Part shown: piece by piece, positions 1 to 64,000 of the stretch
Numbering within the stretch: the stretch's first letter is position 1
How the letters are laid out: each line of letters starts with the position of its first letter
The notes under the pieces: model-generated
The model's input: only the letters and a program-made list of their open reading frames with translations
What the model was told of the DNA's origin: nothing
Database searches by the model: none
Made by a program: the position numbers and the translations under genes
Virus record (IMG/VR): IMGVR_UViG_3300029787_000001
Span: 62,001 to 126,000 of that record
Origin: a virus
Strand: one strand, 5' to 3'
Length of the DNA: 64,000 nucleotides

Positions 1-98
1 TTATAACCAAAATTGGCGAAGAAGAGGTGGTGGTCTACTGGCTAAAAATCAGAAGACTGTGTTCTGTAAAACCAAATCTCATTGAAGTTGTTCAATAG
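1..98 (+). CDS. C-terminal end of a small phage protein (partial)
   Basis: An open frame enters from the left edge (codons in phase with base 3) and stops at TAG 96-98. The 31 visible residues include EEEVVVYWLKI and end LIEVVQ. The hydrophobic strand followed by an I/V-E-V ending resembles the C-terminal parts of the genes at 382-648 and 635-913 (IWEITW...VWEIK and IWWITW...LVEI), so this is probably a third member of that tandem family. An AGGAG lies directly after the stop and serves the next gene. The function is unknown. Confidence 0.6.
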   Translation, partial: ITKIGEEEVVVYWLKIRRLCSVKPNLIEVVQ

Positions 99-107
99 GA
101 GAACATA

Positions 108-410
108 ATGAAAGACAAATTTATTATTGGATTGTTTATGGTGAGTGCCTGCTTGACAGCGCTCTCGCTCCACTACAGGCTTAACTCAATCAACACAGAA
201 GTGAAAAGAGTTCACGTAGAATCAATTGTTTCTTCTGGAAAGGCAATTTATTTGCCTGGAAGTGTGTGCGTGTTAAAAGCCACTTCTGAGATCGATGTAA
301 GCAAAATGCGCGAATTTGCGGCTGCCTGCATCAACTCACATCAAGAATGGTTGCTAATCAACAACGGCAAAACTAATTACAGTGATGCCACTGAGAAAAC
401 ACAGCCCTAG
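108..410 (+). CDS. Small protein with N-terminal membrane anchor or signal, unknown function
   Basis: The protein has 100 residues. The ATG follows an AGGAG at 97-101 with a 6-base gap. Residues 5-22 form one hydrophobic segment after a short basic start (MKDKF), typical of a single-pass inner-membrane anchor or uncleaved signal. The remaining 75 residues contain two cysteines (VCVL and AACI) and would face the periplasm if the N-terminus is inside. I recognise no family. Its end overlaps the start of the next gene by 29 bases, so the two are probably co-translated. Confidence 0.75.
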   Translation: MKDKFIIGLFMVSACLTALSLHYRLNSINTEVKRVHVESIVSSGKAIYLPGSVCVLKATSEIDVSKMREFAAACINSHQEWLLINNGKTNYSDATEKTQP

Positions 411-648
411 TGATTTAAAAGCTGGAATTTTAATCCAAGATATCCAAACAGGAGATCTCGCCCTGTTAATCAAAAGGGTTGACTTATTTGAGTTTGTCGA
501 AGACGAACAGCCTTTGTGGATTTGGGAAATAACTTGGACAGGTCCAGCCACAGATTCCTATAATCGACACATGCCTTTTATTGAAGAGGCGGTGCTGGGT
601 CTCCTAGACGGTGGTGTCTGGGAAATAAAAGGCGATGACGGACATTAG
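382..648 (+). CDS. Small beta-rich 'ITW' protein, paralogue 1, unknown function
   Basis: The protein has 87-88 residues. The start is either GTG 382 or the ATG directly after it at 385; both lie inside the preceding gene. The sequence alternates short predicted strands (GILIQDI, LALLIKR, PLWIWEITW) and ends GGVWEIK, as expected for a small SH3-like barrel. It aligns by eye with the next gene: ILIQDI/DMIYDV, FEFVEDEQPLWIWEITW/IDIVEDDIFIWWITW, FIEEA/YIEEEG. This indicates a local duplication. No catalytic motif is visible. Confidence 0.75.
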   Translation: MMPLRKHSPSDLKAGILIQDIQTGDLALLIKRVDLFEFVEDEQPLWIWEITWTGPATDSYNRHMPFIEEAVLGLLDGGVWEIKGDDGH

Positions 649-913
649 TGACTTGCGTGATGCCGCTTCACATGTTATCTTACGTGTGGGTGACATGATT
701 TATGATGTCCGCACTAAATCACGAGGGTTTCTACGCAAACGAGAAAGAAGAATAGACATCGTGGAAGATGACATCTTCATTTGGTGGATCACTTGGTTTT
801 CTCAGGACCAAGACACCGGGTTCAACAACGTTGAATACATTGAAGAAGAAGGTCTCAAGATGTCGATTATAATAGGACTCGTAGAAATCAACAGCATCAA
901 ACAAGGAGAATAA
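635..913 (+). CDS. Small beta-rich 'ITW' protein, paralogue 2, unknown function
   Basis: The protein has 92 residues. ATG 635 overlaps the previous gene by 14 bases. It is a clear paralogue of 382-648: both have a G-x-x-I/M start (LRVGDMIYDV), a basic turn, an acidic VED, the IWWITWF strand, an acidic YIEEEG and a closing LVEI strand. The pattern fits a single small beta-barrel domain. It lies in a run of tightly packed small early-type genes. I cannot assign a partner or activity. Confidence 0.78.
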   Translation: MTDISDLRDAASHVILRVGDMIYDVRTKSRGFLRKRERRIDIVEDDIFIWWITWFSQDQDTGFNNVEYIEEEGLKMSIIIGLVEINSIKQGE

Positions 914-914
914 G

Positions 915-1349
915 ATGCCCAACTGGAATGTTTACAAGGTGTTTGCTAGCGGCAAAAGGGCTAAAAGTCCTTACACAACTTTCGAAGCTGACAAGGCTCA
1001 GCATTTTTTTGAAAACATTCTTCCCACGCTCACACCAAAGCTGAAGAAGTCTAGCTGGGTCATTCTTGATGTAGAGGCATCACAGGAGCGCCCAGAAGGT
1101 GGCACGATGACCGAAGAGGACTTGGTTACAAAAAAGCGTAATCGCTTTCTAACTGGCATCGCCGTAGAAAAATTCCCAGACATCGCTGATAAGGGCGTCT
1201 CCACCTGTCTTATGATGAATGAGGGGACAGATTGGAAATGGGCTTGGTGCTTGGCTGAAGGGGCTACCCATAAGTTTATTGGCTTCTTGTCTGAAAAGTT
1301 TGACACTAGAAAGGAGGCTGTTGCGTGGATAGAGGAGGTTGGCACTTAG
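915..1349 (+). CDS. Conserved-looking protein of unknown function, 144 aa
   Basis: ATG 915 follows AAGGAG (902-907) with a 7-base gap, a strong start. The protein is soluble and mixed alpha/beta, with a basic and aromatic N-terminus (MPNWNVYKVFASGKRAK), a central charged stretch and several tryptophans near the end (DWKWAWCLAEG). It has no membrane segment and no recognisable catalytic motif. Its 3' end holds the perfect AAGGAGG that starts the next gene, which begins 25 bases before this gene stops, so the two should be translationally coupled. Confidence 0.8.
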   Translation: MPNWNVYKVFASGKRAKSPYTTFEADKAQHFFENILPTLTPKLKKSSWVILDVEASQERPEGGTMTEEDLVTKKRNRFLTGIAVEKFPDIADKGVSTCLMMNEGTDWKWAWCLAEGATHKFIGFLSEKFDTRKEAVAWIEEVGT

Positions 1350-1561
1350 CCCACAAAATAGGAGACCTAATAAAAGTGGTGGAAAGAACTACAATAAACC
1401 TTCATAATGTAACCACAGAAATTGGTGATTTGGGAGTTGTTGTAAGTTGCCCAAAAGAAACAAGAGGAATCTTGTTTGTTGAAGTCTACATGGTTAGGAC
1501 AGGCACAGTGCGATGGTTCTCGCCACAAGAAATAGATATAATTTCCAACATAGACGAGTAG
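1325..1561 (+). CDS. SH3-like 'GD' mini-protein
   Basis: The protein has 78 residues from GTG 1325. This start is fixed by AAGGAGG at 1311-1317 seven bases upstream. The sequence begins its core with KIGDLIKVVE and continues with strands (GDLGVVVSC, GILFVEVYMV, GTVRWFSPQEIDII). This is the layout of small SH3-like barrels, also seen here at 4530, 4780, 5257, 9753 and 33028. The GD dipeptide after the first strand and a late W/I-x-E are shared. The function is unknown. Confidence 0.78.
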   Translation: MDRGGWHLAHKIGDLIKVVERTTINLHNVTTEIGDLGVVVSCPKETRGILFVEVYMVRTGTVRWFSPQEIDIISNIDE

Positions 1562-1587
1562 CTCTCTATTTATTAATAGAGGGTTTT
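1562..1587 (+). terminator. Hairpin with short T tract, overlapping the next gene's ribosome-binding site
   Basis: CTCTATT (1564-1570) pairs with AATAGAG (1575-1581) around loop TATT. Flanking C-G and T-G pairs extend the stem to nine, followed by TTTT (1584-1587). It could be a weak intrinsic terminator. Its 3' arm contains GAGGG (1579-1583), which is also the best ribosome-binding site for the small gene starting at 1592, so it may instead mask that site. Confidence 0.5.
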
Positions 1588-1591
1588 CGCA

Positions 1592-1759
1592 ATGAAGCAG
1601 ACCAATAGTTTTGTCGATTCCATGTCTCTGACATGTGTTTTGATAAACATTGGTCTGTTCTTATTTGCGTGCTGGTCTGGCTATTTACAAATACAACTAC
1701 TAGCACTATTTAATGTTGCTTGTTTTTTATTGTATTTTCTTATACTGGGGCGTAAATAA
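1592..1759 (+). CDS. 55-aa two-span membrane mini-protein
   Basis: A short open frame from ATG 1592 to TAA 1757-1759, with GAGGG eight bases upstream. Residues about 12-27 (LTCVLINIGLFLFACW) and 33-51 are strongly hydrophobic, separated by SGYLQIQ and ended by a basic GRK. This gives two membrane spans with a short loop. The stop overlaps the kinase-like gene's start as TAATG, which supports real coupled translation. The size and topology suit a small phage inner-membrane modulator or holin-like protein, but no family is recognised. Confidence 0.6.
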   Translation: MKQTNSFVDSMSLTCVLINIGLFLFACWSGYLQIQLLALFNVACFLLYFLILGRK

Positions 1760-2901
1760 TGTATCAAAAATTTTGGAACCAGTTCTTGGTTGAGCAAGAT
1801 GAGCTTGCTAGACCCACATTTAATGTAAGTGATGTCGCGTCTACAAGACCAGAGCCCGCACCAACACGTTCTTATCCATCTCCCTACACCACAGGTGTTG
1901 GGGCTTATTTGCTTTCCAAGGGTTATGATCTAGACAGCAAACTTGGTGGTGGCTTCGATGGAGAGGTCTACGCAGCGATAAATAAAAAAACAGGACAGAA
2001 GGTTGCTGTAAAATTTGTGCCCAGAACAACAATGGGCGACATGAATAGAGAGGCAGAAAATTATAAATTTATCAAAGACAATCGCGCCGCACTAGGCAAA
2101 TACGCTAAGCATTTTCCTGTTGTCTACTCTTCAACGATAGAGGAAGTTCCTTTAAAAAGGGAGCCAATTGGTGGAAGAAAAATGGAAAACGCTGTAATCT
2201 TCATGGAAGAATTAGAGCCATTGCCAGACGTTGTCGCTAGAAGTCTATTTCCAGCCAGTGGACACGGAGAGAAGACAACAAGAGCCAGAGAGCTAAGGGA
2301 TGAAAAACTGTTATCCAACCCCAATCTTGTAGAAAATCTCTTATCCTTGGTTTTTACAAGTTTAGAAAACTCTAATGCTTGGCTTCCTACCATAACTGTT
2401 GACATGGAGCTTGAAGTAATTCCAAAAGTTGTAGAAGAATTTTTTACTTCCAATAAGTCTTTCGACACGCCTGCTGTTGAGCGTCAAATCTCGATAACCA
2501 AAAAAGGCAAAAGGCTTATGTCTGTGTTTATTCATTTTTTGTTTGAGTCAATGGAAGAAAATGCTAAGGATGACGCAGAGAAGTCATTACTCATCGACTA
2601 CCAGCAGAACATAAAGCAAACATTGATGAACATGTTCTTGAAAGCTTACGCAAGATCTTTGGTTTCCGGTGGCGCCGGAGGCGCATTAAAGTCTTACTCA
2701 ACTCTACAGGGAATGGATCAGTATCCACTCGCAAAGTCTGAGTTGGAAGGCGAATTTCCAGAGACAACAGGCATTCGCGCTGCTATGGAAGAGCTTGGCA
2801 TGATCGGTCTAAAGCCCTTTGATGTTCACATGGGTAATGTTATGATGCGCCCCAGAACAAATGAGATTGTAATTGTTGATCTTGGAAGATTCAAAAAGTG
2901 A
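1759..2901 (+). CDS. Protein-kinase-like protein with possible capsid-targeting N-terminus
   Basis: The protein has 380 residues. Kinase features visible: a glycine-rich loop GGGFDGEVY (about 63-71), the ATP lysine in VAVKF (about K85), a glutamate in REAENYKF, a hinge-like VIFMEEL, a catalytic-loop-like FDVHMGNVMM (about 353-362) and a DFG-like VDLG (about 373). The chain ends seven residues later, so the usual activation segment and C-lobe are missing, while about 170 residues separate the hinge from the catalytic loop. The N-terminus (KFWNQFLVEQDE) resembles T4 capsid-targeting peptides. Stop and next start overlap (GTGA). A phosphotransferase fold is likely; the substrate is unknown. Confidence 0.72.
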   Translation: MYQKFWNQFLVEQDELARPTFNVSDVASTRPEPAPTRSYPSPYTTGVGAYLLSKGYDLDSKLGGGFDGEVYAAINKKTGQKVAVKFVPRTTMGDMNREAENYKFIKDNRAALGKYAKHFPVVYSSTIEEVPLKREPIGGRKMENAVIFMEELEPLPDVVARSLFPASGHGEKTTRARELRDEKLLSNPNLVENLLSLVFTSLENSNAWLPTITVDMELEVIPKVVEEFFTSNKSFDTPAVERQISITKKGKRLMSVFIHFLFESMEENAKDDAEKSLLIDYQQNIKQTLMNMFLKAYARSLVSGGAGGALKSYSTLQGMDQYPLAKSELEGEFPETTGIRAAMEELGMIGLKPFDVHMGNVMMRPRTNEIVIVDLGRFKK

Positions 2902-3347
2902 AGGAGATTATAAACGAATGGAGGCAATTTATGACAGAGCGTAATAATAGAGAAGTTGGTTCTTGCGTAATTATAGATAATAAAGATAGAGTCTTAGTGC
3001 TCTTGAGGGGAAGCACTGATCCCTGGAAGCCGGGTTGGTGGGATTTGCCGGGCGGTCATCTTGATGGAAATGAAACTCCAATCGAAGGAGCTATCAGAGA
3101 AACCATCGAAGAGTGCGGATTGACTGTCAGGAATCTACAAAAGGTAGCAGTAAGACCAATGGGGCGCATTGTAAAATACTTTTTTGCTACTCGTGATTAT
3201 GATGGCGTGATTTCTCTAAATCCAAATCCAGAAACCGGAGTTATTGAACACGACGAGTTTAAATGGATGTCATTAGAAGAGCTTTCGGACATTCAGAAGT
3301 CAATTGTCCCACTTTCAGTAGTAAGGGGAGCCATGAATCTTGTATGA
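2898..3347 (+). CDS. Nudix hydrolase
   Basis: The protein has 149 residues from GTG 2898, which overlaps the preceding TGA and has GGAAG upstream. It contains a complete Nudix box at about residues 53-75: G, five residues, E, seven residues, RE, then T-I-EE-C-GL (GHLDGNE...RETIEECGL). The box binds the metal and hydrolyses a nucleoside diphosphate linked to another moiety. The first 14 residues (MKEIINEWRQFMTE) form an amphipathic helix like the T4 capsid-targeting peptide and precede the conserved domain, which begins at about REVGSCVII. Candidate substrates such as NAD-type compounds, ADP-ribose or RNA caps cannot be resolved here. Confidence 0.9.
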   Translation: MKEIINEWRQFMTERNNREVGSCVIIDNKDRVLVLLRGSTDPWKPGWWDLPGGHLDGNETPIEGAIRETIEECGLTVRNLQKVAVRPMGRIVKYFFATRDYDGVISLNPNPETGVIEHDEFKWMSLEELSDIQKSIVPLSVVRGAMNLV

Positions 3348-3675
3348 ATATAAAGCGATATGCGAAAGAGTCGTCGATGGAGACACAATCGATGCTCGTG
3401 TCGATCTTGGATTTAAAATGTGGACACATATCCGAATCCGTCTCTATGAAATAGACGCCCCAGAGTCTAGAACCAGAGATTTAAATGAAAAAGCTAAAGG
3501 TCTTAGGTCAAAGGCTTATCTCAAAACAATAATGGACTCCTGCGGCGGCAAATTCACACTTAAGTCTCACGGAGTTGGGAAGTTTGGAAGATGCTTAGGC
3601 ACTATTTATGTCCATGGCGAAAACATCAATGAAAGATTGATTACCGAAGGGTACGCCAAGAGGTACGAAAAATGA
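3340..3675 (+). CDS. Thermonuclease (SNase-like)
   Basis: The protein has 111 residues, probably from TTG 3340 with AGGGGAG about ten bases upstream. Staphylococcal-nuclease motifs are present: VVDGDTIDA (metal-binding aspartates), RIRLYEIDAPES with the catalytic Arg and Glu, and FGRCLGTIYV holding the second catalytic Arg. The length is about that of the minimal SNase OB-fold domain. No signal peptide is seen, so it probably acts in the cytoplasm, perhaps degrading host DNA or RNA. It overlaps both neighbours by a few bases within one operon. Confidence 0.9.
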   Translation: MYEYKAICERVVDGDTIDARVDLGFKMWTHIRIRLYEIDAPESRTRDLNEKAKGLRSKAYLKTIMDSCGGKFTLKSHGVGKFGRCLGTIYVHGENINERLITEGYAKRYEK

Positions 3676-3968
3676 TTTTTTTATTTATTCTCGCGATTAG
3701 CGCGATGGCAGAAGAGCCAAGGGAGCCAGAAGACAAGTCTGCGGACATTTATCGAAGCTATTGTGTAAGCTGCCACGGTGAAAACGTAGAAAAAATTCCC
3801 CTTAACCCCGAAAGCACTGCCGAACAAAGAATTGTGGCTGTAAGCTTGGGGGTTTCTAGCATGCCACCTTATAATTGGATGTTGGGAGATGAGGAAGTCA
3901 AGAGGGTGATCAAGTTCATGGAGCAGTTACAGGCAAATGGGCGAATAGAAGACCCCCAGGCACCATAA
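3672..3968 (+). CDS. Secreted mono-haem c-type cytochrome
   Basis: The protein has 98 residues. The N-terminus (MIFLFILAISAMA) is a short signal peptide with a plausible AMA cleavage site. CVSCH at 31-35 is a CxxCH haem-attachment motif, and a later SMPPY offers the usual axial methionine. The size fits class I cytochrome c. After export it would act in the periplasm as an electron carrier, and haem attachment would depend on host maturation machinery. ATG 3672 overlaps the nuclease gene's stop. A c-type cytochrome in a phage genome is unusual (see findings). The family call is firm, the role is inferred. Confidence 0.85.
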   Translation: MIFLFILAISAMAEEPREPEDKSADIYRSYCVSCHGENVEKIPLNPESTAEQRIVAVSLGVSSMPPYNWMLGDEEVKRVIKFMEQLQANGRIEDPQAP

Positions 3969-4178
3969 AAATGCTTTAAAAAGCTTTCCCGTCACCTACA
4001 TCGCTTTATTTTTTTATAACAACAAGGGGCATTTGAGGGCTACATTTTGTGATCTATCTAAAAAAGCACAAATAGACCAAACAGCCGTCAGAATCGGCAA
4101 GAAACACCATCATGAGAGGCGACAACAAAGAAACTGAAAGGCAACTTGACTATTTAAGAATGTATGGAGGGCTTTACA
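3969..4178. other. Intergenic stretch, about 210 bases
   Basis: This gap holds a small inverted repeat (GCTTTAAAAAGC near 3973-3984) without a convincing T tract, a T-rich run near 4008-4017, and an open frame of 24 residues from ATG 4112 that lacks a ribosome-binding site and overlaps the next gene. A TTGACTATTTAA stretch at 4146-4157 may be part of a promoter. Otherwise nothing is recognisable. Confidence 0.4.
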
Positions 4179-4487
4179 ATGCCTGAAAATTATAATCAAC
4201 TCGTTTTAGCACAACTACAATCACTCTCACAGGCTATCGAAGCCCTCCGTGGCGATCTGCAACTGGTTCGTCAAGAGATTACTGAGATAAAAGCCAAAGA
4301 AGACAAGGTCGTCGAGCTTCGTGAATGGAAACAGAAGGTAGATGAGGTCGCATCCCCTACTCAACTGGCTAAATTCGTGCAAGACATCCAAGATTTAAAC
4401 AATTTCAAGACAAAAGCAGTCACAATCTTTGCCGTAGTGCAGTTTGCTATGGGTGCTGTGCTGTTTGCGATGAATTTCATTAGTTGA
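4179..4487 (+). CDS. Coiled-coil protein with C-terminal membrane anchor (XhlA-like layout)
   Basis: The protein has 102 residues from ATG 4179, chosen over ATG 4164 because GGAGG (4166-4170) sits eight bases before it and would lie inside the longer form. Residues about 10-75 are a charged heptad-like helix (LQSLSQAIEAL, LQLVRQEITEI). Residues about 82-100 form one membrane span (VTIFAVVQFAMGAVLFAMNF) at the very end. This layout matches haemolysin XhlA-type and other phage membrane-associated coiled-coil proteins that can assist holins, but no specific residues prove it. Confidence 0.72.
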   Translation: MPENYNQLVLAQLQSLSQAIEALRGDLQLVRQEITEIKAKEDKVVELREWKQKVDEVASPTQLAKFVQDIQDLNNFKTKAVTIFAVVQFAMGAVLFAMNFIS

Positions 4488-4511
4488 CAAATTTAATAAT
4501 AATGTTAAATT
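4484..4511 (+). promoter_or_regulatory. Candidate sigma-70 promoter
   Basis: A perfect -35 box TTGACA (4484-4489) is followed after 16 bases by TAAATT (4506-4511), a 4/6 match to TATAAT, in an AT-rich spacer. It overlaps the stop of the upstream gene and lies 19 bases before ATG 4530, which has its own AGGAG, so it would give a short leader. Confidence 0.55.
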
Positions 4512-4529
4512 AAACACATAGGAGCCATT

Positions 4530-4793
4530 ATGATTGAATTAGGCGATTATGTAGCACAAATGCACCCATGTGAAACCATGTCTTTAAAGAAAGGTGTTGT
4601 GGTGGGTTCTTGCAAAGAGTCTTTTACCATTCAATGGCTCTCATATAACAAGGATTTTTGGATGGAGTTCGAAGGCGAACAGTTTAAAGAGCTTAATGAC
4701 CGCTATTTACTAACAAAGATGTCTTATCATCGAACCAATTACAATGTAGACATTGCGGTTTTAAGTAAAGCAGGTGAAAATGGCGTGGGATGA
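4530..4793 (+). CDS. SH3-like 'GD' mini-protein
   Basis: The protein has 87 residues. ATG 4530 has AGGAG seven bases upstream. The core begins IELGDYVAQM and alternates strands (KKGVVVGSC, SFTIQWLSY, FWMEFEG), as in the other small barrel proteins of this window. The last 20 residues overlap the next gene by 14 bases. There is no catalytic motif and no membrane segment. It is probably transcribed from the TTGACA promoter immediately upstream. The function is unknown. Confidence 0.78.
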   Translation: MIELGDYVAQMHPCETMSLKKGVVVGSCKESFTIQWLSYNKDFWMEFEGEQFKELNDRYLLTKMSYHRTNYNVDIAVLSKAGENGVG

Positions 4794-5067
4794 ACTTGAT
4801 ACTGACAGGATAGAACAAATTGTTCGACAAATTAGCGGCAAAAAGCTAGATAAGTCGAAAAAATTGGTCTCACCGGCTATGATCAAGGGTACCGGCATCG
4901 TTTATCTGTGGGCTCCTACAAAGAAGACACTCCTGAAGGTCAACAGGGGCGTCAGAGTCTATGTTGTTAGTTATGATATGGACGAAAAAGACAGAATTTT
5001 GGTCTATGATGGCTACAATCTTCTTGCAATCCATCCCGATGAAATAGAAGAGATAGGATTTAATTAA
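4780..5067 (+). CDS. SH3-like mini-protein with N-terminal helix
   Basis: The protein has 95 residues from ATG 4780 (AGG six bases upstream); GTG 4774 is an in-frame alternative. An N-terminal helix (WDELDTDRIEQIVRQISG) precedes strands GTGIVYLWA, VRVYVVSYD, RILVYDGY and LLAIHPDEIEEI. The closing E-E-I and the strand spacing recall the other GD mini-proteins, though the GD dipeptide itself is absent. It overlaps the preceding gene, and a small membrane gene starts two bases after its stop. Confidence 0.75.
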   Translation: MAWDELDTDRIEQIVRQISGKKLDKSKKLVSPAMIKGTGIVYLWAPTKKTLLKVNRGVRVYVVSYDMDEKDRILVYDGYNLLAIHPDEIEEIGFN

Positions 5068-5068
5068 A

Positions 5069-5221
5069 ATGATACTTCAAATCACAAAATTTTCAAAAAC
5101 TTTGCTAACAATATTGATATTTTGGGTATTTTATGCCGCTTTTGGTTTTGAGATCACTGTTGTGACGCTAATGGCAGCTATTTTAGGCAATTTTTGGCAA
5201 AACACTGGCTTATTAGTGTAA
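5069..5221 (+). CDS. 50-aa membrane mini-protein
   Basis: A short frame from ATG 5069 to TAA 5219-5221, starting immediately after the upstream gene's TAA. Residues 9-29 (TLLTILIFWVFYAAFG and following) form one strong membrane span, and residues 31-42 form a second hydrophobic stretch. Two charged residues before the span (K7, K10) suggest the N-terminus is inside. The ribosome-binding site is weak (AGGATT at 5055), so translation is probably coupled. It ends inside the stem of a terminator hairpin. The function is unknown. Confidence 0.5.
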   Translation: MILQITKFSKTLLTILIFWVFYAAFGFEITVVTLMAAILGNFWQNTGLLV

Positions 5222-5234
5222 AAAACACTTTTTT
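5215..5234 (+). terminator. Intrinsic terminator
   Basis: AGTGT (5215-5219) pairs with ACACT (5225-5229) around an A5 loop and is followed by TTTTT (5230-5234). The stem is short but the T tract is clean. It closes the run of mini-protein genes that starts at 4530. Confidence 0.6.
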
Positions 5235-5256
5235 GATCGCTACTTACACCTGAATA

Positions 5257-5517
5257 ATGGAAGAAAAGAACAATTTCGGTGAAATAGCATCAAAAAACAT
5301 CAAAATTGGTGACATTGTAGCTTGGTCCAAGTGGAATTCGCAAGAATCTGAGTGGAAACAGCTACTTGGAGTCGTTCTAGAGGTCAAAAACACCATTTTA
5401 TCCAATAGGATGGTGTGCGTTACTATGGTAATGCCCCTAAAAGAGCCCAAAATACCCATAGAATTGTTCACTTTTTCCCTCAAACTAGTCTCTTCGGGGA
5501 GCAAAAAAGGGGTATAA
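5257..5517 (+). CDS. SH3-like 'GD' mini-protein
   Basis: The protein has 86 residues from ATG 5257. After a charged lead (MEEKNNFGEIASKN) the core reads IKIGDIVAWSKW, then LGVVLEVKN, VCVTMVM and FTFSLKLVSSG: a one-domain five-strand pattern with GD at the first turn. It directly follows a terminator, so it probably has its own promoter, though no clear hexamers are seen between 5235 and 5256. The ribosome-binding site is poor. The stop is one base before the next ATG. The function is unknown. Confidence 0.75.
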   Translation: MEEKNNFGEIASKNIKIGDIVAWSKWNSQESEWKQLLGVVLEVKNTILSNRMVCVTMVMPLKEPKIPIELFTFSLKLVSSGSKKGV

Positions 5518-5518
5518 A

Positions 5519-5851
5519 ATGGATGTAATCGACCACATAGCAATAAAGGTAAGTGATTTAGAAGAAGCAGAGTCTTGGTATACCGAGCAATTAAATGGTG
5601 AAGTGTCCTTTCGAGACCACAAGTATGTAAGATTGAAGCTTGGAAACACCAACATTGCTCTTATAGACGAGAAATACTACCCGCATGCTCACATAGGCAT
5701 TATTGTGGAGAAAAAAGAAGACCTCCCGGTAGGTGACGAAAGGGTAGAGCACCGCGATGGCACCATTGGAGTCTACGTCAAAGACCCATTTGGGAACTAT
5801 ATAGAATATATTTGGTATTCTCAAGACCAAAGTGAGACGTTCCTCAAATGA
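5519..5851 (+). CDS. VOC-superfamily (glyoxalase/dioxygenase fold) protein
   Basis: The protein has 110 residues, one VOC module pair. It begins with the typical strand DHIAIKVSDLEEAESWY, has a mid-chain HAHIGIIV strand, and ends with the family signature KDPFGNYIEYIW. His 6, a histidine in AHIGI and the glutamate of YIEYIW occupy the usual metal-ligand positions. VOC enzymes include glyoxalase I, fosfomycin/bleomycin-resistance proteins and dioxygenases, and the subfamily cannot be decided. It overlaps the next gene by four bases. It may detoxify a metabolite or modify a small substrate. Confidence 0.85.
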   Translation: MDVIDHIAIKVSDLEEAESWYTEQLNGEVSFRDHKYVRLKLGNTNIALIDEKYYPHAHIGIIVEKKEDLPVGDERVEHRDGTIGVYVKDPFGNYIEYIWYSQDQSETFLK

Positions 5852-6735
5852 AAGATACGCTTAAGCCCCTAATGGACCAGTTTATGCCCTTCGCCCAAAA
5901 GCGAATGGGTTTCCATAAGCCACCACGCATCTTCTTGCGTGACGACCCCCAAAATGCGCAGAACCCACTGGGCAAGACCGCGTACTACGACCCAGAGCAA
6001 ATGTCGGTGACCCTTTACATCAGTGGGCGTCACCCAAAGGATGTTATGCGTTCACTATCACACGAGTTGGTTCACCACACTCAGAACTGTAATGGCGAGT
6101 TTGATGGTGCCTCTGAAATGGGTGAAGGCTACGCTCAAAAAGACGAACACTTGCGTGAAATGGAACGGCAGGCTTACGAGCAGGGCAATTTGTGCTTTCG
6201 CGACTGGGAAGATAGCATAAAGAACACTATTTACAATGAATCTTTGCAAAAAGGAGCAAAAAAGAAAATGTCTATAAAAGATTGGAAGAACAATGAGTTA
6301 AAAACTCTACTATCAGAACAGTGGGGATTTTCTTTTAATCTCCTCAACGAATCTCAGGAAGAAGTTGTCGAAGAGGCAGCCGAGGACGAAACTCTTAACG
6401 AAGAGGAAGAAGAGCTTGACGAAGTAGCGGCGTCTTCTGGTCGTCAGTCACCCCACGCAGATCGACGTGGTGATGATGAACGTAAGCGCCCAATGGAAGA
6501 GGCTGAAAAACCTGACTTTCCTGATGTGGATGGCGATGGCGACAGAGAAGAGCCAATTTCCAAAGCTTCTAAGGAAAAAAAGGAAGACAATGGTGACGAG
6601 AAGTCTGATAAAGACATGTCTAAGGTCCCGCCTCAACTTCGCAAGCACGTTAAGGGCAAGATGGACGAAGCCCAGATTCGTAGTCTTATCCGCAAACTCG
6701 TCAAAGAAGCAATGATAAAGAACACCAACAAGTGA
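5848..6735 (+). CDS. Zinc metalloprotease with acidic tail and C-terminal helix
   Basis: The protein has 295 residues. SHELVHHTQN at about 70-79 is an HExxH zinc motif, and a second glutamate-rich helix (HLREMERQAYEQG, about 100-112) can give the third ligand, as in gluzincins. Residues about 165-265 are highly acidic and low complexity and include DVDGDGDREE, a possible calcium loop. The last 25 residues (QIRSLIRKLVKEAM) form an amphipathic basic helix like those ending or starting other proteins in this cluster. It may process a virion or host protein; no substrate is evident. TGATG couples it to the next small gene. Confidence 0.8.
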   Translation: MKDTLKPLMDQFMPFAQKRMGFHKPPRIFLRDDPQNAQNPLGKTAYYDPEQMSVTLYISGRHPKDVMRSLSHELVHHTQNCNGEFDGASEMGEGYAQKDEHLREMERQAYEQGNLCFRDWEDSIKNTIYNESLQKGAKKKMSIKDWKNNELKTLLSEQWGFSFNLLNESQEEVVEEAAEDETLNEEEEELDEVAASSGRQSPHADRRGDDERKRPMEEAEKPDFPDVDGDGDREEPISKASKEKKEDNGDEKSDKDMSKVPPQLRKHVKGKMDEAQIRSLIRKLVKEAMIKNTNK

Positions 6736-13622: not shown

Positions 13623-13718
13623 ACCGCTGCATCGTCGGTAATAACGGTGGGTGGCTGCCGCACCAAACGTAGGCAGAGGTTTTCGGTTATCCTAAATTCT
13701 AGACACAAAACCGAACAT
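13623..13718 (+). other. Non-coding, structured stretch upstream of tRNA-Thr
   Basis: These 96 bases hold no gene. CTGCC/GGCAG (near 13655 and 13673) and TTCGGTT/AACCGAA (near 13683 and 13709) can form two hairpins, the second ending six bases before the tRNA. This could be a tRNA-processing leader, a decayed tRNA or an unassigned small RNA. No T-arm consensus is present. Confidence 0.4.
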
Positions 13719-13794
13719 GCCGATATAGCTCAGTTGGTAGAGCTTCTGTTTTGTAAACAGGGGGTCGGGGGTTCGAGTCCCTCTATCGGCACCA
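13719..13794 (+). tRNA. tRNA-Thr, anticodon TGT
   Basis: A 76-base cloverleaf. Acceptor GCCGATA pairs with TATCGGC, with discriminator A and an encoded CCA. The D arm is AGCTCAGTTGGTAGAGC. Anticodon stem TCTGT/ACAGG (one T-G pair) encloses TTTGTAA, giving TGT, which reads ACA and other ACN codons. T arm CGGGG-GTTCGAG-TCCCT. The CCA end contrasts with the tRNA-Ser gene 3.5 kb upstream, which lacks it. Confidence 0.95.
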
Positions 13795-13813
13795 TTTAAA
13801 TCATGGAGGGGAC

Positions 13814-14338
13814 ATGAGAGATGAAACAAGAAGAGAGCGCTATGATAACAAGAAATCAAAAGCAAAAATCTTCCCGGTCAGCCTAACAGCAATTAATTTT
13901 CATTGTGATGAAAATCTTGGCTACCTCATCCGTTCAGCAGCTTGTTTTGGAGCGTCATCCGTAAATGTAATTGGCTGCCTCCCCGACAGAAAAGAATTAA
14001 GAACATTTTCTGGTTCTTTGGCTGATTACATAGAGATAAATCAGTTTTCTACTCCAGAAGAATTTATGCAATTCTCACGCACCGAAAACATTCATCTTGT
14101 CTCGGCAGAATTAACAAGTGAAGCGTCTAATCTTGAACATTATTCATTTGATTATGACAAAAAGACGAGCATTGTTGTTGGTAACGAAACGACCGGAGTC
14201 CCATCTCAGATTTTATTGAATAGCGATGTCGTCTACATTGAAATGCCCGGCATTGGATACTGTTTAAACACAGCGCAAACAGCCAACATAATGCTTTACG
14301 AAGCAGTTAGCCAATTTAAAAAACAAGTTAGTTTTTAA
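13814..14338 (+). CDS. SpoU/TrmH-family RNA 2'-O-methyltransferase
   Basis: The protein has 174 residues; ATG 13814 follows GGAGGGG. All three SpoU motifs are present: N-x-G-x-x-x-R-S-A (ENLGYLIRSAACFG, about 34-47), VVGNETTGVP (about 120-129) and IEMPGIGYCLNTAQTANIMLYEA (about 141-163), which form the knot that binds S-adenosylmethionine. The protein is little more than the catalytic domain, like TrmL (wobble-nucleotide methylation) rather than rRNA enzymes with an extra domain. It starts 20 bases after tRNA-Thr, so phage or host tRNA is the likely substrate. Specificity is inferred. Confidence 0.9.
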   Translation: MRDETRRERYDNKKSKAKIFPVSLTAINFHCDENLGYLIRSAACFGASSVNVIGCLPDRKELRTFSGSLADYIEINQFSTPEEFMQFSRTENIHLVSAELTSEASNLEHYSFDYDKKTSIVVGNETTGVPSQILLNSDVVYIEMPGIGYCLNTAQTANIMLYEAVSQFKKQVSF

Positions 14339-14378
14339 ATTCTATTAATCTGAGACAGACCCTTGTGATAATGTAAAA

Positions 14379-14410
14379 AAGCCCGCCAATTAGGCGGGCT
14401 TACTATTTAA
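14379..14410 (+). terminator. Strong GC hairpin, terminator
   Basis: AAGCCCGCC (14379-14387) pairs with GGCGGGCTT (14393-14401) around loop AATTA, followed by ACTATTT. The plus-strand T tract is interrupted. On the other strand the preceding AAAAAA gives a perfect T6, so the hairpin could work in both directions. It separates the methyltransferase gene from phoH. Confidence 0.75.
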
Positions 14411-14429
14411 AGTAGTCACAGGAGTTTTG

Positions 14430-15761
14430 ATGGCTAAGAAAAACTACATTCTTGACACGAGTGTCTACCTTACAGACGCGGACGCTCTTTACAAGTTTGA
14501 TAATCACGACATTTATGTCCCTCTTAAAGTGCTAGAGGAAATTGATAAGCATAAGAAGCGTCAGGATTCAGTAGGAATCAACGCCCGCAGAATCATTCGC
14601 ACCCTTGACGAATTGAGAACCAAGGGTAATTTACAGAAAGGTGTGAGACTGGATAAAGGTAAAGGAGTTTTAAAAGTAATTTCTTATGAAGTTTTGAAGA
14701 ATGTAATCTTCCCTTCTGATCTCGATTTGAACATTCCAGACCACATGATTATCGCGACTGCTATGGCTGTACGTGAAGAATCAACAAGAAAGACTTCTGT
14801 TGTCTCTCGCGACATCAACATGCGAGTTATCTGTGATTCAGTTGGACTTCCAGCAGAGGACTACACCACCGAAAAGGTAGTAACATCTTCTGACGAACTC
14901 TACTCTGGTTTAGCTACACACCTTGTTGATGACCAAGTAGTTGATCGCTTTTACGAGGGGAATGACATTATCATCAGTGAAGATGAGGTGAAGCATAAGT
15001 GGCATCCAAACCAGTATGTCTTGTTGGTGTCCAACGCTAATGAAAAGAAGACCTGCATAGCAAGGTTTTACACCCATTTCCAGCCTCTGGAAAAAGTTAT
15101 TCACTCAACCATTCCTGATTGGAAAATTTCATCAAGAAACAAGGAACAGGCGTTCGCAATTGACCTTCTTATGGATCCTGATGTTAAGGTTGTGTCACTC
15201 GTTGGTCGTGCTGGTTCTGGCAAGACCCTGTGTGCTATCGCATCAGGGCTCCAGCAGACAATTGGCTTAAGAGGCAACAACCACTATGATCGGATGATTG
15301 TTTCACGACCAGTGCAGCCGCTCGGTAAAGACATTGGTTTCCTACCCGGCACCATGGAAGAGAAGATGCTTCCTTGGTTGATGCCCATACAAGATAACCT
15401 GCAATTTTTGGTTGGAGGAGACAAAAAAACCCTACAAATGTACATGGAGAAAGGTAAAATAGAGATAGAGGCTCTGACCTATATCCGTGGTCGCTCGATA
15501 GCAAACGCATTTATCATCATTGACGAAGCACAGAACTTGACAGCACATGAGATAAAGACGATTATGACCCGCGTTGGCGAAGGAACCAAAATAGTGCTTA
15601 CAGGCGACATCGAGCAAATTGATAATGTTTACGTTAACGAGACCTCTAATGGTCTTGCGCACTGTGTTGAGAAGTTTAAAGAGTTTCCAATTGCTGGACA
15701 CGTAACCTTTACAAGGGGAGAGCGTTCTGAGGTAGCCACATTAGCTTCTAAGGTGTTGTAG
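14430..15761 (+). CDS. phoH: PIN-PhoH family ATPase/ribonuclease (PhoH2 type)
   Basis: The protein has 443 residues from ATG 14430 (AGGAG five bases upstream; TTG 14427 is the alternative). The N-terminal 140 residues are a PIN ribonuclease domain (NYILDTSVYL, LKVLEEIDKHK, later VVSRDINMRV with acidic metal ligands). The C-terminal half is a PhoH ATPase with Walker A GRAGSGKT (about 258-265), VSRPVQPLGKDIGFLPG, and Walker B IIIDEAQN (about 361-368). PhoH2 proteins are RNA helicase-nucleases; phoH-type genes are common in marine phages. The exact role in infection is unsettled. Confidence 0.95.
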   Translation: MAKKNYILDTSVYLTDADALYKFDNHDIYVPLKVLEEIDKHKKRQDSVGINARRIIRTLDELRTKGNLQKGVRLDKGKGVLKVISYEVLKNVIFPSDLDLNIPDHMIIATAMAVREESTRKTSVVSRDINMRVICDSVGLPAEDYTTEKVVTSSDELYSGLATHLVDDQVVDRFYEGNDIIISEDEVKHKWHPNQYVLLVSNANEKKTCIARFYTHFQPLEKVIHSTIPDWKISSRNKEQAFAIDLLMDPDVKVVSLVGRAGSGKTLCAIASGLQQTIGLRGNNHYDRMIVSRPVQPLGKDIGFLPGTMEEKMLPWLMPIQDNLQFLVGGDKKTLQMYMEKGKIEIEALTYIRGRSIANAFIIIDEAQNLTAHEIKTIMTRVGEGTKIVLTGDIEQIDNVYVNETSNGLAHCVEKFKEFPIAGHVTFTRGERSEVATLASKVL

Positions 15762-16202
15762 ATGATAGAGATTGCCTTCGGATTATTTCTGGGAAACTTA
15801 ATAGAATGGATTGTTCACAAATTCTTTCTACATAATCTCGGAAGAAAGAAGGCGTCTTTCTTTTCATTTCACTGGGGAGTTCACCATAAGGCAGCAAGAA
15901 GAAATAAGTTTTTGGACAGAAAAGTCTCAGCAAGAGAAATAGTTGGGGTAGCTTTTCTGTGCCTCCTTGCTTCCCCTGCCTTATTTATTTCCCCCCTTCT
16001 TTACACAGGCATGTTTGTTCATGCTATAGTCTATTTAGTAGTCCACAATTACGCACACAGGAATCCTGATTGGTGTTACAAATACCTTAGATGGCACTAC
16101 GATCATCACATGGGTAAAAATCAAAACATGAACTGGTGTGTCGTTCATCCATTGGCGGATTATTTATTAGGAACACGGAGAAAGTATGAATACAGAAAAT
16201 GA
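15762..16202 (+). CDS. Membrane fatty-acid-hydroxylase-like protein
   Basis: The protein has 146 residues, starting directly after the phoH stop. Histidine clusters match the diiron membrane hydroxylase/desaturase superfamily: H19 and H24 (HKFFLH), HWGVHH (37-42), HNYAHR (95-100), WHYDHH (111-116) and VVHP (129). A hydrophobic segment at about 60-95 and one at 5-18 would place the site at the inner membrane. Such enzymes hydroxylate fatty acids, sterols or carotenoids with O2 and two irons. The protein is short, but all His boxes are present. A lipid-modifying role for the phage is inferred. Confidence 0.85.
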   Translation: MIEIAFGLFLGNLIEWIVHKFFLHNLGRKKASFFSFHWGVHHKAARRNKFLDRKVSAREIVGVAFLCLLASPALFISPLLYTGMFVHAIVYLVVHNYAHRNPDWCYKYLRWHYDHHMGKNQNMNWCVVHPLADYLLGTRRKYEYRK

Positions 16203-16452
16203 ATTATCAGGAGTCATCGTTGCTTCTGAAAACCCACTAAAGGAAATGCTTGTTAATTATGTAGGCAACAAGTTTGCAACTGATGCCGACGAGGGAGAAT
16301 TTGAGGTTACAGTGCAGATGATCGTAGATGCGCTTGCTCATGAATTCCCAGAGTTTGTCATGATTATGGCAGAAGAAAATTGGGTTAGAGGCTACCAACA
16401 AGGATTAGACGATGCTACTAAATTACATCCAGAAACGCCAACAGATGCTTGA
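16186..16452 (+). CDS. Small acidic protein, unknown function
   Basis: The protein has 88 residues from ATG 16186, inside the end of the hydroxylase gene, with GGAGA about five bases upstream. It is soluble, helical and acidic (NKFATDADEGEFEVTVQMIVDALAHEFPEF) with a tryptophan-containing EENWVRGYQQGLDDA. No catalytic motif or membrane segment is seen. Overlaps with both neighbours show it belongs to the same transcript. I do not recognise the family. Confidence 0.75.
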   Translation: MNTENELSGVIVASENPLKEMLVNYVGNKFATDADEGEFEVTVQMIVDALAHEFPEFVMIMAEENWVRGYQQGLDDATKLHPETPTDA

Positions 16453-17095
16453 GAGTGGGGGCAACTTTTACACCCCAAATGGCATTCACGTTTACACCAA
16501 AGATGAACTAGTCAATGATACCGTTGATCTAGAAGGGACAGTAGCAAAGCTCGAAGCCAATCTGCCGGATCACGTTAGAGATGGTGTAGAGATGATTATT
16601 GTTGGACACTTTGATGAATTTGAGGAAAGAGGCATTAACGCTTTTTACAAAGATGGGGCGCTCTATGTTTCAAATGTTCAAGATGATAATGACGACTTGC
16701 TCGATGATCTAATCCACGAAACAGCACACTCTGTAGAGGAGCAATATGGAATGGAAATCTACGCAGATCAGAAAATTAAAAATGAGTTTTTGAGAAAGCG
16801 AGAGCACCTTTACAATGTCTTGTGGAAGATGGGATTCAAGGCTCCAAAGCAATTGTTCACAGACCCCGAATACGATCAGGAATTTGATGAGTTTTTACAC
16901 CAAGATGTCGGATACGACAAGCTCTCTGAGATTCTCAAGGGAATAATGATTTCACCCTATGCAGCCACAAGCTTGCGAGAATATTTCGCGACAGCATTTA
17001 CAGAGTTCTATCTTTATCCCAACTCACACAGCTATCTTCAGAGAGCGTCTCCAGAGCTATATAAAAAACTAGTTGAGCTACATCAAGCAGGCTGA
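16412..17095 (+). CDS. Zincin-type metalloprotease-like protein
   Basis: The protein has 227 residues from ATG 16412 (AAGGA eight bases upstream), overlapping the previous gene by 41 bases. IHETAHSVEEQYG (about 101-113) is an HExxH zinc site on a helix. About 85 residues later SLREYFATAFTEFYL provides the acidic E-x-F-A-x-A-F-x-E-F helix seen as the third ligand in anthrax-lethal-factor-like phage zincins. The N-terminus (YIQKRQQMLESGG) has no signal peptide. It could be a virion-associated or host-directed protease; the substrate is unknown. Confidence 0.8.
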   Translation: MLLNYIQKRQQMLESGGNFYTPNGIHVYTKDELVNDTVDLEGTVAKLEANLPDHVRDGVEMIIVGHFDEFEERGINAFYKDGALYVSNVQDDNDDLLDDLIHETAHSVEEQYGMEIYADQKIKNEFLRKREHLYNVLWKMGFKAPKQLFTDPEYDQEFDEFLHQDVGYDKLSEILKGIMISPYAATSLREYFATAFTEFYLYPNSHSYLQRASPELYKKLVELHQAG

Positions 17096-17097
17096 AG

Positions 17098-17126
17098 TTG
17101 ACAGCCCATAGCCAGCGTGTTAGGTT
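17098..17126 (+). promoter_or_regulatory. Candidate sigma-70 promoter
   Basis: TTGACA (17098-17103), a 17-base spacer, then TAGGTT (17121-17126). The -35 is perfect and the -10 is only 3/6. It lies two bases after the previous stop and ends 19 bases before ATG 17146, which has its own AAGGAG. It is the third perfect TTGACA placed right at the end of a gene in this window. Confidence 0.5.
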
Positions 17127-17145
17127 AGTGGCATAAGGAGTTATT

Positions 17146-17904
17146 ATGCCCCACATTTCGTTCTCGGCATTAAAAGATTGGAACACTTGCGCTTGGTATC
17201 ACAAGCTGACGCGCATTGATAAGATCGCAGGCTTTAAGGGCAACGCCTACACTGCTTTCGGCAATGCTATTCATGATGTTTGCGAGAAAAAGCTCCTTAA
17301 AGAAGAGATTAGCGAGAATGAGCTTTTTCTAGAACGCTTTGAACATTTTTTGAAGGAACTTCCCGAACCTCAAGATGAAAAGCTTGTAGAACAGATGCGA
17401 GAGCAAGGCAAGCACATACTGCCTGAAATCGAAGATGCTCTAGAAGACTACTTCGGCGATTACGAAGTTCTTGGTTCTGAAATTCCCCTTGAAGAACCCA
17501 TTGAGGATGAAGAAGAGTATATCTTCAAGGGCTACATTGATGGTGTCGTAGCCACACCTGATGGCAAAGTTCACATCTTTGATTGGAAGACTTGTTCTTG
17601 GGGTTGGGATGCAAAGCGCCGCAACTCCCCAATGACCACCTATCAGTTGACTCTCTACAAGCATTTCTTTGCTCGTAAGATGAACATTGATCCAAAAAAC
17701 ATTGAAACGCACTTTGCTCTGCTTAAGAGAACTTCCAAGAAAGAAAGAGTTGAATTCTTTAGAGTAACCTCTGGACCGAGAAAGACTGAAAATGCTACAA
17801 AATTATTGAAAAAAGCTCTATACAATATCAAGAACAAGAGATACATTAAGAATAGAATGTCTTGTAAGTTTTGTAAATTTAACAAGACAGAGCATTGTAG
17901 ATGA
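17146..17904 (+). CDS. PD-(D/E)XK nuclease with probable iron-sulfur cluster (RecB/Cas4-like)
   Basis: The protein has 252 residues; ATG 17146 has AAGGAG upstream. Motifs in order: Cys15 (WNTCAW), FGNAIHDVCE (about 38-47, the conserved His), GYIDGVV (about 129-135, metal Asp), IFDWKT (about 143-148, D-x-K), QLTLYKHFF (about 166-174), and a C-terminal SCKFCKFNKTEHC with three cysteines. One early plus three late cysteines is the 4Fe-4S layout of AddB, Cas4 and related exonucleases. It should cleave single-stranded or end DNA during replication or recombination. Stand-alone copies are common in marine phages. Confidence 0.92.
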   Translation: MPHISFSALKDWNTCAWYHKLTRIDKIAGFKGNAYTAFGNAIHDVCEKKLLKEEISENELFLERFEHFLKELPEPQDEKLVEQMREQGKHILPEIEDALEDYFGDYEVLGSEIPLEEPIEDEEEYIFKGYIDGVVATPDGKVHIFDWKTCSWGWDAKRRNSPMTTYQLTLYKHFFARKMNIDPKNIETHFALLKRTSKKERVEFFRVTSGPRKTENATKLLKKALYNIKNKRYIKNRMSCKFCKFNKTEHCR

Positions 17905-17913
17905 GGTTCATAA

Positions 17914-18903
17914 ATGCTAGCAGAATACATTTGGGTTGATGGCTCGGAGCCATACCGCCTGCTTAGAAGCAAAACTAGAGTTTTTGAAGAAAGACCAGAA
18001 AAATTTCCATTATGGAACTTTGATGGATCTTCAACAAATCAGGCTAAAGGTAACAGTTCCGACTGTGTCCTTCAGCCTGTTTTTACTTGTAACGACCCGC
18101 TTCGTTACGATAGCGTGCTGGTCATGTGTGAGGTGTTGACACCTGACATGAAGCCGCACCCATCCAACACCCGCGTGTTTGCAGAACAAGTCGAAAACGA
18201 ATATTCGTCAGAGATGGCGCTCTTTGGTCTTGAGCAAGAGTACACCATCTTCAAAGACGGACGCCCGCTGGGCTTCCCAGAAGGAGGCTTCCCAGAACCA
18301 CAGGGCAAATATTACTGCTCTGCTGGCGGTGGCAGAGTCTTTGGTCGCGAGATAGTTGAAGAACATCTTCGACTCTGCCTCTCAGCCGGCTTAAAAATTG
18401 GCGGCGTTAATGCTGAGGTTATGCCCGGTCAGTGGGAATTCCAGATTGGACCTTTGGGAACCGTAGAGACCGGAGATCACTTGAACATTGCACGCTACCT
18501 TTTGGAGCGTGTCAGCGAAGATTATGGTGTAGAAATCAGTTATGCAGCCAAGCCAATGGCAGGCGATTGGAATGGCGCCGGTTGTCACGTTAATTTTTCT
18601 ACTATTCCCATGAGAGAGTCGCTAAAAGCCTGCGAGGATGCATGCCGCGCCCTTGGTAATAACACCGAAGAGCACATTAAAAATTATGGACACGACATCG
18701 AGTCGCGCCTAACAGGAGCACACGAGACGTGTTCTTACAAGGAGTTTCGTTGGGGGGTGTCAGATAGGACAGCCTCAATCCGCATCCCTTGGGGCGTCGC
18801 TAAAGCAGGCAAGGGGTACATTGAAGACCGCCGCCCCAATGCCGACTGTGATCCTTATCTCGTTTGCGGTCTCATCTTAAAAACAGTTATGGAGAACAGA
18901 TGA
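17914..18903 (+). CDS. glnII: Glutamine synthetase, type II (eukaryotic-type)
   Basis: The protein has 329 residues, close to the GSII length of about 340-370 and far below GSI (about 470). It makes glutamine from glutamate, ammonia and ATP. Signatures: WNFDGSSTNQA (about 33-43), FGLEQEYT (about 104-111, metal glutamates), VNAEVMPGQWEFQIGP (about 164-179), GAGCHVNFST (about 221-230), SDRTASIRIP and DRRPNADCDPY near the end. Those strings are diagnostic of GSII, a family found in eukaryotes and some bacteria. The active-site residues look complete. It runs into the first glycosyltransferase (ATGA) and opens the sugar island, whose last enzyme, GlmS, consumes glutamine. Confidence 0.95.
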   Translation: MLAEYIWVDGSEPYRLLRSKTRVFEERPEKFPLWNFDGSSTNQAKGNSSDCVLQPVFTCNDPLRYDSVLVMCEVLTPDMKPHPSNTRVFAEQVENEYSSEMALFGLEQEYTIFKDGRPLGFPEGGFPEPQGKYYCSAGGGRVFGREIVEEHLRLCLSAGLKIGGVNAEVMPGQWEFQIGPLGTVETGDHLNIARYLLERVSEDYGVEISYAAKPMAGDWNGAGCHVNFSTIPMRESLKACEDACRALGNNTEEHIKNYGHDIESRLTGAHETCSYKEFRWGVSDRTASIRIPWGVAKAGKGYIEDRRPNADCDPYLVCGLILKTVMENR

Positions 18904-20180
18904 CAAAAAAGAAAATCTTAGTCCTCTCAGACCACCCCCTATCACCCTCTGGCGTAGGGACTCAAACAAAGTACATGATTGAGGCACTATTGAAGACCGG
19001 TCGCTATCAGTTTGTTTGCCTCGGAGGTGCCGTAAAGCACGGGGACTACACGCCTCAGATGGTCGATCCTTGGGGTGATGATTGGCGCATTTTCCCAGTT
19101 GATGGCTATGGTAACCACGAGATTATTCGCTCTGTGTTACAAAAAGAACGTCCAGACGCCTTGTGGTTTATGACAGACCCCAGATTCTATGGATGGCTTT
19201 GGGAAATTGAAAACGAGGTCCGAGCAAACATCCCCATGGTTTACTACCATGTCTGGGACAACTTCCCCGCCCCACAGTACAACGCTGATTTTTACAACTC
19301 TACAGATGTGGTTGCCTGCATTTCTAAAGTCACACATGCAGTCGTGCAAGATGTGGCGCCAGAAGTAGAGTCTTGCTATCTCCCGCACGCAGTCAATGAA
19401 TCCATCTTCCATCCTGCTAAGACTGATGAAGAAGAAAGAGCACAAGTCATAATGCGCAAAAGGGTTATGGACACATCTACCGCCATTCACCCAAAAAAGA
19501 AAATCTTCTTCTGGAACAACCGTAATGCCCGACGCAAGCAGAGTGGCACCCTTATTTGGTGGTTCAAGGAGTGGCTCGATAAGGTCGGACACGACAAGGC
19601 AACTCTCTTGATGCACACAGATCCTCGCGACCCTCACGGTCAAGATCTGCCACATCTAATCAACCATCTTGGTCTAGATAATGGACAAGTCCTAATGTCC
19701 ACCAAGAAAGTTCCACCCGAAGAACTTGCCAATCTCTACAGAATGGCAGACTACACCATCAACATCTCTGATGCTGAGGGCTTTGGTCTTGCAACTCTTG
19801 AGTCACTTTCTTGCGGAACACCAATCATTGTTAACATGACAGGCGGGCTACAAGAACAGGTAACAGACGGAAAGGATTGGTTTGGCTTCGGCATCGAGCC
19901 TGCATCGAAGACAGTCATCGGCTCTCTGCAAGTGCCCTACATCTATGAGGATCGCATTTCACAGCGAGACTTCGAGAAGACACTTACGAAGGCACTTAAG
20001 AACCCAACAAAGAAATACAGACAAATGGCTTCACAGGGTCGCAGGCACGTGCTAAAATCTTACAACTTTGAGACTTTTGAAAAGTCTTGGATTGATTTAA
20101 TGGACAAAGTCATAGAAGAGCATGGCTCTTGGGAAACAAGACAAAAATACCAACGCTGGCATTTGATGGAGGTAGCGTGA
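18900..20180 (+). CDS. GT4-type (GT-B fold) glycosyltransferase
   Basis: The protein has 426 residues from ATG 18900 (GGAG five bases upstream, ATGA overlap with glnII). MTKKKILVLSDHPLSPSGVGTQ is the N-terminal nucleotide-fold start. The C-terminal half contains NNRNARRKQSGTL and the GT4 donor-site E-x7-E motif DAEGFGLATLESLSCGTPII. Members of this group transfer a sugar from a nucleotide sugar with retention. Its codon use matches the GC-richer flank rather than the AT-rich cluster that follows 21.4 kb. Donor and acceptor are unknown. Confidence 0.9.
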   Translation: MTKKKILVLSDHPLSPSGVGTQTKYMIEALLKTGRYQFVCLGGAVKHGDYTPQMVDPWGDDWRIFPVDGYGNHEIIRSVLQKERPDALWFMTDPRFYGWLWEIENEVRANIPMVYYHVWDNFPAPQYNADFYNSTDVVACISKVTHAVVQDVAPEVESCYLPHAVNESIFHPAKTDEEERAQVIMRKRVMDTSTAIHPKKKIFFWNNRNARRKQSGTLIWWFKEWLDKVGHDKATLLMHTDPRDPHGQDLPHLINHLGLDNGQVLMSTKKVPPEELANLYRMADYTINISDAEGFGLATLESLSCGTPIIVNMTGGLQEQVTDGKDWFGFGIEPASKTVIGSLQVPYIYEDRISQRDFEKTLTKALKNPTKKYRQMASQGRRHVLKSYNFETFEKSWIDLMDKVIEEHGSWETRQKYQRWHLMEVA

Positions 20181-21418
20181 AAAAGAAAGTTTTGCTAAAG
20201 GGTCCTCTACTGACCCGCTCTGGCTATGGAGAACAAGCTCGCTTTGCTCTCCGTTCACTTCGATCTCGTGAAGATCTATTTGAAGTCTTTATTCAGCCTC
20301 TACAGTGGGGCAAGACCTCTTGGGCTTCCGAGATGGATGAAGAGCGTGTCTGGATTGATGAGACCATCGAAAAGACTATCGCTTACGTCCAACAAGGCGG
20401 ACAGTTTGATGTTTCGCTACAAGTGACCATTCCCAACGAGTTCCAGCGACTTGCCCCTATCAATGTCGGCTACACCGCCGGCATCGAGACTACAAAAGTA
20501 GCGCACCAGTGGATTCAGAAAGCAAATGAGATGGACAAGATTATTGTTGTCTCCAACCACTCTAAGCAAGTGTTCGAGAGCACAGAGTACGCCGCTACAA
20601 ACCAACAAACTGGAGAGCAGGTCACCCTGCGCACCCAGACCCCTGTTGAATCTGCCGGCTATCCTGTGAAGACCTATGAAAACCTACCAGAACTAGAACT
20701 CGGTCTATCAACCGCATTCAACTTCTTGACGGTCGCCCAGTTTGGTCCGAGAAAGAACCTCCACAACACTATCAAGTGGTTTATTGAAGAGTTTAGAAAT
20801 GAAGATGTCGGTCTTGTAGTCAAGTCCAACATAGCAAAGAACTCCCTAATGGATCGTAAGAAGCTCCATGGAGATCTGACCCACTTCCTACGTCAACAGG
20901 GAGAGAGACAATGCAAGGTATACCTCCTACACGGCGACATGACTGACGCCGAAATGCACTCCTTGTATTCCAACCAGCAAATCCATGCATTTGTCTCTCT
21001 CCCACATGGCGAAGGCTTTGGTCTACCATTGTTTGAAGCAGCCTACTCAGGTCTTCCTGTGGTCGCTACAGGGTGGTCTGGTCAGCTAGATTTTCTTATT
21101 GATAGCGAAGGTCAAGAACAATTTTATAACGTAGCCTTCGACCTGCAACAAGTCCAGAAAGAGGTTGTTTGGGATGGGGTAATCGTCCCTGACTCCATGT
21201 GGGCTTATGCTCGCGAAGGATCTGCAAAACAACAAATGCGCAAGTGCTACGAGGAAAAAACTGTAGAACGCGACCTCACATATGCACAGAGCCTGACAGA
21301 ACGCTTCTCTGAAGAAAAGATGTATGAGAGGTTTGTCAGCCTGACACAATCACAAGAGGCAGCCGAGATGTCTGAATGGTTGAAAGAACTAGAAGAAGAA
21401 TTGGAAGAATATGAATAA
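20177..21418 (+). CDS. GT4-type glycosyltransferase
   Basis: The protein has 413 residues from GTG 20177 (GGAGG four bases upstream; GTGA overlap with the previous stop). Longer in-frame starts lie inside the upstream gene and lack a ribosome-binding site. It opens KKKVLLKGPLLTRSGYGEQ and has the donor motif GEGFGLPLFEAAYSGLPVV (E-x7-E) at about 280-298, preceded by a GPRKN phosphate-type loop. It is a paralogue-like partner of the preceding transferase, with the C-terminal 60 residues rich in Glu. Substrates are unknown. Confidence 0.9.
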   Translation: MKKKVLLKGPLLTRSGYGEQARFALRSLRSREDLFEVFIQPLQWGKTSWASEMDEERVWIDETIEKTIAYVQQGGQFDVSLQVTIPNEFQRLAPINVGYTAGIETTKVAHQWIQKANEMDKIIVVSNHSKQVFESTEYAATNQQTGEQVTLRTQTPVESAGYPVKTYENLPELELGLSTAFNFLTVAQFGPRKNLHNTIKWFIEEFRNEDVGLVVKSNIAKNSLMDRKKLHGDLTHFLRQQGERQCKVYLLHGDMTDAEMHSLYSNQQIHAFVSLPHGEGFGLPLFEAAYSGLPVVATGWSGQLDFLIDSEGQEQFYNVAFDLQQVQKEVVWDGVIVPDSMWAYAREGSAKQQMRKCYEEKTVERDLTYAQSLTERFSEEKMYERFVSLTQSQEAAEMSEWLKELEEELEEYE

Positions 21419-22250
21419 AATTGTATTTGTCTCAGATTTTTTTATTGAGGACATAGTAGGTGGCGGTGAACTAAACGATTATGAAGTTTATAAATTGTTT
21501 GTTCAAAAAGGATATGAGGTTGGCAGAATTAGAAGCCATATGTTCGCTTCTGACCATCTAGACAAAGATGCATTTTATGTAATTTCCAATTTCATTAATC
21601 TTAATTATCAATTAAGAGAGCTACTACAGGATTACAATTATATAATTTACGAGCATGATCACAAATACATACGCTCTAGAAACCCAGCGCTATACAAAAA
21701 CTTTGAAGCTCCAAAAGACCAGATAATCAATCAGGACTTTTACGATAATGCGGCGGCTGTTTTGTGTCAGTCAAATTTTCACATGGACATAGTAAAAAAA
21801 AACATATGTTTAGATAATATTGTAAGCGTAGGCGGCAATGTCTGGAGTCTAAAATCATTAGATTTTATGAGACAAATAAGTCAAGTAGAAAAAAAAAATA
21901 AAACTTCAATATTACATTCAAATATTGAGCACAAAAATACATTGGGTGCAATAGAATATTGTATTAGAAAGAATGAAAGTTACGAGCTAGTGAGTGATAA
22001 AGATTACTATTCTTTTCTATCTAAGTTAGGCAAAAATAGAAAGTTTGTCTTTATACCAAAAACTCCTGAAACTCTCTCTAGGGTATGCGTCGAAGCCAGA
22101 ATGATGAATATGTCAGTTGTCGTTAACAGTCTGATCGGCGCAAGCAAAGAGCCTTGGTATTCACTAAAGGGCACAGATTTGATTGATTATATGATAGAAA
22201 AAAGGGAAAAAGTTGTAGAAAAAATAATAGGAATCTTCAATGAGCAATAG
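21411..22250 (+). CDS. Probable GT-B glycosyltransferase, divergent
   Basis: The protein has 279 residues, shorter than typical GT4. The N-terminus KIVFVSDFFIEDIVGGGEL is the usual GT-B Rossmann start with a glycine-rich loop. Later YIIYEHDHKY, CQSNFHMDIV and FIPKTPETLSRVCVEARMM (an E-containing donor-site helix) fit the fold. The canonical E-x7-E is incomplete. From here base composition drops sharply (A-rich runs), marking the start of the AT-rich part of the island. It overlaps both neighbours. Donor and acceptor are unknown. Confidence 0.78.
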   Translation: MNKIVFVSDFFIEDIVGGGELNDYEVYKLFVQKGYEVGRIRSHMFASDHLDKDAFYVISNFINLNYQLRELLQDYNYIIYEHDHKYIRSRNPALYKNFEAPKDQIINQDFYDNAAAVLCQSNFHMDIVKKNICLDNIVSVGGNVWSLKSLDFMRQISQVEKKNKTSILHSNIEHKNTLGAIEYCIRKNESYELVSDKDYYSFLSKLGKNRKFVFIPKTPETLSRVCVEARMMNMSVVVNSLIGASKEPWYSLKGTDLIDYMIEKREKVVEKIIGIFNEQ

Positions 22251-22980
22251 ATTTATAATAATGGTGCCGTTCTACAATGTACAAAAATGGATAAAATACA
22301 ATATCGCATCTATTAAAAAACAGAAGTATGATAATTTTATCTGTGTCTTGGTTGATGACATATCCACTGATAACTCTTATGAGGTTGCGAAAAAGATGGT
22401 GGGTGAAGACCCGCGTTTCATTTTGGTCAAAAACACTGAGAAAAAACTAGCTCTAAGAAATATTTATGAAGGTATTGAATTGGCAGATCCTAGCCAAGAA
22501 GATATCATTGTGACTTTGGATGGAGATGATTGGTTTAGCTCTGATGATGTTTTAAGCTATCTCGATGAATTCTATAATCAACAAGATTGTTGGCTCACAT
22601 ATGGCAGCTATTTAGAGTTTCCTAGTGGTCGTAGAGGCAAATTCACCAGACAAATACCCCAGCAGGTTATAGATCTGAATGCTTATAGACAATACGAGTG
22701 GTGTAGCTCACACCTTAGGACGTTTAAATATCACTTATGGTCTAAGATCGAAAAAGAGGATTTATTAGATTCTGAAGGCAACTTTTATAAAATGGCTTGG
22801 GACTTATCTTTTATGTTTCCAATGCTAGAGATGTCAAAAAACAAGTCAAGATTTATAGATAAATGTTTATATACATATAATCTTGATAATCCATTAAACG
22901 ATCATAAGACAGATAATGCTTATCAGGTCAGGCTTGAGATGGAAATTAGAAACAAGCCAAAATATGAGGAAATAATATAA
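22240..22980 (+). CDS. GT2-family glycosyltransferase
   Basis: The protein has 246 residues. A GT-A fold with MVPFYNVQKWIKYNIASIKKQ at the start, LVDDISTDNSYEVA (about 33-46) and the DxD-type metal site TLDGDDWF (about 91-98). These are the hallmarks of inverting GT2 enzymes that use UDP- or other nucleotide sugars. It overlaps the neighbouring genes by 11 bases and 1 base. The C-terminal region (about 135-246) lacks membrane spans, so it is a soluble or peripheral enzyme. The sugar is not predictable. Confidence 0.9.
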   Translation: MSNRFIIMVPFYNVQKWIKYNIASIKKQKYDNFICVLVDDISTDNSYEVAKKMVGEDPRFILVKNTEKKLALRNIYEGIELADPSQEDIIVTLDGDDWFSSDDVLSYLDEFYNQQDCWLTYGSYLEFPSGRRGKFTRQIPQQVIDLNAYRQYEWCSSHLRTFKYHLWSKIEKEDLLDSEGNFYKMAWDLSFMFPMLEMSKNKSRFIDKCLYTYNLDNPLNDHKTDNAYQVRLEMEIRNKPKYEEII

Positions 22981-23789
22981 TGTTAACTTGTGACGTAATG
23001 GGACCTAGTAAAATAGATGGGCATTATCTTGCTGGTCTTGGTAATCAAATGTTTACAATCGCCGCCACCGTGGCATTAGCATTGGATAATGAAGATGTCG
23101 CAGTTTTCCCAGACTTACAAAACAGAGACTGGTTCGGAACATATACAGATAATGTCTTTAGAAAGCTGACGATTGATGGAGATAAAGGGTTTGTAAAATA
23201 TCTATATCAAGAGCCAAGCTGGAAGTTTGCCAAAATACCATATAAAAAGGATCTGTGCTTAAGTGGTTATTTTCAATCAGAGAAATATTTTGCCCACAGA
23301 AGAAAGGAAATATTAAAAGTATTTGAAATTCCTGATTCTATTTTGGGTCACATAAAAGAAAAATATTCTGACATATTTGCAAAACAAAAACTTATTGGAG
23401 TTCATGTAAGAAGAGGTGACTACTTGACACCAACGCTAAGCCAATTTCATCATGCTCAAGCAGTTGACTATTATCACAGAGCCATGAGCTTGTTTGATGA
23501 AGATAGCAACTTTATATTTTTTAGTGACGACATAGAATGGTGTAAACAAAATTTTTCATCTATAAATAACACCCACTTTATAGAAGGAGAGACTGATGTT
23601 GTTGATTTATATTTTATGTCAGTTATGGAACACAATATAATCGCAAACTCTACGTTCTCATGGTGGGGTGCTTGGCTCAACCAAAATCCAGACAAAATAG
23701 TTATTGCTCCACACAAGTGGTATGGTCCTAAAAATTCACACCTAGAAGATAACGATATAATCCCAGAACATTGGAAGATTGTAAAATGA
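22980..23789 (+). CDS. GT11 alpha-1,2-fucosyltransferase-like protein
   Basis: The protein has 269 residues. GT11 motifs are clear: GLGNQMFTIAATVALA (about 20-35), IGVHVRRGDYL (about 139-149, the GDP-fucose-binding H-x-R-R-G-D-Y) and ANSTFSWWGAWLN (about 221-233). These match bacterial FutC/WbsJ-type alpha-1,2-fucosyltransferases, which add fucose to galactose to give an H-antigen-like unit. It overlaps the GT2 gene stop. GDP-fucose could come from the GMD at 32054 with host help. The family call is firm; linkage is inferred from the family. Confidence 0.93.
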   Translation: MLTCDVMGPSKIDGHYLAGLGNQMFTIAATVALALDNEDVAVFPDLQNRDWFGTYTDNVFRKLTIDGDKGFVKYLYQEPSWKFAKIPYKKDLCLSGYFQSEKYFAHRRKEILKVFEIPDSILGHIKEKYSDIFAKQKLIGVHVRRGDYLTPTLSQFHHAQAVDYYHRAMSLFDEDSNFIFFSDDIEWCKQNFSSINNTHFIEGETDVVDLYFMSVMEHNIIANSTFSWWGAWLNQNPDKIVIAPHKWYGPKNSHLEDNDIIPEHWKIVK

Positions 23790-24481
23790 AAATAGCTGTA
23801 CTAAATGTCGCAACTGGCGGATACATTGATTTGTCAAAGCGCCTGTTTGAAAGTATAAAGAGCAACTTTTTAGTTGATCATCAAGTAGACATCTTTTTGT
23901 TTACTGACAGCGATGAGCAATTTGCAGATAATATTAAAAAGTATAATATTAAAAGAAGAGGTTTTCCCGGTGATACACTGCTTAGATATCATTACTTTTT
24001 GCTAGCTGAGAAAGAATTGTTGCAGTATGATTTTCTTTTCTATCTTGACGCAGATTTGTATATAGAGAAGTCAATTGGAGAAGAAATAATTTCTGACATT
24101 GTTGCTGTTCATCATCCGGGCTTCTTTGGAAAAACCAATGGTACCTTTGAGCGACGACAAATATCAACAGCCTTTGTAGATTCAAATATCAATAGCCCTT
24201 ATTTTTGCGGTGGTGTTCAGGGCGGCAGAACGGAACATTATTTAGCAGTTTGCAGAGAGATAAAGAACAACATAAACGTTGATATGTCAAAGGGCGTGAT
24301 GGCGGTGTGGCATGACGAGTCGCATTGGAATCACTTTTTATCAATTAATAAACCAACCCTTGCGCTAGATCCAAGATACTGTTATCCAACTGACGCTCAT
24401 TTTCCATGGATTGAAAACCTCAACGATGATCGCAAAATTATAACTGTAGAAAAAAACGAAGAAGAGATAAGAAAATTATGA
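23786..24481 (+). CDS. GT6-family glycosyltransferase (ABO/alpha-Gal type)
   Basis: The protein has 231 residues from ATG 23786 (GGAAG eight bases upstream; a TTG at 23771 is less likely). FLFYLDADLYI (about 82-92) carries the family's D-x-D, then VAVHHPGFFG (about 106-115), PYFCGGVQGGRTEHYL (about 137-152) and WHDESHWNHFL (about 174-184). This order and spacing is typical of GT6, which includes the human A/B transferases and alpha-1,3-galactosyltransferase. Bacterial and phage members are small like this one. It should add Gal or GalNAc in alpha-1,3 linkage, often next to a fucose. Confidence 0.9.
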   Translation: MKIAVLNVATGGYIDLSKRLFESIKSNFLVDHQVDIFLFTDSDEQFADNIKKYNIKRRGFPGDTLLRYHYFLLAEKELLQYDFLFYLDADLYIEKSIGEEIISDIVAVHHPGFFGKTNGTFERRQISTAFVDSNINSPYFCGGVQGGRTEHYLAVCREIKNNINVDMSKGVMAVWHDESHWNHFLSINKPTLALDPRYCYPTDAHFPWIENLNDDRKIITVEKNEEEIRKL

Positions 24482-25206
24482 ACCCACAACAACAATATAA
24501 AGGTTACCTGTCAGGCAAGAGAGTAGCTGTAGTTGGTCCTTCTAAGAGCGTAATGTTGGCTGAAGATGGTGATTTAATTGATTCTTATGATGTTGTAGTA
24601 AGACTAAATAACATGTTGGAAATTAGCGAGGAGCATCAAAAATACTTTGGTAGTAGAACCGATGTTATATACGCAACGCTAGATGACCCTCCTAAGCAAA
24701 TTGCGCTACAGTGCGCCAGAGCAAAAGTAAAATTTCTATCGTCCTCATATCCCACAGATGAGTGGTTTTTCCAACAACGAATGGCTAGAAATGTTATGTT
24801 TTTGAAGAATGTAAAGCACTTCTCAACCGTTACAATGCCCAGTGAACCTTACTGGACAATAAAAAATGAAATGAGTTCTAGACCAAATACGGGTTTCTGT
24901 GCTATAATGGATTTATTGTCTTCGGACTTAAAGGAACTTTTCATAGTTGGAATTGATTTTTATAGAAACATAATGATTGATTCTGAAGATGCTTATTTTA
25001 GTGATTATTTTTGCCAATGGTCGGATAAAAAGAGTAAACAATTTTTAGAGATAGAATACGATGGGCATGATCATCATAACCCGGATAACGATTTTAGGCA
25101 TTTTAAGTACAACATGTACCTAAAAGATGATAGAATCAAAGTAACCTCTTTCATAGAAAAAATTCTAATTAATAGTGCATATGAAAGTTTGTCAAACTGT
25201 ATATAA
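24478..25206 (+). CDS. GT29-like (sialyltransferase-type) glycosyltransferase
   Basis: The protein has 242 residues, ATGA-coupled to the GT6 gene. GKRVAVVGPSKSV (about 12-24) and SYDVVVRLNN (about 37-46) match the L-sialylmotif (V-V-G-x-S...D-x-V-x-R-x-N). RPNTGFCAIMDLLSS (about 135-149) fits the S-motif with its T-G region. HDHHNPDNDFRHFK near the end has the late His typical of this group. GT29 enzymes transfer sialic acid from CMP-Neu5Ac. A CMP-sugar synthetase gene 1.7 kb downstream agrees with this. The family match is by motif only, so the donor is inferred. Confidence 0.82.
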   Translation: MNPQQQYKGYLSGKRVAVVGPSKSVMLAEDGDLIDSYDVVVRLNNMLEISEEHQKYFGSRTDVIYATLDDPPKQIALQCARAKVKFLSSSYPTDEWFFQQRMARNVMFLKNVKHFSTVTMPSEPYWTIKNEMSSRPNTGFCAIMDLLSSDLKELFIVGIDFYRNIMIDSEDAYFSDYFCQWSDKKSKQFLEIEYDGHDHHNPDNDFRHFKYNMYLKDDRIKVTSFIEKILINSAYESLSNCI

Positions 25207-25228
25207 GTTTTAAATTAGGAGTCAAATT

Positions 25229-26209
25229 TTGTTAGATATAGAAAACATTGAATCTAAATTCAATTCTGTTATTAATACCTGTGAGTTTAGAGAGTTACAA
25301 ACTGTTTATAATAAAGCAAAGCACGTTTTTTTCTTTGGTCATGGTGGCAACATGAGTATCGCTGAGCATGCAGCCATAGACGCCTCTAGGCTTACAAACA
25401 AGAACGTGTACGCCCCCGGTGGTGGCGTGATAGTAACCTCTATCCAAGGAGATACTAGTTTTAACGATTGGATACAAAGCTGGCTAGAAATTAGAACTAG
25501 AAATCTAAATTTTGATGAGTGCCTTGCGATTGGGCTATCATGCTCTACTAGTGGCGCCTCATCAGACTGTCTCGCAACTGCGTTAAACTGGGCAGCCGAA
25601 GCTGGCATTCCCAGTGCTCTTTGGGCAGCCCAGCCAAAAGAAAAAGGAATCAATTCAAAGGTAGTCCAAATAATACAGCATGCCAAGCACTACCATACAT
25701 CTGAAATACTGTCTTTGACCATGACTTATGAATTAATTCATGGTGCTGGATTCACATGCCCCAGCATATCCAAGAAGGCTCAGCAAAGAAGATTTGAAAA
25801 GCTAGGAATTGAATCAGAAGTAGAAATACATAATAAAGAAGTTCCTCCGGGCATGGAGCATCAATTGTCAAATCTGGCAATTGATTTTGACGGTGTTGTG
25901 CACACATTTGATAAGGGATGGCACGATGGTACGTGCTACGGTGAGCCAATAGAAGGAGCAGTAGAGGCTATAAAAAGCTTATCTGAACACTGGAACATTA
26001 TTATTTTTTCTGCCAAGGTTAGACCTGATAGACCGCTTGTAAACGGTATGACTGGATACGAGTTGGTAGATGAATGGCTAGAGAAGCATGGAGTTCGCAA
26101 CTGTGTTTCTGAGATAACTCATGAAAAGCCACGAGCTAAATTTTACATCGATGATAAGGCTATTGAATTTAAAAACAATTGGGATGATATCCTTGAGAGG
26201 TTAAAGTGA
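25229..26209 (+). CDS. Fusion of SIS sugar-isomerase domain and HAD-type hydrolase domain
   Basis: The protein has 326 residues from TTG 25229, fixed by AGGAG seven bases upstream. Residues about 1-190 are a SIS domain like GmhA/DiaA: FGHGGNMSIAEHAAIDASR and IGLSCSTSGASSDCL bind the phosphosugar. Residues about 212-326 are a HAD-like unit: LAIDFDGVVHTFDKGW with the catalytic DxD, IIFSAK, and AKFYIDDKAIEF. A phosphosugar isomerase joined to a phosphatase suggests two steps on one sugar phosphate, as GmhA and GmhB do for heptose, but the HAD domain is of the small phage type, not clearly GmhB. The end overlaps the next gene. Confidence 0.87.
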   Translation: MLDIENIESKFNSVINTCEFRELQTVYNKAKHVFFFGHGGNMSIAEHAAIDASRLTNKNVYAPGGGVIVTSIQGDTSFNDWIQSWLEIRTRNLNFDECLAIGLSCSTSGASSDCLATALNWAAEAGIPSALWAAQPKEKGINSKVVQIIQHAKHYHTSEILSLTMTYELIHGAGFTCPSISKKAQQRRFEKLGIESEVEIHNKEVPPGMEHQLSNLAIDFDGVVHTFDKGWHDGTCYGEPIEGAVEAIKSLSEHWNIIIFSAKVRPDRPLVNGMTGYELVDEWLEKHGVRNCVSEITHEKPRAKFYIDDKAIEFKNNWDDILERLK

Positions 26210-26871
26210 AAAAAGTAACTGCCGTTATTCCAGTCCGAAAGGGCTCCGTAAGAGTTAAAAACAAGAATCTTAAACCGTTTGCAGACACAAATTTACTAGA
26301 ACTAAAGATTCGACAGCTTAAGCAAGTAAATCTTCTAGATGAGATTGTTGTTAGTTCTGACTGCGATAAGATGCTTTCTTTGGCACATAGTCTTGGAGTG
26401 GGTGTTCATAAAAGAGAAGACTATTATGCTAGCTCAGAGGCAACAAATTCAGAGTTTTTTGAAAATATTGGAAAGTCTATTGACGCTAGCTACATTATGT
26501 ACAGCCCGGTGACCTGCCCTTTGATATCTTTAGAGACATATTTTGACTGCTTGTCGTCTTTTAAGAATGACCAACAATTAAAAAACTTAGTCACCGCTCG
26601 TAGAGTAAACCATCACATGTGGCTTGATGGCAAGCCTCTAAATTACGATATCGCAAACTCTCCAAATAGCCAGGATTTGCCAAATATTCATGCTATCACG
26701 TATGGTATCTCTATAATTTCAAGAAAAGAAATGATAGAATATAAAAACATTGTGAACGAAAACCCAACATTCAAAGTATTAGATGAAATAGAATCTATGG
26801 ATATTGATACGGAATTTGATTTTATGGTAGCCGAGATGATTTACAATAAACTATACAGAGACATAAAATGA
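26206..26871 (+). CDS. neuA: CMP-sugar (acylneuraminate-type) cytidylyltransferase
   Basis: The protein has 221 residues from GTG 26206, overlapping the previous stop. AVIPVRKGSVRVKNKNLKPF is the NeuA/KdsB-family P-loop-like CTP site (R-x-G-S...K-N). Then EIVVSSDCDKM, YYASSEATNSEFFENI and YSPVTCPLIS follow the order seen in CMP-Neu5Ac and CMP-pseudaminic or legionaminic acid synthetases. It would activate a nonulosonic acid with CTP for the nearby GT29-like transferase. No sialic acid synthase (NeuB) is seen in the window, so the acid would have to come from the host or from genes outside it. Confidence 0.85.
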   Translation: MKKVTAVIPVRKGSVRVKNKNLKPFADTNLLELKIRQLKQVNLLDEIVVSSDCDKMLSLAHSLGVGVHKREDYYASSEATNSEFFENIGKSIDASYIMYSPVTCPLISLETYFDCLSSFKNDQQLKNLVTARRVNHHMWLDGKPLNYDIANSPNSQDLPNIHAITYGISIISRKEMIEYKNIVNENPTFKVLDEIESMDIDTEFDFMVAEMIYNKLYRDIK

Positions 26872-28085
26872 AAAGAAATAGTTGTCTTGTGTGCGGCTCT
26901 AAGTCGCTTGAGATTATTGTTGATCTTGGCAATCATGCTTTTGCAGATACATTTGTCCCTATTGACAAGAAAAATGATCAACTAGTTACATACAATTTAT
27001 CATGTGCAATCTGCCATGATTGTGGCAATATTCAAACTTGTTCAAAGACAAATCCAAGTGATAGATATTCGTTGTTTGATTATTCCTATACATCATCTAA
27101 TTCAAGAACTTCACAAAACCATTGGAAGAGTTTTTGCCTTGACGTTGCTAAGAAAATTAAATTAAATAAAAAAGCTTTTGTCATAGAGGTCGGCTCAAAT
27201 GATGGCTATCTTCTTGAACAGTTTAAGAAAAACTTCGACGCTGATGTTCTAGGTATCGATGCATCCAAGCACGTCTCGGATATAGCAAATCAAAATGGCA
27301 TTGAGACAAAAGTTGCAATCTTTGATAGTAAAGTATCAAAGGGTGTGTTAAACAATTACGGCATGGCAGATTTAATAGTTGCTAATAATGTTTTTAATCA
27401 CTCTGAAGATCCTGTAGATTTTGCAAAGGCGGTGGCTGCTTTATTGAAAAATAACGGTGTCTTTGTTTTTGAAGTTCCTTATTGGAAGTCCGCTGTTGAT
27501 TCTGAAAAGATAGACCAAATTTACCATGAGCACGTTAGTTATATGACTGTAAAAAGTGTTAAGAAGACGCTGGAACTATCTGGGCTAAATATCATCGATG
27601 TGCAGGTTGTTGATTACCATGGTGGCTCATTGAGAGTATATTGCGGACCGTCTGTGTCTAAAGAACCACAAGTGGTTGATGATATGATAAATAATGAGGA
27701 CGCATCCGGCATCTTCAAAAAAGACACTTACAAGCTGTTATTGGAAAAAATTGACAATAAAAAGATAAACTTAATGAGAAAAATCTATGATATCAAAAAG
27801 TCTGGTGGCTCTCTCATATGTGTTGGTGCCGCCGCCAAGGGCAATACTTTTTTGACATTTTTAAATTTAGATAATTCAATCATAGATTATGTGACCGATG
27901 CATCTGAATACAAGCAAGGCAAATTCACACCTCTTACGTCAATACCAATTTGTGGCGATGATATTTTTAGAGAATATAATGAAGTATATGCAATAATACT
28001 ATCTTGGAATATTTCTGGTAAATTAAAAGAAAAGTTACATGAAATTAATTCCAAAATTAAATTTTTAGTTTTTGATGATTTTTAA
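26868..28085 (+). CDS. Sugar C-methyltransferase (zinc-binding, three-domain type)
   Basis: The protein has 405 residues. The N-terminal zinc domain has C6, C9 (CLVCGS) and CAICHDCG (about 44-51). The SAM domain follows with VIEVGSNDGYLLEQF (about 104-118) and ANNVFNHSEDP, then HEHVSYMT (catalytic region) and a C-terminal domain with GGSLICVGAAAKGNTFL (about 311-327). This three-part layout is that of TylC3/NovU-type enzymes that methylate carbon 3 or 5 of nucleotide-linked keto-deoxysugars. It is ATGA-coupled to neuA. The precise sugar is unknown. Confidence 0.9.
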   Translation: MKRNSCLVCGSKSLEIIVDLGNHAFADTFVPIDKKNDQLVTYNLSCAICHDCGNIQTCSKTNPSDRYSLFDYSYTSSNSRTSQNHWKSFCLDVAKKIKLNKKAFVIEVGSNDGYLLEQFKKNFDADVLGIDASKHVSDIANQNGIETKVAIFDSKVSKGVLNNYGMADLIVANNVFNHSEDPVDFAKAVAALLKNNGVFVFEVPYWKSAVDSEKIDQIYHEHVSYMTVKSVKKTLELSGLNIIDVQVVDYHGGSLRVYCGPSVSKEPQVVDDMINNEDASGIFKKDTYKLLLEKIDNKKINLMRKIYDIKKSGGSLICVGAAAKGNTFLTFLNLDNSIIDYVTDASEYKQGKFTPLTSIPICGDDIFREYNEVYAIILSWNISGKLKEKLHEINSKIKFLVFDDF

Positions 28086-28097
28086 TCGGAGTAATAA

Positions 28098-28508
28098 ATG
28101 ATAAAAAGAAACGCTTGGAACGATATTAGAGCACCCCTTGAGTTCCATGAAGATGACAGGGGTAAGATAGCTGACATTTTTTATAAGGGTTCCATAGAAC
28201 ATGTTGCCATAATTAAATCTAAACCCGGCTCTATTCGAGGCAATCACTACCATGAGGAATCCACTCAGCATATGTTGATTACAAAAGGAAGTTTAGAATA
28301 TTGGTATAAAAAATTAGATACAGACGAAGAACCACAGTGTGTTATAATGCAAGAGGGTGATATAATATCTACCCCTCCCTTTGAAGTTCACGCACTTAAA
28401 ATTATCGATGAAAACGAATTCATTGTTTTTAGTGAGGGTCGTCGCGGCGGTCAAGATTATGAAAGCGATACAATAAGAATTGATGGCAACATTATTGGAG
28501 GATTGTGA
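28098..28508 (+). CDS. Cupin-domain protein (sugar-modification type)
   Basis: The protein has 136 residues. A single cupin barrel: GSIRGNHYHEESTQHMLITKG (G-x-H-x-H-E pattern, about 35-56) and GDIISTPPFEVHALKI supplying the late His. Such cupins include sugar epimerases, ketoisomerases and CapF-type reductase domains in O-antigen and capsule operons. SD-like CGGAG lies ten bases before ATG 28098. It sits between two methyltransferase genes. The reaction cannot be read; a role on a nucleotide-sugar intermediate is inferred from its neighbours. Confidence 0.82.
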   Translation: MIKRNAWNDIRAPLEFHEDDRGKIADIFYKGSIEHVAIIKSKPGSIRGNHYHEESTQHMLITKGSLEYWYKKLDTDEEPQCVIMQEGDIISTPPFEVHALKIIDENEFIVFSEGRRGGQDYESDTIRIDGNIIGGL

Positions 28509-28509
28509 T

Positions 28510-29079
28510 ATGAGCGAACCTATCAGACTTCATTTGGGCTGCGGTCATAGGTACTTGCCGGGCTTCGTGCATGTAGATCAGGACCCACTTGAGCATGTGG
28601 AACATGTTCTTGATATCAAAGACTTGTCTATTTTTGAGGACAATAGCGTAGATGAAATCTACTCTTGTGGAGTTGTTGTTTATTTTGATAGATTCCAAAT
28701 CAAAGACGTTCTCAAAGAATGGAGTCGCGTTTTAAAGAGCGGAGGAAAACTTAGAATTTCCATTGCAGATTTTGAAAAAATGGTGCAAGTCTACCTAGAT
28801 AGCGGAAAAGTTCTTGAGTCTCGTGGCATTCTTGGTCCGCTATTTGGTAGATGGGAGATTACTGAAGACGGAGAATCAAAAATGATTTATCAAACCACGA
28901 CATATGATTTTAAGTCTTTAGAAAAAGTATTGATAGGCTGCGGCTTTGCTTCGGTTGAAAGATACGATTGGCGAGATTTCTTACCGGAGGGCTTTGATGA
29001 TTATTCCAGAGCCTACATCCCCCATATGGATGAAACCGGACTACATTTATCTCTAAATGTGGTATGTGAAAAAAGATGA
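28510..29079 (+). CDS. SAM-dependent methyltransferase (class I)
   Basis: The protein has 189 residues from ATG 28510, chosen because GGAGG (28498-28502) is seven bases upstream; the longer frame from 28480 would start inside the cupin gene. RLHLGCGHRYLPGFVHVDQDP (about 6-26) is motif I with the SAM loop. The next parts match a Methyltransf_11-like fold: DLSIFEDNSVDEIYSCGVVVYF and LKEWSRVLKSGGKLRISIADF (motif III). It probably methylates a sugar or another small acceptor made in this cluster. It overlaps the next gene by four bases. Confidence 0.87.
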   Translation: MSEPIRLHLGCGHRYLPGFVHVDQDPLEHVEHVLDIKDLSIFEDNSVDEIYSCGVVVYFDRFQIKDVLKEWSRVLKSGGKLRISIADFEKMVQVYLDSGKVLESRGILGPLFGRWEITEDGESKMIYQTTTYDFKSLEKVLIGCGFASVERYDWRDFLPEGFDDYSRAYIPHMDETGLHLSLNVVCEKR

Positions 29080-29543
29080 AATCTGTAACCAACAATAAAC
29101 TCAGCAGTGATTGCTGGTGGCCACCGGGCTATAATGTTCAGCCACACAGAATTATGATGGCAAATCTTAATTTTGTCACTGATTCTATTGTTGACAGGGT
29201 TAACGTTGAATCTAGAACAATACTGTCACTCAAACCTACCTTGATAAAGGAGACACCTCATTATCAGTATGCTATGGGAAATATTCAGCCCTATAAAGAG
29301 TATTTGGAAAAATGCAAACATATAACATGGGCGAGAGCAGCCATCAATCAAGAACACATAGACCTCCAGTTTATGTTTGATAAATTTGATAAAATTTTAA
29401 ATACTGATCTGTCTTATTTGGACCCACCGCACCAAGATAAATATATTATCATAAATCGAAATAAACAAATAATTGATGGCTTACACCGAGCAGTTGCTCT
29501 GATGAGTCAAGGCATAGAGGAAGTGCCAATAGCTTTAGTATAG
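29076..29543 (+). CDS. ParB-like domain protein, unknown role
   Basis: The protein has 155 residues, ATGA-coupled to the preceding methyltransferase. The C-terminal 30 residues (YIIINRNKQIIDGLHRAVALMSQGIEEVPIAL) follow the ParB/sulfiredoxin-like pattern, with a D-G-x-H-R nucleotide-binding turn between two strands. The N-terminal two thirds (SDCWWPPGYNVQPHRIMM, HITWARAAI) is not recognised. Such short proteins also occur in phage and bacterial glycan islands. The role is unknown; nothing suggests plasmid partition here. Confidence 0.65.
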   Translation: MKSVTNNKLSSDCWWPPGYNVQPHRIMMANLNFVTDSIVDRVNVESRTILSLKPTLIKETPHYQYAMGNIQPYKEYLEKCKHITWARAAINQEHIDLQFMFDKFDKILNTDLSYLDPPHQDKYIIINRNKQIIDGLHRAVALMSQGIEEVPIALV

Positions 29544-29552
29544 GAATTCATT

Positions 29553-30245
29553 GTGCTTTTACCTTTGATAAATAATGACAAAAGATTTATAGTATGCTGG
29601 AATGCAAAAGCTGGCTGTACTGCGGTTAAACGATGGTATTTGGGAACAATGGGTGTCAACCCTGATGAGGTTAATCCGCACAAAGTAATAGCAGCCAATG
29701 CTCCACATATTAGCCCCACGCAAATACAACATCATTATGGAGATTATTATAAATTTATAGTCTGTAGAAATCCATGGAAAAGAATAGTAAGCTATTACAA
29801 AAATAAAAAAGTTGCTGTTTGGTGGAAAAATAAGACATGGCCAATAGACACGAGAGTCAGGAACTTGAATAGTGAAGACTTCACGTTCAGACAGTTAGTG
29901 TATTATGTGTGCCAAACTCCAGATCATTTTTTGGAACAACATATTCAAAGCCAAACCAGTCAATTAGGCGACATAGCTTTTAATAGCGTAGTAAAATTAG
30001 AGAACTTCAGTTCAGATATGAATGAGGTTTGTGATATACTAGGAATAAGCTATAGAAATTTTTCAAATCCAAACAAGACATTAGAAACCACAAACAAGGT
30101 GAATGTTAGTGATTTAAATCCTAAAGAATTTACTAACGACAACATGCCATCTTATGAGTGCTTTTACGATGATGAATTAAGAAATATGATTTTTGAAAAG
30201 TTTAAAAAAGATATAGAATACTTCAATTACAAATTTGAGAATTAA
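29553..30245 (+). CDS. Sulfotransferase-family protein
   Basis: The protein has 230 residues from GTG 29553 (AGGAA six bases upstream). CWNAKAGCTAVKRWYL (about 14-29) resembles the 5'-phosphosulfate-binding loop of carbohydrate sulfotransferases (Sulfotransfer_2 type), and FIVCRNPWKRIVSYY (about 68-82) is the 3'-phosphate-binding motif with the R-N-P-x-x-R signature. The reaction would move sulfate from PAPS to a glycan hydroxyl. It lies between glycan-building genes. Sulfation of the phage-directed glycan is inferred from this context. Confidence 0.88.
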   Translation: MLLPLINNDKRFIVCWNAKAGCTAVKRWYLGTMGVNPDEVNPHKVIAANAPHISPTQIQHHYGDYYKFIVCRNPWKRIVSYYKNKKVAVWWKNKTWPIDTRVRNLNSEDFTFRQLVYYVCQTPDHFLEQHIQSQTSQLGDIAFNSVVKLENFSSDMNEVCDILGISYRNFSNPNKTLETTNKVNVSDLNPKEFTNDNMPSYECFYDDELRNMIFEKFKKDIEYFNYKFEN

Positions 30246-30246
30246 T

Positions 30247-30660
30247 ATGAAAAAGATTTTTTCAAAGGTAGAAAAAGGGCTGTTATTACATGCCATCCAT
30301 CGTTATGAAGATATAACCGAGAAGAGAGCAGACATAAGCCCAGAAGAAGAATTTTTACAGGTCTCCACCTTTCGTTTAAAAAAAGATAAGACCTTCCGGG
30401 CTCACTATCACATAGAAAACATAAAAGAGACGAATCGAACGCAAGAATCTTGGGTTGTAATAAAAGGCTCTGTTAAAGTTATGTTATATGATATTGACAA
30501 GAGGCTAATCTCAGAAGAGATATTAAAGCAAGGTGATTGCACTGTTACTTTTCGTGGCGGACACAATTATCTATGTCTAGAGGACGATACGGTCGTTTAT
30601 GAATACAAAACAGGACCCTACCAAGGTCAAAAATTAGATAAAGAGTTCATATATGTTTGA
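30247..30660 (+). CDS. Cupin-domain protein
   Basis: The protein has 137 residues from ATG 30247; a TTG at 30235 would overlap the sulfotransferase end and lacks support. The core is a cupin: FRAHYHIENIKETNRTQESWVVIKG-type strand pattern with H-x-H, followed by KQGDCTVTFRGGHNYL carrying the late His. It is similar in size to the cupin at 28098 but not a close copy. It may be an isomerase or epimerase of a sugar intermediate, or a sensor. It overlaps the GT10 gene by eight bases. Confidence 0.78.
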   Translation: MKKIFSKVEKGLLLHAIHRYEDITEKRADISPEEEFLQVSTFRLKKDKTFRAHYHIENIKETNRTQESWVVIKGSVKVMLYDIDKRLISEEILKQGDCTVTFRGGHNYLCLEDDTVVYEYKTGPYQGQKLDKEFIYV

Positions 30661-31465
30661 TAAAACAAAAATTTGCCTCGTGCAAAACACATTAGGTCCA
30701 AATGTCTACGGTGGTCTTTTTACTCAGGACGAAAATACTGATGTGGTAGCATATGTTGACTATGCAATTGGTAACGCTAAAAAAGAAGATCAAAGATTAA
30801 AAGTGGCCATATTGGTTGAGCCCGCCGTCGTTAATTCAAGTTTATATAATTGGATTGAAAATAATCATTCTCTATTTGATCTTGTTTTGACTCACAACAA
30901 GGCACTGTCTGAAAAAAATGAAAAGTTTAAATACTACCCAGTCTGGCCTAGAATTTGGATACCTAAACCCGATAGAAAAATCTATGACAAGACAAAAAAG
31001 GTATCTGCTATATTTTCTAACAGAAATCAAACAATTGGGCACAAAACTAGGCACGTTATAGCCAAGCAGTTCTCTAGTTTGATTGATTTGTATGGCAAGG
31101 GGTATAACCCAATAGAAACAAAAACAGAGGGCATTTCTGACTACATGTATCATGTTGTAGTAGAGAATGAGCAGCGTGGATATGCTAGTGAGAAAGTAAA
31201 TGATTCTTTTTGTTGCGGCTCTATACCAATATACTGGGGTGATGATACATCAAATGTGTTGGACTTTTATAACAAAGATGGCATTTTGATGTTTGAGACT
31301 ATGGAAGAATTAGAAAATATTTTACTAAACATTGCATCAGAGACGTATTACAATAGTAAAAAAGAAGCCATAGAGGAAAATTTCAATAAAGCAGCCAACT
31401 TGTCTTTAGACAAAATTTATTGGGATTATGGTATAGAAAATTTCTTAAGACAGAGAGGGTTCTAA
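30653..31465 (+). CDS. GT10 alpha-1,3/4-fucosyltransferase-like protein
   Basis: The protein has 270 residues. The C-terminal GT10 signature is clear at about 166-196: YHVVVENEQRGYASEKVNDS then FCCGSIPIYWG, matching the family's F-E-N...Y-x-T/S-E-K...A-F/S-x-x-G-x-V/I-P-V/I-Y-W-G donor motif. These enzymes add fucose in alpha-1,3 or 1,4 linkage from GDP-fucose (Lewis-type). The chain is shorter than eukaryotic members but similar to bacterial ones such as those of Helicobacter. With GT11 it gives two different fucosyl linkages. The TAATG overlap couples it to the next gene. Confidence 0.9.
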   Translation: MFDKTKICLVQNTLGPNVYGGLFTQDENTDVVAYVDYAIGNAKKEDQRLKVAILVEPAVVNSSLYNWIENNHSLFDLVLTHNKALSEKNEKFKYYPVWPRIWIPKPDRKIYDKTKKVSAIFSNRNQTIGHKTRHVIAKQFSSLIDLYGKGYNPIETKTEGISDYMYHVVVENEQRGYASEKVNDSFCCGSIPIYWGDDTSNVLDFYNKDGILMFETMEELENILLNIASETYYNSKKEAIEENFNKAANLSLDKIYWDYGIENFLRQRGF

Positions 31466-32061
31466 TGAGTTTTGATGTTGTAGAAGAATTTGAAAAAGAA
31501 ATTGCTAATTATTTTGGTGCGCCTCATGCCGTAGCAGTAGATTGCTGTACCCACGGGCTTGAGTTATGCTTGAGACACCAAAAGATAAATCACTACACCA
31601 CCCCCAAGAGAACCTATATATCTGTGCCGCTCTTAGCCAGAAAATTAAATATCACTTTTGATTGGAGAGACGAAAACTGGCAAGAATACTACTGTTTAGG
31701 GGGCACCAATATTGTTGATGCTGCGGTTTTATGGAGGGAAAACTCTTATGTGCCGGGCATGTTTATGTGCTTAAGTTTTCAGTTCAGAAAACATTTGAGT
31801 CTCGGAAGAGGCGGAATGATATTAACAGATGATGAAGAATCTGCTATAATATTGAAAAAGATGTCTTACGATGGAAGGTTGCCTAATATTCCATGGCGTC
31901 AACAAAATATTAACACTATGGGATATCACTATTACATGACTCCCGAAACAGCACAAAGAGGCTTAGACAAACTTACAGATGCCAAAACAACAGTTCCAAA
32001 AAAATGGTCTGTTGAGGATTGGCCAGATTTAACCCACATGGAGATTTTTAAGAATGACTAA
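31465..32061 (+). CDS. Compact DegT/DnrJ/EryC1/StrS aminotransferase-like protein
   Basis: The protein has 198 residues from ATG 31465 (GAGAGGG upstream; TAATG overlap); a longer frame from 31420 lies inside the previous gene. It keeps the core of a PLP sugar aminotransferase: YFGAPHAVAVDCCTHGLELCL (cofactor phosphate loop), NIVDAAVLW (PLP Asp), and SFQFRKHLSLGRGGMILT with the Schiff-base Lys. Normal members have 360-400 residues; the C-terminal small domain is missing here and the middle is compressed. It may be a minimal form, an inactive binding protein or a remnant. The frame is intact. Confidence 0.8.
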   Translation: MSFDVVEEFEKEIANYFGAPHAVAVDCCTHGLELCLRHQKINHYTTPKRTYISVPLLARKLNITFDWRDENWQEYYCLGGTNIVDAAVLWRENSYVPGMFMCLSFQFRKHLSLGRGGMILTDDEESAIILKKMSYDGRLPNIPWRQQNINTMGYHYYMTPETAQRGLDKLTDAKTTVPKKWSVEDWPDLTHMEIFKND

Positions 32062-33031
32062 AAAAAGAGCGCTAATTACTGGAATTAATGGACAAGATGG
32101 AAGCTATCTCACTGAGCACCTAAGCGCTTTGGGATATGAGGTACACGGAATTGTCAGAAGACACTCGGTTGCCGAAAACCAAAATTATAGATTAAGCAAG
32201 ATTGAAGGATTGGAAGATGTTCACTCGCATTACGGCGACCTTTTAGATTATCCTTCTCTTGTCAGAGTTGTAAGCGAGGTCATGCCTGATGAGATTTACA
32301 ATTTGGGTGCTATGAGTCATGTGAGGGTTAGCTTCGATATGCCATCATTTACGATTCAGACTAACGCTCTTGGGGTTCTTCACATGCTAGAGGTTTATAG
32401 AGCCATATGCCCACAAGCTAAATTTTATCAGGCTAGTTCCTCTGAGATGTTTGGCAACTCTGTTGACTCTGACGGGGTTCAGCGCCTAACAACCCCAATG
32501 AATCCGGTGAGCCCCTATGGCTGCGCCAAGGTGATGGGTTACAATTTGGTTAGACATTATCGCCATGCTTACGGACTTCATGCCTGTAATGGCATTTTGT
32601 TTAATCACGAATCTCCTCGACGTGGAACAAACTTTGTTACCAACAAGGTTGTTAATGGCGCTGTTGCAATTAAGAAGGGTCTGCAAAGCAAGTTAGAGCT
32701 TGGTAATATGGACTCGCAGAGAGATTGGGGGCACTCAAAGGATTATGTGCGTGCGATGCATATGATTATCAATCATGATACCCCAGAAGAATTTATTGTC
32801 GCCACCGGAGAAACACACTCAGTTAGAGATCTATGTGAAACTGTGTTTAGTAAACTGGGCATGGATTACAGAGACTACATTGTCCAAAATCCCAAGTATA
32901 TGCGTCCAGAGGAACTAAAGTACCTGTGTGGTGATTCTTCAAAGTCTAGAGAAGTATTAGGCTGGAAGCCGGAATACACATTTGAAACAATGCTTGATGA
33001 GATGATTGAAAGATGGGAGTCAGAGCTTTGA
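32054..33031 (+). CDS. gmd: GDP-mannose 4,6-dehydratase
   Basis: The protein has 325 residues, of normal family length (about 330-370). An extended short-chain dehydrogenase: GINGQDGSYLTEHL (about 9-22) is the NADP-binding G-x-x-G-x-x-G with the GMD-specific QDGSYL; then RRHSVAENQNYRL, SSSEMFG (about 128-134), SPYGCAK (catalytic Y-x-x-x-K, about 154-160), NHESPRRGTNFVT and GNMDSQRDWG. It makes GDP-4-keto-6-deoxymannose, the precursor of GDP-fucose, GDP-rhamnose and GDP-perosamine. It overlaps the gene before it by eight bases. The call is secure. Confidence 0.97.
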   Translation: MTKKRALITGINGQDGSYLTEHLSALGYEVHGIVRRHSVAENQNYRLSKIEGLEDVHSHYGDLLDYPSLVRVVSEVMPDEIYNLGAMSHVRVSFDMPSFTIQTNALGVLHMLEVYRAICPQAKFYQASSSEMFGNSVDSDGVQRLTTPMNPVSPYGCAKVMGYNLVRHYRHAYGLHACNGILFNHESPRRGTNFVTNKVVNGAVAIKKGLQSKLELGNMDSQRDWGHSKDYVRAMHMIINHDTPEEFIVATGETHSVRDLCETVFSKLGMDYRDYIVQNPKYMRPEELKYLCGDSSKSREVLGWKPEYTFETMLDEMIERWESEL

Positions 33032-33243
33032 ATATTTCAGTGGGAAGCCTTATAAAGTGGTATGAAGAATATTCAGATGGCATCGTTAAAGATGCTGGTA
33101 CTGGGATATTGGTACAAATAAGAGGACCGCGCCCATATGGAAACAGTTACAAAGTTTATAGAAATAAATTTAAAGACTTTATCTGGGTATCTCAAACATG
33201 CATAGAGAAGATAGAATATGAAGATATTGATAACAGGACATAA
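33028..33243 (+). CDS. SH3-like mini-protein inside the sugar island
   Basis: The protein has 71 residues from TTG 33028 (GGGAG about eight bases upstream, overlapping the gmd stop); ATG 33013 is a possible longer start. NISVGSLIKWYEEY opens the domain, followed by GTGILVQIRG, YKVYRNKF and FIWVSQTCIEKIEYE. The G-S-L-I-K-W start and the late strand-I-E are shared with the mini-proteins at 1325 and 5257. It is the only non-enzyme-like gene between gmd and the epimerase. The function is unknown. Confidence 0.7.
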   Translation: MNISVGSLIKWYEEYSDGIVKDAGTGILVQIRGPRPYGNSYKVYRNKFKDFIWVSQTCIEKIEYEDIDNRT

Positions 33244-34054
33244 AGGATATATTGGTAGTAAACTTTTTACAAAATTAAACAATGAAACAAACATTGTTCA
33301 TGGTATTGATTTAAAAGATGGAAAAGATGTAATCAAGGATCTACCAGATGCAAATTGTGATTATGTTTTCCACCTCGCAGCCCTTCCTAGCGTGCAGCAA
33401 TCAGTAGATGCGCCTTCCGACACATTCAGAAACAATGCTTATTCTACCTCGGTGCTTCTTGAGTGGGCTAAAAAACATAATGTAAAGCGCGTTATCTTTT
33501 CTTCCTCTGCCGCCGCTGCCAATGTAACATCACCTTATGGGCTTCATAAAAGAATTTCAGAACAAGAGTGCAAGCTATATTCAGATTTATATGGATTAGA
33601 CACTGTTTGTCTCCGTTATTACAATGTCTATTCTGAAGATCAAAAATATGGTGGTTCACACTCCACAGCGATAAGTGCTTGGATGCAGATGATTCGTGAA
33701 GGCAGAGCACTTCGTATAGATGGAGATGGAGAGCAGACAAGAGATTTTGTACATGTTGACGATGTTGTCTCTGCTAACATTTTTTGCATGAATCAAGGTA
33801 AACTATTTGCTGGCGCAATATATGACGTTGCTAGCGGTGCTTCATGCTCCCTAAATTCAGCTAGAGAGATAATAAAAAGAAAACACAATGTAACTTGGAG
33901 CGAAAATCCAGAAAGAAAAGGTGACATTAAGTATTCACACTCAGACATTTCTGGGTTATTATCTCTTGGATGGAAGCCGTCTATTACTATAGAAGATGGC
34001 TTACAAAGATGTTTTTCAAAGGATAATTTATGTGCGGAATCTTTGGCTCAGTAG
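33218..34054 (+). CDS. NAD-dependent epimerase (UDP-sugar 4-epimerase-like)
   Basis: The protein has 278 residues. An extended short-chain dehydrogenase with GHKGYIGSKL (about 7-16), FHLAALPSVQQSV (about 50-62), SSSAAAANV and SPYGLHKR (Y-x-x-x-K, about 106-113), RYYNVYSEDQ and GDGEQTRDFVHVDD (about 168-181). The last motif is typical of UDP-glucose/UDP-GlcNAc 4-epimerases. It is shorter than usual (about 310-340). A GDP-fucose synthase role cannot be excluded, but the motifs favour 4-epimerase, which could supply the UDP-Gal or UDP-GalNAc that a GT6 enzyme needs. It overlaps glmS by 25 bases. Confidence 0.88.
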   Translation: MKILITGHKGYIGSKLFTKLNNETNIVHGIDLKDGKDVIKDLPDANCDYVFHLAALPSVQQSVDAPSDTFRNNAYSTSVLLEWAKKHNVKRVIFSSSAAAANVTSPYGLHKRISEQECKLYSDLYGLDTVCLRYYNVYSEDQKYGGSHSTAISAWMQMIREGRALRIDGDGEQTRDFVHVDDVVSANIFCMNQGKLFAGAIYDVASGASCSLNSAREIIKRKHNVTWSENPERKGDIKYSHSDISGLLSLGWKPSITIEDGLQRCFSKDNLCAESLAQ

Positions 34055-35850
34055 CCGATAAAGTAGAATACAAATCAATCAAGCAGGGTCTCAAAAACCT
34101 TGCTTATCGTGGTTATGACTCGGCGGGCATCGCCGTAGCAACCTCGCAAGGAATTGTGATCGAGAGAGCAGAGGGTCACCCCAAGTTTCTCCCCGACCTT
34201 GATCTAAGAGGAACTGTGGCAATCGGACATAACCGATGGGCAACTCACTCTCCTCCAACTAAGGACAACTCGCACCCTTACACCTCTAACGACAACAAGA
34301 TTAGCCTTGTTCACAACGGAATCATCGAGAACTACGTTGAGGTTAAGAGGTTTCTGGAAGAGAAGGGGTTTACTTTCTATTCTCAGACGGACACGGAAGT
34401 TCTCCCCAACCTTATTCAGTATTACCTCTCACAAGGAGACGATCTCCGTGCAGCTATGAGGCATACGGCAAGACAAGTTGAGGGTGCGTTTGGTGTAATC
34501 TTCATTCACGCCGATTACCCAAATCAGATGAATTTGATGAAACTTGGCTCACCGATGTATGTCGGTCGTGCTGACGACGCCGTCTATGTTTGTTCCGATG
34601 CTTATTCCTTCCCCGAAGAGGTGAAGGCTTTCTCATCTATTGATGATAGCAAGATTCTTATTATTCGTAAGGATTCTGTCGATGTTCAAGATTTGAACGG
34701 AACTAAGCTAACTCTGATCTTTGAAGAAAAAGATGTCTCTGCTGACACCTACTGCCTTGGTAAATACGATCACTACATGCAGAAGGAAATCTATGAGCAG
34801 TTTGATTATGTGATGTCCGCGCTCATGGGAAGAATTAAGGACACTGAAATTGTCCTTGGAGGTCTCCAAGACTGCATAGAGAGCTTCTCAGAGAGTAGCC
34901 AAATAATCTACACAGGATGCGGCTCTGCCAACAATGCTGCAAAAGTAGGCGCTCTTGCTATGGAAGAGATAGGCAAGTTGATGACCCGAAACATGCCAGC
35001 AGGAGAACTAAAATATAGAGATGCGCTTGTGGACGATAAGTCTTGGCTTGTAACAGTCTCACAGTCAGGAGAGACCGCTGATGTAATCGGATGCATAAAG
35101 AACATGAAAGCAAAAGGCGCGAGCGTTCTTGGCGTCGTGAACACCCCAAACTCCACCATTTATCAGATGACTGATTGTGGCATTCACATTCGCGCTGGCA
35201 AAGAAGTTTCCGTAGCCTCTACCAAGGCAGTAACAAACCAGATGCTTGCTATGCTCCTTCTCGCTTACAAGATAGGTCTTGAGAACGGATGCTCCTACCG
35301 AGAATACAAAGAATTCGTCAAGGAAGCTCAGCAGTTGCCTTATTTTATAAATAAGGCTATTGGTCAAGAAGGAAAAATTAATAGCATCTGTGCCACTTAC
35401 AAGGGCTCTAAGACTGCTTTTGTGATAGGTCGTAACGTTCTCGAACCAATTGCAGATGAGATTGCTCTCAAGATTAAGGAGATTTCTTACATCCACGCCG
35501 AAGGTTATTCTGGCTCTGAACTCAAGCACGGTCCCTTGGCTCTCATAGACGACCAGATTCTCAACATTTGCCTGCTTGATAAGAACTTCTACCCAGAGAA
35601 GACTATCAGCAACATCGAAGAGATTCGCGCCAGAGGTGGTAAAGTTATTTTAATAACAAACTACACAAAACACGAAATAGGTAATAAAATATATGATAGG
35701 TTGATTAGCGCCGAAACGGGAAGCAACAAGTACATAACTGCAATGGTGTTTAACATCATTGGTCAAATTGTTTCCTATCATCTTGCTCTCCATAATGGTA
35801 GAGACGTTGATCTTCCGAGAAACCTCGCAAAGAGCGTAACCGTCGAATAA
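34030..35850 (+). CDS. glmS: Glutamine-fructose-6-phosphate aminotransferase
   Basis: The protein has 606 residues, full length. The N-terminal glutaminase starts MCGIFG with the catalytic Cys2, RGYDSAGIA and GHNRWATHS. Two SIS domains follow: IIYTGCGSANNAAKVGALA (about 291-309) with SQSGETADV, and VIGRNVLEPIADEIALKIKE (about 460-480). The C-terminus ends in the conserved NLAKSVTVE tail. It makes glucosamine-6-phosphate from fructose-6-phosphate and glutamine, the first step to UDP-GlcNAc. Composition returns to the GC-richer level of the flanks. It closes the island that glutamine synthetase opens. Confidence 0.97.
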   Translation: MCGIFGSVADKVEYKSIKQGLKNLAYRGYDSAGIAVATSQGIVIERAEGHPKFLPDLDLRGTVAIGHNRWATHSPPTKDNSHPYTSNDNKISLVHNGIIENYVEVKRFLEEKGFTFYSQTDTEVLPNLIQYYLSQGDDLRAAMRHTARQVEGAFGVIFIHADYPNQMNLMKLGSPMYVGRADDAVYVCSDAYSFPEEVKAFSSIDDSKILIIRKDSVDVQDLNGTKLTLIFEEKDVSADTYCLGKYDHYMQKEIYEQFDYVMSALMGRIKDTEIVLGGLQDCIESFSESSQIIYTGCGSANNAAKVGALAMEEIGKLMTRNMPAGELKYRDALVDDKSWLVTVSQSGETADVIGCIKNMKAKGASVLGVVNTPNSTIYQMTDCGIHIRAGKEVSVASTKAVTNQMLAMLLLAYKIGLENGCSYREYKEFVKEAQQLPYFINKAIGQEGKINSICATYKGSKTAFVIGRNVLEPIADEIALKIKEISYIHAEGYSGSELKHGPLALIDDQILNICLLDKNFYPEKTISNIEEIRARGGKVILITNYTKHEIGNKIYDRLISAETGSNKYITAMVFNIIGQIVSYHLALHNGRDVDLPRNLAKSVTVE

Positions 35851-35859
35851 GGAGAATTG

Positions 35860-36081
35860 ATGAGTAACGGAACTTTTAAACTTTCAAATCAGGCACTTGG
35901 TGCCGTAATGATGGCTCTACAAGAGTCGCTATTAAATGAGTTGGACATTGTGCCGATTCTTAAGGGTTTTGAATTGACACAAGGAGAAGAGGGACTTGTA
36001 GTAACTAACCCTCCAACTGTTCGAGTGTCGAGCAACCAAACAGTTACGGATGAAGATTTAACCACGATGGTAGGCGAATAG
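35860..36081 (+). CDS. Small protein, unknown function
   Basis: The protein has 73 residues from ATG 35860 (GGAG five bases upstream; TTG 35857 would add one Met). An N-terminal helix (LSNQALGAVMMALQESLLNE) is followed by LDIVPILKGFELTQGEEGLVVTNPP and an acidic end. There are no cysteines and no membrane segment. The next gene starts at the base after its stop. The hydrophobic helix and the position just before late-type genes suggest a small virion or assembly factor, but this is only a guess. Confidence 0.75.
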   Translation: MSNGTFKLSNQALGAVMMALQESLLNELDIVPILKGFELTQGEEGLVVTNPPTVRVSSNQTVTDEDLTTMVGE

Positions 36082-36336
36082 TTGCCGCGTTATCGCTACA
36101 AATGTGAGGGCTGCGAACAAGAGTTCGTAGCCCTCCACTCGTTCTCGGACCTAAAGGAAAAGTGCGACCTCTGTGGTCATGAGAGCGTTACAAAAATGTT
36201 AGGTAAGCCGATAGTCCTTAGAAAAAAACAAACAAATTCTAATGACACTGGCGACCTTACAAACGATTACATTGAAGCCAATCGTGAGCTTCTAAAAGAA
36301 ATGAAAGAGGAGGCTAGCAATGGACTTTATGATTAG
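36082..36336 (+). CDS. FmdB-type zinc-ribbon protein
   Basis: The protein has 84 residues from TTG 36082, immediately after the previous TAG. PRYRYKCEGCEQEFVALHSF and EKCDLCGHESVTKML give two C-x-x-C pairs (about C8/C11 and C28/C31), the FmdB/CxxC_CxxC_SSSS regulatory zinc-ribbon pattern. The rest is a charged helix. Such proteins are common near late sigma factors in large phages, where they may act in transcription; that is inference from position. It overlaps the next gene by 17 bases. Confidence 0.87.
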   Translation: MPRYRYKCEGCEQEFVALHSFSDLKEKCDLCGHESVTKMLGKPIVLRKKQTNSNDTGDLTNDYIEANRELLKEMKEEASNGLYD

Positions 36337-36652
36337 GCTTGAAATGGTGCTTTCACTTATTTTGTTGGTGTCATTCGGCATCAATATTTTACTGTTTGTG
36401 TATTCTCGCAATGTAGCACAAAAGCTTGTCTTAATCTCAGTAGAGATAGATGACATGCGCGCTGCGGCTGCTAGCTTTGCCTCCCACGTCAAGTCTGTCT
36501 ACGAGCTTGAAATGTTCTATGGCGACCAAACCTTGCAAGCACTAATGGATCATGCCCGTTCATTCCGAGAATACATGGACGAGTTTGATTTTATCTACAT
36601 ACCAGAGGAAGAAGACTCAGATGCCGAGACGAAACAAATCGAAGAAATCTAA
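36320..36652 (+). CDS. Membrane-anchored coiled-coil protein, unknown function
   Basis: The protein has 110 residues. Residues about 8-29 (MVLSLILLVSFGINILLFVYS) form one membrane span at the N-terminus. The remainder is a soluble helix (VLISVEIDDMRAAAASFASHV...) with an acidic end (PEEEDSDAETKQIEEI). Predicted topology has a short N-terminus in the periplasm or cytoplasm and a cytoplasmic helical tail. It overlaps the sigma-factor gene by 32 bases. Possibly a membrane-associated assembly or regulatory factor; the family is not recognised. Confidence 0.75.
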   Translation: MDFMIRLEMVLSLILLVSFGINILLFVYSRNVAQKLVLISVEIDDMRAAAASFASHVKSVYELEMFYGDQTLQALMDHARSFREYMDEFDFIYIPEEEDSDAETKQIEEI

Positions 36653-37313
36653 TCATTACTTCACCAAACAGCATGAAAACGCAATCATAGAATATTGTTC
36701 TACCGATTGCAACAGACAAAAGACAGAAATCTATGTGAAATTGCTACAACCAGCTTTTGGCGAAATGGTTGATAAAATCGTGTTCACATACAAATTTACA
36801 ACGTTGCCAAACATAGATGTTCTCCGAGAAGAGTGCAAGGTTTGGCTTATGACTATTCTCGACAAGTTTCAGCCCGATAAGGGACATAAGGCGTTTTCCT
36901 ACTTCTCGGTTATAACTAAGAACTGGTTTATTCATAAAGTCAAAAAACAAAAGCGGAAGAGCCAACGTGAGGTGGATTATGACGCCGCCCCCAAGAGATA
37001 CGAGCAAGAATATCTTGCCACAGATCAAACTTGGGTCACAGACCAACTAGAGCGCGAGTTTTGGAAATCATTCTATGAGGACATGAAGACCTGGGAGTTC
37101 AATGACATGCGAGATAATGACGAGCGTGTGTACAAGGCGATCATCGTTCTGTTTGAGAGCAAAGACGACATAGAAATTTTTAACAAAAAAGCTGTTTATC
37201 TCTATTTAAGAGAGATTACTGGTCTCAACACCAAACAGGTTGTGAATTCTTTAAACAAGTTTAGAGAGCATTACAGAGACTTCAAAACAGATTGGGAAGA
37301 CGGCAAGATATGA
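36621..37313 (+). CDS. gp55: Late-transcription sigma factor, T4 gp55-like
   Basis: The protein has 230 residues from ATG 36621 (AGGAAGAAG six bases upstream); the longer frame from 36552 would extend into the membrane-protein gene. A basic start (MPRRNKSKKSNHYFTKQHENAI) is followed by the gp55/sigma region 2-like core KFQPDKGHKAFSYFSVITKNWFIHKVKKQKRK (about 82-113), where F-x-Y-F and a following W/F pattern match the -10-recognising helix. It would direct host RNA polymerase to phage late promoters. It lies directly before the tail/baseplate genes. No sigma region 4 is visible, as in T4 gp55. Confidence 0.88.
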   Translation: MPRRNKSKKSNHYFTKQHENAIIEYCSTDCNRQKTEIYVKLLQPAFGEMVDKIVFTYKFTTLPNIDVLREECKVWLMTILDKFQPDKGHKAFSYFSVITKNWFIHKVKKQKRKSQREVDYDAAPKRYEQEYLATDQTWVTDQLEREFWKSFYEDMKTWEFNDMRDNDERVYKAIIVLFESKDDIEIFNKKAVYLYLREITGLNTKQVVNSLNKFREHYRDFKTDWEDGKI

Positions 37314-37597
37314 ATGATGAATTTGACGACTTGATGGATGAGGCAATTCAGAACATAAGAAACGATCGCGATACCGCGAAAGAGTTTTTGAATGAGCTTG
37401 CTAATCAGATCGCTCAAAACGCAGAAAACAACAGAGCCCTCTCCCCCGTAGCTGCTAAACACATTGAAACGATGCAGCGCTCAAACGAGCAACTGGTGAA
37501 GGTTCTCACCCTCAAGCAAAAGGAGAGAACCAAGGATGTTGGCTTGTCTGAAGAAGACAAAGCCAGCCTCTTTGATATGATTCAAGGAGAGGCATAG
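37310..37597 (+). CDS. Small helical protein, unknown function
   Basis: The protein has 95 residues from ATG 37310 (ATGA overlap with the sigma gene). It is nearly all helix and acidic: DEFDDLMDEAIQNIRNDRDTAKEFLNELANQIAQN, then HIETMQRSNEQLVKVLTLKQKERTK. The segment spacing suits a coiled coil. It could be a small terminase-like or sigma-associated factor, but no defining motif is seen. Its stop overlaps the GTG of the peptidase gene by one base. Confidence 0.75.
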   Translation: MNDEFDDLMDEAIQNIRNDRDTAKEFLNELANQIAQNAENNRALSPVAAKHIETMQRSNEQLVKVLTLKQKERTKDVGLSEEDKASLFDMIQGEA

Positions 37598-38766
37598 TGG
37601 CTAAGAAGACTTATCTTGACTTCTCCCTCTTTGATGAAGTTGGCGATGCGATGGATCTCTTCGGAAATCTTATTCGCAATTCTTTTGAGTATGATTCATT
37701 CTCTGGGAAAGATGAATTCCCCGCAATCGTATTAACACCACCAGTTCCGATGGATGTAAGCCAGATTGCTGCATTTTTGCCGAAAGAAGACAATGACGAT
37801 TCAGAAGATAAGATTCCCAAGTTCACGTTCAAAGCTAGAATAATTGGACCCAATTCACCACACCAGTTTTTGCCTGATCCTTGTGATCAGCAGGTTTTGA
37901 AGGATCTGAAACAACAACAAAATGCTCAAGACATTTTTGATATGCACACGACCGTTATAGCGATAGGTGCAACAGAAAAACCAAGCCTTGGCGACATTGT
38001 TACAATAAAGCTTGACGGGGGCACCTTTTCTTACAACTTGCAAACAGCTACGTTTGTTAGACTTGTTACTTCTGAGGAAGGAGCCATTAAGAACCTTTTG
38101 GCTTCACAGAAAAACGAGTGCAAAGCTGGACTAGATAGTCTTTTTGGTTCTGGCTTTATGGGCGTCAGCATAGGCGACAACCTAACAGACAGAGGAGTCT
38201 CTTACACCCAACACTTTGACGAAACTGCTCAACGATTGCTGAGACCAGCAGCGGGAACAATTAGAAGTCAATTTGGAATGAGAATACACCCAATAGAAAA
38301 AATACCTAAAGACCATCTTGGGGTTGACATCGCAAATGCGGAAGGCACACCTATTTTGGCTGCCCTTGCAGGCAAAGTTGTTAGTACGAAAACTGGTTGT
38401 AAAAAAGGTGATGGCGGCTGCGGCGACAAAGGCGGCGGTAATGCAATAAGATTGCAACATTCTGACGGCTCTACAACAAGGTATCTTCACCTGCTAGAAG
38501 TGCTTGTGAAAAAGGATCAGCAGGTTAAAAAGGGGCATACAATAGGGCTAATGGGAACTACTGGCGGCAGCACTGGTCCACATTTACATTTTGAATTTAA
38601 AAAAGGTAAGCTCTTGAATCCAGAGTGGCATTTTGAACAAAATTTTGACGATAGCAAAGAAAAGAAAAGAATTGAAAAACAAACTAGTATCCTACAAGCT
38701 GAGAAAACAGAAGTTTCGGAACCGCAAGAAACAGAAGAAGCAACGAAAGAAGGAGAACAGATTTAA
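37597..38766 (+). CDS. Virion M23-type peptidoglycan endopeptidase
   Basis: The protein has 389 residues from GTG 37597. Residues about 1-190 are a structural domain (FDEVGDAMDLFGNLIRNSFEY, FTFKARIIGPNSPHQFLPDPC). Residues about 220-350 are LytM/M23: MRIHPIEKIPKDHLGVDIA with the H-x-x-x-D zinc site, and GSTGPHLHFEFKKG with H-x-H. Together these give the metal ligands of the peptidase that cuts peptide cross-links in the cell wall. The C-terminal 40 residues are Glu/Lys-rich. The position among baseplate genes suggests a tail-tip enzyme, like T4 gp5 in role but of another enzyme class. Confidence 0.9.
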   Translation: MAKKTYLDFSLFDEVGDAMDLFGNLIRNSFEYDSFSGKDEFPAIVLTPPVPMDVSQIAAFLPKEDNDDSEDKIPKFTFKARIIGPNSPHQFLPDPCDQQVLKDLKQQQNAQDIFDMHTTVIAIGATEKPSLGDIVTIKLDGGTFSYNLQTATFVRLVTSEEGAIKNLLASQKNECKAGLDSLFGSGFMGVSIGDNLTDRGVSYTQHFDETAQRLLRPAAGTIRSQFGMRIHPIEKIPKDHLGVDIANAEGTPILAALAGKVVSTKTGCKKGDGGCGDKGGGNAIRLQHSDGSTTRYLHLLEVLVKKDQQVKKGHTIGLMGTTGGSTGPHLHFEFKKGKLLNPEWHFEQNFDDSKEKKRIEKQTSILQAEKTEVSEPQETEEATKEGEQI

Positions 38767-39791
38767 TGCCTAGTTCAAAAAAAATAAAGATCTTCAATGA
38801 TGATAAACTTGATAAAAGCAAGAAAAGAATCTTCAAGAGAGCACAGGAGCTAAATGAATCTGTCTTAGGTTTAGATGGCTCAAATCCCACAGCACAGCCT
38901 CTAAATACAAGTGGTGTGTTTGGTGGAGAAACCTATGAGCCAAAGGTAAGGTTTAACTTTGCGCCAAGCGAAAAAGGAATTGATAATGGCAATGCTTACA
39001 TCACATTGGGCAAAGATCGTCCCTCCGGTAAAGCTTCTGGACTTGGTGGTCAAGGCGCAACAGGCGCAAATGCAATTGACATAGTTGTGGGGCGGCTATC
39101 GTCCGCTCTCACGCCCGATGGCACTTATGCAGACAATAGTTTTTCAGCAGACGCTGCTAGAGTCTACATAAGCCAACTTACCAACATAGATTTTAACTTT
39201 GGCATCGATCCGGGTAAGTCTGGCTACATGGAAGGTCGCTCTGGAATTGGAATAAAAGCCGATGGTGTTCGTGTTATTGGTCGAGAGGGTGTAAAAATCG
39301 TCACAGGTCGCTCAAATAATGCCACAGGCTTCGGAATGAAAGGTGAGACCAACTCTCTCGGCGGCAAGATTTCACAACCTGCACCCTTAATTGAATTAAT
39401 CGCGGGAAACAACACAGAGCCGACTTTTGAAATTGGTGGCTTGTTTAACGGTGCCACAAGAATAGACAAAATTCAGGGTGTTGCCATGGGGCAGAACACC
39501 ACTGAGGCATTAAGAGGATTGTCAGACTTGATGACAGACATGTTGAGCTTAGTGAAGATAAAGTTTAATGCCCAGTTTGGATTTAACACAGCATTAAGCT
39601 TGGCAGCTTCATTACCTGCGCCCTTGGCTGGTCCTGCTACTGCTGCCGCATACGCTGTCTATAACGGCGCGCACCTAAAGAGCAATTACAACATGTACCA
39701 ATTATTCATCGATAAAGCTGTTTGGGATGTAAATTATCTACAGCCTTATGGTAAGCGCTACATCGAAAGCAGAAACGTCAAGACAACCTAA
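38766..39791 (+). CDS. Presumed tail/baseplate structural protein
   Basis: The protein has 341 residues from ATG 38766, overlapping the peptidase stop. After a basic start (SSKKIKIFNDDKLDKSKKRI) there is a glycine-rich beta region (GLGGQGATGANAIDIVVGRLSS, GRSGIGIKADGVRVIGREGVKIVTG) like tail spike/needle repeats, then a helical, hydrophobic part (FNTALSLAASLPAPLAGPATAAAYAVY). It may be a membrane-penetrating or hub protein; no family is recognised. It sits between the M23 peptidase and the 2,100-residue protein. Confidence 0.78.
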   Translation: MPSSKKIKIFNDDKLDKSKKRIFKRAQELNESVLGLDGSNPTAQPLNTSGVFGGETYEPKVRFNFAPSEKGIDNGNAYITLGKDRPSGKASGLGGQGATGANAIDIVVGRLSSALTPDGTYADNSFSADAARVYISQLTNIDFNFGIDPGKSGYMEGRSGIGIKADGVRVIGREGVKIVTGRSNNATGFGMKGETNSLGGKISQPAPLIELIAGNNTEPTFEIGGLFNGATRIDKIQGVAMGQNTTEALRGLSDLMTDMLSLVKIKFNAQFGFNTALSLAASLPAPLAGPATAAAYAVYNGAHLKSNYNMYQLFIDKAVWDVNYLQPYGKRYIESRNVKTT

Positions 39792-39811
39792 TTATTGGGA
39801 TAGGAAGATCA

Positions 39812-42800
39812 ATGGCTCAATCAAAATTCTTAAAGCACCAAGACAAAAATGGTGACTTACTTATAGACAAATGCGAGGTAGAACTACCGGGAACGGAAGA
39901 GAAAGTTTGCCTCGATTGTGTTCCCAAACCAAATGCAGTATTGACAGATTGGCGAGGTTTAAGCATAGATACACCACGCTTAAATGAGCGGACTTGCAAC
40001 TATGAAGTGGCTGTCACAACAAGATTCCTAACTACTGGCGGGGAGAATGCCCCAAGCCCAGAAGAAGCTAAGGCAGCTTTAGACGAGAAGTATAAAGACT
40101 ATAGAGATGAAGCCATCAACTCTCTGCTGGACAACTATAGCAAAGATGACGGCATTGGCTCATTTACCATAATGAGAGAAGCCATTGTTTATGAAGATTG
40201 GGATTTAGAGGCAAGACCGAACTCAAGACTCAAGCTTCTTTATTCCGTCCCCTTTGAAATTTTAGAAGGCTTGGAGGAAGCGGACGAAGACAACGAAGAT
40301 GATGTAGAAAACGGTCCTATAAGTGTTTCCTTCCTGGCGTCAGAGCTTGTTCAGATGAACATAAGAGTAAGAAAAGGTCTAAACCTTTACTCTCGTTACG
40401 CCAAAGTTTCGCAAGTGCTTGACGATGAGACTTTAGTCTATGCTGATAACAACAAGCCATTTGACCCAGGAGTCTATGGTGATCTTGGGTTCTCAAGAGC
40501 CTCTCTTATGTCGCGTGTTGTTATTGAACTAGATCAGTTCTTAGTCGCCCGTGGCTATAACCTCCCCAGCGTCGGTGCTGGAATATTTAAAGATAGGGTG
40601 GTCAAGCTAAAGTTTAATTTTACAACCGAGAGAAAATTAAAGAAACTTTCCATTTTTACTGCTGGATGTCGGGAGAAGCCTATCGTCTTTAAAGGACGCA
40701 AGATCTCTGCTCTTAATAGAAAAGAGTCATTCAAAGATAAGACAGCGATGGGTTACCTTGCGAATCTACGCAACATGGACACAGGTTTAACAGCCAGACA
40801 GCCAGATCCTTTTGTAAAGTTTTTAAAAGATTACACATACCCACAGATCGATGTGATTAACTCCACGGTCTTGGTGAACACTCAAGCCCAGCAAACTGCT
40901 GCTTCCTGTGTGGGTGACGCGCTTGCCAATGAGGGCAAACAGATAGGTCAAGACATTCTTGATGAAGTTTTAAACATTGCTGATGTCCTCGCTTACCAGT
41001 TTCACAAGAACATTTGCAAGAGATCAGAAGAAGAGCGCAGAAAAGAAGCAGTTGCCATGGGTGAAAGCTTTGACCCAGACCTACCCATTGACAATTATTT
41101 GCCTGTTGGCAAAAACAATCCGCTTGCTATTATGGCGAAAAACCAAGCCTTCAGGCAGCTTGAGACAAATGATAATGTTTTTGTAAGAATGTGCGGAGAG
41201 ATGCTACAAGGTAAAGAATTAGATCTCTCAATCGATGTTCGTAGCTTGTACAATGGCGTTTTCGATCCGATGAAGATCTGCGGGCTTCTTGACTTTATGA
41301 TCGAAGCAATTCAGTGTCTATTCAAGGGGCTTACGCTTGAGCAGGCGCTAGCAAGAGCAATTCAGGCAGCCCTCAAGGCGATGTCGGTAGAAAACTTTGG
41401 TGTTCTATTCGTTGGTCTTCCGGCTGAAAAGCAAGCAGAGCTAGATGCACTTGTAAAGCAGAAACTGGAATCAGGTAATCTTTTTGGAGAGCAAACCAAC
41501 GCAGAGCTACTTTCAGATGCCACAGCACCATCATCAACTCGCCCCGGAGCAGAAGGTTCCGGCGCCCCATTGTTTGGAGAAATAAACATAGTCTATCCTT
41601 GGGAAGACGAAGATTACATTGATCGCGAAAGAGAAAGGATGGTCCCAGGTCCTTATGAGGGAAGCACTCCGTCAAACAGATTTGTCCAGCCCCCCGGAGG
41701 CTCTGTAATTCGCAGATCATTAGGAAAAGAATACGACAACCCAGAAGCCCTATCTGGTCCGCAGACCCCATTTGCAGATGCAGTTGGAGCAGTTCAAACA
41801 GAAGCTAAACAGAAGCTAAGCCCAGACCAGATAATGGAAGCCTATTTACTGGCTATTATTGAAGTCTACACGGATAATCTACTTGGTCTGGTTGACCTTC
41901 TAAACAAATTCCCAGGCGCAGAAATAATCTCTAAGGTGATAGCCCTATTCGACTGTCCGCGCCCACCGTTATTCACACCAAGCGTAATGGATTTCTTAAA
42001 GGACATTGAGCTTCCTTTCTGTAGAAACATGAATGACATAACGCTCCCGATGATAAATAATCCTTTTGCTGTTCTGAACCTTGACATCCTGAAGCTTTTA
42101 GCAGACGCTGCCAAGATAGCGATTCAGCAGGTGATTGTATCAGTCCTAATAAAGCTCATGATAAAAGTTTGTGAAATTATTGGCAGTGCAATTTGCAAAG
42201 CCCTTGAAGCAGCAGGCTCAATTGTAGCAGGGCTACCAGAAATTCTTACAGGCAGGAACACTGTCAAAGACATTTTACGAGAGTCTATCTGCGGTCCTAC
42301 AGCCGATGAAGATGCATTAGACGATACAGTCGTGGACATGTATTCTCTCCTTGCCGGTGCTGGTCCCGAGATGGCTAATAGAGATCGAGTCTTGGCATTC
42401 AATGAAGCCGTCGCCTCATCAGTCACAAGAAGAGAGTTGATAGAGGCATCTATAGGTGAGCCGTCTGAGTCGTTCTTGTCTCTTGTGGACAACTTGGTAG
42501 AATTTGAATTCCCTGAGTTCCGAGGAGCATTTGCAAACAGAAGCGACATCGGAAATTTCTTTAGAAACTTTGGCAATCTGCTTCCAGCAGAGTTCCGAGA
42601 TCAATCACAGCAATTCTTGGATTCTTTGGATGAAGATGACGAACTGCCAGCAAACCCAAGCCTTTGTGCTTCACCGGAGCAAATAGAAGAGTTTTGTTCT
42701 TTGAGGTCACAGATTCTTGACGGAAGAGCATCACCAGAACAGATTGCCCAACTATGTCGCCCCGGAGCAGAATTTGGAGACATTGCTGACATTATCCAGC

Positions 42801-45800
42801 AAGGAATCCCCAACACACTTTTGGACGCATTGCCGCCGATTGTTTCAGATCCTGGCTGTAGCAACGGTCTGTTCCCTTATGAGACGGAAGAACAGGTCGC
42901 CGTTACAGCAAAAGCGCTAGGCGCTGGAATGGATCAATTGAAGGTTGCCTTCTCTTACGACATGCTTGGCAACGGACCCGGCGAGAGAAATTATGGTTTG
43001 ATGAACATGGCTTTGTCCGACACACTCGGCAGACCCTACACAGCCCACCAGAGAAAAGTCTTCAACGATCCAGGCAGGCAGCAGTACGTTGATTTCCACG
43101 TTGCAGGCGTAGCCCTCGACGAAGACGAAGCCGATGGAATTGTGGACAATTACGCTCTACTGGGGAGGCAAAAAGGCGCCTATCCGGTCTACATCGCGGA
43201 GTGGATGACAGAAAACGGGGCACTTACAACCCCTCCAGAAATCAACAACAGCGTTCAGAGAGATCAAAGAACAGTCAAGTCGTTTGAAGATCTAAAGATA
43301 AAGAAGCGCTCAACCCCACTTGAACTGCCTAATTACGGCTACAGAGTGAATTATGAAGTAGACTATGAGAACGAGCAGGTTACCTTTGTCGAGAAGCAAA
43401 GAAAAGCAGATCCAGACATTAGTGTTGGTTTTGCAAGCAATCCAGATAATGATTTATTTTTTGGCTATGGGCTTGAAATAGGTCTTTATGTTGCAGATCT
43501 TAATAACCAAAGAAACATTCCTGCTGACAACGCAAGACTAAAGGTAACAGAAAAATTTACTATCAAGGGAGAGGGCTTTGACGACTCAGAATTTGATCAA
43601 GTTACATATGAATTCTTGGCGAAAGATAACACGCTTGATGTAGTTTCAGATGATACTTTGAACGAGTATCCAAGGTTTTTGCAATCATTAGACACAGTTG
43701 GCGGTACTTCACCCCCCATAGTCTTGATGTCTGAGATGCTGGGTGTTTCTGACAGTGCGGCAACCTTTTATTGGAATACAACATCGGAAGCACTTTACGA
43801 CCAGATGTTCTCAACTATTATGTCCACAGACAATAAGGCGTTTAACTACGGCGCCGAGTTCGATGACCTAACGGAATCTGACGCAGACTATCTTTATCCG
43901 GGCGAAGATGTGCTCTACTCAGAACGAGAGATAGAAGACGAAGACGGCAGAAGAAGAAAAATAAACAACAAAGATGCCATCCTTGGTCAAAGCAGAGATC
44001 AGCTAAACAATGGCGATAAAGCCAGAGTTATTTATCTTGACCCTGCAACCTTTGGTGGGACTTACTTAAACCCTCCTGTCTATGTGCGCCCCACAAAGAA
44101 TACAGGCTGGCTTGGTCTTGTAGACACATTGTTCCCAGAACTCAGTCCGTGCAAGCCACAGAGAACAGAGGTCATAGACTTCAAGGAAATAGAATCACAG
44201 ATGATGAAGTCTTATTCTGGACTGTCTGAGGATGAGAGGCTGTCAGGAGATCCTGATTGTGTAACAGAAGTTCCGTATAACAGAATTCTAAGTCGCCAAG
44301 GAAAAGCAGGCGTACAGTCTGTTATAAGCGCTGCTTGTAGAATTCATTCAACACTACACTTCATAAAGTCAATCGCAACATTCTCTAAATTCAAGCCAGA
44401 CTTTAACAGCAACTTCAGCGATCTTTACGCATCGTTCATAGTAGAAGAAATGGAGAAGGGGTTCAAAGATGCCCAACAAAGCGAGTTCTTCGAGTTGTTC
44501 AATCCATTCAAAGATGAAGAGTTTTGGTATGCTTTCCTAGAGCAATCGGTCCAAACCTACGGAAGACTATTGGATGAAGGCGAGATTATCGACCCTCCCG
44601 AGGATGTTATCCAGGCTTTGATTAGGCTCAACAACATTCAGGAGCGCTACAACTATCCAGATCGCAAAGATCTGAAAGAAGCAAAGAAAAACGACGAAGT
44701 AACAATCTTCAAGACACTTAAAAACTACCGGAATGAAGACGCCCTAGGTGTCGTAAAAGAAACAGAAGACATAGCTAAGATGGTCCTCAAAGAGTTCGTC
44801 AAGAAAGAACTATCAGAGGTTGCGAATTCTTTTGAGACCTCAATGAAAAGAAATGATTTTATTGATGATTCTTACGCGACCAACATCTATTACTACATTC
44901 TCCACGGCGCCAGTGGCTTAACCGCCGGTAGTCAGCTAAACTTACTTGGGGAACTAAAGGAAGGCGTTGCTGACTCTAGCGATGTACTACAGAGAAACTA
45001 CACCAATGGCGATGAGATGGCGCTTGAAGACGGCACCCCTTACATTGGTTACTACCACACTATGGACGAAGGAGATTTTCAGTCATTCATGACAGGCGAG
45101 AGGCATTCTGAAGATTCAGAAAGCTTGACACTATTTGCTAAAAACATAATTGTAAAAGCAGGAAGCCAAGGGATAGGAACAATAGGCACGGCTAATCCCG
45201 CCGGCACACAGCCATTTGGTATTCGTGCTTACTTAAAGACACCCTCAGGTGATGTAGATCCGTTTAACATCCCAGCATCAATAACTTCACAAGAAGGGAA
45301 CGTTTCAGACGTTTACCCTGGCACCTTGTCGCTTGTTTACGCTGGGCAGAAAACCAGAGATGACGACATGATTGCCCTCTCTGGAGAAGATGCCGGTCGT
45401 CCAGTCGTCGGGCTTCAGGGTGAACTTGGACTTCGCTATGGTCTTGAGTTCTACGCAAATGTTGGCGGCGGAATGAGGACGGTTACGAAGGTGGAAGTAG
45501 ATGTTCTCGATCTCCCTCTATCCAAGTTACAGCCGCTTGAGCCGAGCAGCAAAGAAATGCTTTGCCTAATCAATAACTTGTTGGATGATGACAAGTTTAA
45601 GTTGTTCATGCGTTACTGTTTGCCGCCATCCAAGATTCTATCAACAATCGCTATCTATAATGATCTAACCTTCTTACCGTCCATTGGCGAGAAAGTTGTA
45701 GATGGCGCAAGAAAGAATAGCAAAAAAAATCTCAAGCCGGGTAGACGGGCAGTGCCGAATGATGAGGGTACATCTCTTGACTTTGACCCCGCCTCCTCTC

Positions 45801-46114
45801 TTTCGGGCTGGTATCCCAAGAGCGAACGCCGTGCTTTTACACCATTCGTTTTAACTTGGGATGAGTGGGATCAAGTAACGATGAGAAGAACGAACTCTCA
45901 ACTTAAAAAAATGTTCAAGGAATACTATAACTCCCGTGAATTCGGTTCTACCGAAGAAGGAGACAGAGGAATTGTGGCTACGAACCTAAAGACCTTGAGA
46001 GAAAAGTTTAGACTAGCCCCTGGTAAAAGAATTTTGCCTTGGTGGCGCCGACGCAACTTAAGAAGCAATCCGTTCAATGCTGATGAACAACTGTGTGAAA
46101 ATAACGACGAATAA
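39812..46114 (+). CDS. Giant structural protein, 2,100 aa, presumed baseplate/tail
   Basis: ATG 39812 follows GGATAGGAAG. The N-terminus is Cys-containing with a calcium-loop-like DKNGDLLIDKCE. Residues about 766-815 (AAKIAIQQVIVSVLIKLMIKVCEIIGSAICKALE) are long hydrophobic amphipathic helices, unusual for a soluble baseplate part. The middle and C-terminal regions are mixed alpha/beta with acidic linkers. The end is basic (PWWRRRNLRSNPF). I recognise no domain. The place directly before gp25/gp6 and after the tail peptidase makes a central tail or baseplate role likely. The single intact frame of 6.3 kb shows strong selection. Confidence 0.85.
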   Translation: MAQSKFLKHQDKNGDLLIDKCEVELPGTEEKVCLDCVPKPNAVLTDWRGLSIDTPRLNERTCNYEVAVTTRFLTTGGENAPSPEEAKAALDEKYKDYRDEAINSLLDNYSKDDGIGSFTIMREAIVYEDWDLEARPNSRLKLLYSVPFEILEGLEEADEDNEDDVENGPISVSFLASELVQMNIRVRKGLNLYSRYAKVSQVLDDETLVYADNNKPFDPGVYGDLGFSRASLMSRVVIELDQFLVARGYNLPSVGAGIFKDRVVKLKFNFTTERKLKKLSIFTAGCREKPIVFKGRKISALNRKESFKDKTAMGYLANLRNMDTGLTARQPDPFVKFLKDYTYPQIDVINSTVLVNTQAQQTAASCVGDALANEGKQIGQDILDEVLNIADVLAYQFHKNICKRSEEERRKEAVAMGESFDPDLPIDNYLPVGKNNPLAIMAKNQAFRQLETNDNVFVRMCGEMLQGKELDLSIDVRSLYNGVFDPMKICGLLDFMIEAIQCLFKGLTLEQALARAIQAALKAMSVENFGVLFVGLPAEKQAELDALVKQKLESGNLFGEQTNAELLSDATAPSSTRPGAEGSGAPLFGEINIVYPWEDEDYIDRERERMVPGPYEGSTPSNRFVQPPGGSVIRRSLGKEYDNPEALSGPQTPFADAVGAVQTEAKQKLSPDQIMEAYLLAIIEVYTDNLLGLVDLLNKFPGAEIISKVIALFDCPRPPLFTPSVMDFLKDIELPFCRNMNDITLPMINNPFAVLNLDILKLLADAAKIAIQQVIVSVLIKLMIKVCEIIGSAICKALEAAGSIVAGLPEILTGRNTVKDILRESICGPTADEDALDDTVVDMYSLLAGAGPEMANRDRVLAFNEAVASSVTRRELIEASIGEPSESFLSLVDNLVEFEFPEFRGAFANRSDIGNFFRNFGNLLPAEFRDQSQQFLDSLDEDDELPANPSLCASPEQIEEFCSLRSQILDGRASPEQIAQLCRPGAEFGDIADIIQQGIPNTLLDALPPIVSDPGCSNGLFPYETEEQVAVTAKALGAGMDQLKVAFSYDMLGNGPGERNYGLMNMALSDTLGRPYTAHQRKVFNDPGRQQYVDFHVAGVALDEDEADGIVDNYALLGRQKGAYPVYIAEWMTENGALTTPPEINNSVQRDQRTVKSFEDLKIKKRSTPLELPNYGYRVNYEVDYENEQVTFVEKQRKADPDISVGFASNPDNDLFFGYGLEIGLYVADLNNQRNIPADNARLKVTEKFTIKGEGFDDSEFDQVTYEFLAKDNTLDVVSDDTLNEYPRFLQSLDTVGGTSPPIVLMSEMLGVSDSAATFYWNTTSEALYDQMFSTIMSTDNKAFNYGAEFDDLTESDADYLYPGEDVLYSEREIEDEDGRRRKINNKDAILGQSRDQLNNGDKARVIYLDPATFGGTYLNPPVYVRPTKNTGWLGLVDTLFPELSPCKPQRTEVIDFKEIESQMMKSYSGLSEDERLSGDPDCVTEVPYNRILSRQGKAGVQSVISAACRIHSTLHFIKSIATFSKFKPDFNSNFSDLYASFIVEEMEKGFKDAQQSEFFELFNPFKDEEFWYAFLEQSVQTYGRLLDEGEIIDPPEDVIQALIRLNNIQERYNYPDRKDLKEAKKNDEVTIFKTLKNYRNEDALGVVKETEDIAKMVLKEFVKKELSEVANSFETSMKRNDFIDDSYATNIYYYILHGASGLTAGSQLNLLGELKEGVADSSDVLQRNYTNGDEMALEDGTPYIGYYHTMDEGDFQSFMTGERHSEDSESLTLFAKNIIVKAGSQGIGTIGTANPAGTQPFGIRAYLKTPSGDVDPFNIPASITSQEGNVSDVYPGTLSLVYAGQKTRDDDMIALSGEDAGRPVVGLQGELGLRYGLEFYANVGGGMRTVTKVEVDVLDLPLSKLQPLEPSSKEMLCLINNLLDDDKFKLFMRYCLPPSKILSTIAIYNDLTFLPSIGEKVVDGARKNSKKNLKPGRRAVPNDEGTSLDFDPASSLSGWYPKSERRAFTPFVLTWDEWDQVTMRRTNSQLKKMFKEYYNSREFGSTEEGDRGIVATNLKTLREKFRLAPGKRILPWWRRRNLRSNPFNADEQLCENNDE

Positions 46115-46121
46115 CTAAATA
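46114..46121 (+). promoter_or_regulatory. Candidate phage late promoter
   Basis: ACTAAATA just after the giant gene's stop differs by two bases from the T4 late box TATAAATA and lies 25 bases before the gp25 start, in one of the few gaps of the structural block. A gp55-like sigma is encoded upstream. A single site is weak evidence. Confidence 0.3.
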
Positions 46122-46145
46122 GTAATAGAATCTGGAGGGAAATAG

Positions 46146-46514
46146 GTGGCTTCATACGCAGTTAGTTTACCGCTTACGCAAGATACAGCCGATGGCTACA
46201 CGATGATCAAGAGACTAAGGGCTCTTGTAAAGCAAAATATGAAAATGCTTATCTTAACCAACCCAGGCGAAAGAGTGATGGAGCCAGAGTATGGCGTAGG
46301 AATAAGGCAGTTTTTGTTTGAGAACTTCCAGTCTGATGTCTATGAGAGAATAGACAACAAGATAAGAGAACAAGTAGCTCGCTATATGCCTGCTGTTCAA
46401 ATCAGAAAGCTTCAGTTTGCTGGCTCTGATCCAGACACCAACACATTAGGGCTTTACTTGGAGTATTCTATCCCACAAATCGCAACAAGTGATTTGCTGG
46501 AAATCACTATTTAG
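46146..46514 (+). CDS. gp25: Baseplate wedge protein, gp25/GPW family
   Basis: The protein has 122 residues from GTG 46146, fixed by GGAGGG upstream. It has the full gp25 pattern: MIKRLRALVKQNMKMLILTNPGERVMEPEYGVGIRQFLFE, where N-P-G-E-R and P-x-Y-G-x-G are the conserved parts, then a helix (VYERIDNKIREQVARYMP) and strand pair. gp25 sits in the baseplate wedge at the start of the contractile sheath, so the phage has a contractile tail. Its length is standard. The call is secure. Confidence 0.95.
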   Translation: MASYAVSLPLTQDTADGYTMIKRLRALVKQNMKMLILTNPGERVMEPEYGVGIRQFLFENFQSDVYERIDNKIREQVARYMPAVQIRKLQFAGSDPDTNTLGLYLEYSIPQIATSDLLEITI

Positions 46515-46528
46515 TGTGAGGAACATTT

Positions 46529-48319
46529 ATGACAAACAAGAAGAAAGTAGCAATCAACTACACCAATCGTGATTATGAATCCATTAGAGACGATCTCACA
46601 CAGATAGCAGAACGCTTTTACCCAGATACCTTTCAGGATTTCAGTGAAGGCTCGTTCGGCGCCATGATGCTTGATGCTGTCGCCTATGTTGGTGACCAAC
46701 TTTCTTTCTATCTTGATTACAACATCAACGAAACTTTCTTAGACACAGCCTACCAGTATGGAAATGTGGTGCGGCAGGGTCGCATTCTTGGCTACAAGAA
46801 CACCGGCAGACCCTCTACCTATGGAAAAGTTGCCCTCTACGTCTTGGTTCCCGCATCCCCTACGGGTTTGGGACCACTAACATCTTACATCCCGACATTA
46901 AAGAGGGGCACGCGCTTCACTTCGCAGAACGGATTAAGCTTTGTTCTTACCGAAAACGTTGATTTCGCCGATCCAAAAAATCCGGTTGTGGCTGCGAGAA
47001 CAGACACGACAACTGGCGCCCCAACCTATTATGCCATCAAGTCTTATGGCGATGTGGTGTCTGGCTTTTTTGGTGTAGAGCAGGTTGTTGTTGGAGCGTT
47101 TGAGAGATTCAAAAAAGTCAAATTGTCAAACGCAAACATTTCAGAGATCGTAAGTGTTTCAGACTCTGACGGCAACGAATACTTTGAGGTAGATTATCTC
47201 GCTCAAGACATTGTTTACAAAGAGCTTACAAATAAGAACTATAAGGCAGACAACGTTCCGTCTATTCTCAAGCCTTTGCTTGTGAGCAGAAAGTTCCAAG
47301 TTGTCCACGAGCCAGAAGGTGTATTCCTTCAGTTTGGCTCTGGAGAAGACGGTGCTTCCGGTGTGGTTGCAGAACCACAAAATGTAGCTATGGACATTTT
47401 TGGCAAGAATTATGTGACAGACACTTCTTTCGATCCAAGCCGCCTTGCAAACAATAGAAGCTTTGGCATTGTTCCGGCTAACACAACCCTCACGATCGCC
47501 TTCAGGCAAACAAATCCAACAAATTCAAATGTTGCAGCGGGAAGCTTAAATCAGGTGTCAAGTGTGTTGATGGATTTTGAGGATCTCTCGGCGCTCGCAG
47601 GCAGCGAGGTTTCATTTGTTCGCAATTCTGTTGAAGTCTCTAACGAAGAACCAATTGTAGGAAATGTAACTAACCCAACAACTGCGGAAGTTAAGCAGAG
47701 AATCTATGACACTTTCCCAACACAAAACCGCGCTGTAACTCAAAAAGACTACGAAAGCCTTGTTTACAGAATGCCAATGAAGTTTGGTTCAATCAAACGT
47801 TGCTCAATTCAGAAAGATCCAGATTCACAAAAAAGAAATCTAAACGCCTATGTGGTTTCTGAAAACACTCTTGGTAAACTTGTTGCCACGAATAGCACGA
47901 TTAAGAAAAACCTCAAGGTGTGGCTAAACAACTACAGAATGATTAATGACACGATAGACATCTTAGATCCATTTATCATCAACTTTGGGATCAACTTTGT
48001 GGTCAAGCCAGACAGTTCTGCCAACAAGTTTGATGTCCTTAACCGCTGTGTCGAGAGGTTGGCGAATAAGTACAAAGACCCGATGTTCATCGGTCAAAGA
48101 TTGTCCATCTCAGAAATATTCTCAGAACTAAACAAAGTGAAGGGTGTTCTTGATGCTGTTAAAGTTCAAATTGTAAACAAAAGCACATCAGACTACTCCA
48201 ATGTGGTGTTTCAGATTCAAGAAAACCTATCACCTGATGGCGACTACTTATTAACACCGCAGAATGCAATCCTAGAACTTAAGTTCCCAGAAACAGACAT
48301 AAAGGGCAAGTTGAGATAA
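46529..48319 (+). CDS. gp6: Baseplate wedge protein, gp6/baseplate-J-like
   Basis: The protein has 596 residues, close to T4 gp6 (about 660). The N-terminus INYTNRDYESIRDDLTQIAERFYPDTFQDFSEGSFGAMMLDAVAYVGDQLSFYLDYNINE is typical of the gp6 subset, and the C-terminal VKQRIYDTFPTQNRAVTQKDYESLVYRMP segment is the baseplate_J signature. It forms the ring of wedge dimers in the baseplate. It follows gp25 by 14 bases and overlaps the next start by one base. The call is secure. Confidence 0.95.
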   Translation: MTNKKKVAINYTNRDYESIRDDLTQIAERFYPDTFQDFSEGSFGAMMLDAVAYVGDQLSFYLDYNINETFLDTAYQYGNVVRQGRILGYKNTGRPSTYGKVALYVLVPASPTGLGPLTSYIPTLKRGTRFTSQNGLSFVLTENVDFADPKNPVVAARTDTTTGAPTYYAIKSYGDVVSGFFGVEQVVVGAFERFKKVKLSNANISEIVSVSDSDGNEYFEVDYLAQDIVYKELTNKNYKADNVPSILKPLLVSRKFQVVHEPEGVFLQFGSGEDGASGVVAEPQNVAMDIFGKNYVTDTSFDPSRLANNRSFGIVPANTTLTIAFRQTNPTNSNVAAGSLNQVSSVLMDFEDLSALAGSEVSFVRNSVEVSNEEPIVGNVTNPTTAEVKQRIYDTFPTQNRAVTQKDYESLVYRMPMKFGSIKRCSIQKDPDSQKRNLNAYVVSENTLGKLVATNSTIKKNLKVWLNNYRMINDTIDILDPFIINFGINFVVKPDSSANKFDVLNRCVERLANKYKDPMFIGQRLSISEIFSELNKVKGVLDAVKVQIVNKSTSDYSNVVFQIQENLSPDGDYLLTPQNAILELKFPETDIKGKLR

Positions 48320-49761
48320 TGGCTATTAAACGTTACAAGGCAGATGCCGACAACACAATCGTAAATGCTTACGAATCAAATTTAAGAACCAGGGCAACCG
48401 GTTCAAATGCAGGACAAGCTGATGTAAGTGAGGTTTACTCAATCTATGGTCGCCAGTCAACGTCTTCGGCAGAATTGTCAAGAGTTTTGACACAATTTGA
48501 CATTGCCTCTATAACTTCTGATAGAAACGCTGGCATAATTCCTGCTACCGATGGCGTGAGTTTTTATCTGAGGGTTTTTAACGCCGAAACCTCTAAAACA
48601 GTTCCGAAGGATTTTAAGTTAGTTGCACAGGCAATTTCACGGTCTTGGAACGAAGGCGACGGATTAGATTTAGAAAACTACAAAGATGCAGGAGTTTCAA
48701 ACTGGGTCTATGCATCTCAAGGCGTCGCTTGGACAACCCAGGGAGGAGACTATCACGCAGATCCTGTTTTCACTCAAGAATTTTCAAGTGGTCTTGAGGA
48801 TCTAGAAATAAACATCACAAGTCTAGTAGAACAATGGATCGCAGGAACAAAAGCAAACTATGGGATTGGACTAAGACTAACCTCCTCGCAAGAAGGAAGT
48901 TCTTCTGTAAATCCGGGTGGTGCTACCGGCTCATACTACACCAAGCGTTTTTTTGCAAGAGGAACACAATACTTCTTCAAGAAACCAGTTATCGAGGCAC
49001 GTTGGAACTCTTCAACACAAGATGATAGAGGGGATTTCTTCATGTCTTCCTCCCTTGCACCAGCATCAGACAACCTTAACACCCTTTTTCTCTACAACTA
49101 CATTCGTGGGAGACTGACAAACATCCCAGCCGTTGGCACCGGAGAGATTTTTGTTGATCTTTATGAGACATTGGGAGGCACGGCTATTACACAAGTAGCC
49201 AGCACTCCAGCAACCGGCGGCTATGTGTCGCCAGGAATCTATTCTTGTTCAGTTTGTCTTACCGGGACTTATTCTACTTTGCGTGATGTCTGGCACACTG
49301 GCGCCATCGAATACTTTACCGGAACAATATCCCCACAGACGGTGGCGGCGACCTCGGTTTCAACCGGCAACACCCGCTATGTCACAAATATCAAAAATCT
49401 AAAAAACAAATACTTCTCCGAAGAGGAAGCCCGTTTCAACGTTTACGTGCGAAACAAAAACTGGTCCCCAACTATTTACACAGTAGCGTCAGAAGAAATA
49501 GAAAACACCATTATTCCTAGCGCATCGTTCAGAGTTTACAGAGTTTTGGATGGACTAAATGTTATACCACACGGTACCGGATCAGACTTACAAACAATTC
49601 TCTCCTACGATGTTTCAGGAAACTATTTCGATCTTGACATGTCGCTTCTTGAATCAGGATATGAATACGGCATCAAACTCGCATTCTATGATTCTCAGCG
49701 TCAGTCTTGGCTTGAGCAAGACCAAAAATTCCTATTCAGAGTAGAAGATTATGAGCATTAA
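48319..49761 (+). CDS. DNRLRE-like virion protein
   Basis: The protein has 480 residues. The first half resembles the DNRLRE domain: TIVNAYESNLRTRATGSN...AELSRVLTQFDIASI, then repeated beta strands with W-N-E-G and SLVEQWIAG, a carbohydrate-binding-like jelly roll found in bacterial and phage surface proteins. The second half (SVSTGNTRYVTNIKNLKNKYFSEEEARFNVYVRNKNW) is another beta-rich domain. It lies between gp6 and the giant LamG protein, so it is probably an outer baseplate or fibre-attachment part. It overlaps the next gene by 11 bases. Confidence 0.8.
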   Translation: MAIKRYKADADNTIVNAYESNLRTRATGSNAGQADVSEVYSIYGRQSTSSAELSRVLTQFDIASITSDRNAGIIPATDGVSFYLRVFNAETSKTVPKDFKLVAQAISRSWNEGDGLDLENYKDAGVSNWVYASQGVAWTTQGGDYHADPVFTQEFSSGLEDLEINITSLVEQWIAGTKANYGIGLRLTSSQEGSSSVNPGGATGSYYTKRFFARGTQYFFKKPVIEARWNSSTQDDRGDFFMSSSLAPASDNLNTLFLYNYIRGRLTNIPAVGTGEIFVDLYETLGGTAITQVASTPATGGYVSPGIYSCSVCLTGTYSTLRDVWHTGAIEYFTGTISPQTVAATSVSTGNTRYVTNIKNLKNKYFSEEEARFNVYVRNKNWSPTIYTVASEEIENTIIPSASFRVYRVLDGLNVIPHGTGSDLQTILSYDVSGNYFDLDMSLLESGYEYGIKLAFYDSQRQSWLEQDQKFLFRVEDYEH

Positions 49762-52700
49762 AGACCTATTCGGCAAGTCAACCAATTACGTTTCAGAAAC
49801 TAACCAAAAAGATGCATTCGCTGATACGGAATCATCAAGAAACGTAAAACAGATTGTTGAAAAACAAAATTCGTTTGAGCCGCAGATTGATTACACCGAT
49901 CCTCAAACATTCGCCAAGTACGGTTCTGCTGAAATGTACTACAAGTCTGCGATTGATCGCATTCTTGACTTCTATCCCTACGATGGCTCTGACGCAGAAT
50001 ACAACAACTTTTACAACAAATCTCTCGACATCGAGAAGTTCATCTTTAACACGACCTACCCAAGAACAAACGGGTTCGTGGACTTTAAAGGAACATCCCA
50101 CATCAGCCTCAAGGGCGGACCACACACAATCGCAGCCTCCAACACCAAGGGGCTATTCAAAGATCCGCAGTCTTCACAGCGAGAGACCGCCAACATCTAC
50201 GACGAAGACATTTACACAACCGAGGGTCTTCCGTCTGGTTATGGTCAAGGAACAAGAGAGTCAAATTTAAAGTGCGACTTTCAAGCCGGCGTCTCTGTTG
50301 AGTTCTGGCTAAGTTCATCAGCAATCTCTTCCGACAATAAACAAGCTATCTTTCACATAACAGGTTCAGGACAAGATGACGAATTAACTATCTTCCTATC
50401 TGGAACAACTGGCTCTCCATTCCACGTTCGCTTGAAGGAGAATAGCCTACCAAACATTATTGATCAGAAGATCGGAACAACTCCGACAACTTCTTCTATT
50501 CTCGGATGGAACCACTACGCTCTTACATTTAAGAGCGCAAGCGCAGGCATAACATCCAGGCTCTACGTCAATGGTGCCCTCGATGCTCAAGCGAATCTAG
50601 GCTCAAGAGGCGCAGGCACATTCGAGCAGTCTGGTTCTCTTGGTTATGTTGCTTCTGGATCCGCGACTGAGACTCTACTCAACGGTGCGATGGACGAGTT
50701 CCGATTCTGGAAGGTCGAGAGAACAGCACAAGACATTGGCAGAAACTGGTTTGGGCAGGTCAGAGGCGGCTCCAACACAGACATTTCTAACACGACACTC
50801 GGTGTCTATTACAAATTCAACGAAGGCATAACCGGCATAGCGGCTCAAGACAGTGTAGTCTTGGACTACTCTGGTCGTGTTTCAAACGGAACATTCACAG
50901 GTTACACCAGCACCACACGTAACACTGGTTCTGCTATTGTTCTCGCTAGCGCTGCTGCGAAAGAGTATCTCGACCCAATTATCTATGCCAACCACCCGGA
51001 TGTCTCTGCTTTAAGAGCAGGTCTCCTGGCGACGGGCTCTATCTACGATTCCAATAACAACGCCTCCATCGGCAGCATGATGCCTAGCTGGGTAATTGAT
51101 GAACACGAGAGTGGCGAAAATAACAACTTTAAGTTCTTGATGCACATCGTAGGCTCTTACTTCGACAAGATCCGCCTACAGATTGCCGCCCTACCAGATT
51201 TCAAGACTCCGGTTTACACAAGCTCCTCTTTCAAGGCGCTTCCTTTCGCCGAGCATCTGCCTGCTTCTTTGGGTCTCGAAACTCCACAGATTTTCGTTGA
51301 TGCTGATGTCTTGGAGCGCTTTGTAAACAGAAGCGAGACTGAGAACTACAAGTTTGATCTAAACGACACAAAAAACCTCATTTACCTCAATCTTTACAAC
51401 AACTTGACCTACCTATTCAAGTCGAAGGGAACCCATAAGGCAGTAAGGAACGTCCTGCGCGCCTTCAACATCGACGACAAACTCGTAAGATTCAACACTT
51501 ACGCAAACAACTTTGTTTATGATCTTGAGAACAATCTACAACAAACAACCGTCTATGATTCTGCTGTAAACTTCAACAACCCCAGCAGCATAGGCGCGGT
51601 TGTTTACTCTACAGCATCAGCCGACAGCACACAGCTTGGCTACATTTCTTCCTCAAATGATAGCAAGCATGAAGATCGTTATGGGTTTACTCTTGAAACT
51701 GATGTAGTTTTTCCAAAGTTTATTCGCTCTATCGACACTTTTGATAGAAACTTTATTACTGCCTCTCTATTCGGAATCCACTCAGCGAGCGCAGATAGTT
51801 CTGAAACAACAATTTTCAATCCAAGCATCTACGTTTTCGCCGAAAGGGAACAAGAATACAGCAAGAACATTCGTTTCCGCTTGAGTTCTTCTTTACTTTC
51901 AACCACGCTTACAAGCAGTAACTTCCTTGGAGCTTATAACGACAACCAGTGGAATCTTTCTGTCCGCTTGCGCCCAGACACCTTTGGCTTGACTGGCTCT
52001 GTTGCTGGTGTAAGCACATCTAACTACATTCTTGAGTTTACTGGTTACAACCAGCTTCTTGGTGAAATTAGAGAATCATTCACGGTGACCGGCAGTGTGG
52101 CTACGGGTTCCGCCCAAGACCTTCTGCATTCGCCAAAGAGAATTTACGTTGGAGCCCAGCGAACAGATGTGACTGGCTCACTGATTAACAAAACTGATGT
52201 CCTTGTTTCGGCAGTTCGCTTCTGGAATAAAAATCTTGATGATGTGACTCTTAAACAGCACGCCTTCGACTTTGAGAACTACGGAATTAAAGACTCCAAC
52301 AAACACTTGTCTCCCCTTGACAACGACAACTCCAAGACCGTCAATTCCAACACGCTTGTTTTGAACTACGACTTCTCAGGAATTACTACGTCCGATACAT
52401 CCGGCGAATTTACAGTAACAGACATTAGTTCGGGCTCAGTCGAGAACAGGACAAAATTTGGCAAACTTGGAGAGATCTCTAGCTATCTCTATCCAGCCAA
52501 GGGCAAACATTTTGGAATTTCATCGAAGAAGGCAGTGATCAAGAAAGAGATGAATCTTCATCAGTTTATCGACCCAGAAAAAGTCATCAATGACAACTTG
52601 GTCAAAGTGAGAACTGAAGATGATAAGCTATTTGACACCCTTGACACGATCCCGAATTATCACTACTTGCTCGAAAAAAGTATGTATGCGGCAATTTCCG

Positions 52701-55700
52701 AAGAGATGCTTAACTTCTTTGCAGGTGTGGTTGATTTTCACGGTCTCATCGGTCATCCTGTAAATCAATACAGAATGAACTATAAGGGTCTTGAAAAGCT
52801 GAGAGAGGCTTTTTTCCGTAGAGTCACCGAGGTGTCAGAGGTAGAAAAATTTGTTGACTATTACAAGTGGTTTGACGATTCGGTCTCTCAGATTATTGGT
52901 CAGCTAATCCCAGCATCGGCTGACTACACACAAGATATCTTGAACACTATTGAATCTCACACATTAGAGCGCAACAAGTACCAACATCGCATTCCAATGA
53001 TGGCATTCACATCTTCCACAGAGGGCGTAGCATTTGGTTCTGAAGAGATGCGCTATAATTGGAATAGAAACCACGCCCCGGTAAGCGGACTACAGCGCGA
53101 AAACTCAAACTGGTGGAAAGAGCGTGCCGAACGTGAAGGTGTTATTTCTTCTGGCGATGCAGCCGTCGATGCAGCCAGAACTCAAATTCGTAATGTTGCC
53201 ACAAACCAAACTAATGGAAATGTTGGCAGAAGCTTCACAAACACTGGAGCCAAGTATACTCGCTCCAACTTTAAATATCGCACCCTATCCAGAGGTCAGG
53301 TGTTCGAATCGAAAGTCGCAAAGGAAATTAAAGGCGGTGTAAACTTTGAGCACAACAAAGATGTTCATTATACCCACACAGCACTTCACCCAGCAGGTCC
53401 AGTAAATCAAGATAGCGGTGTGTTTGTTCCAAGAAATGTTCTTGTAGGGTTTACTGAAGATCTTGTTCTTCTAGAGGACACAGCCGACGCCCCTGAAAAC
53501 CCCTCTGCAAAGGTCAAGAGAAACATCTTGGTTCAACACGGACGTGACTGGGAAGGTGGAGTCGGCTATAAGAGCGTTAAATCTTCTTTTGTCTTCCCAT
53601 TCAACATTGTCTCGTCTTCCGTCCGCTCTGGCTACAATGCTGAAGTCATCGCCAGAGTAACTGCAAGCATCGAAGTAACAAACGTCCACAATGACGTGTA
53701 TGGTCCAGACATGGAGCGCCCGATGCAGGGACCCTTTACTGACTATGCTGTCGGAGGTCATCAGTCGCGACACATCAAATTGAACACGGGTGGCGACAAC
53801 TACCTAAACCGACCAGAGGCTTGGAAGATTCTTCTTGGCAAGTGCTCTACGGTTACTGGCGCGATCGGCATGGTTGGTGCTGATTATCCTTATCCCGAAG
53901 CCAATGCTGTAGGTGAAAACCCCTATCCGATGACAGGAGCCCAGAAAGCAACCTATTATCGCGACCAGATTGCCAAGCGACCAGTAAACATTCGCAACAT
54001 TGAACATAAAACCGGATCCACAATTCTTGGCAATTACGACCACAACTATCAAGTAGTCCACACAGTTGGTGGCTACTCTAATCCTCGCGCGTTCATTGAC
54101 CAGCAGCCAACGCTGCCCGCCGTAGCAGAAGGCGCCGATGCTGTCAAGACAATTCTAGATCTTGAAAGAGGACAAAATTCACACTTTGTTTTTGTTGATG
54201 ACTACAACGATGGCTACCTAACAGGCTCTGGAAATTATAAAAACAAGACTGTTATTTTGAGCCGCTTCTCTGCTCCTGGCGGCATCGAATCGATGACCAA
54301 CGCCTTTAAGGATTTCCGTTCTGGAGACTTCTCCGTCTACAACACAATCCCCTTCAGAAACATGACTGTCCGCCGCCCATTCCAAGGTGTGACATCTTCT
54401 ATAGTGCCTCAGAACACAGGCATTAGAAACTTCGATCACACCGGTCGCGCATTTGGATTTACAAATTTGGCTGCACGGCATGCTGGCAAGTTCTTCCGTG
54501 ATTCTGCTTTCCAGACAAACCCGGGCGCCTCAGATAATGCTTCTGAAGAGCTAGCCTCATTCCACAAGACTCATCGAAACACCCTGCTCTTGGCTACAAG
54601 CGAAAGTTGTAGAGAGGTTTATGACAACCTAAACATCCAACACCAGATCCCTCGTTCCGATCGTCAATACTCTTGGATTACTGCCTCCATTATTCACAAT
54701 GGGGCTTGTGAACCCCGCTACTCTGGTTTTATGCAGACCGACTCGCCCCTTGCACCTTACTATGAGATTACGGGCAACTACTTCCCATTTTTTGATTATG
54801 TTTCGGCGTCTGCCGCAACTTCTGGAATTTACCAGAACACAACAAGATTGAATTTACTTGTTCTTGACAAGACCGGCTCAACCATAAATACCCTTGGCGA
54901 ACCAACAATCAGTGGAGCCTTGCAAACCCCCGCAGAAGGCGAGAGACTAAATGCACTATTGATTCGTAGAGGAGATACTTACGGCTGGAACTGGCGAGCA
55001 TTCCATCAAAAAGACCATCCAATCTTGGACCGAGAGCATAAAGAAAACCTATTGACTGCGCTAAAAAATCAAGAAATTAAGCAATTCCGCCTACCTCCAG
55101 TATCTATGAAAGGTAGACCAGTTATAGTTAACATGGATGTTGGCGGTGAAAACGTCACCCTTAAAGCCACCCACAACAACGAAAAGATTTACTTTAACGA
55201 AAGAGAGCTTAACGACTTAGTTTTCCAGACAGAAGATCCCACAATCACTCCATTCGATCAGTTGATCAATGTAGCACAAGACTACAGCCTAAACTGGGTG
55301 CGCTACTCTGAGACCTTGTTCCCGTCTACCAGAAATGAATTCTCAAGCGGCTCGCGCGAAAGACTTGGGTTTGATAATGGGTTCTGGAGAGGGACAGAAG
55401 CCGAGAGGTTAACACTCGGAAGTGAATCACCGAACTCTTTAGGGCAAAATCCGCCAGCTTCAGTTACTATTCCAGACAGAAGCAGTTGGGCGCTAGATAA
55501 GCCCCTTTATCCAACTGACACTGTAACCTTTTTTAATAGAACAGTCTCCAATGGAAGTTACAATTATTCTGCCAAGGGTGCAGCGGGCGAATTACAAAAT
55601 AATGATTTGTTTTTATACGCAGTAGCCAGTGCTGAAGATAAATTGGCTGGAATAAGGTTAGGTCCACTTTATTCTAGAAAGCAGGATATCACTTCACCAA

Positions 55701-58594
55701 ATTCTGTTGCCTCAAGGGCAGGCTTTGCCCAAACAGCTTCTTTAACAAACACCTTTACAGACAATGTCCAACTTTATGGTGGAGAGGCTGCTTGGGAAGC
55801 AGGAGTAAACGCTACAATTAGCGTGAAATCATCTGATGGCTCTTTTACTTCATCTTCACACCCATCGGAACCGTGGTTCGATGAGTATGGCGATTTCAAA
55901 GAAGAATTACTGCTTGCAGCAAAAGATTATTCGGTTATTCCCGAATTCAGAATCTCAGAACATATTTCTGAATATTCTGATGGGGGGATTTTTAATAAAT
56001 CTAACTTTGACACATTTGAAATTCCTGGCACCACCATTAGCAGTTCACAGCAAAATTTCTACAAGGATTACTCCAACTCTGATTTCTTGAGAGAATTTGC
56101 CAACATCAGAGAAAAGTCTGGCTTAAATGCAAAAGAGATAATGCTAACTTGTAAAGCAGCCGTCCGCTTTAATCCTTATGAGGGTTTCTACCCGGCTCAG
56201 AGAACTTTAGATCTAGTTAGCCAATTTTCAAGTTCTTTTGCCGCTGGGATGAACACCGTCTTTGAAGATTCGGGAACCAAGACTTTAAATTTTGCTGAAG
56301 CGACCAACTCGTCAAAAGGCAAAGCCTCTGCTTTTCGCCCTCTTATTCAGCCCCTGTTTGCTCCTGGCATTCTTTACAACTCAATTAAATCTGGAATCGC
56401 AGTAGACTATCCAATAGTGAACACGTCCACCAAAATTTCATCACTAAACTTTTCTGGCTCTGGCGCTGGCGAAAACTGGAGTTTACAGCCTTCAGGAACA
56501 AACATCATCTCTGCCGCCGTAGGAAATCCTGCAACAACAAATGGCTACACTCCAAACTTCGCTTATTGGGATCTCAGAGTCCCATTTGAAACGATGATAG
56601 AGCCTGCAAAATACATTGATAAAATTAGCTTCCTAGATTTTGAACCCAGTCCTTCAGCCTCAATTAATGCTACTGCTTCTTTAGACGCCTCTGTTTCTGA
56701 TGGCATTTACGAACTTATGGCAAGAAACTTTTTTGGTCAGACAGGTGACTTCTTCCTTAAAGATTCTTCTTATACCAAAATTCAGTCTGATCTAATTCAA
56801 GACGGGCTTAATTTCAAACAAAGTGATGTTTTTGCCGCCAGATTAAAAATAAGAAAGTCTCATAATGGCAAGAGATTCTATAACAATGAAAAAGGCTTTG
56901 ATGGCACTAATAGCTACTTCACGCCAAACGGAGCAACCGGATTCGTCGGTAACACAGGCTCTTACACTTTGATAAGTGGTTCAAGCTTCCCGCTGCCACA
57001 AGACCCAGCAAGAAATTCTGATTTCAAAGAAACATTTACAATGTATTCTCGCCCAACAGCATTTGGACCTTCTATAGCTGGAAGACCTACGGCATCCTAC
57101 GAACAAGCAGATCAGAGTGGCTCGATGGATTCACTTGAAGGCTTTAACTGGGCTTACACGCCGCCTTATTACCACGGCGAGTCTTGGGTCGATTTTATCT
57201 TCCGCCCAGCCGCAGACAAAACTTACACACTTGAGGATATTTTAAGTGAAACCGAAGCTGTCTACTGGAGGGTCGATCCCGGCGCCCCAACTGGCTCTAT
57301 CCCCGATGACAGCCCTGCTTTCTACAAAAACCAGAACTTGATGATTCAAAACGGTATTACTCAAAATGGAACTGGTCTTGCAACAACCGAAATTGTTCCA
57401 ATTTACGGCGGCTCAGTGATTAACAAAAACGCGATGCAACTTGACTCATCTCTGAACTTATTCGGTGTTGAGAGAGTGCCCAAGAGGCGTAAAGATAAGT
57501 TTGGCAACACCATTCTAGATGAAAATGAACTTGCAGGTAAGCGCTGGGTTATTCAGCCTAAATGGGAAACCCCAATGCTTAATTTCGCAGAGGTCACCTC
57601 TACCAACAACAACATTACTTATCCAACAAACTTCTCAGAATCTGTCCCACGCGGAATGTGGCATCAATTTGGCAAAATCCCCACTGACACTTCAACTGGT
57701 GTTTTCATGGAAATTGGAGACATCCCATCCGACTGGCTAAAATACCACTACGATGTTGTTAACATGAGTTCTTCTTATAACAATAACGACCCCGCAGGCT
57801 CAGGCTCCACAGCCTACCTTGATTATCAGTCTTTAACAGACCTATTCGGCTTCCAGCGCTCACAGAAAAAAGACAGCGCAAAAGTGCGCCTTGGAGAAAT
57901 TGCCGACAAGAGAGAGGTCTATGAAGCCGTTGTTGCTATTCCCTACATCGTAGAGGCAAACGAGGACTACTCTGGAGATCAAAAGAAAGATGCTATCAAC
58001 CGCAAGAAGTTCGTAAGCATCCCGCGCCAGCGATTTGACGCTGCTCTCTTAAACAGAGAAGGCTCCAAAGATGGCGACTCTCTTGAAACAGCAGGCGAGA
58101 GCATCCGTAAGATGGTCCAGAAGATGAAGCGCTACGTCCTCCCACCTCAGTTTGACTTTATCAACTTTGACGAGATCGACCCGGTTGTAATGTACTTCTT
58201 TGAGTTCAAGTACGAGTTCGACAAAGACGACCTCTCTTACATCTGGCAGAACCTTGCCCCAAGAGACTACAAAAAAATTACATTCCAAGAAGCTTCTGTC
58301 TCTCATGACCTCATGAACACAGAGTTGTTAGAAGAACAAAACATTATTGATAACCCCAACCTACGCTGGATGGTGTTCAAGGTTAAGCAGAAGGCTACCA
58401 AAGACTACTATGATCTCATTCCGCCGCAAATCAAGGCTGCAAGACCTACCACCAATCTTGATAAGCCCGAGACTGATAAGGACGACGAGTATCTACAGTT
58501 CAACTGGCCATATGATTACCTTTCCTTCGTAGAACTAGTTAAGCTTGAGGCTGACGTTCTCTACAAAGATGATCCCGAAGAAGAGACAGAATGA
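49751..58594 (+). CDS. Giant virion protein with two LamG/ConA-like domains, 2,947 aa
   Basis: One intact 8.8-kb frame. Residues about 176-336 form a LamG/concanavalin-like fold (VSVEFWLSSSAISS, GWNHYALTFKSA, LYVNGALDAQ, NGAMDEFRFWKVERTAQD). A second, similar domain spans about 640-845 (FTLETDVVFPKF, DNQWNLSVRLRP, DVLVSAVRFWNKNLDD). The rest is mostly beta-rich with repeated aromatic and Gly/Ser turns, likely fibre or baseplate arms, and the end is acidic. LamG domains bind sugars, so host-surface glycan binding is plausible. Base composition changes inside the gene (about 57% GC in the row 50101-50160, 30% in the row 55921-55980). ATGA overlap with the next gene. Confidence 0.88.
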   Translation: MSIKDLFGKSTNYVSETNQKDAFADTESSRNVKQIVEKQNSFEPQIDYTDPQTFAKYGSAEMYYKSAIDRILDFYPYDGSDAEYNNFYNKSLDIEKFIFNTTYPRTNGFVDFKGTSHISLKGGPHTIAASNTKGLFKDPQSSQRETANIYDEDIYTTEGLPSGYGQGTRESNLKCDFQAGVSVEFWLSSSAISSDNKQAIFHITGSGQDDELTIFLSGTTGSPFHVRLKENSLPNIIDQKIGTTPTTSSILGWNHYALTFKSASAGITSRLYVNGALDAQANLGSRGAGTFEQSGSLGYVASGSATETLLNGAMDEFRFWKVERTAQDIGRNWFGQVRGGSNTDISNTTLGVYYKFNEGITGIAAQDSVVLDYSGRVSNGTFTGYTSTTRNTGSAIVLASAAAKEYLDPIIYANHPDVSALRAGLLATGSIYDSNNNASIGSMMPSWVIDEHESGENNNFKFLMHIVGSYFDKIRLQIAALPDFKTPVYTSSSFKALPFAEHLPASLGLETPQIFVDADVLERFVNRSETENYKFDLNDTKNLIYLNLYNNLTYLFKSKGTHKAVRNVLRAFNIDDKLVRFNTYANNFVYDLENNLQQTTVYDSAVNFNNPSSIGAVVYSTASADSTQLGYISSSNDSKHEDRYGFTLETDVVFPKFIRSIDTFDRNFITASLFGIHSASADSSETTIFNPSIYVFAEREQEYSKNIRFRLSSSLLSTTLTSSNFLGAYNDNQWNLSVRLRPDTFGLTGSVAGVSTSNYILEFTGYNQLLGEIRESFTVTGSVATGSAQDLLHSPKRIYVGAQRTDVTGSLINKTDVLVSAVRFWNKNLDDVTLKQHAFDFENYGIKDSNKHLSPLDNDNSKTVNSNTLVLNYDFSGITTSDTSGEFTVTDISSGSVENRTKFGKLGEISSYLYPAKGKHFGISSKKAVIKKEMNLHQFIDPEKVINDNLVKVRTEDDKLFDTLDTIPNYHYLLEKSMYAAISEEMLNFFAGVVDFHGLIGHPVNQYRMNYKGLEKLREAFFRRVTEVSEVEKFVDYYKWFDDSVSQIIGQLIPASADYTQDILNTIESHTLERNKYQHRIPMMAFTSSTEGVAFGSEEMRYNWNRNHAPVSGLQRENSNWWKERAEREGVISSGDAAVDAARTQIRNVATNQTNGNVGRSFTNTGAKYTRSNFKYRTLSRGQVFESKVAKEIKGGVNFEHNKDVHYTHTALHPAGPVNQDSGVFVPRNVLVGFTEDLVLLEDTADAPENPSAKVKRNILVQHGRDWEGGVGYKSVKSSFVFPFNIVSSSVRSGYNAEVIARVTASIEVTNVHNDVYGPDMERPMQGPFTDYAVGGHQSRHIKLNTGGDNYLNRPEAWKILLGKCSTVTGAIGMVGADYPYPEANAVGENPYPMTGAQKATYYRDQIAKRPVNIRNIEHKTGSTILGNYDHNYQVVHTVGGYSNPRAFIDQQPTLPAVAEGADAVKTILDLERGQNSHFVFVDDYNDGYLTGSGNYKNKTVILSRFSAPGGIESMTNAFKDFRSGDFSVYNTIPFRNMTVRRPFQGVTSSIVPQNTGIRNFDHTGRAFGFTNLAARHAGKFFRDSAFQTNPGASDNASEELASFHKTHRNTLLLATSESCREVYDNLNIQHQIPRSDRQYSWITASIIHNGACEPRYSGFMQTDSPLAPYYEITGNYFPFFDYVSASAATSGIYQNTTRLNLLVLDKTGSTINTLGEPTISGALQTPAEGERLNALLIRRGDTYGWNWRAFHQKDHPILDREHKENLLTALKNQEIKQFRLPPVSMKGRPVIVNMDVGGENVTLKATHNNEKIYFNERELNDLVFQTEDPTITPFDQLINVAQDYSLNWVRYSETLFPSTRNEFSSGSRERLGFDNGFWRGTEAERLTLGSESPNSLGQNPPASVTIPDRSSWALDKPLYPTDTVTFFNRTVSNGSYNYSAKGAAGELQNNDLFLYAVASAEDKLAGIRLGPLYSRKQDITSPNSVASRAGFAQTASLTNTFTDNVQLYGGEAAWEAGVNATISVKSSDGSFTSSSHPSEPWFDEYGDFKEELLLAAKDYSVIPEFRISEHISEYSDGGIFNKSNFDTFEIPGTTISSSQQNFYKDYSNSDFLREFANIREKSGLNAKEIMLTCKAAVRFNPYEGFYPAQRTLDLVSQFSSSFAAGMNTVFEDSGTKTLNFAEATNSSKGKASAFRPLIQPLFAPGILYNSIKSGIAVDYPIVNTSTKISSLNFSGSGAGENWSLQPSGTNIISAAVGNPATTNGYTPNFAYWDLRVPFETMIEPAKYIDKISFLDFEPSPSASINATASLDASVSDGIYELMARNFFGQTGDFFLKDSSYTKIQSDLIQDGLNFKQSDVFAARLKIRKSHNGKRFYNNEKGFDGTNSYFTPNGATGFVGNTGSYTLISGSSFPLPQDPARNSDFKETFTMYSRPTAFGPSIAGRPTASYEQADQSGSMDSLEGFNWAYTPPYYHGESWVDFIFRPAADKTYTLEDILSETEAVYWRVDPGAPTGSIPDDSPAFYKNQNLMIQNGITQNGTGLATTEIVPIYGGSVINKNAMQLDSSLNLFGVERVPKRRKDKFGNTILDENELAGKRWVIQPKWETPMLNFAEVTSTNNNITYPTNFSESVPRGMWHQFGKIPTDTSTGVFMEIGDIPSDWLKYHYDVVNMSSSYNNNDPAGSGSTAYLDYQSLTDLFGFQRSQKKDSAKVRLGEIADKREVYEAVVAIPYIVEANEDYSGDQKKDAINRKKFVSIPRQRFDAALLNREGSKDGDSLETAGESIRKMVQKMKRYVLPPQFDFINFDEIDPVVMYFFEFKYEFDKDDLSYIWQNLAPRDYKKITFQEASVSHDLMNTELLEEQNIIDNPNLRWMVFKVKQKATKDYYDLIPPQIKAARPTTNLDKPETDKDDEYLQFNWPYDYLSFVELVKLEADVLYKDDPEEETE

Positions 58595-59586
58595 AGTTTC
58601 TAAACAAGAAAGAGCAGGTTTTTGACATTCAGCTTACCCCCTATGGTAAGCAGAAGTTGTCTATGGGCAAATTTAACCCAACCTATTATGCGTTCTTTGA
58701 TGATAACGTGCTTTACGACATTAGATATGCACATACTGATGGTGCTGAAGTGCAAAATGATATTCATAAACGCATTAAACAAGAGACCGCTTATCTTGAA
58801 GGGCAGGCAATCTTTAACCAAATTCTTTCCGGCACAACAGTTGCTGGTGGATTGTTTGGGAATGTCACACTAACCCAGGAAGACAACCTCTACACAACAG
58901 ATGCTTTCATTGGTGATGCCCTGCTTCAATCGCAAGAGCAAAATGTAGCACCTGCGTGGAAGGTGATCACAATGCAGGGAACAATCTCCTCATCTATTCC
59001 CACATTCACAGGAAGCCTGTCACCAACCACAATCAATAGGAGCAAAATGGAAGCTGGAATAACACAGGTTAACATTGATGCTCACTACGCGCTTGTGGCA
59101 GAAGAATCTCAGGTCCGTGTTACACTAGAAAACTTAAGAAATGTTCAAGACACTTCACCATTATTTGCCGATGACACCGTTGTTCGCTTGGAACAAAAAG
59201 ATGCACTCATTTATGTGGAAGAGTTAAACACAGAATTGCTCGTTGATAACTTTGATGTTGAGGTGTTTGAGGTGCCCACTGGTGAAGATGCAGAGCTACG
59301 CAGACTTTACTTCAAAAACAAAGTCCCACAAGTTGTAGATGGGATGCTCGTCCACGCGGCACCCGTTGAGAACACCCAAGAGCTAGACAGGGATAGTGTA
59401 GAGTATTATTTCTCAATTGACAAAGACTACCAAATTGATCCAAAGATTGCTTGCAAGTACCTGAACCAGTTCAACACAGAAGACTATTTAATAGACCTAG
59501 ATTTTGACTGTGAAGACATAGAGGGTGAAGACCTCTACTTTGACATCTACGGCAGAGTTACGGAGTCAGAAATATGTCCCGACTAA
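58591..59586 (+). CDS. Presumed virion protein, unknown function
   Basis: The protein has 331 residues. It starts FLNKKEQVFDIQLTPYGKQKLSMGKFNPTYYAFFDDNVLYD, a beta-rich region with an aromatic cluster, and ends in acidic strands (DLDFDCEDIEGEDLYFDIYG). A glycine-rich middle (GGLFGNVTLTQ) and Thr/Ser-rich stretches fit a virion protein. ATGA overlap with the giant LamG gene and a 13-base overlap with the next gene show it belongs to the structural transcript. No domain is recognised. Confidence 0.8.
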   Translation: MKFLNKKEQVFDIQLTPYGKQKLSMGKFNPTYYAFFDDNVLYDIRYAHTDGAEVQNDIHKRIKQETAYLEGQAIFNQILSGTTVAGGLFGNVTLTQEDNLYTTDAFIGDALLQSQEQNVAPAWKVITMQGTISSSIPTFTGSLSPTTINRSKMEAGITQVNIDAHYALVAEESQVRVTLENLRNVQDTSPLFADDTVVRLEQKDALIYVEELNTELLVDNFDVEVFEVPTGEDAELRRLYFKNKVPQVVDGMLVHAAPVENTQELDRDSVEYYFSIDKDYQIDPKIACKYLNQFNTEDYLIDLDFDCEDIEGEDLYFDIYGRVTESEICPD

Positions 59587-61832
59587 TCTTTGAAGGTGAC
59601 ACTATAAACCGCTTTGGAAAAAAGATTCCAACTCCGTTTATTGAGAAGATAAAGGTTTTCGAAAGCCAGATTGAAACCGAATTGGCGATCTACCTTCACA
59701 TCACAGACGATGCGATAACCAACGAGCAAATTTATGAAGATTTGAATAATTTGGTTTTGTTTACTCCAGGCGAGCGAAATGGAATCTTAGTGGGAGATTC
59801 TTTTGAAATTGTTGGAGATAGAATTTACAATTCCGAAGCTCAGAGATTTGCAAAACTTTTTTACAAAGAAAGCAAGAATTTTGACTTTGAGCGTTTAGGA
59901 GATAGGGAGCTTTATTATTATTGCTATGTTTCGATCTCAAACGATGAAGACGGAAACCCAAACACCAACTTAAACGAAGTGACTAGGAACACCCTGGTTT
60001 CAGCTATTCAGGCAAACGCCTATGATGAGAGAAAAAATTACTCCTCTCCTTTAGTTTACGAAAAGGTTTTTGATTTTGGTGGATTGCTATCAAACGAGCC
60101 TGTTATAATTTATGAAGATGCGCTTGGTCTCCCTTGTGAATCAGTTCCACTACAATCAATTCAAAAGAACTACTACAAGACAACTGACACATTTCGAGAG
60201 CAATTAAAGGGAGAGATCGATAATCTCGTAGCCTCTTACGGAACGACCGAAAACCAACAATTACAATCGTTTTTAGATAGCACTTCGTTCATAGCGCAGA
60301 CTAAAAGTGAAAATGTTGATTTTATTGTAGAGTTGGATAGAATCCTTAATTCATTCCCCTCCAGAACCAGCACAAGTCAAATTGGAACCTTATACAACAG
60401 ATTGAAAGACATCTTATTTTCAGCAAACGACGCCTTGCTGCTCGGTGAAAGATTACAAAAAAAGCTGGTCCCTAACACAAAATTAATTGATTTGAGAGGC
60501 GGCTTTTCGGGAACAGTTGAAGGGCGAGAATGGGGAAGACGTAATGAGGTTTCCTACGAACCAAGAGTGGATGATAGTGGCGCATTTCTCTACAACACGG
60601 TTTTGATGGAGAGGCAGGAACTAGAAACTAGCGAACTGCTCACAGAGCCAAACTTTAATGTTACCTCTATCTTTGGCTACTTTTTTCTTGACTACGAAAA
60701 AGCCCTTCATGGAAAGAGCAACATCTCTCAGATCTATGAAGTAGAAAAGCTATTAAACATTTTTGGCAATAAAGCTTTAGATTTGTTTTTTCCAATCACA
60801 AAAACAGAAGTCATAAAGTTTAATTCTGATGTCAGAATTAGAACAATCGAGTCTGCCTACTCAAATAATCGACAAGATGGCAACAATGTGACTTTTACGC
60901 CAACCAGAAGCCGACAGGTTGACAAAGTAGTTGTAACTGAAACAGATGGAACCTCAACCACAACTATTCCCTACACTCTGCTGAGAGGGTTTGACCTTGT
61001 TGAAAGTCTTGGCGACTATAGACTGTTAGCTTTTGAGTTTCAAGATTTTGAAGCGTCTACAGAGTCAACTGAAGCAGGGCAATCTTATAGGTTTAACGTC
61101 TACATTGAAGATAGCACGCTTGATTTCTATGAACTGCTCATAGCTCAATTTGAGGCAGCGCTGGATGCTATTAACGATTATTTATCATATGCAAATGAAT
61201 TCTGTAGTTACAACAACATAGATAACAAATTTAATGACTTTTTTGTTGAAGCTATAGAAAATCTGTATGGTTCTCGTTTTCCTTGGTCTGAGGCTGCTAG
61301 AGTTTTCACCATCCATCTTGATCTGATAAACAATGCTTCAGACGGCATAAAAAACATCATCATAGATAACGCACAAAACCAAGCTGACCTAATCTCACCC
61401 AGAAACGGAACCCTGGACGCATTGCAGAATTTTGTGGAAAACATGAACAGCTTTTACGAAAAATATTATGGTGACCAGGGCGAGGTGACAATTCGAATTG
61501 CATCCAGAAGAACTGCTGATGGAACATATGAGCCAAGTCTTCGCGACAACACACAATTTATAGCCACCTTGGGATTTGATGATTTGCCTAACATAGTAGA
61601 CTTCACTGTCGAAAACGTTGTCCAAAGTGACGAAGACGAAGATGACGGAACATCTGATGGTGGTTATGCCGGTAGCGGACGCCCAGCAATTATTGTAGAA
61701 GGTTCTGGACTAAGAGTCACTACGGGTCGTGAAATTACAAGACGCGAGAGTCCTGATGATAGAGAAGGCGGTGAAGTCGGTGTCACCGGCGGCGCCGGCG
61801 GTCTCTCATCAACAACACAAGGAGCATCTTAA
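59574..61832 (+). CDS. Presumed virion protein with low-complexity end, 752 aa
   Basis: The protein is rich in Asn, Glu, Phe and Tyr (TPFIEKIKVFESQIETELAIYLHITDDAIT; FGYFFLDYEKALHGKSN). Its last 80 residues are Gly/Ser/Arg-rich (GGYAGSGRPAIIVEGSG, VGVTGGAGGLSSTTQGAS). A central SRTSTSQIGTLYNRLKDILFS is helical. No catalytic or binding motif is seen. Neighbours and overlap place it in the tail/baseplate block. It may be a large wedge or fibre-linking protein; this is positional inference. Confidence 0.8.
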   Translation: MSRLIFEGDTINRFGKKIPTPFIEKIKVFESQIETELAIYLHITDDAITNEQIYEDLNNLVLFTPGERNGILVGDSFEIVGDRIYNSEAQRFAKLFYKESKNFDFERLGDRELYYYCYVSISNDEDGNPNTNLNEVTRNTLVSAIQANAYDERKNYSSPLVYEKVFDFGGLLSNEPVIIYEDALGLPCESVPLQSIQKNYYKTTDTFREQLKGEIDNLVASYGTTENQQLQSFLDSTSFIAQTKSENVDFIVELDRILNSFPSRTSTSQIGTLYNRLKDILFSANDALLLGERLQKKLVPNTKLIDLRGGFSGTVEGREWGRRNEVSYEPRVDDSGAFLYNTVLMERQELETSELLTEPNFNVTSIFGYFFLDYEKALHGKSNISQIYEVEKLLNIFGNKALDLFFPITKTEVIKFNSDVRIRTIESAYSNNRQDGNNVTFTPTRSRQVDKVVVTETDGTSTTTIPYTLLRGFDLVESLGDYRLLAFEFQDFEASTESTEAGQSYRFNVYIEDSTLDFYELLIAQFEAALDAINDYLSYANEFCSYNNIDNKFNDFFVEAIENLYGSRFPWSEAARVFTIHLDLINNASDGIKNIIIDNAQNQADLISPRNGTLDALQNFVENMNSFYEKYYGDQGEVTIRIASRRTADGTYEPSLRDNTQFIATLGFDDLPNIVDFTVENVVQSDEDEDDGTSDGGYAGSGRPAIIVEGSGLRVTTGREITRRESPDDREGGEVGVTGGAGGLSSTTQGAS

Positions 61833-61835
61833 TAA

Positions 61836-62300
61836 ATGTTAAAACAAAAGAAAGCATCGTTTTTTATAGGCAATGACTCCAAGGTAGTAGATAATTCCTT
61901 ATTAGAGTTTGGCAAATCTCTAGAAAAAAACAAAATAATCAATTCGTCTGAACCAGTTGAGATTCTATCTGCAATTGGCGTGTCGATAGACTTGGGGCTT
62001 CAAAAAGACTTCTCCTTCAAACAAACTCAAAAAAATGAAGAAGCGGTTGCCAATCCCAACATCATAGAGCGAAAGGATTACAAAAAATTCAATAATGAAT
62101 ATGACAAGCCAGACGACAAATTTCCAAATGAAGATGATCCGTTCTACCAACTTGATGATGCCCGTGATCAAAACGAAAAACAAATAACAAAAGAAACACC
62201 AGCTTCCCTAAATGTTTCGCTTGATAGAGTTGCAGATGACATCTTGAGGATCAATCTAGATAATAATAACTCTATTAAACAATTCAGGAGCCAAAGCTAA
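61836..62300 (+). CDS. Small acidic presumed virion protein
   Basis: The protein has 154 residues from ATG 61836, three bases after the preceding stop. It opens MLKQKKASFFIGNDSKVVDNSLLEFG and has charged, disordered-looking middle parts (NEYDKPDDKFPNEDDPFYQLDDARDQNEKQ), then a short SLNVSLDRVADDILRINLDNN motif. No cysteine, membrane segment or motif. TAATG couples it to the next gene. It may act as a linker or chaperone; the function is unknown. Confidence 0.75.
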   Translation: MLKQKKASFFIGNDSKVVDNSLLEFGKSLEKNKIINSSEPVEILSAIGVSIDLGLQKDFSFKQTQKNEEAVANPNIIERKDYKKFNNEYDKPDDKFPNEDDPFYQLDDARDQNEKQITKETPASLNVSLDRVADDILRINLDNNNSIKQFRSQS

Positions 62301-63289
62301 TGGCTAAAATAAAATCTGCCACTACTACCGCCGGTCGCATTTCTCGTGAGACTCTCGGCAGCACTGTTGGCAAAGCTGCTTCTACCGCCGCCCCACCGAG
62401 CACCGCTACTACGCAAACCTTGGAAAGTCTGCGTCGCTCTGTCTCTGCGTCTAGCCAGGGTACAAGCCAGGGCAGCAGCAAACCTAGCCAATATGGTGGC
62501 GGACAAGAGGCAGCCCGGCAACAAGCACGAGAAAGAATGGCTACTCGCCGGCGCGGCGGTAGCCGAACTGATGATGTTTTGCGTGAAGAATTTACTCGTG
62601 TCCAAGAAGCCATTGAGGAAGAAATTGAGGAAAGAGAAGATATCCTTGGTGCCAGTGGGGGCAGTTCTGATGACACAATTGTTGTTGGTGACGACTCGGA
62701 TGAGGAAATCCAAGTCATAGGAAGCATTCAAATCTATGCCAGGATTTCAGATTCAGCAATTTCTGATGGCTACATTCAATTTTTAGGTTTAACTCCAATC
62801 GGATTAAATCGCCCCGCAAACGCCAATGAAGCTCAATATGTTGAAAACAACGAAGCAATAAATGGCTTCATAGCCTTCAGGACTTTGAGAGTTACAACAG
62901 GCAGTCCCCCAGACACGTCAACTATTAGAGATTTTTATTTTTTGACCTCAATGCCGACACCATCTTTGGACATGTCTACGAAAAAATACTCTTATTCTCC
63001 CGAAGAAGAGACGTTTGTTAACTCTAGACTGGCGACCGGCGAGCGCGAAGCCCTCGGAATTGATGGGATAACAAATGCGATAGAATCATTTTTCCAAATC
63101 AACGAAACTGCTAGATTCGAAGGTTCAATTGTAACAAACAGATTTGAAAGCACAAAGAAAATAAAACTTTCGGCATTCCCGCCTGATGCTCCTGTGCTGC
63201 CGCCAATAGAGCCGACCACTTCCACCGGCTCTAGCACAACAACTTCAGGCGGCTCTAGCACAACAACTTCAGCCGGATCTAGTTATTAA
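62300..63289 (+). CDS. Presumed virion protein with Ser/Thr-rich repeat tail
   Basis: The protein has 329 residues. The N-terminus is basic and Ser/Thr/Ala-rich (GRISRETLGSTVGKAAS, TTQTLESLRRSVSASSQGTSQ), with an acidic central part (EEIEEREDILGASGG, VGDDSDEEIQVIG). The core around 140-290 is beta-rich (RPANANEAQYVENNEAINGFIAFRTLRVTTGSPPD). The last 25 residues are a tandem Gly-Ser-Ser-Thr-Thr-Thr-Ser repeat. No known domain. It is likely a fibre or decoration-type virion protein, judged from composition and position. Confidence 0.8.
   Translation: MAKIKSATTTAGRISRETLGSTVGKAASTAAPPSTATTQTLESLRRSVSASSQGTSQGSSKPSQYGGGQEAARQQARERMATRRRGGSRTDDVLREEFTRVQEAIEEEIEEREDILGASGGSSDDTIVVGDDSDEEIQVIGSIQIYARISDSAISDGYIQFLGLTPIGLNRPANANEAQYVENNEAINGFIAFRTLRVTTGSPPDTSTIRDFYFLTSMPTPSLDMSTKKYSYSPEEETFVNSRLATGEREALGIDGITNAIESFFQINETARFEGSIVTNRFESTKKIKLSAFPPDAPVLPPIEPTTSTGSSTTTSGGSSTTTSAGSSY
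63227..63282 (+). repeat. 24-base tandem repeat in coding sequence
   Basis: GGCTCTAGCACAACAACTTC plus AG occurs at 63227-63248 and again at 63251-63272, with a degenerate third start (GGATCTAG) at 63275. The period is 24 bases, in frame, encoding GSSTTTSG/A. It forms the flexible C-terminus of the 329-residue protein. Confidence 0.85.
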
Positions 63290-63291
63290 CA

Positions 63292-64000: not shown

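What the first reader, a model, noticed from the sequence alone, without database searches (positions are those of the whole stretch)
22980..31465. A phage cassette with the transferase families that build blood-group and Lewis-type glycans
Within 8.5 kb the phage encodes GT11 (alpha-1,2-Fuc), GT6 (ABO/alpha-Gal type), a GT29-like sialyltransferase, GT10 (alpha-1,3/4-Fuc) and a sulfotransferase. These five families together make H, A/B, sialyl-Lewis and sulfo-Lewis structures in animals. Each match rests on visible family motifs. The inference is that the phage makes or remodels a fucosylated, sialylated glycan on the host surface or on its own virion, perhaps to block superinfection or change receptor type. 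I know of single GT6-like genes in marine phages, but not of this full set.
Basis: partly seen in the sequence, partly recalled or inferred. Interest (0 to 1): 0.9.

Follow-up and report, generated by a model that had tools for sequence, protein, structure and literature searches.

The report
Phage glycan cassette with animal-type transferases
An uncultivated T4-like phage carries a conserved ~15-kb block of about 19 sugar genes, including intact relatives of the enzymes that finish blood-group and sialylated glycans in animals, with parts of the pathways for their activated-sugar donors; it probably rewrites the sugar coat of the infected bacterium, but the actual glycan is unknown.

Summary
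The gene families are real. GT11, GT6, GT10 and Sulfotransfer_2 pass Pfam cut-offs and keep their catalytic motifs. The weakest call, GT29, was confirmed by a 26-member phage profile that matches human ST6Gal1, ST3Gal1 and ST8Sia3, and by a confident AlphaFold model whose 18 best PDB matches are all animal sialyltransferases. It is conserved gene for gene in two other phage contigs (46-87% protein identity) under purifying selection, in a swappable locus between phoH and a sigma-like/baseplate block.

It is built from modules. GT11 accompanies GT6 in 56 of 72 other viral GT6 loci. GT29 genes lie near CMP-sugar synthetases in 29 of 41 viral loci, against 0 of 72 GT6 loci. Only the window and the two contigs combine all five families.

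'Blood-group/Lewis antigens' is over-read: no Fcl, NeuB, KdsA or APS kinase was found in the record, the CMP-sugar is unidentified, and methyl-, C-methyl- and amino-sugar genes point to a bespoke O-antigen-like glycan. Most likely it remodels the host surface (superinfection or receptor change), a richer variant of the known cyanophage 'LPS clusters'.

The parts
18900..20180 (+). GT4 glycosyltransferase a (constant left edge of the locus)
   Evidence: Pfam Glycos_transf_1 54.6 bits; same position in many related contigs
20174..21418 (+). GT4 glycosyltransferase b (constant left edge)
   Evidence: Pfam Glycos_transf_1 33.6 bits
21411..22250 (+). conserved cassette protein of unknown family, possibly a glycosyltransferase
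   Evidence: no Pfam family at cut-off; 56% identity in both sister cassettes
22240..22980 (+). GT2 glycosyltransferase
   Evidence: Pfam Glycos_transf_2 71.5 bits
22980..23789 (+). GT11 (alpha-1,2-fucosyltransferase family)
   Evidence: Pfam 100.5 bits; HxRRxD motif (H142, R144, R145, D147) and N223/S224 invariant in 10 phage homologues
23786..24481 (+). GT6 (ABO/alpha-Gal family), DXD type
   Evidence: Pfam 111.8 bits; BoGT6a 5e-34, human GTA/GTB 1e-24; D88/D90, WHDES E178 and K223 invariant
24478..25206 (+). GT29-like sialyltransferase-fold glycosyltransferase
   Evidence: Pfam 23.6 bits; profile and fold matches to human GT29 enzymes; L, S and C-terminal His motifs
25229..26209 (+). SIS-domain plus HAD-phosphatase-like protein (phosphosugar isomerase/phosphatase)
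   Evidence: PHROG phosphoheptose isomerase family 5e-15 on the C-terminal part, weak BT0820-HAD match; SIS part by inspection; conserved beside the CMP synthetase in many phages
26206..26871 (+). CMP-sugar synthetase, NeuA/PseF type
   Evidence: CTP_transf_3 48.6 bits; PseF 67 bits, below cut-off; PpNeuA 2e-13, human CMAS 6e-5
26868..28085 (+). C-methyltransferase (Methyltransf_13/23/14 architecture)
   Evidence: Methyltransf_14 111.5 bits
28098..28508 (+). cupin sugar enzyme A
   Evidence: Polysacc_synt_C 46 bits
28510..29079 (+). class I methyltransferase
   Evidence: Methyltransf_11 31 bits
29076..29543 (+). small conserved cassette protein, unassigned
   Evidence: no Pfam; 67-70% identity in sister cassettes
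29553..30245 (+). carbohydrate-type sulfotransferase (Sulfotransfer_2)
   Evidence: Pfam 71 bits; PAPS-site-like motifs NAKAGCTAVK and RNPWKRIVSYY seen in the sequence
30247..30660 (+). cupin B (WbuC family)
   Evidence: NCBIfam TIGR04366 43.5 bits, cut-off 42
30653..31465 (+). GT10 (alpha-1,3/4-fucosyltransferase family)
   Evidence: Pfam 26.4 bits; profile hits FucTA 5e-17, HpFucT 5e-13, FUT9 2e-12; E171/N172/E180/K181 invariant
31465..32061 (+). short (198 aa) DegT aminotransferase-like protein
   Evidence: DegT_DnrJ_EryC1 68 bits
32054..33031 (+). GDP-mannose 4,6-dehydratase (GDP-deoxyhexose supply)
   Evidence: Pfam 383 bits; TIGR01472 366 bits, cut-off 415; 86-87% identity in sister cassettes
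33218..34054 (+). GalE-like UDP-sugar 4-epimerase
   Evidence: Epimerase 147 bits; best NCBIfam galE 98 bits, below cut-off

Best explanation
This is a swappable surface-glycan cassette at a fixed locus of a T4-like phage family. Its soluble enzymes make part of the activated sugars in the host cytoplasm (a GDP-6-deoxyhexose precursor from GMD, UDP-Gal/GalNAc from the GalE-like epimerase, a CMP-nonulosonate-type sugar from the NeuA/PseF-like synthetase) and add them, with a sulfate and methyl groups, as a branch on a glycan that the host already builds. GT11 plus GT6 form one functional pair (GT11 makes an alpha-1,2-fucosylated acceptor, GT6 caps it), GT29 plus SIS-HAD plus CMP synthetase a second, and sulfotransferase plus GT10 a third. 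The host's own export machinery would carry the product to LPS or capsule, changing the receptor and so excluding superinfecting phages, or altering grazer recognition. Shown: families, intact motifs, conservation, selection, module linkage, locus swapping. Inferred: donor identities, order of reactions, host-surface target, benefit to the phage.
For: Families, motifs, fold. Complete 19-gene order conserved in two other contigs; dN/dS 0.02-0.11 in the 13 of 18 genes where it could be estimated. Same flanks (phoH/17146/GT4a/GT4b left, sigma-like/37292 right) with different inner gene sets in contigs such as L053, L057, L076, L083, L084 and L098, as in bacterial O-antigen loci; L017-L019 share the right flank. 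GT29 near CMP synthetase in 29/41 loci vs 0/11 GT6 loci and 0/72; NeuB beside GT29 and CMP synthetase in L059 and L066; where GT29 is absent the SIS-HAD/CMP module neighbours a weakly MptE-like protein, a family that also appears in the GT29 fold search. GT11 with GT6 in 56/72 loci. No transmembrane segment in any cassette protein and no flippase- or polymerase-like multispan protein in the record. Prior inference of polymorphic surface-glycan clusters in cyanophages (PMC7824862, PMC3037559).
Against: No biochemical or expression data. The acceptor is unknown. Fcl, NeuB, KdsA-type synthase and APS kinase were not found in the 191-kb record, so fucose, nonulosonate and PAPS must come from the host or the sugars differ. 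The host is unknown, so the presence of a suitable LPS or capsule cannot be checked. The same soluble enzymes could act on a virion protein.
Confidence: 0.6

Rival explanations
1. The cassette decorates the virion: soluble transferases glycosylate a phage structural protein (tail fibre, baseplate, capsid) in the cytoplasm, changing adsorption or hiding the particle.
For: All enzymes lack transmembrane segments and no flippase is encoded; the locus lies just upstream of very large tail/baseplate-type genes; virion glycosylation is proposed for mycobacteriophages (PMC11256854, listed).
Against: The deoxy-, methyl- and CMP-sugar genes and the O-antigen-like swapping between relatives fit a polysaccharide better; cyanophage clusters of this type are read as surface-glycan clusters (PMC7824862).
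Confidence: 0.2
2. One reading: the phage makes H/A/B, sialyl-Lewis or sulfo-Lewis-like structures.
For: All terminal families are present and intact; GT11 and GT6 are linked as expected for H then A/B; GT6 carries a CGG triplet with the Gly of A-type transferases (plus general ABO knowledge); bacterial BoGT6a does make an A-antigen-like product from 2'-fucosyllactose (PMC3961637).
Against: These families are not specific to animal antigens in bacteria; no clear Fcl or NeuB in the record; extra C-methyl, methyl, amino and cupin sugar genes; nothing shows a lactosamine acceptor.
Confidence: 0.12
3. The cassette makes a small glycosylated metabolite or remodels an intracellular target rather than a surface or virion glycan.
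For: Methyltransf_13/14 C-methyltransferases, cupins and DegT proteins also occur in secondary-metabolite sugar pathways; such a role was proposed for a second cyanophage cluster (PMC7824862).
Against: Characterised GT10, GT11, GT6 and GT29 enzymes act on oligosaccharides (general knowledge); no aglycone synthesis gene was recognised.
Confidence: 0.05
4. The genes are non-functional filler for headful packaging ('stuffer DNA', a possibility raised for cyanophage LPS genes).
For: Raised as an open possibility in PMC3037559.
Against: 19 intact ORFs in fixed order in three contigs; dN/dS 0.02-0.11 where estimable; conserved catalytic residues.
Confidence: 0.02

Closest known systems
Cyanophage 'LPS' clusters (P-SSM2, S-SSM7, S-SM2, S-SCSM1; Sullivan 2010 PMC3037559, Iyer 2021 PMC7824862, PMC9602691)
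   Same: T4-like phage; cluster with GMD, epimerases, GT2, GT1/GT4-type, GT11 and GT6 genes; in P-SSM2 one such cluster also lies near phoH and tRNAs; polymorphic between relatives
   Different: no phage in the annotated collection has a detectable relative of this GT29 and the sulfotransferase has only one remote match there; no NeuA-type module is described in the passages read
GT11-GT6 pairs of Bellamy, S-CAM9, B23, S-8S55 and other Synechococcus phages
   Same: GT11 directly followed by GT6
   Different: followed by other sugar genes; 30-38% protein identity; no GT29/CMP module
Animal GT29 sialyltransferases (ST6Gal1, ST3Gal1, ST8Sia3)
   Same: fold, L and S motifs, a C-terminal His
   Different: 12-18% identity, TM about 0.5, shorter, no membrane anchor, donor and acceptor unknown; the profile also matches GT42 CstII at 5e-5
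Bacteroides ovatus GT6a (BoGT6a)
   Same: catalytic-domain-only GT6, WHDES motif, E = 5e-34
   Different: metal-binding DAD instead of NAN, as in most phage GT6 counted (79 DXD vs 2 NXN hits, duplicates included)
Bacterial O-antigen/capsule biosynthesis loci
   Same: constant flanks with exchangeable sugar genes
   Different: no flippase or polymerase candidate; carried in a phage genome

Membership tests
GT6 | GT6 profile match and WHDES/Glu active-site region | tested here: met
   Pfam 111.8 bits; BoGT6a 5e-34; E178 invariant
GT6 | retaining alpha-Gal/GalNAc transfer | not testable with these tools
   needs an enzyme assay
GT11 | profile match and HxRRxD plus NSTFSWW motifs | tested here: met
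   Pfam 100.5 bits; motif residues invariant; no solved GT11 relative found
GT10 | profile match and EN...EK donor-site motif | tested here: met
   Pfam 26.4 bits; FUT9 1.8e-12 with the phage profile; E171, N172, E180, K181 invariant
GT29 | sialylmotifs L and S and sialyltransferase fold | tested here: met
   25 of 26 phage homologues match PF00777; profile hits ST6Gal1 3e-7; model pLDDT 90.7 with the 18 best fold matches all GT29
GT29 | catalytic His of motif VS | tested here: inconclusive
   a conserved C-terminal His is seen in the phage alignment, but equivalence to the animal catalytic base was not tested residue by residue
GT29 | CMP-sialic acid donor | not testable with these tools
   context supports a CMP-sugar; identity unknown
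CMP-nonulosonate synthetase (NeuA/PseF) | CTP_transf_3 domain, nearer NeuA/PseF than KdsB | tested here: met
   PseF 67 bits vs best KdsB 32.5 bits; PpNeuA 2e-13; PseF is below its curated cut-off, so the sugar is not assigned
Carbohydrate sulfotransferase (Sulfotransfer_2) | profile match and PAPS-binding motifs | tested here: met
   Pfam 71 bits; motifs by inspection; structure model low-confidence and its fold search not significant
Complete GDP-L-fucose pathway | GMD plus Fcl | tested here: not met
   GMD present; only below-cut-off SDR matches to Fcl; the record may be incomplete
Complete sialic/nonulosonate pathway | NeuB-type synthase present | tested here: not met
   no PF03102 in the record; the record may be incomplete
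Wzx/Wzy-type O-antigen assembly | multispan flippase and polymerase | tested here: not met
   no candidate by hydropathy scan

The most novel reading that the evidence does not exclude
A phage lineage has assembled a working terminal-glycan pathway that produces a fucosylated, CMP-nonulosonate-capped and sulfated glycan of blood-group/sialyl type, with phages as a large unrecognised reservoir of GT29 and DXD-type GT6 enzymes from which cellular ones may have been exchanged.
Probability: 0.12. Interest if true: 0.85.

Novelty: new variant of a known kind. Interest (0 to 1): 0.52.

Why it matters
Whether phage 'LPS genes' do anything is an open question: the 2010 comparison of T4-like cyanophages left it undecided between function and stuffer DNA (PMC3037559). 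Here a 19-gene cassette is kept intact, in order and under strong purifying selection across three divergent contigs, and sits in a locus whose contents are exchanged between relatives, which makes the question testable gene by gene. It also shows GT29-type enzymes to be frequent in uncultivated phages (88 relatives found) and physically tied to CMP-sugar synthetases, which offers small soluble GT29 enzymes and a new setting for the history of a family known mainly from animals.

Tried and rejected
Single-protein GT29 searches of phages, IMG/VR and PDB gave nothing; only the alignment-based searches worked. A genome scan with the GT29 alignment found only L-motif matches in Nesterenkonia and Kuenenia, so no cellular donor was identified. 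The GT10 single-sequence viral scan found nothing. Nucleotide search against phages found no match. Host: the terminase is about equally far from those of Flavobacterium, Microcystis and uncultured phages; a Shine-Dalgarno signal argues against Bacteroidota; not settled. The KdsB-type reading of the CMP synthetase was considered and is less likely. The sulfotransferase structure model was too poor to use. dS was saturated for five genes, so no ratio is given for those.
Full report
What is there. The window is bases 62001-126000 of a 191-kb virus record of T4-like organisation; its terminase matches those of T4-like phages. GT11, GT6 and the sulfotransferase are clear. GT10 and GT29 pass Pfam cut-offs by only 2.5 and 0.6 bits, so both were tested again. 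A profile of 11 phage GT10 homologues matches FucTA (5e-17), H. pylori FucT (5e-13) and FUT9 (2e-12). A profile of 26 phage GT29 homologues matches ST6Gal1 (3e-7), ST3Gal1 (2e-6), GT42 CstII (5e-5) and ST8Sia3 (8e-5); 25 of the 26 match PF00777 on their own; and the AlphaFold model (pLDDT 90.7, pTM 0.90) finds animal GT29 enzymes in ranks 1-18 of the PDB.

Extent and conservation. The stated interval cuts through a longer unit. Two other IMG/VR contigs (3300021197_001902 and 3300030109_005543) hold the same 19 genes in the same order, from GT4a (18900) to the epimerase (34054), at 46-87% identity. Between those two contigs dN/dS is 0.02-0.11 for the 13 of 18 genes with an unsaturated estimate. 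GlnII glutamine synthetase and GlmS, at the two edges in the window, were not found in the sister cassettes.

A swappable locus. Genes left of the cassette (PhoH, 16412, 17146, GT4a, GT4b) and right of it (36082, 36320, a sigma-like protein at 36621, 37292) recur in at least a dozen related contigs, while what lies between differs. This resembles bacterial O-antigen loci. In P-SSM2 one LPS cluster also lies near phoH and tRNAs (PMC3037559); the window has tRNAs at 10142 and 13719.

Modules. (a) GT11-GT6: in 56 of 72 other viral loci centred on GT6 a GT11 lies within the fetched DNA; the pair is also adjacent in isolated cyanophages. Since BoGT6a acts on 2'-fucosyllactose (PMC3961637), a GT11-then-GT6 order is a natural inference. 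(b) GT29-CMP synthetase: 29 of 41 distinct GT29 loci have a CMP-synthetase homologue within 10 kb, none of 11 or 72 GT6 loci does (Fisher p about 1e-17; the loci are related to each other, so the p-value overstates the evidence). NeuB lies near both in L059 and L066. Where the SIS-HAD/CMP pair occurs without GT29, a weakly MptE-like protein is the neighbour, and MptE-like proteins follow GT29 in the fold searches. (c) Sulfotransferase and GT10, together with GT29, CMP synthetase, C-methyltransferase, cupins, DegT and GMD, recur in L054-L056. The five reader families together were seen only in the window and the two sister contigs.

Donors. GMD makes GDP-4-keto-6-deoxymannose; the second SDR is nearest GalE, not Fcl. 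The CMP synthetase is nearest PseF and NeuA. NeuB, KdsA-type synthase and APS kinase were not detected. So fucose, nonulosonate and PAPS are inferred from the transferase families and would need host enzymes, or the true sugars differ. The GT6 triplet CGG resembles the GalNAc-using type (with general ABO knowledge); this is a weak prediction.

Mechanism. No cassette protein has a hydrophobic segment and the record shows no flippase or polymerase candidate. The enzymes are thus probably cytoplasmic and must act on a host lipid-linked glycan or on a phage protein. I favour remodelling of host LPS/capsule (0.6), because of the sugar-synthesis content and the O-antigen-like swapping; virion decoration is the main rival (0.2).

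Novelty. Phage surface-glycan clusters and phage GT6, GT11 and GT10 are known. A GT29 annotation exists for an uncultured Caudovirales protein and one viral GT29 call is reported from coral (PMC11656804). What appears new is the structural support for phage GT29, its linkage to CMP-sugar genes, its frequency in uncultivated phages, and the five-family cassette. I rate it a new variant of a known kind.

Noticed in passing
window 17914-18903 and 34030-35850: GlnII-type glutamine synthetase (506.7 bits, cut-off 500) and full-length GlmS (592.7 bits, cut-off 381) sit at the two edges of the cassette and were not found in the sister cassettes; together they would supply amino-sugar nitrogen.
   Followed up: partly
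viral loci: Phage GT6 genes mostly keep the metal-binding DXD motif (79 DXD vs 2 NXN hits, duplicates included), opposite to the NXN rule described for bacterial GT6 (PMC3961637).
   Followed up: partly
L053, L061, L064, L075: Phage contigs carry GT29 with CMP-synthetase-cupin fusions, class III aminotransferases and dehydroquinate-synthase-like genes, suggesting further CMP-sugar pathways.
   Followed up: partly
L127, L128: Arrays of four to five GT29-like ORFs in one viral locus.
   Followed up: no
window 31465-32061: A 198-aa DegT-like protein, about half normal length, conserved at this size in several related phages.
   Followed up: no
L005 2970-4616 and L004 16940-18058: The same phage appears to encode a GroEL-like and an IMP-dehydrogenase-like protein, judged from the sequence only.
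   Followed up: no
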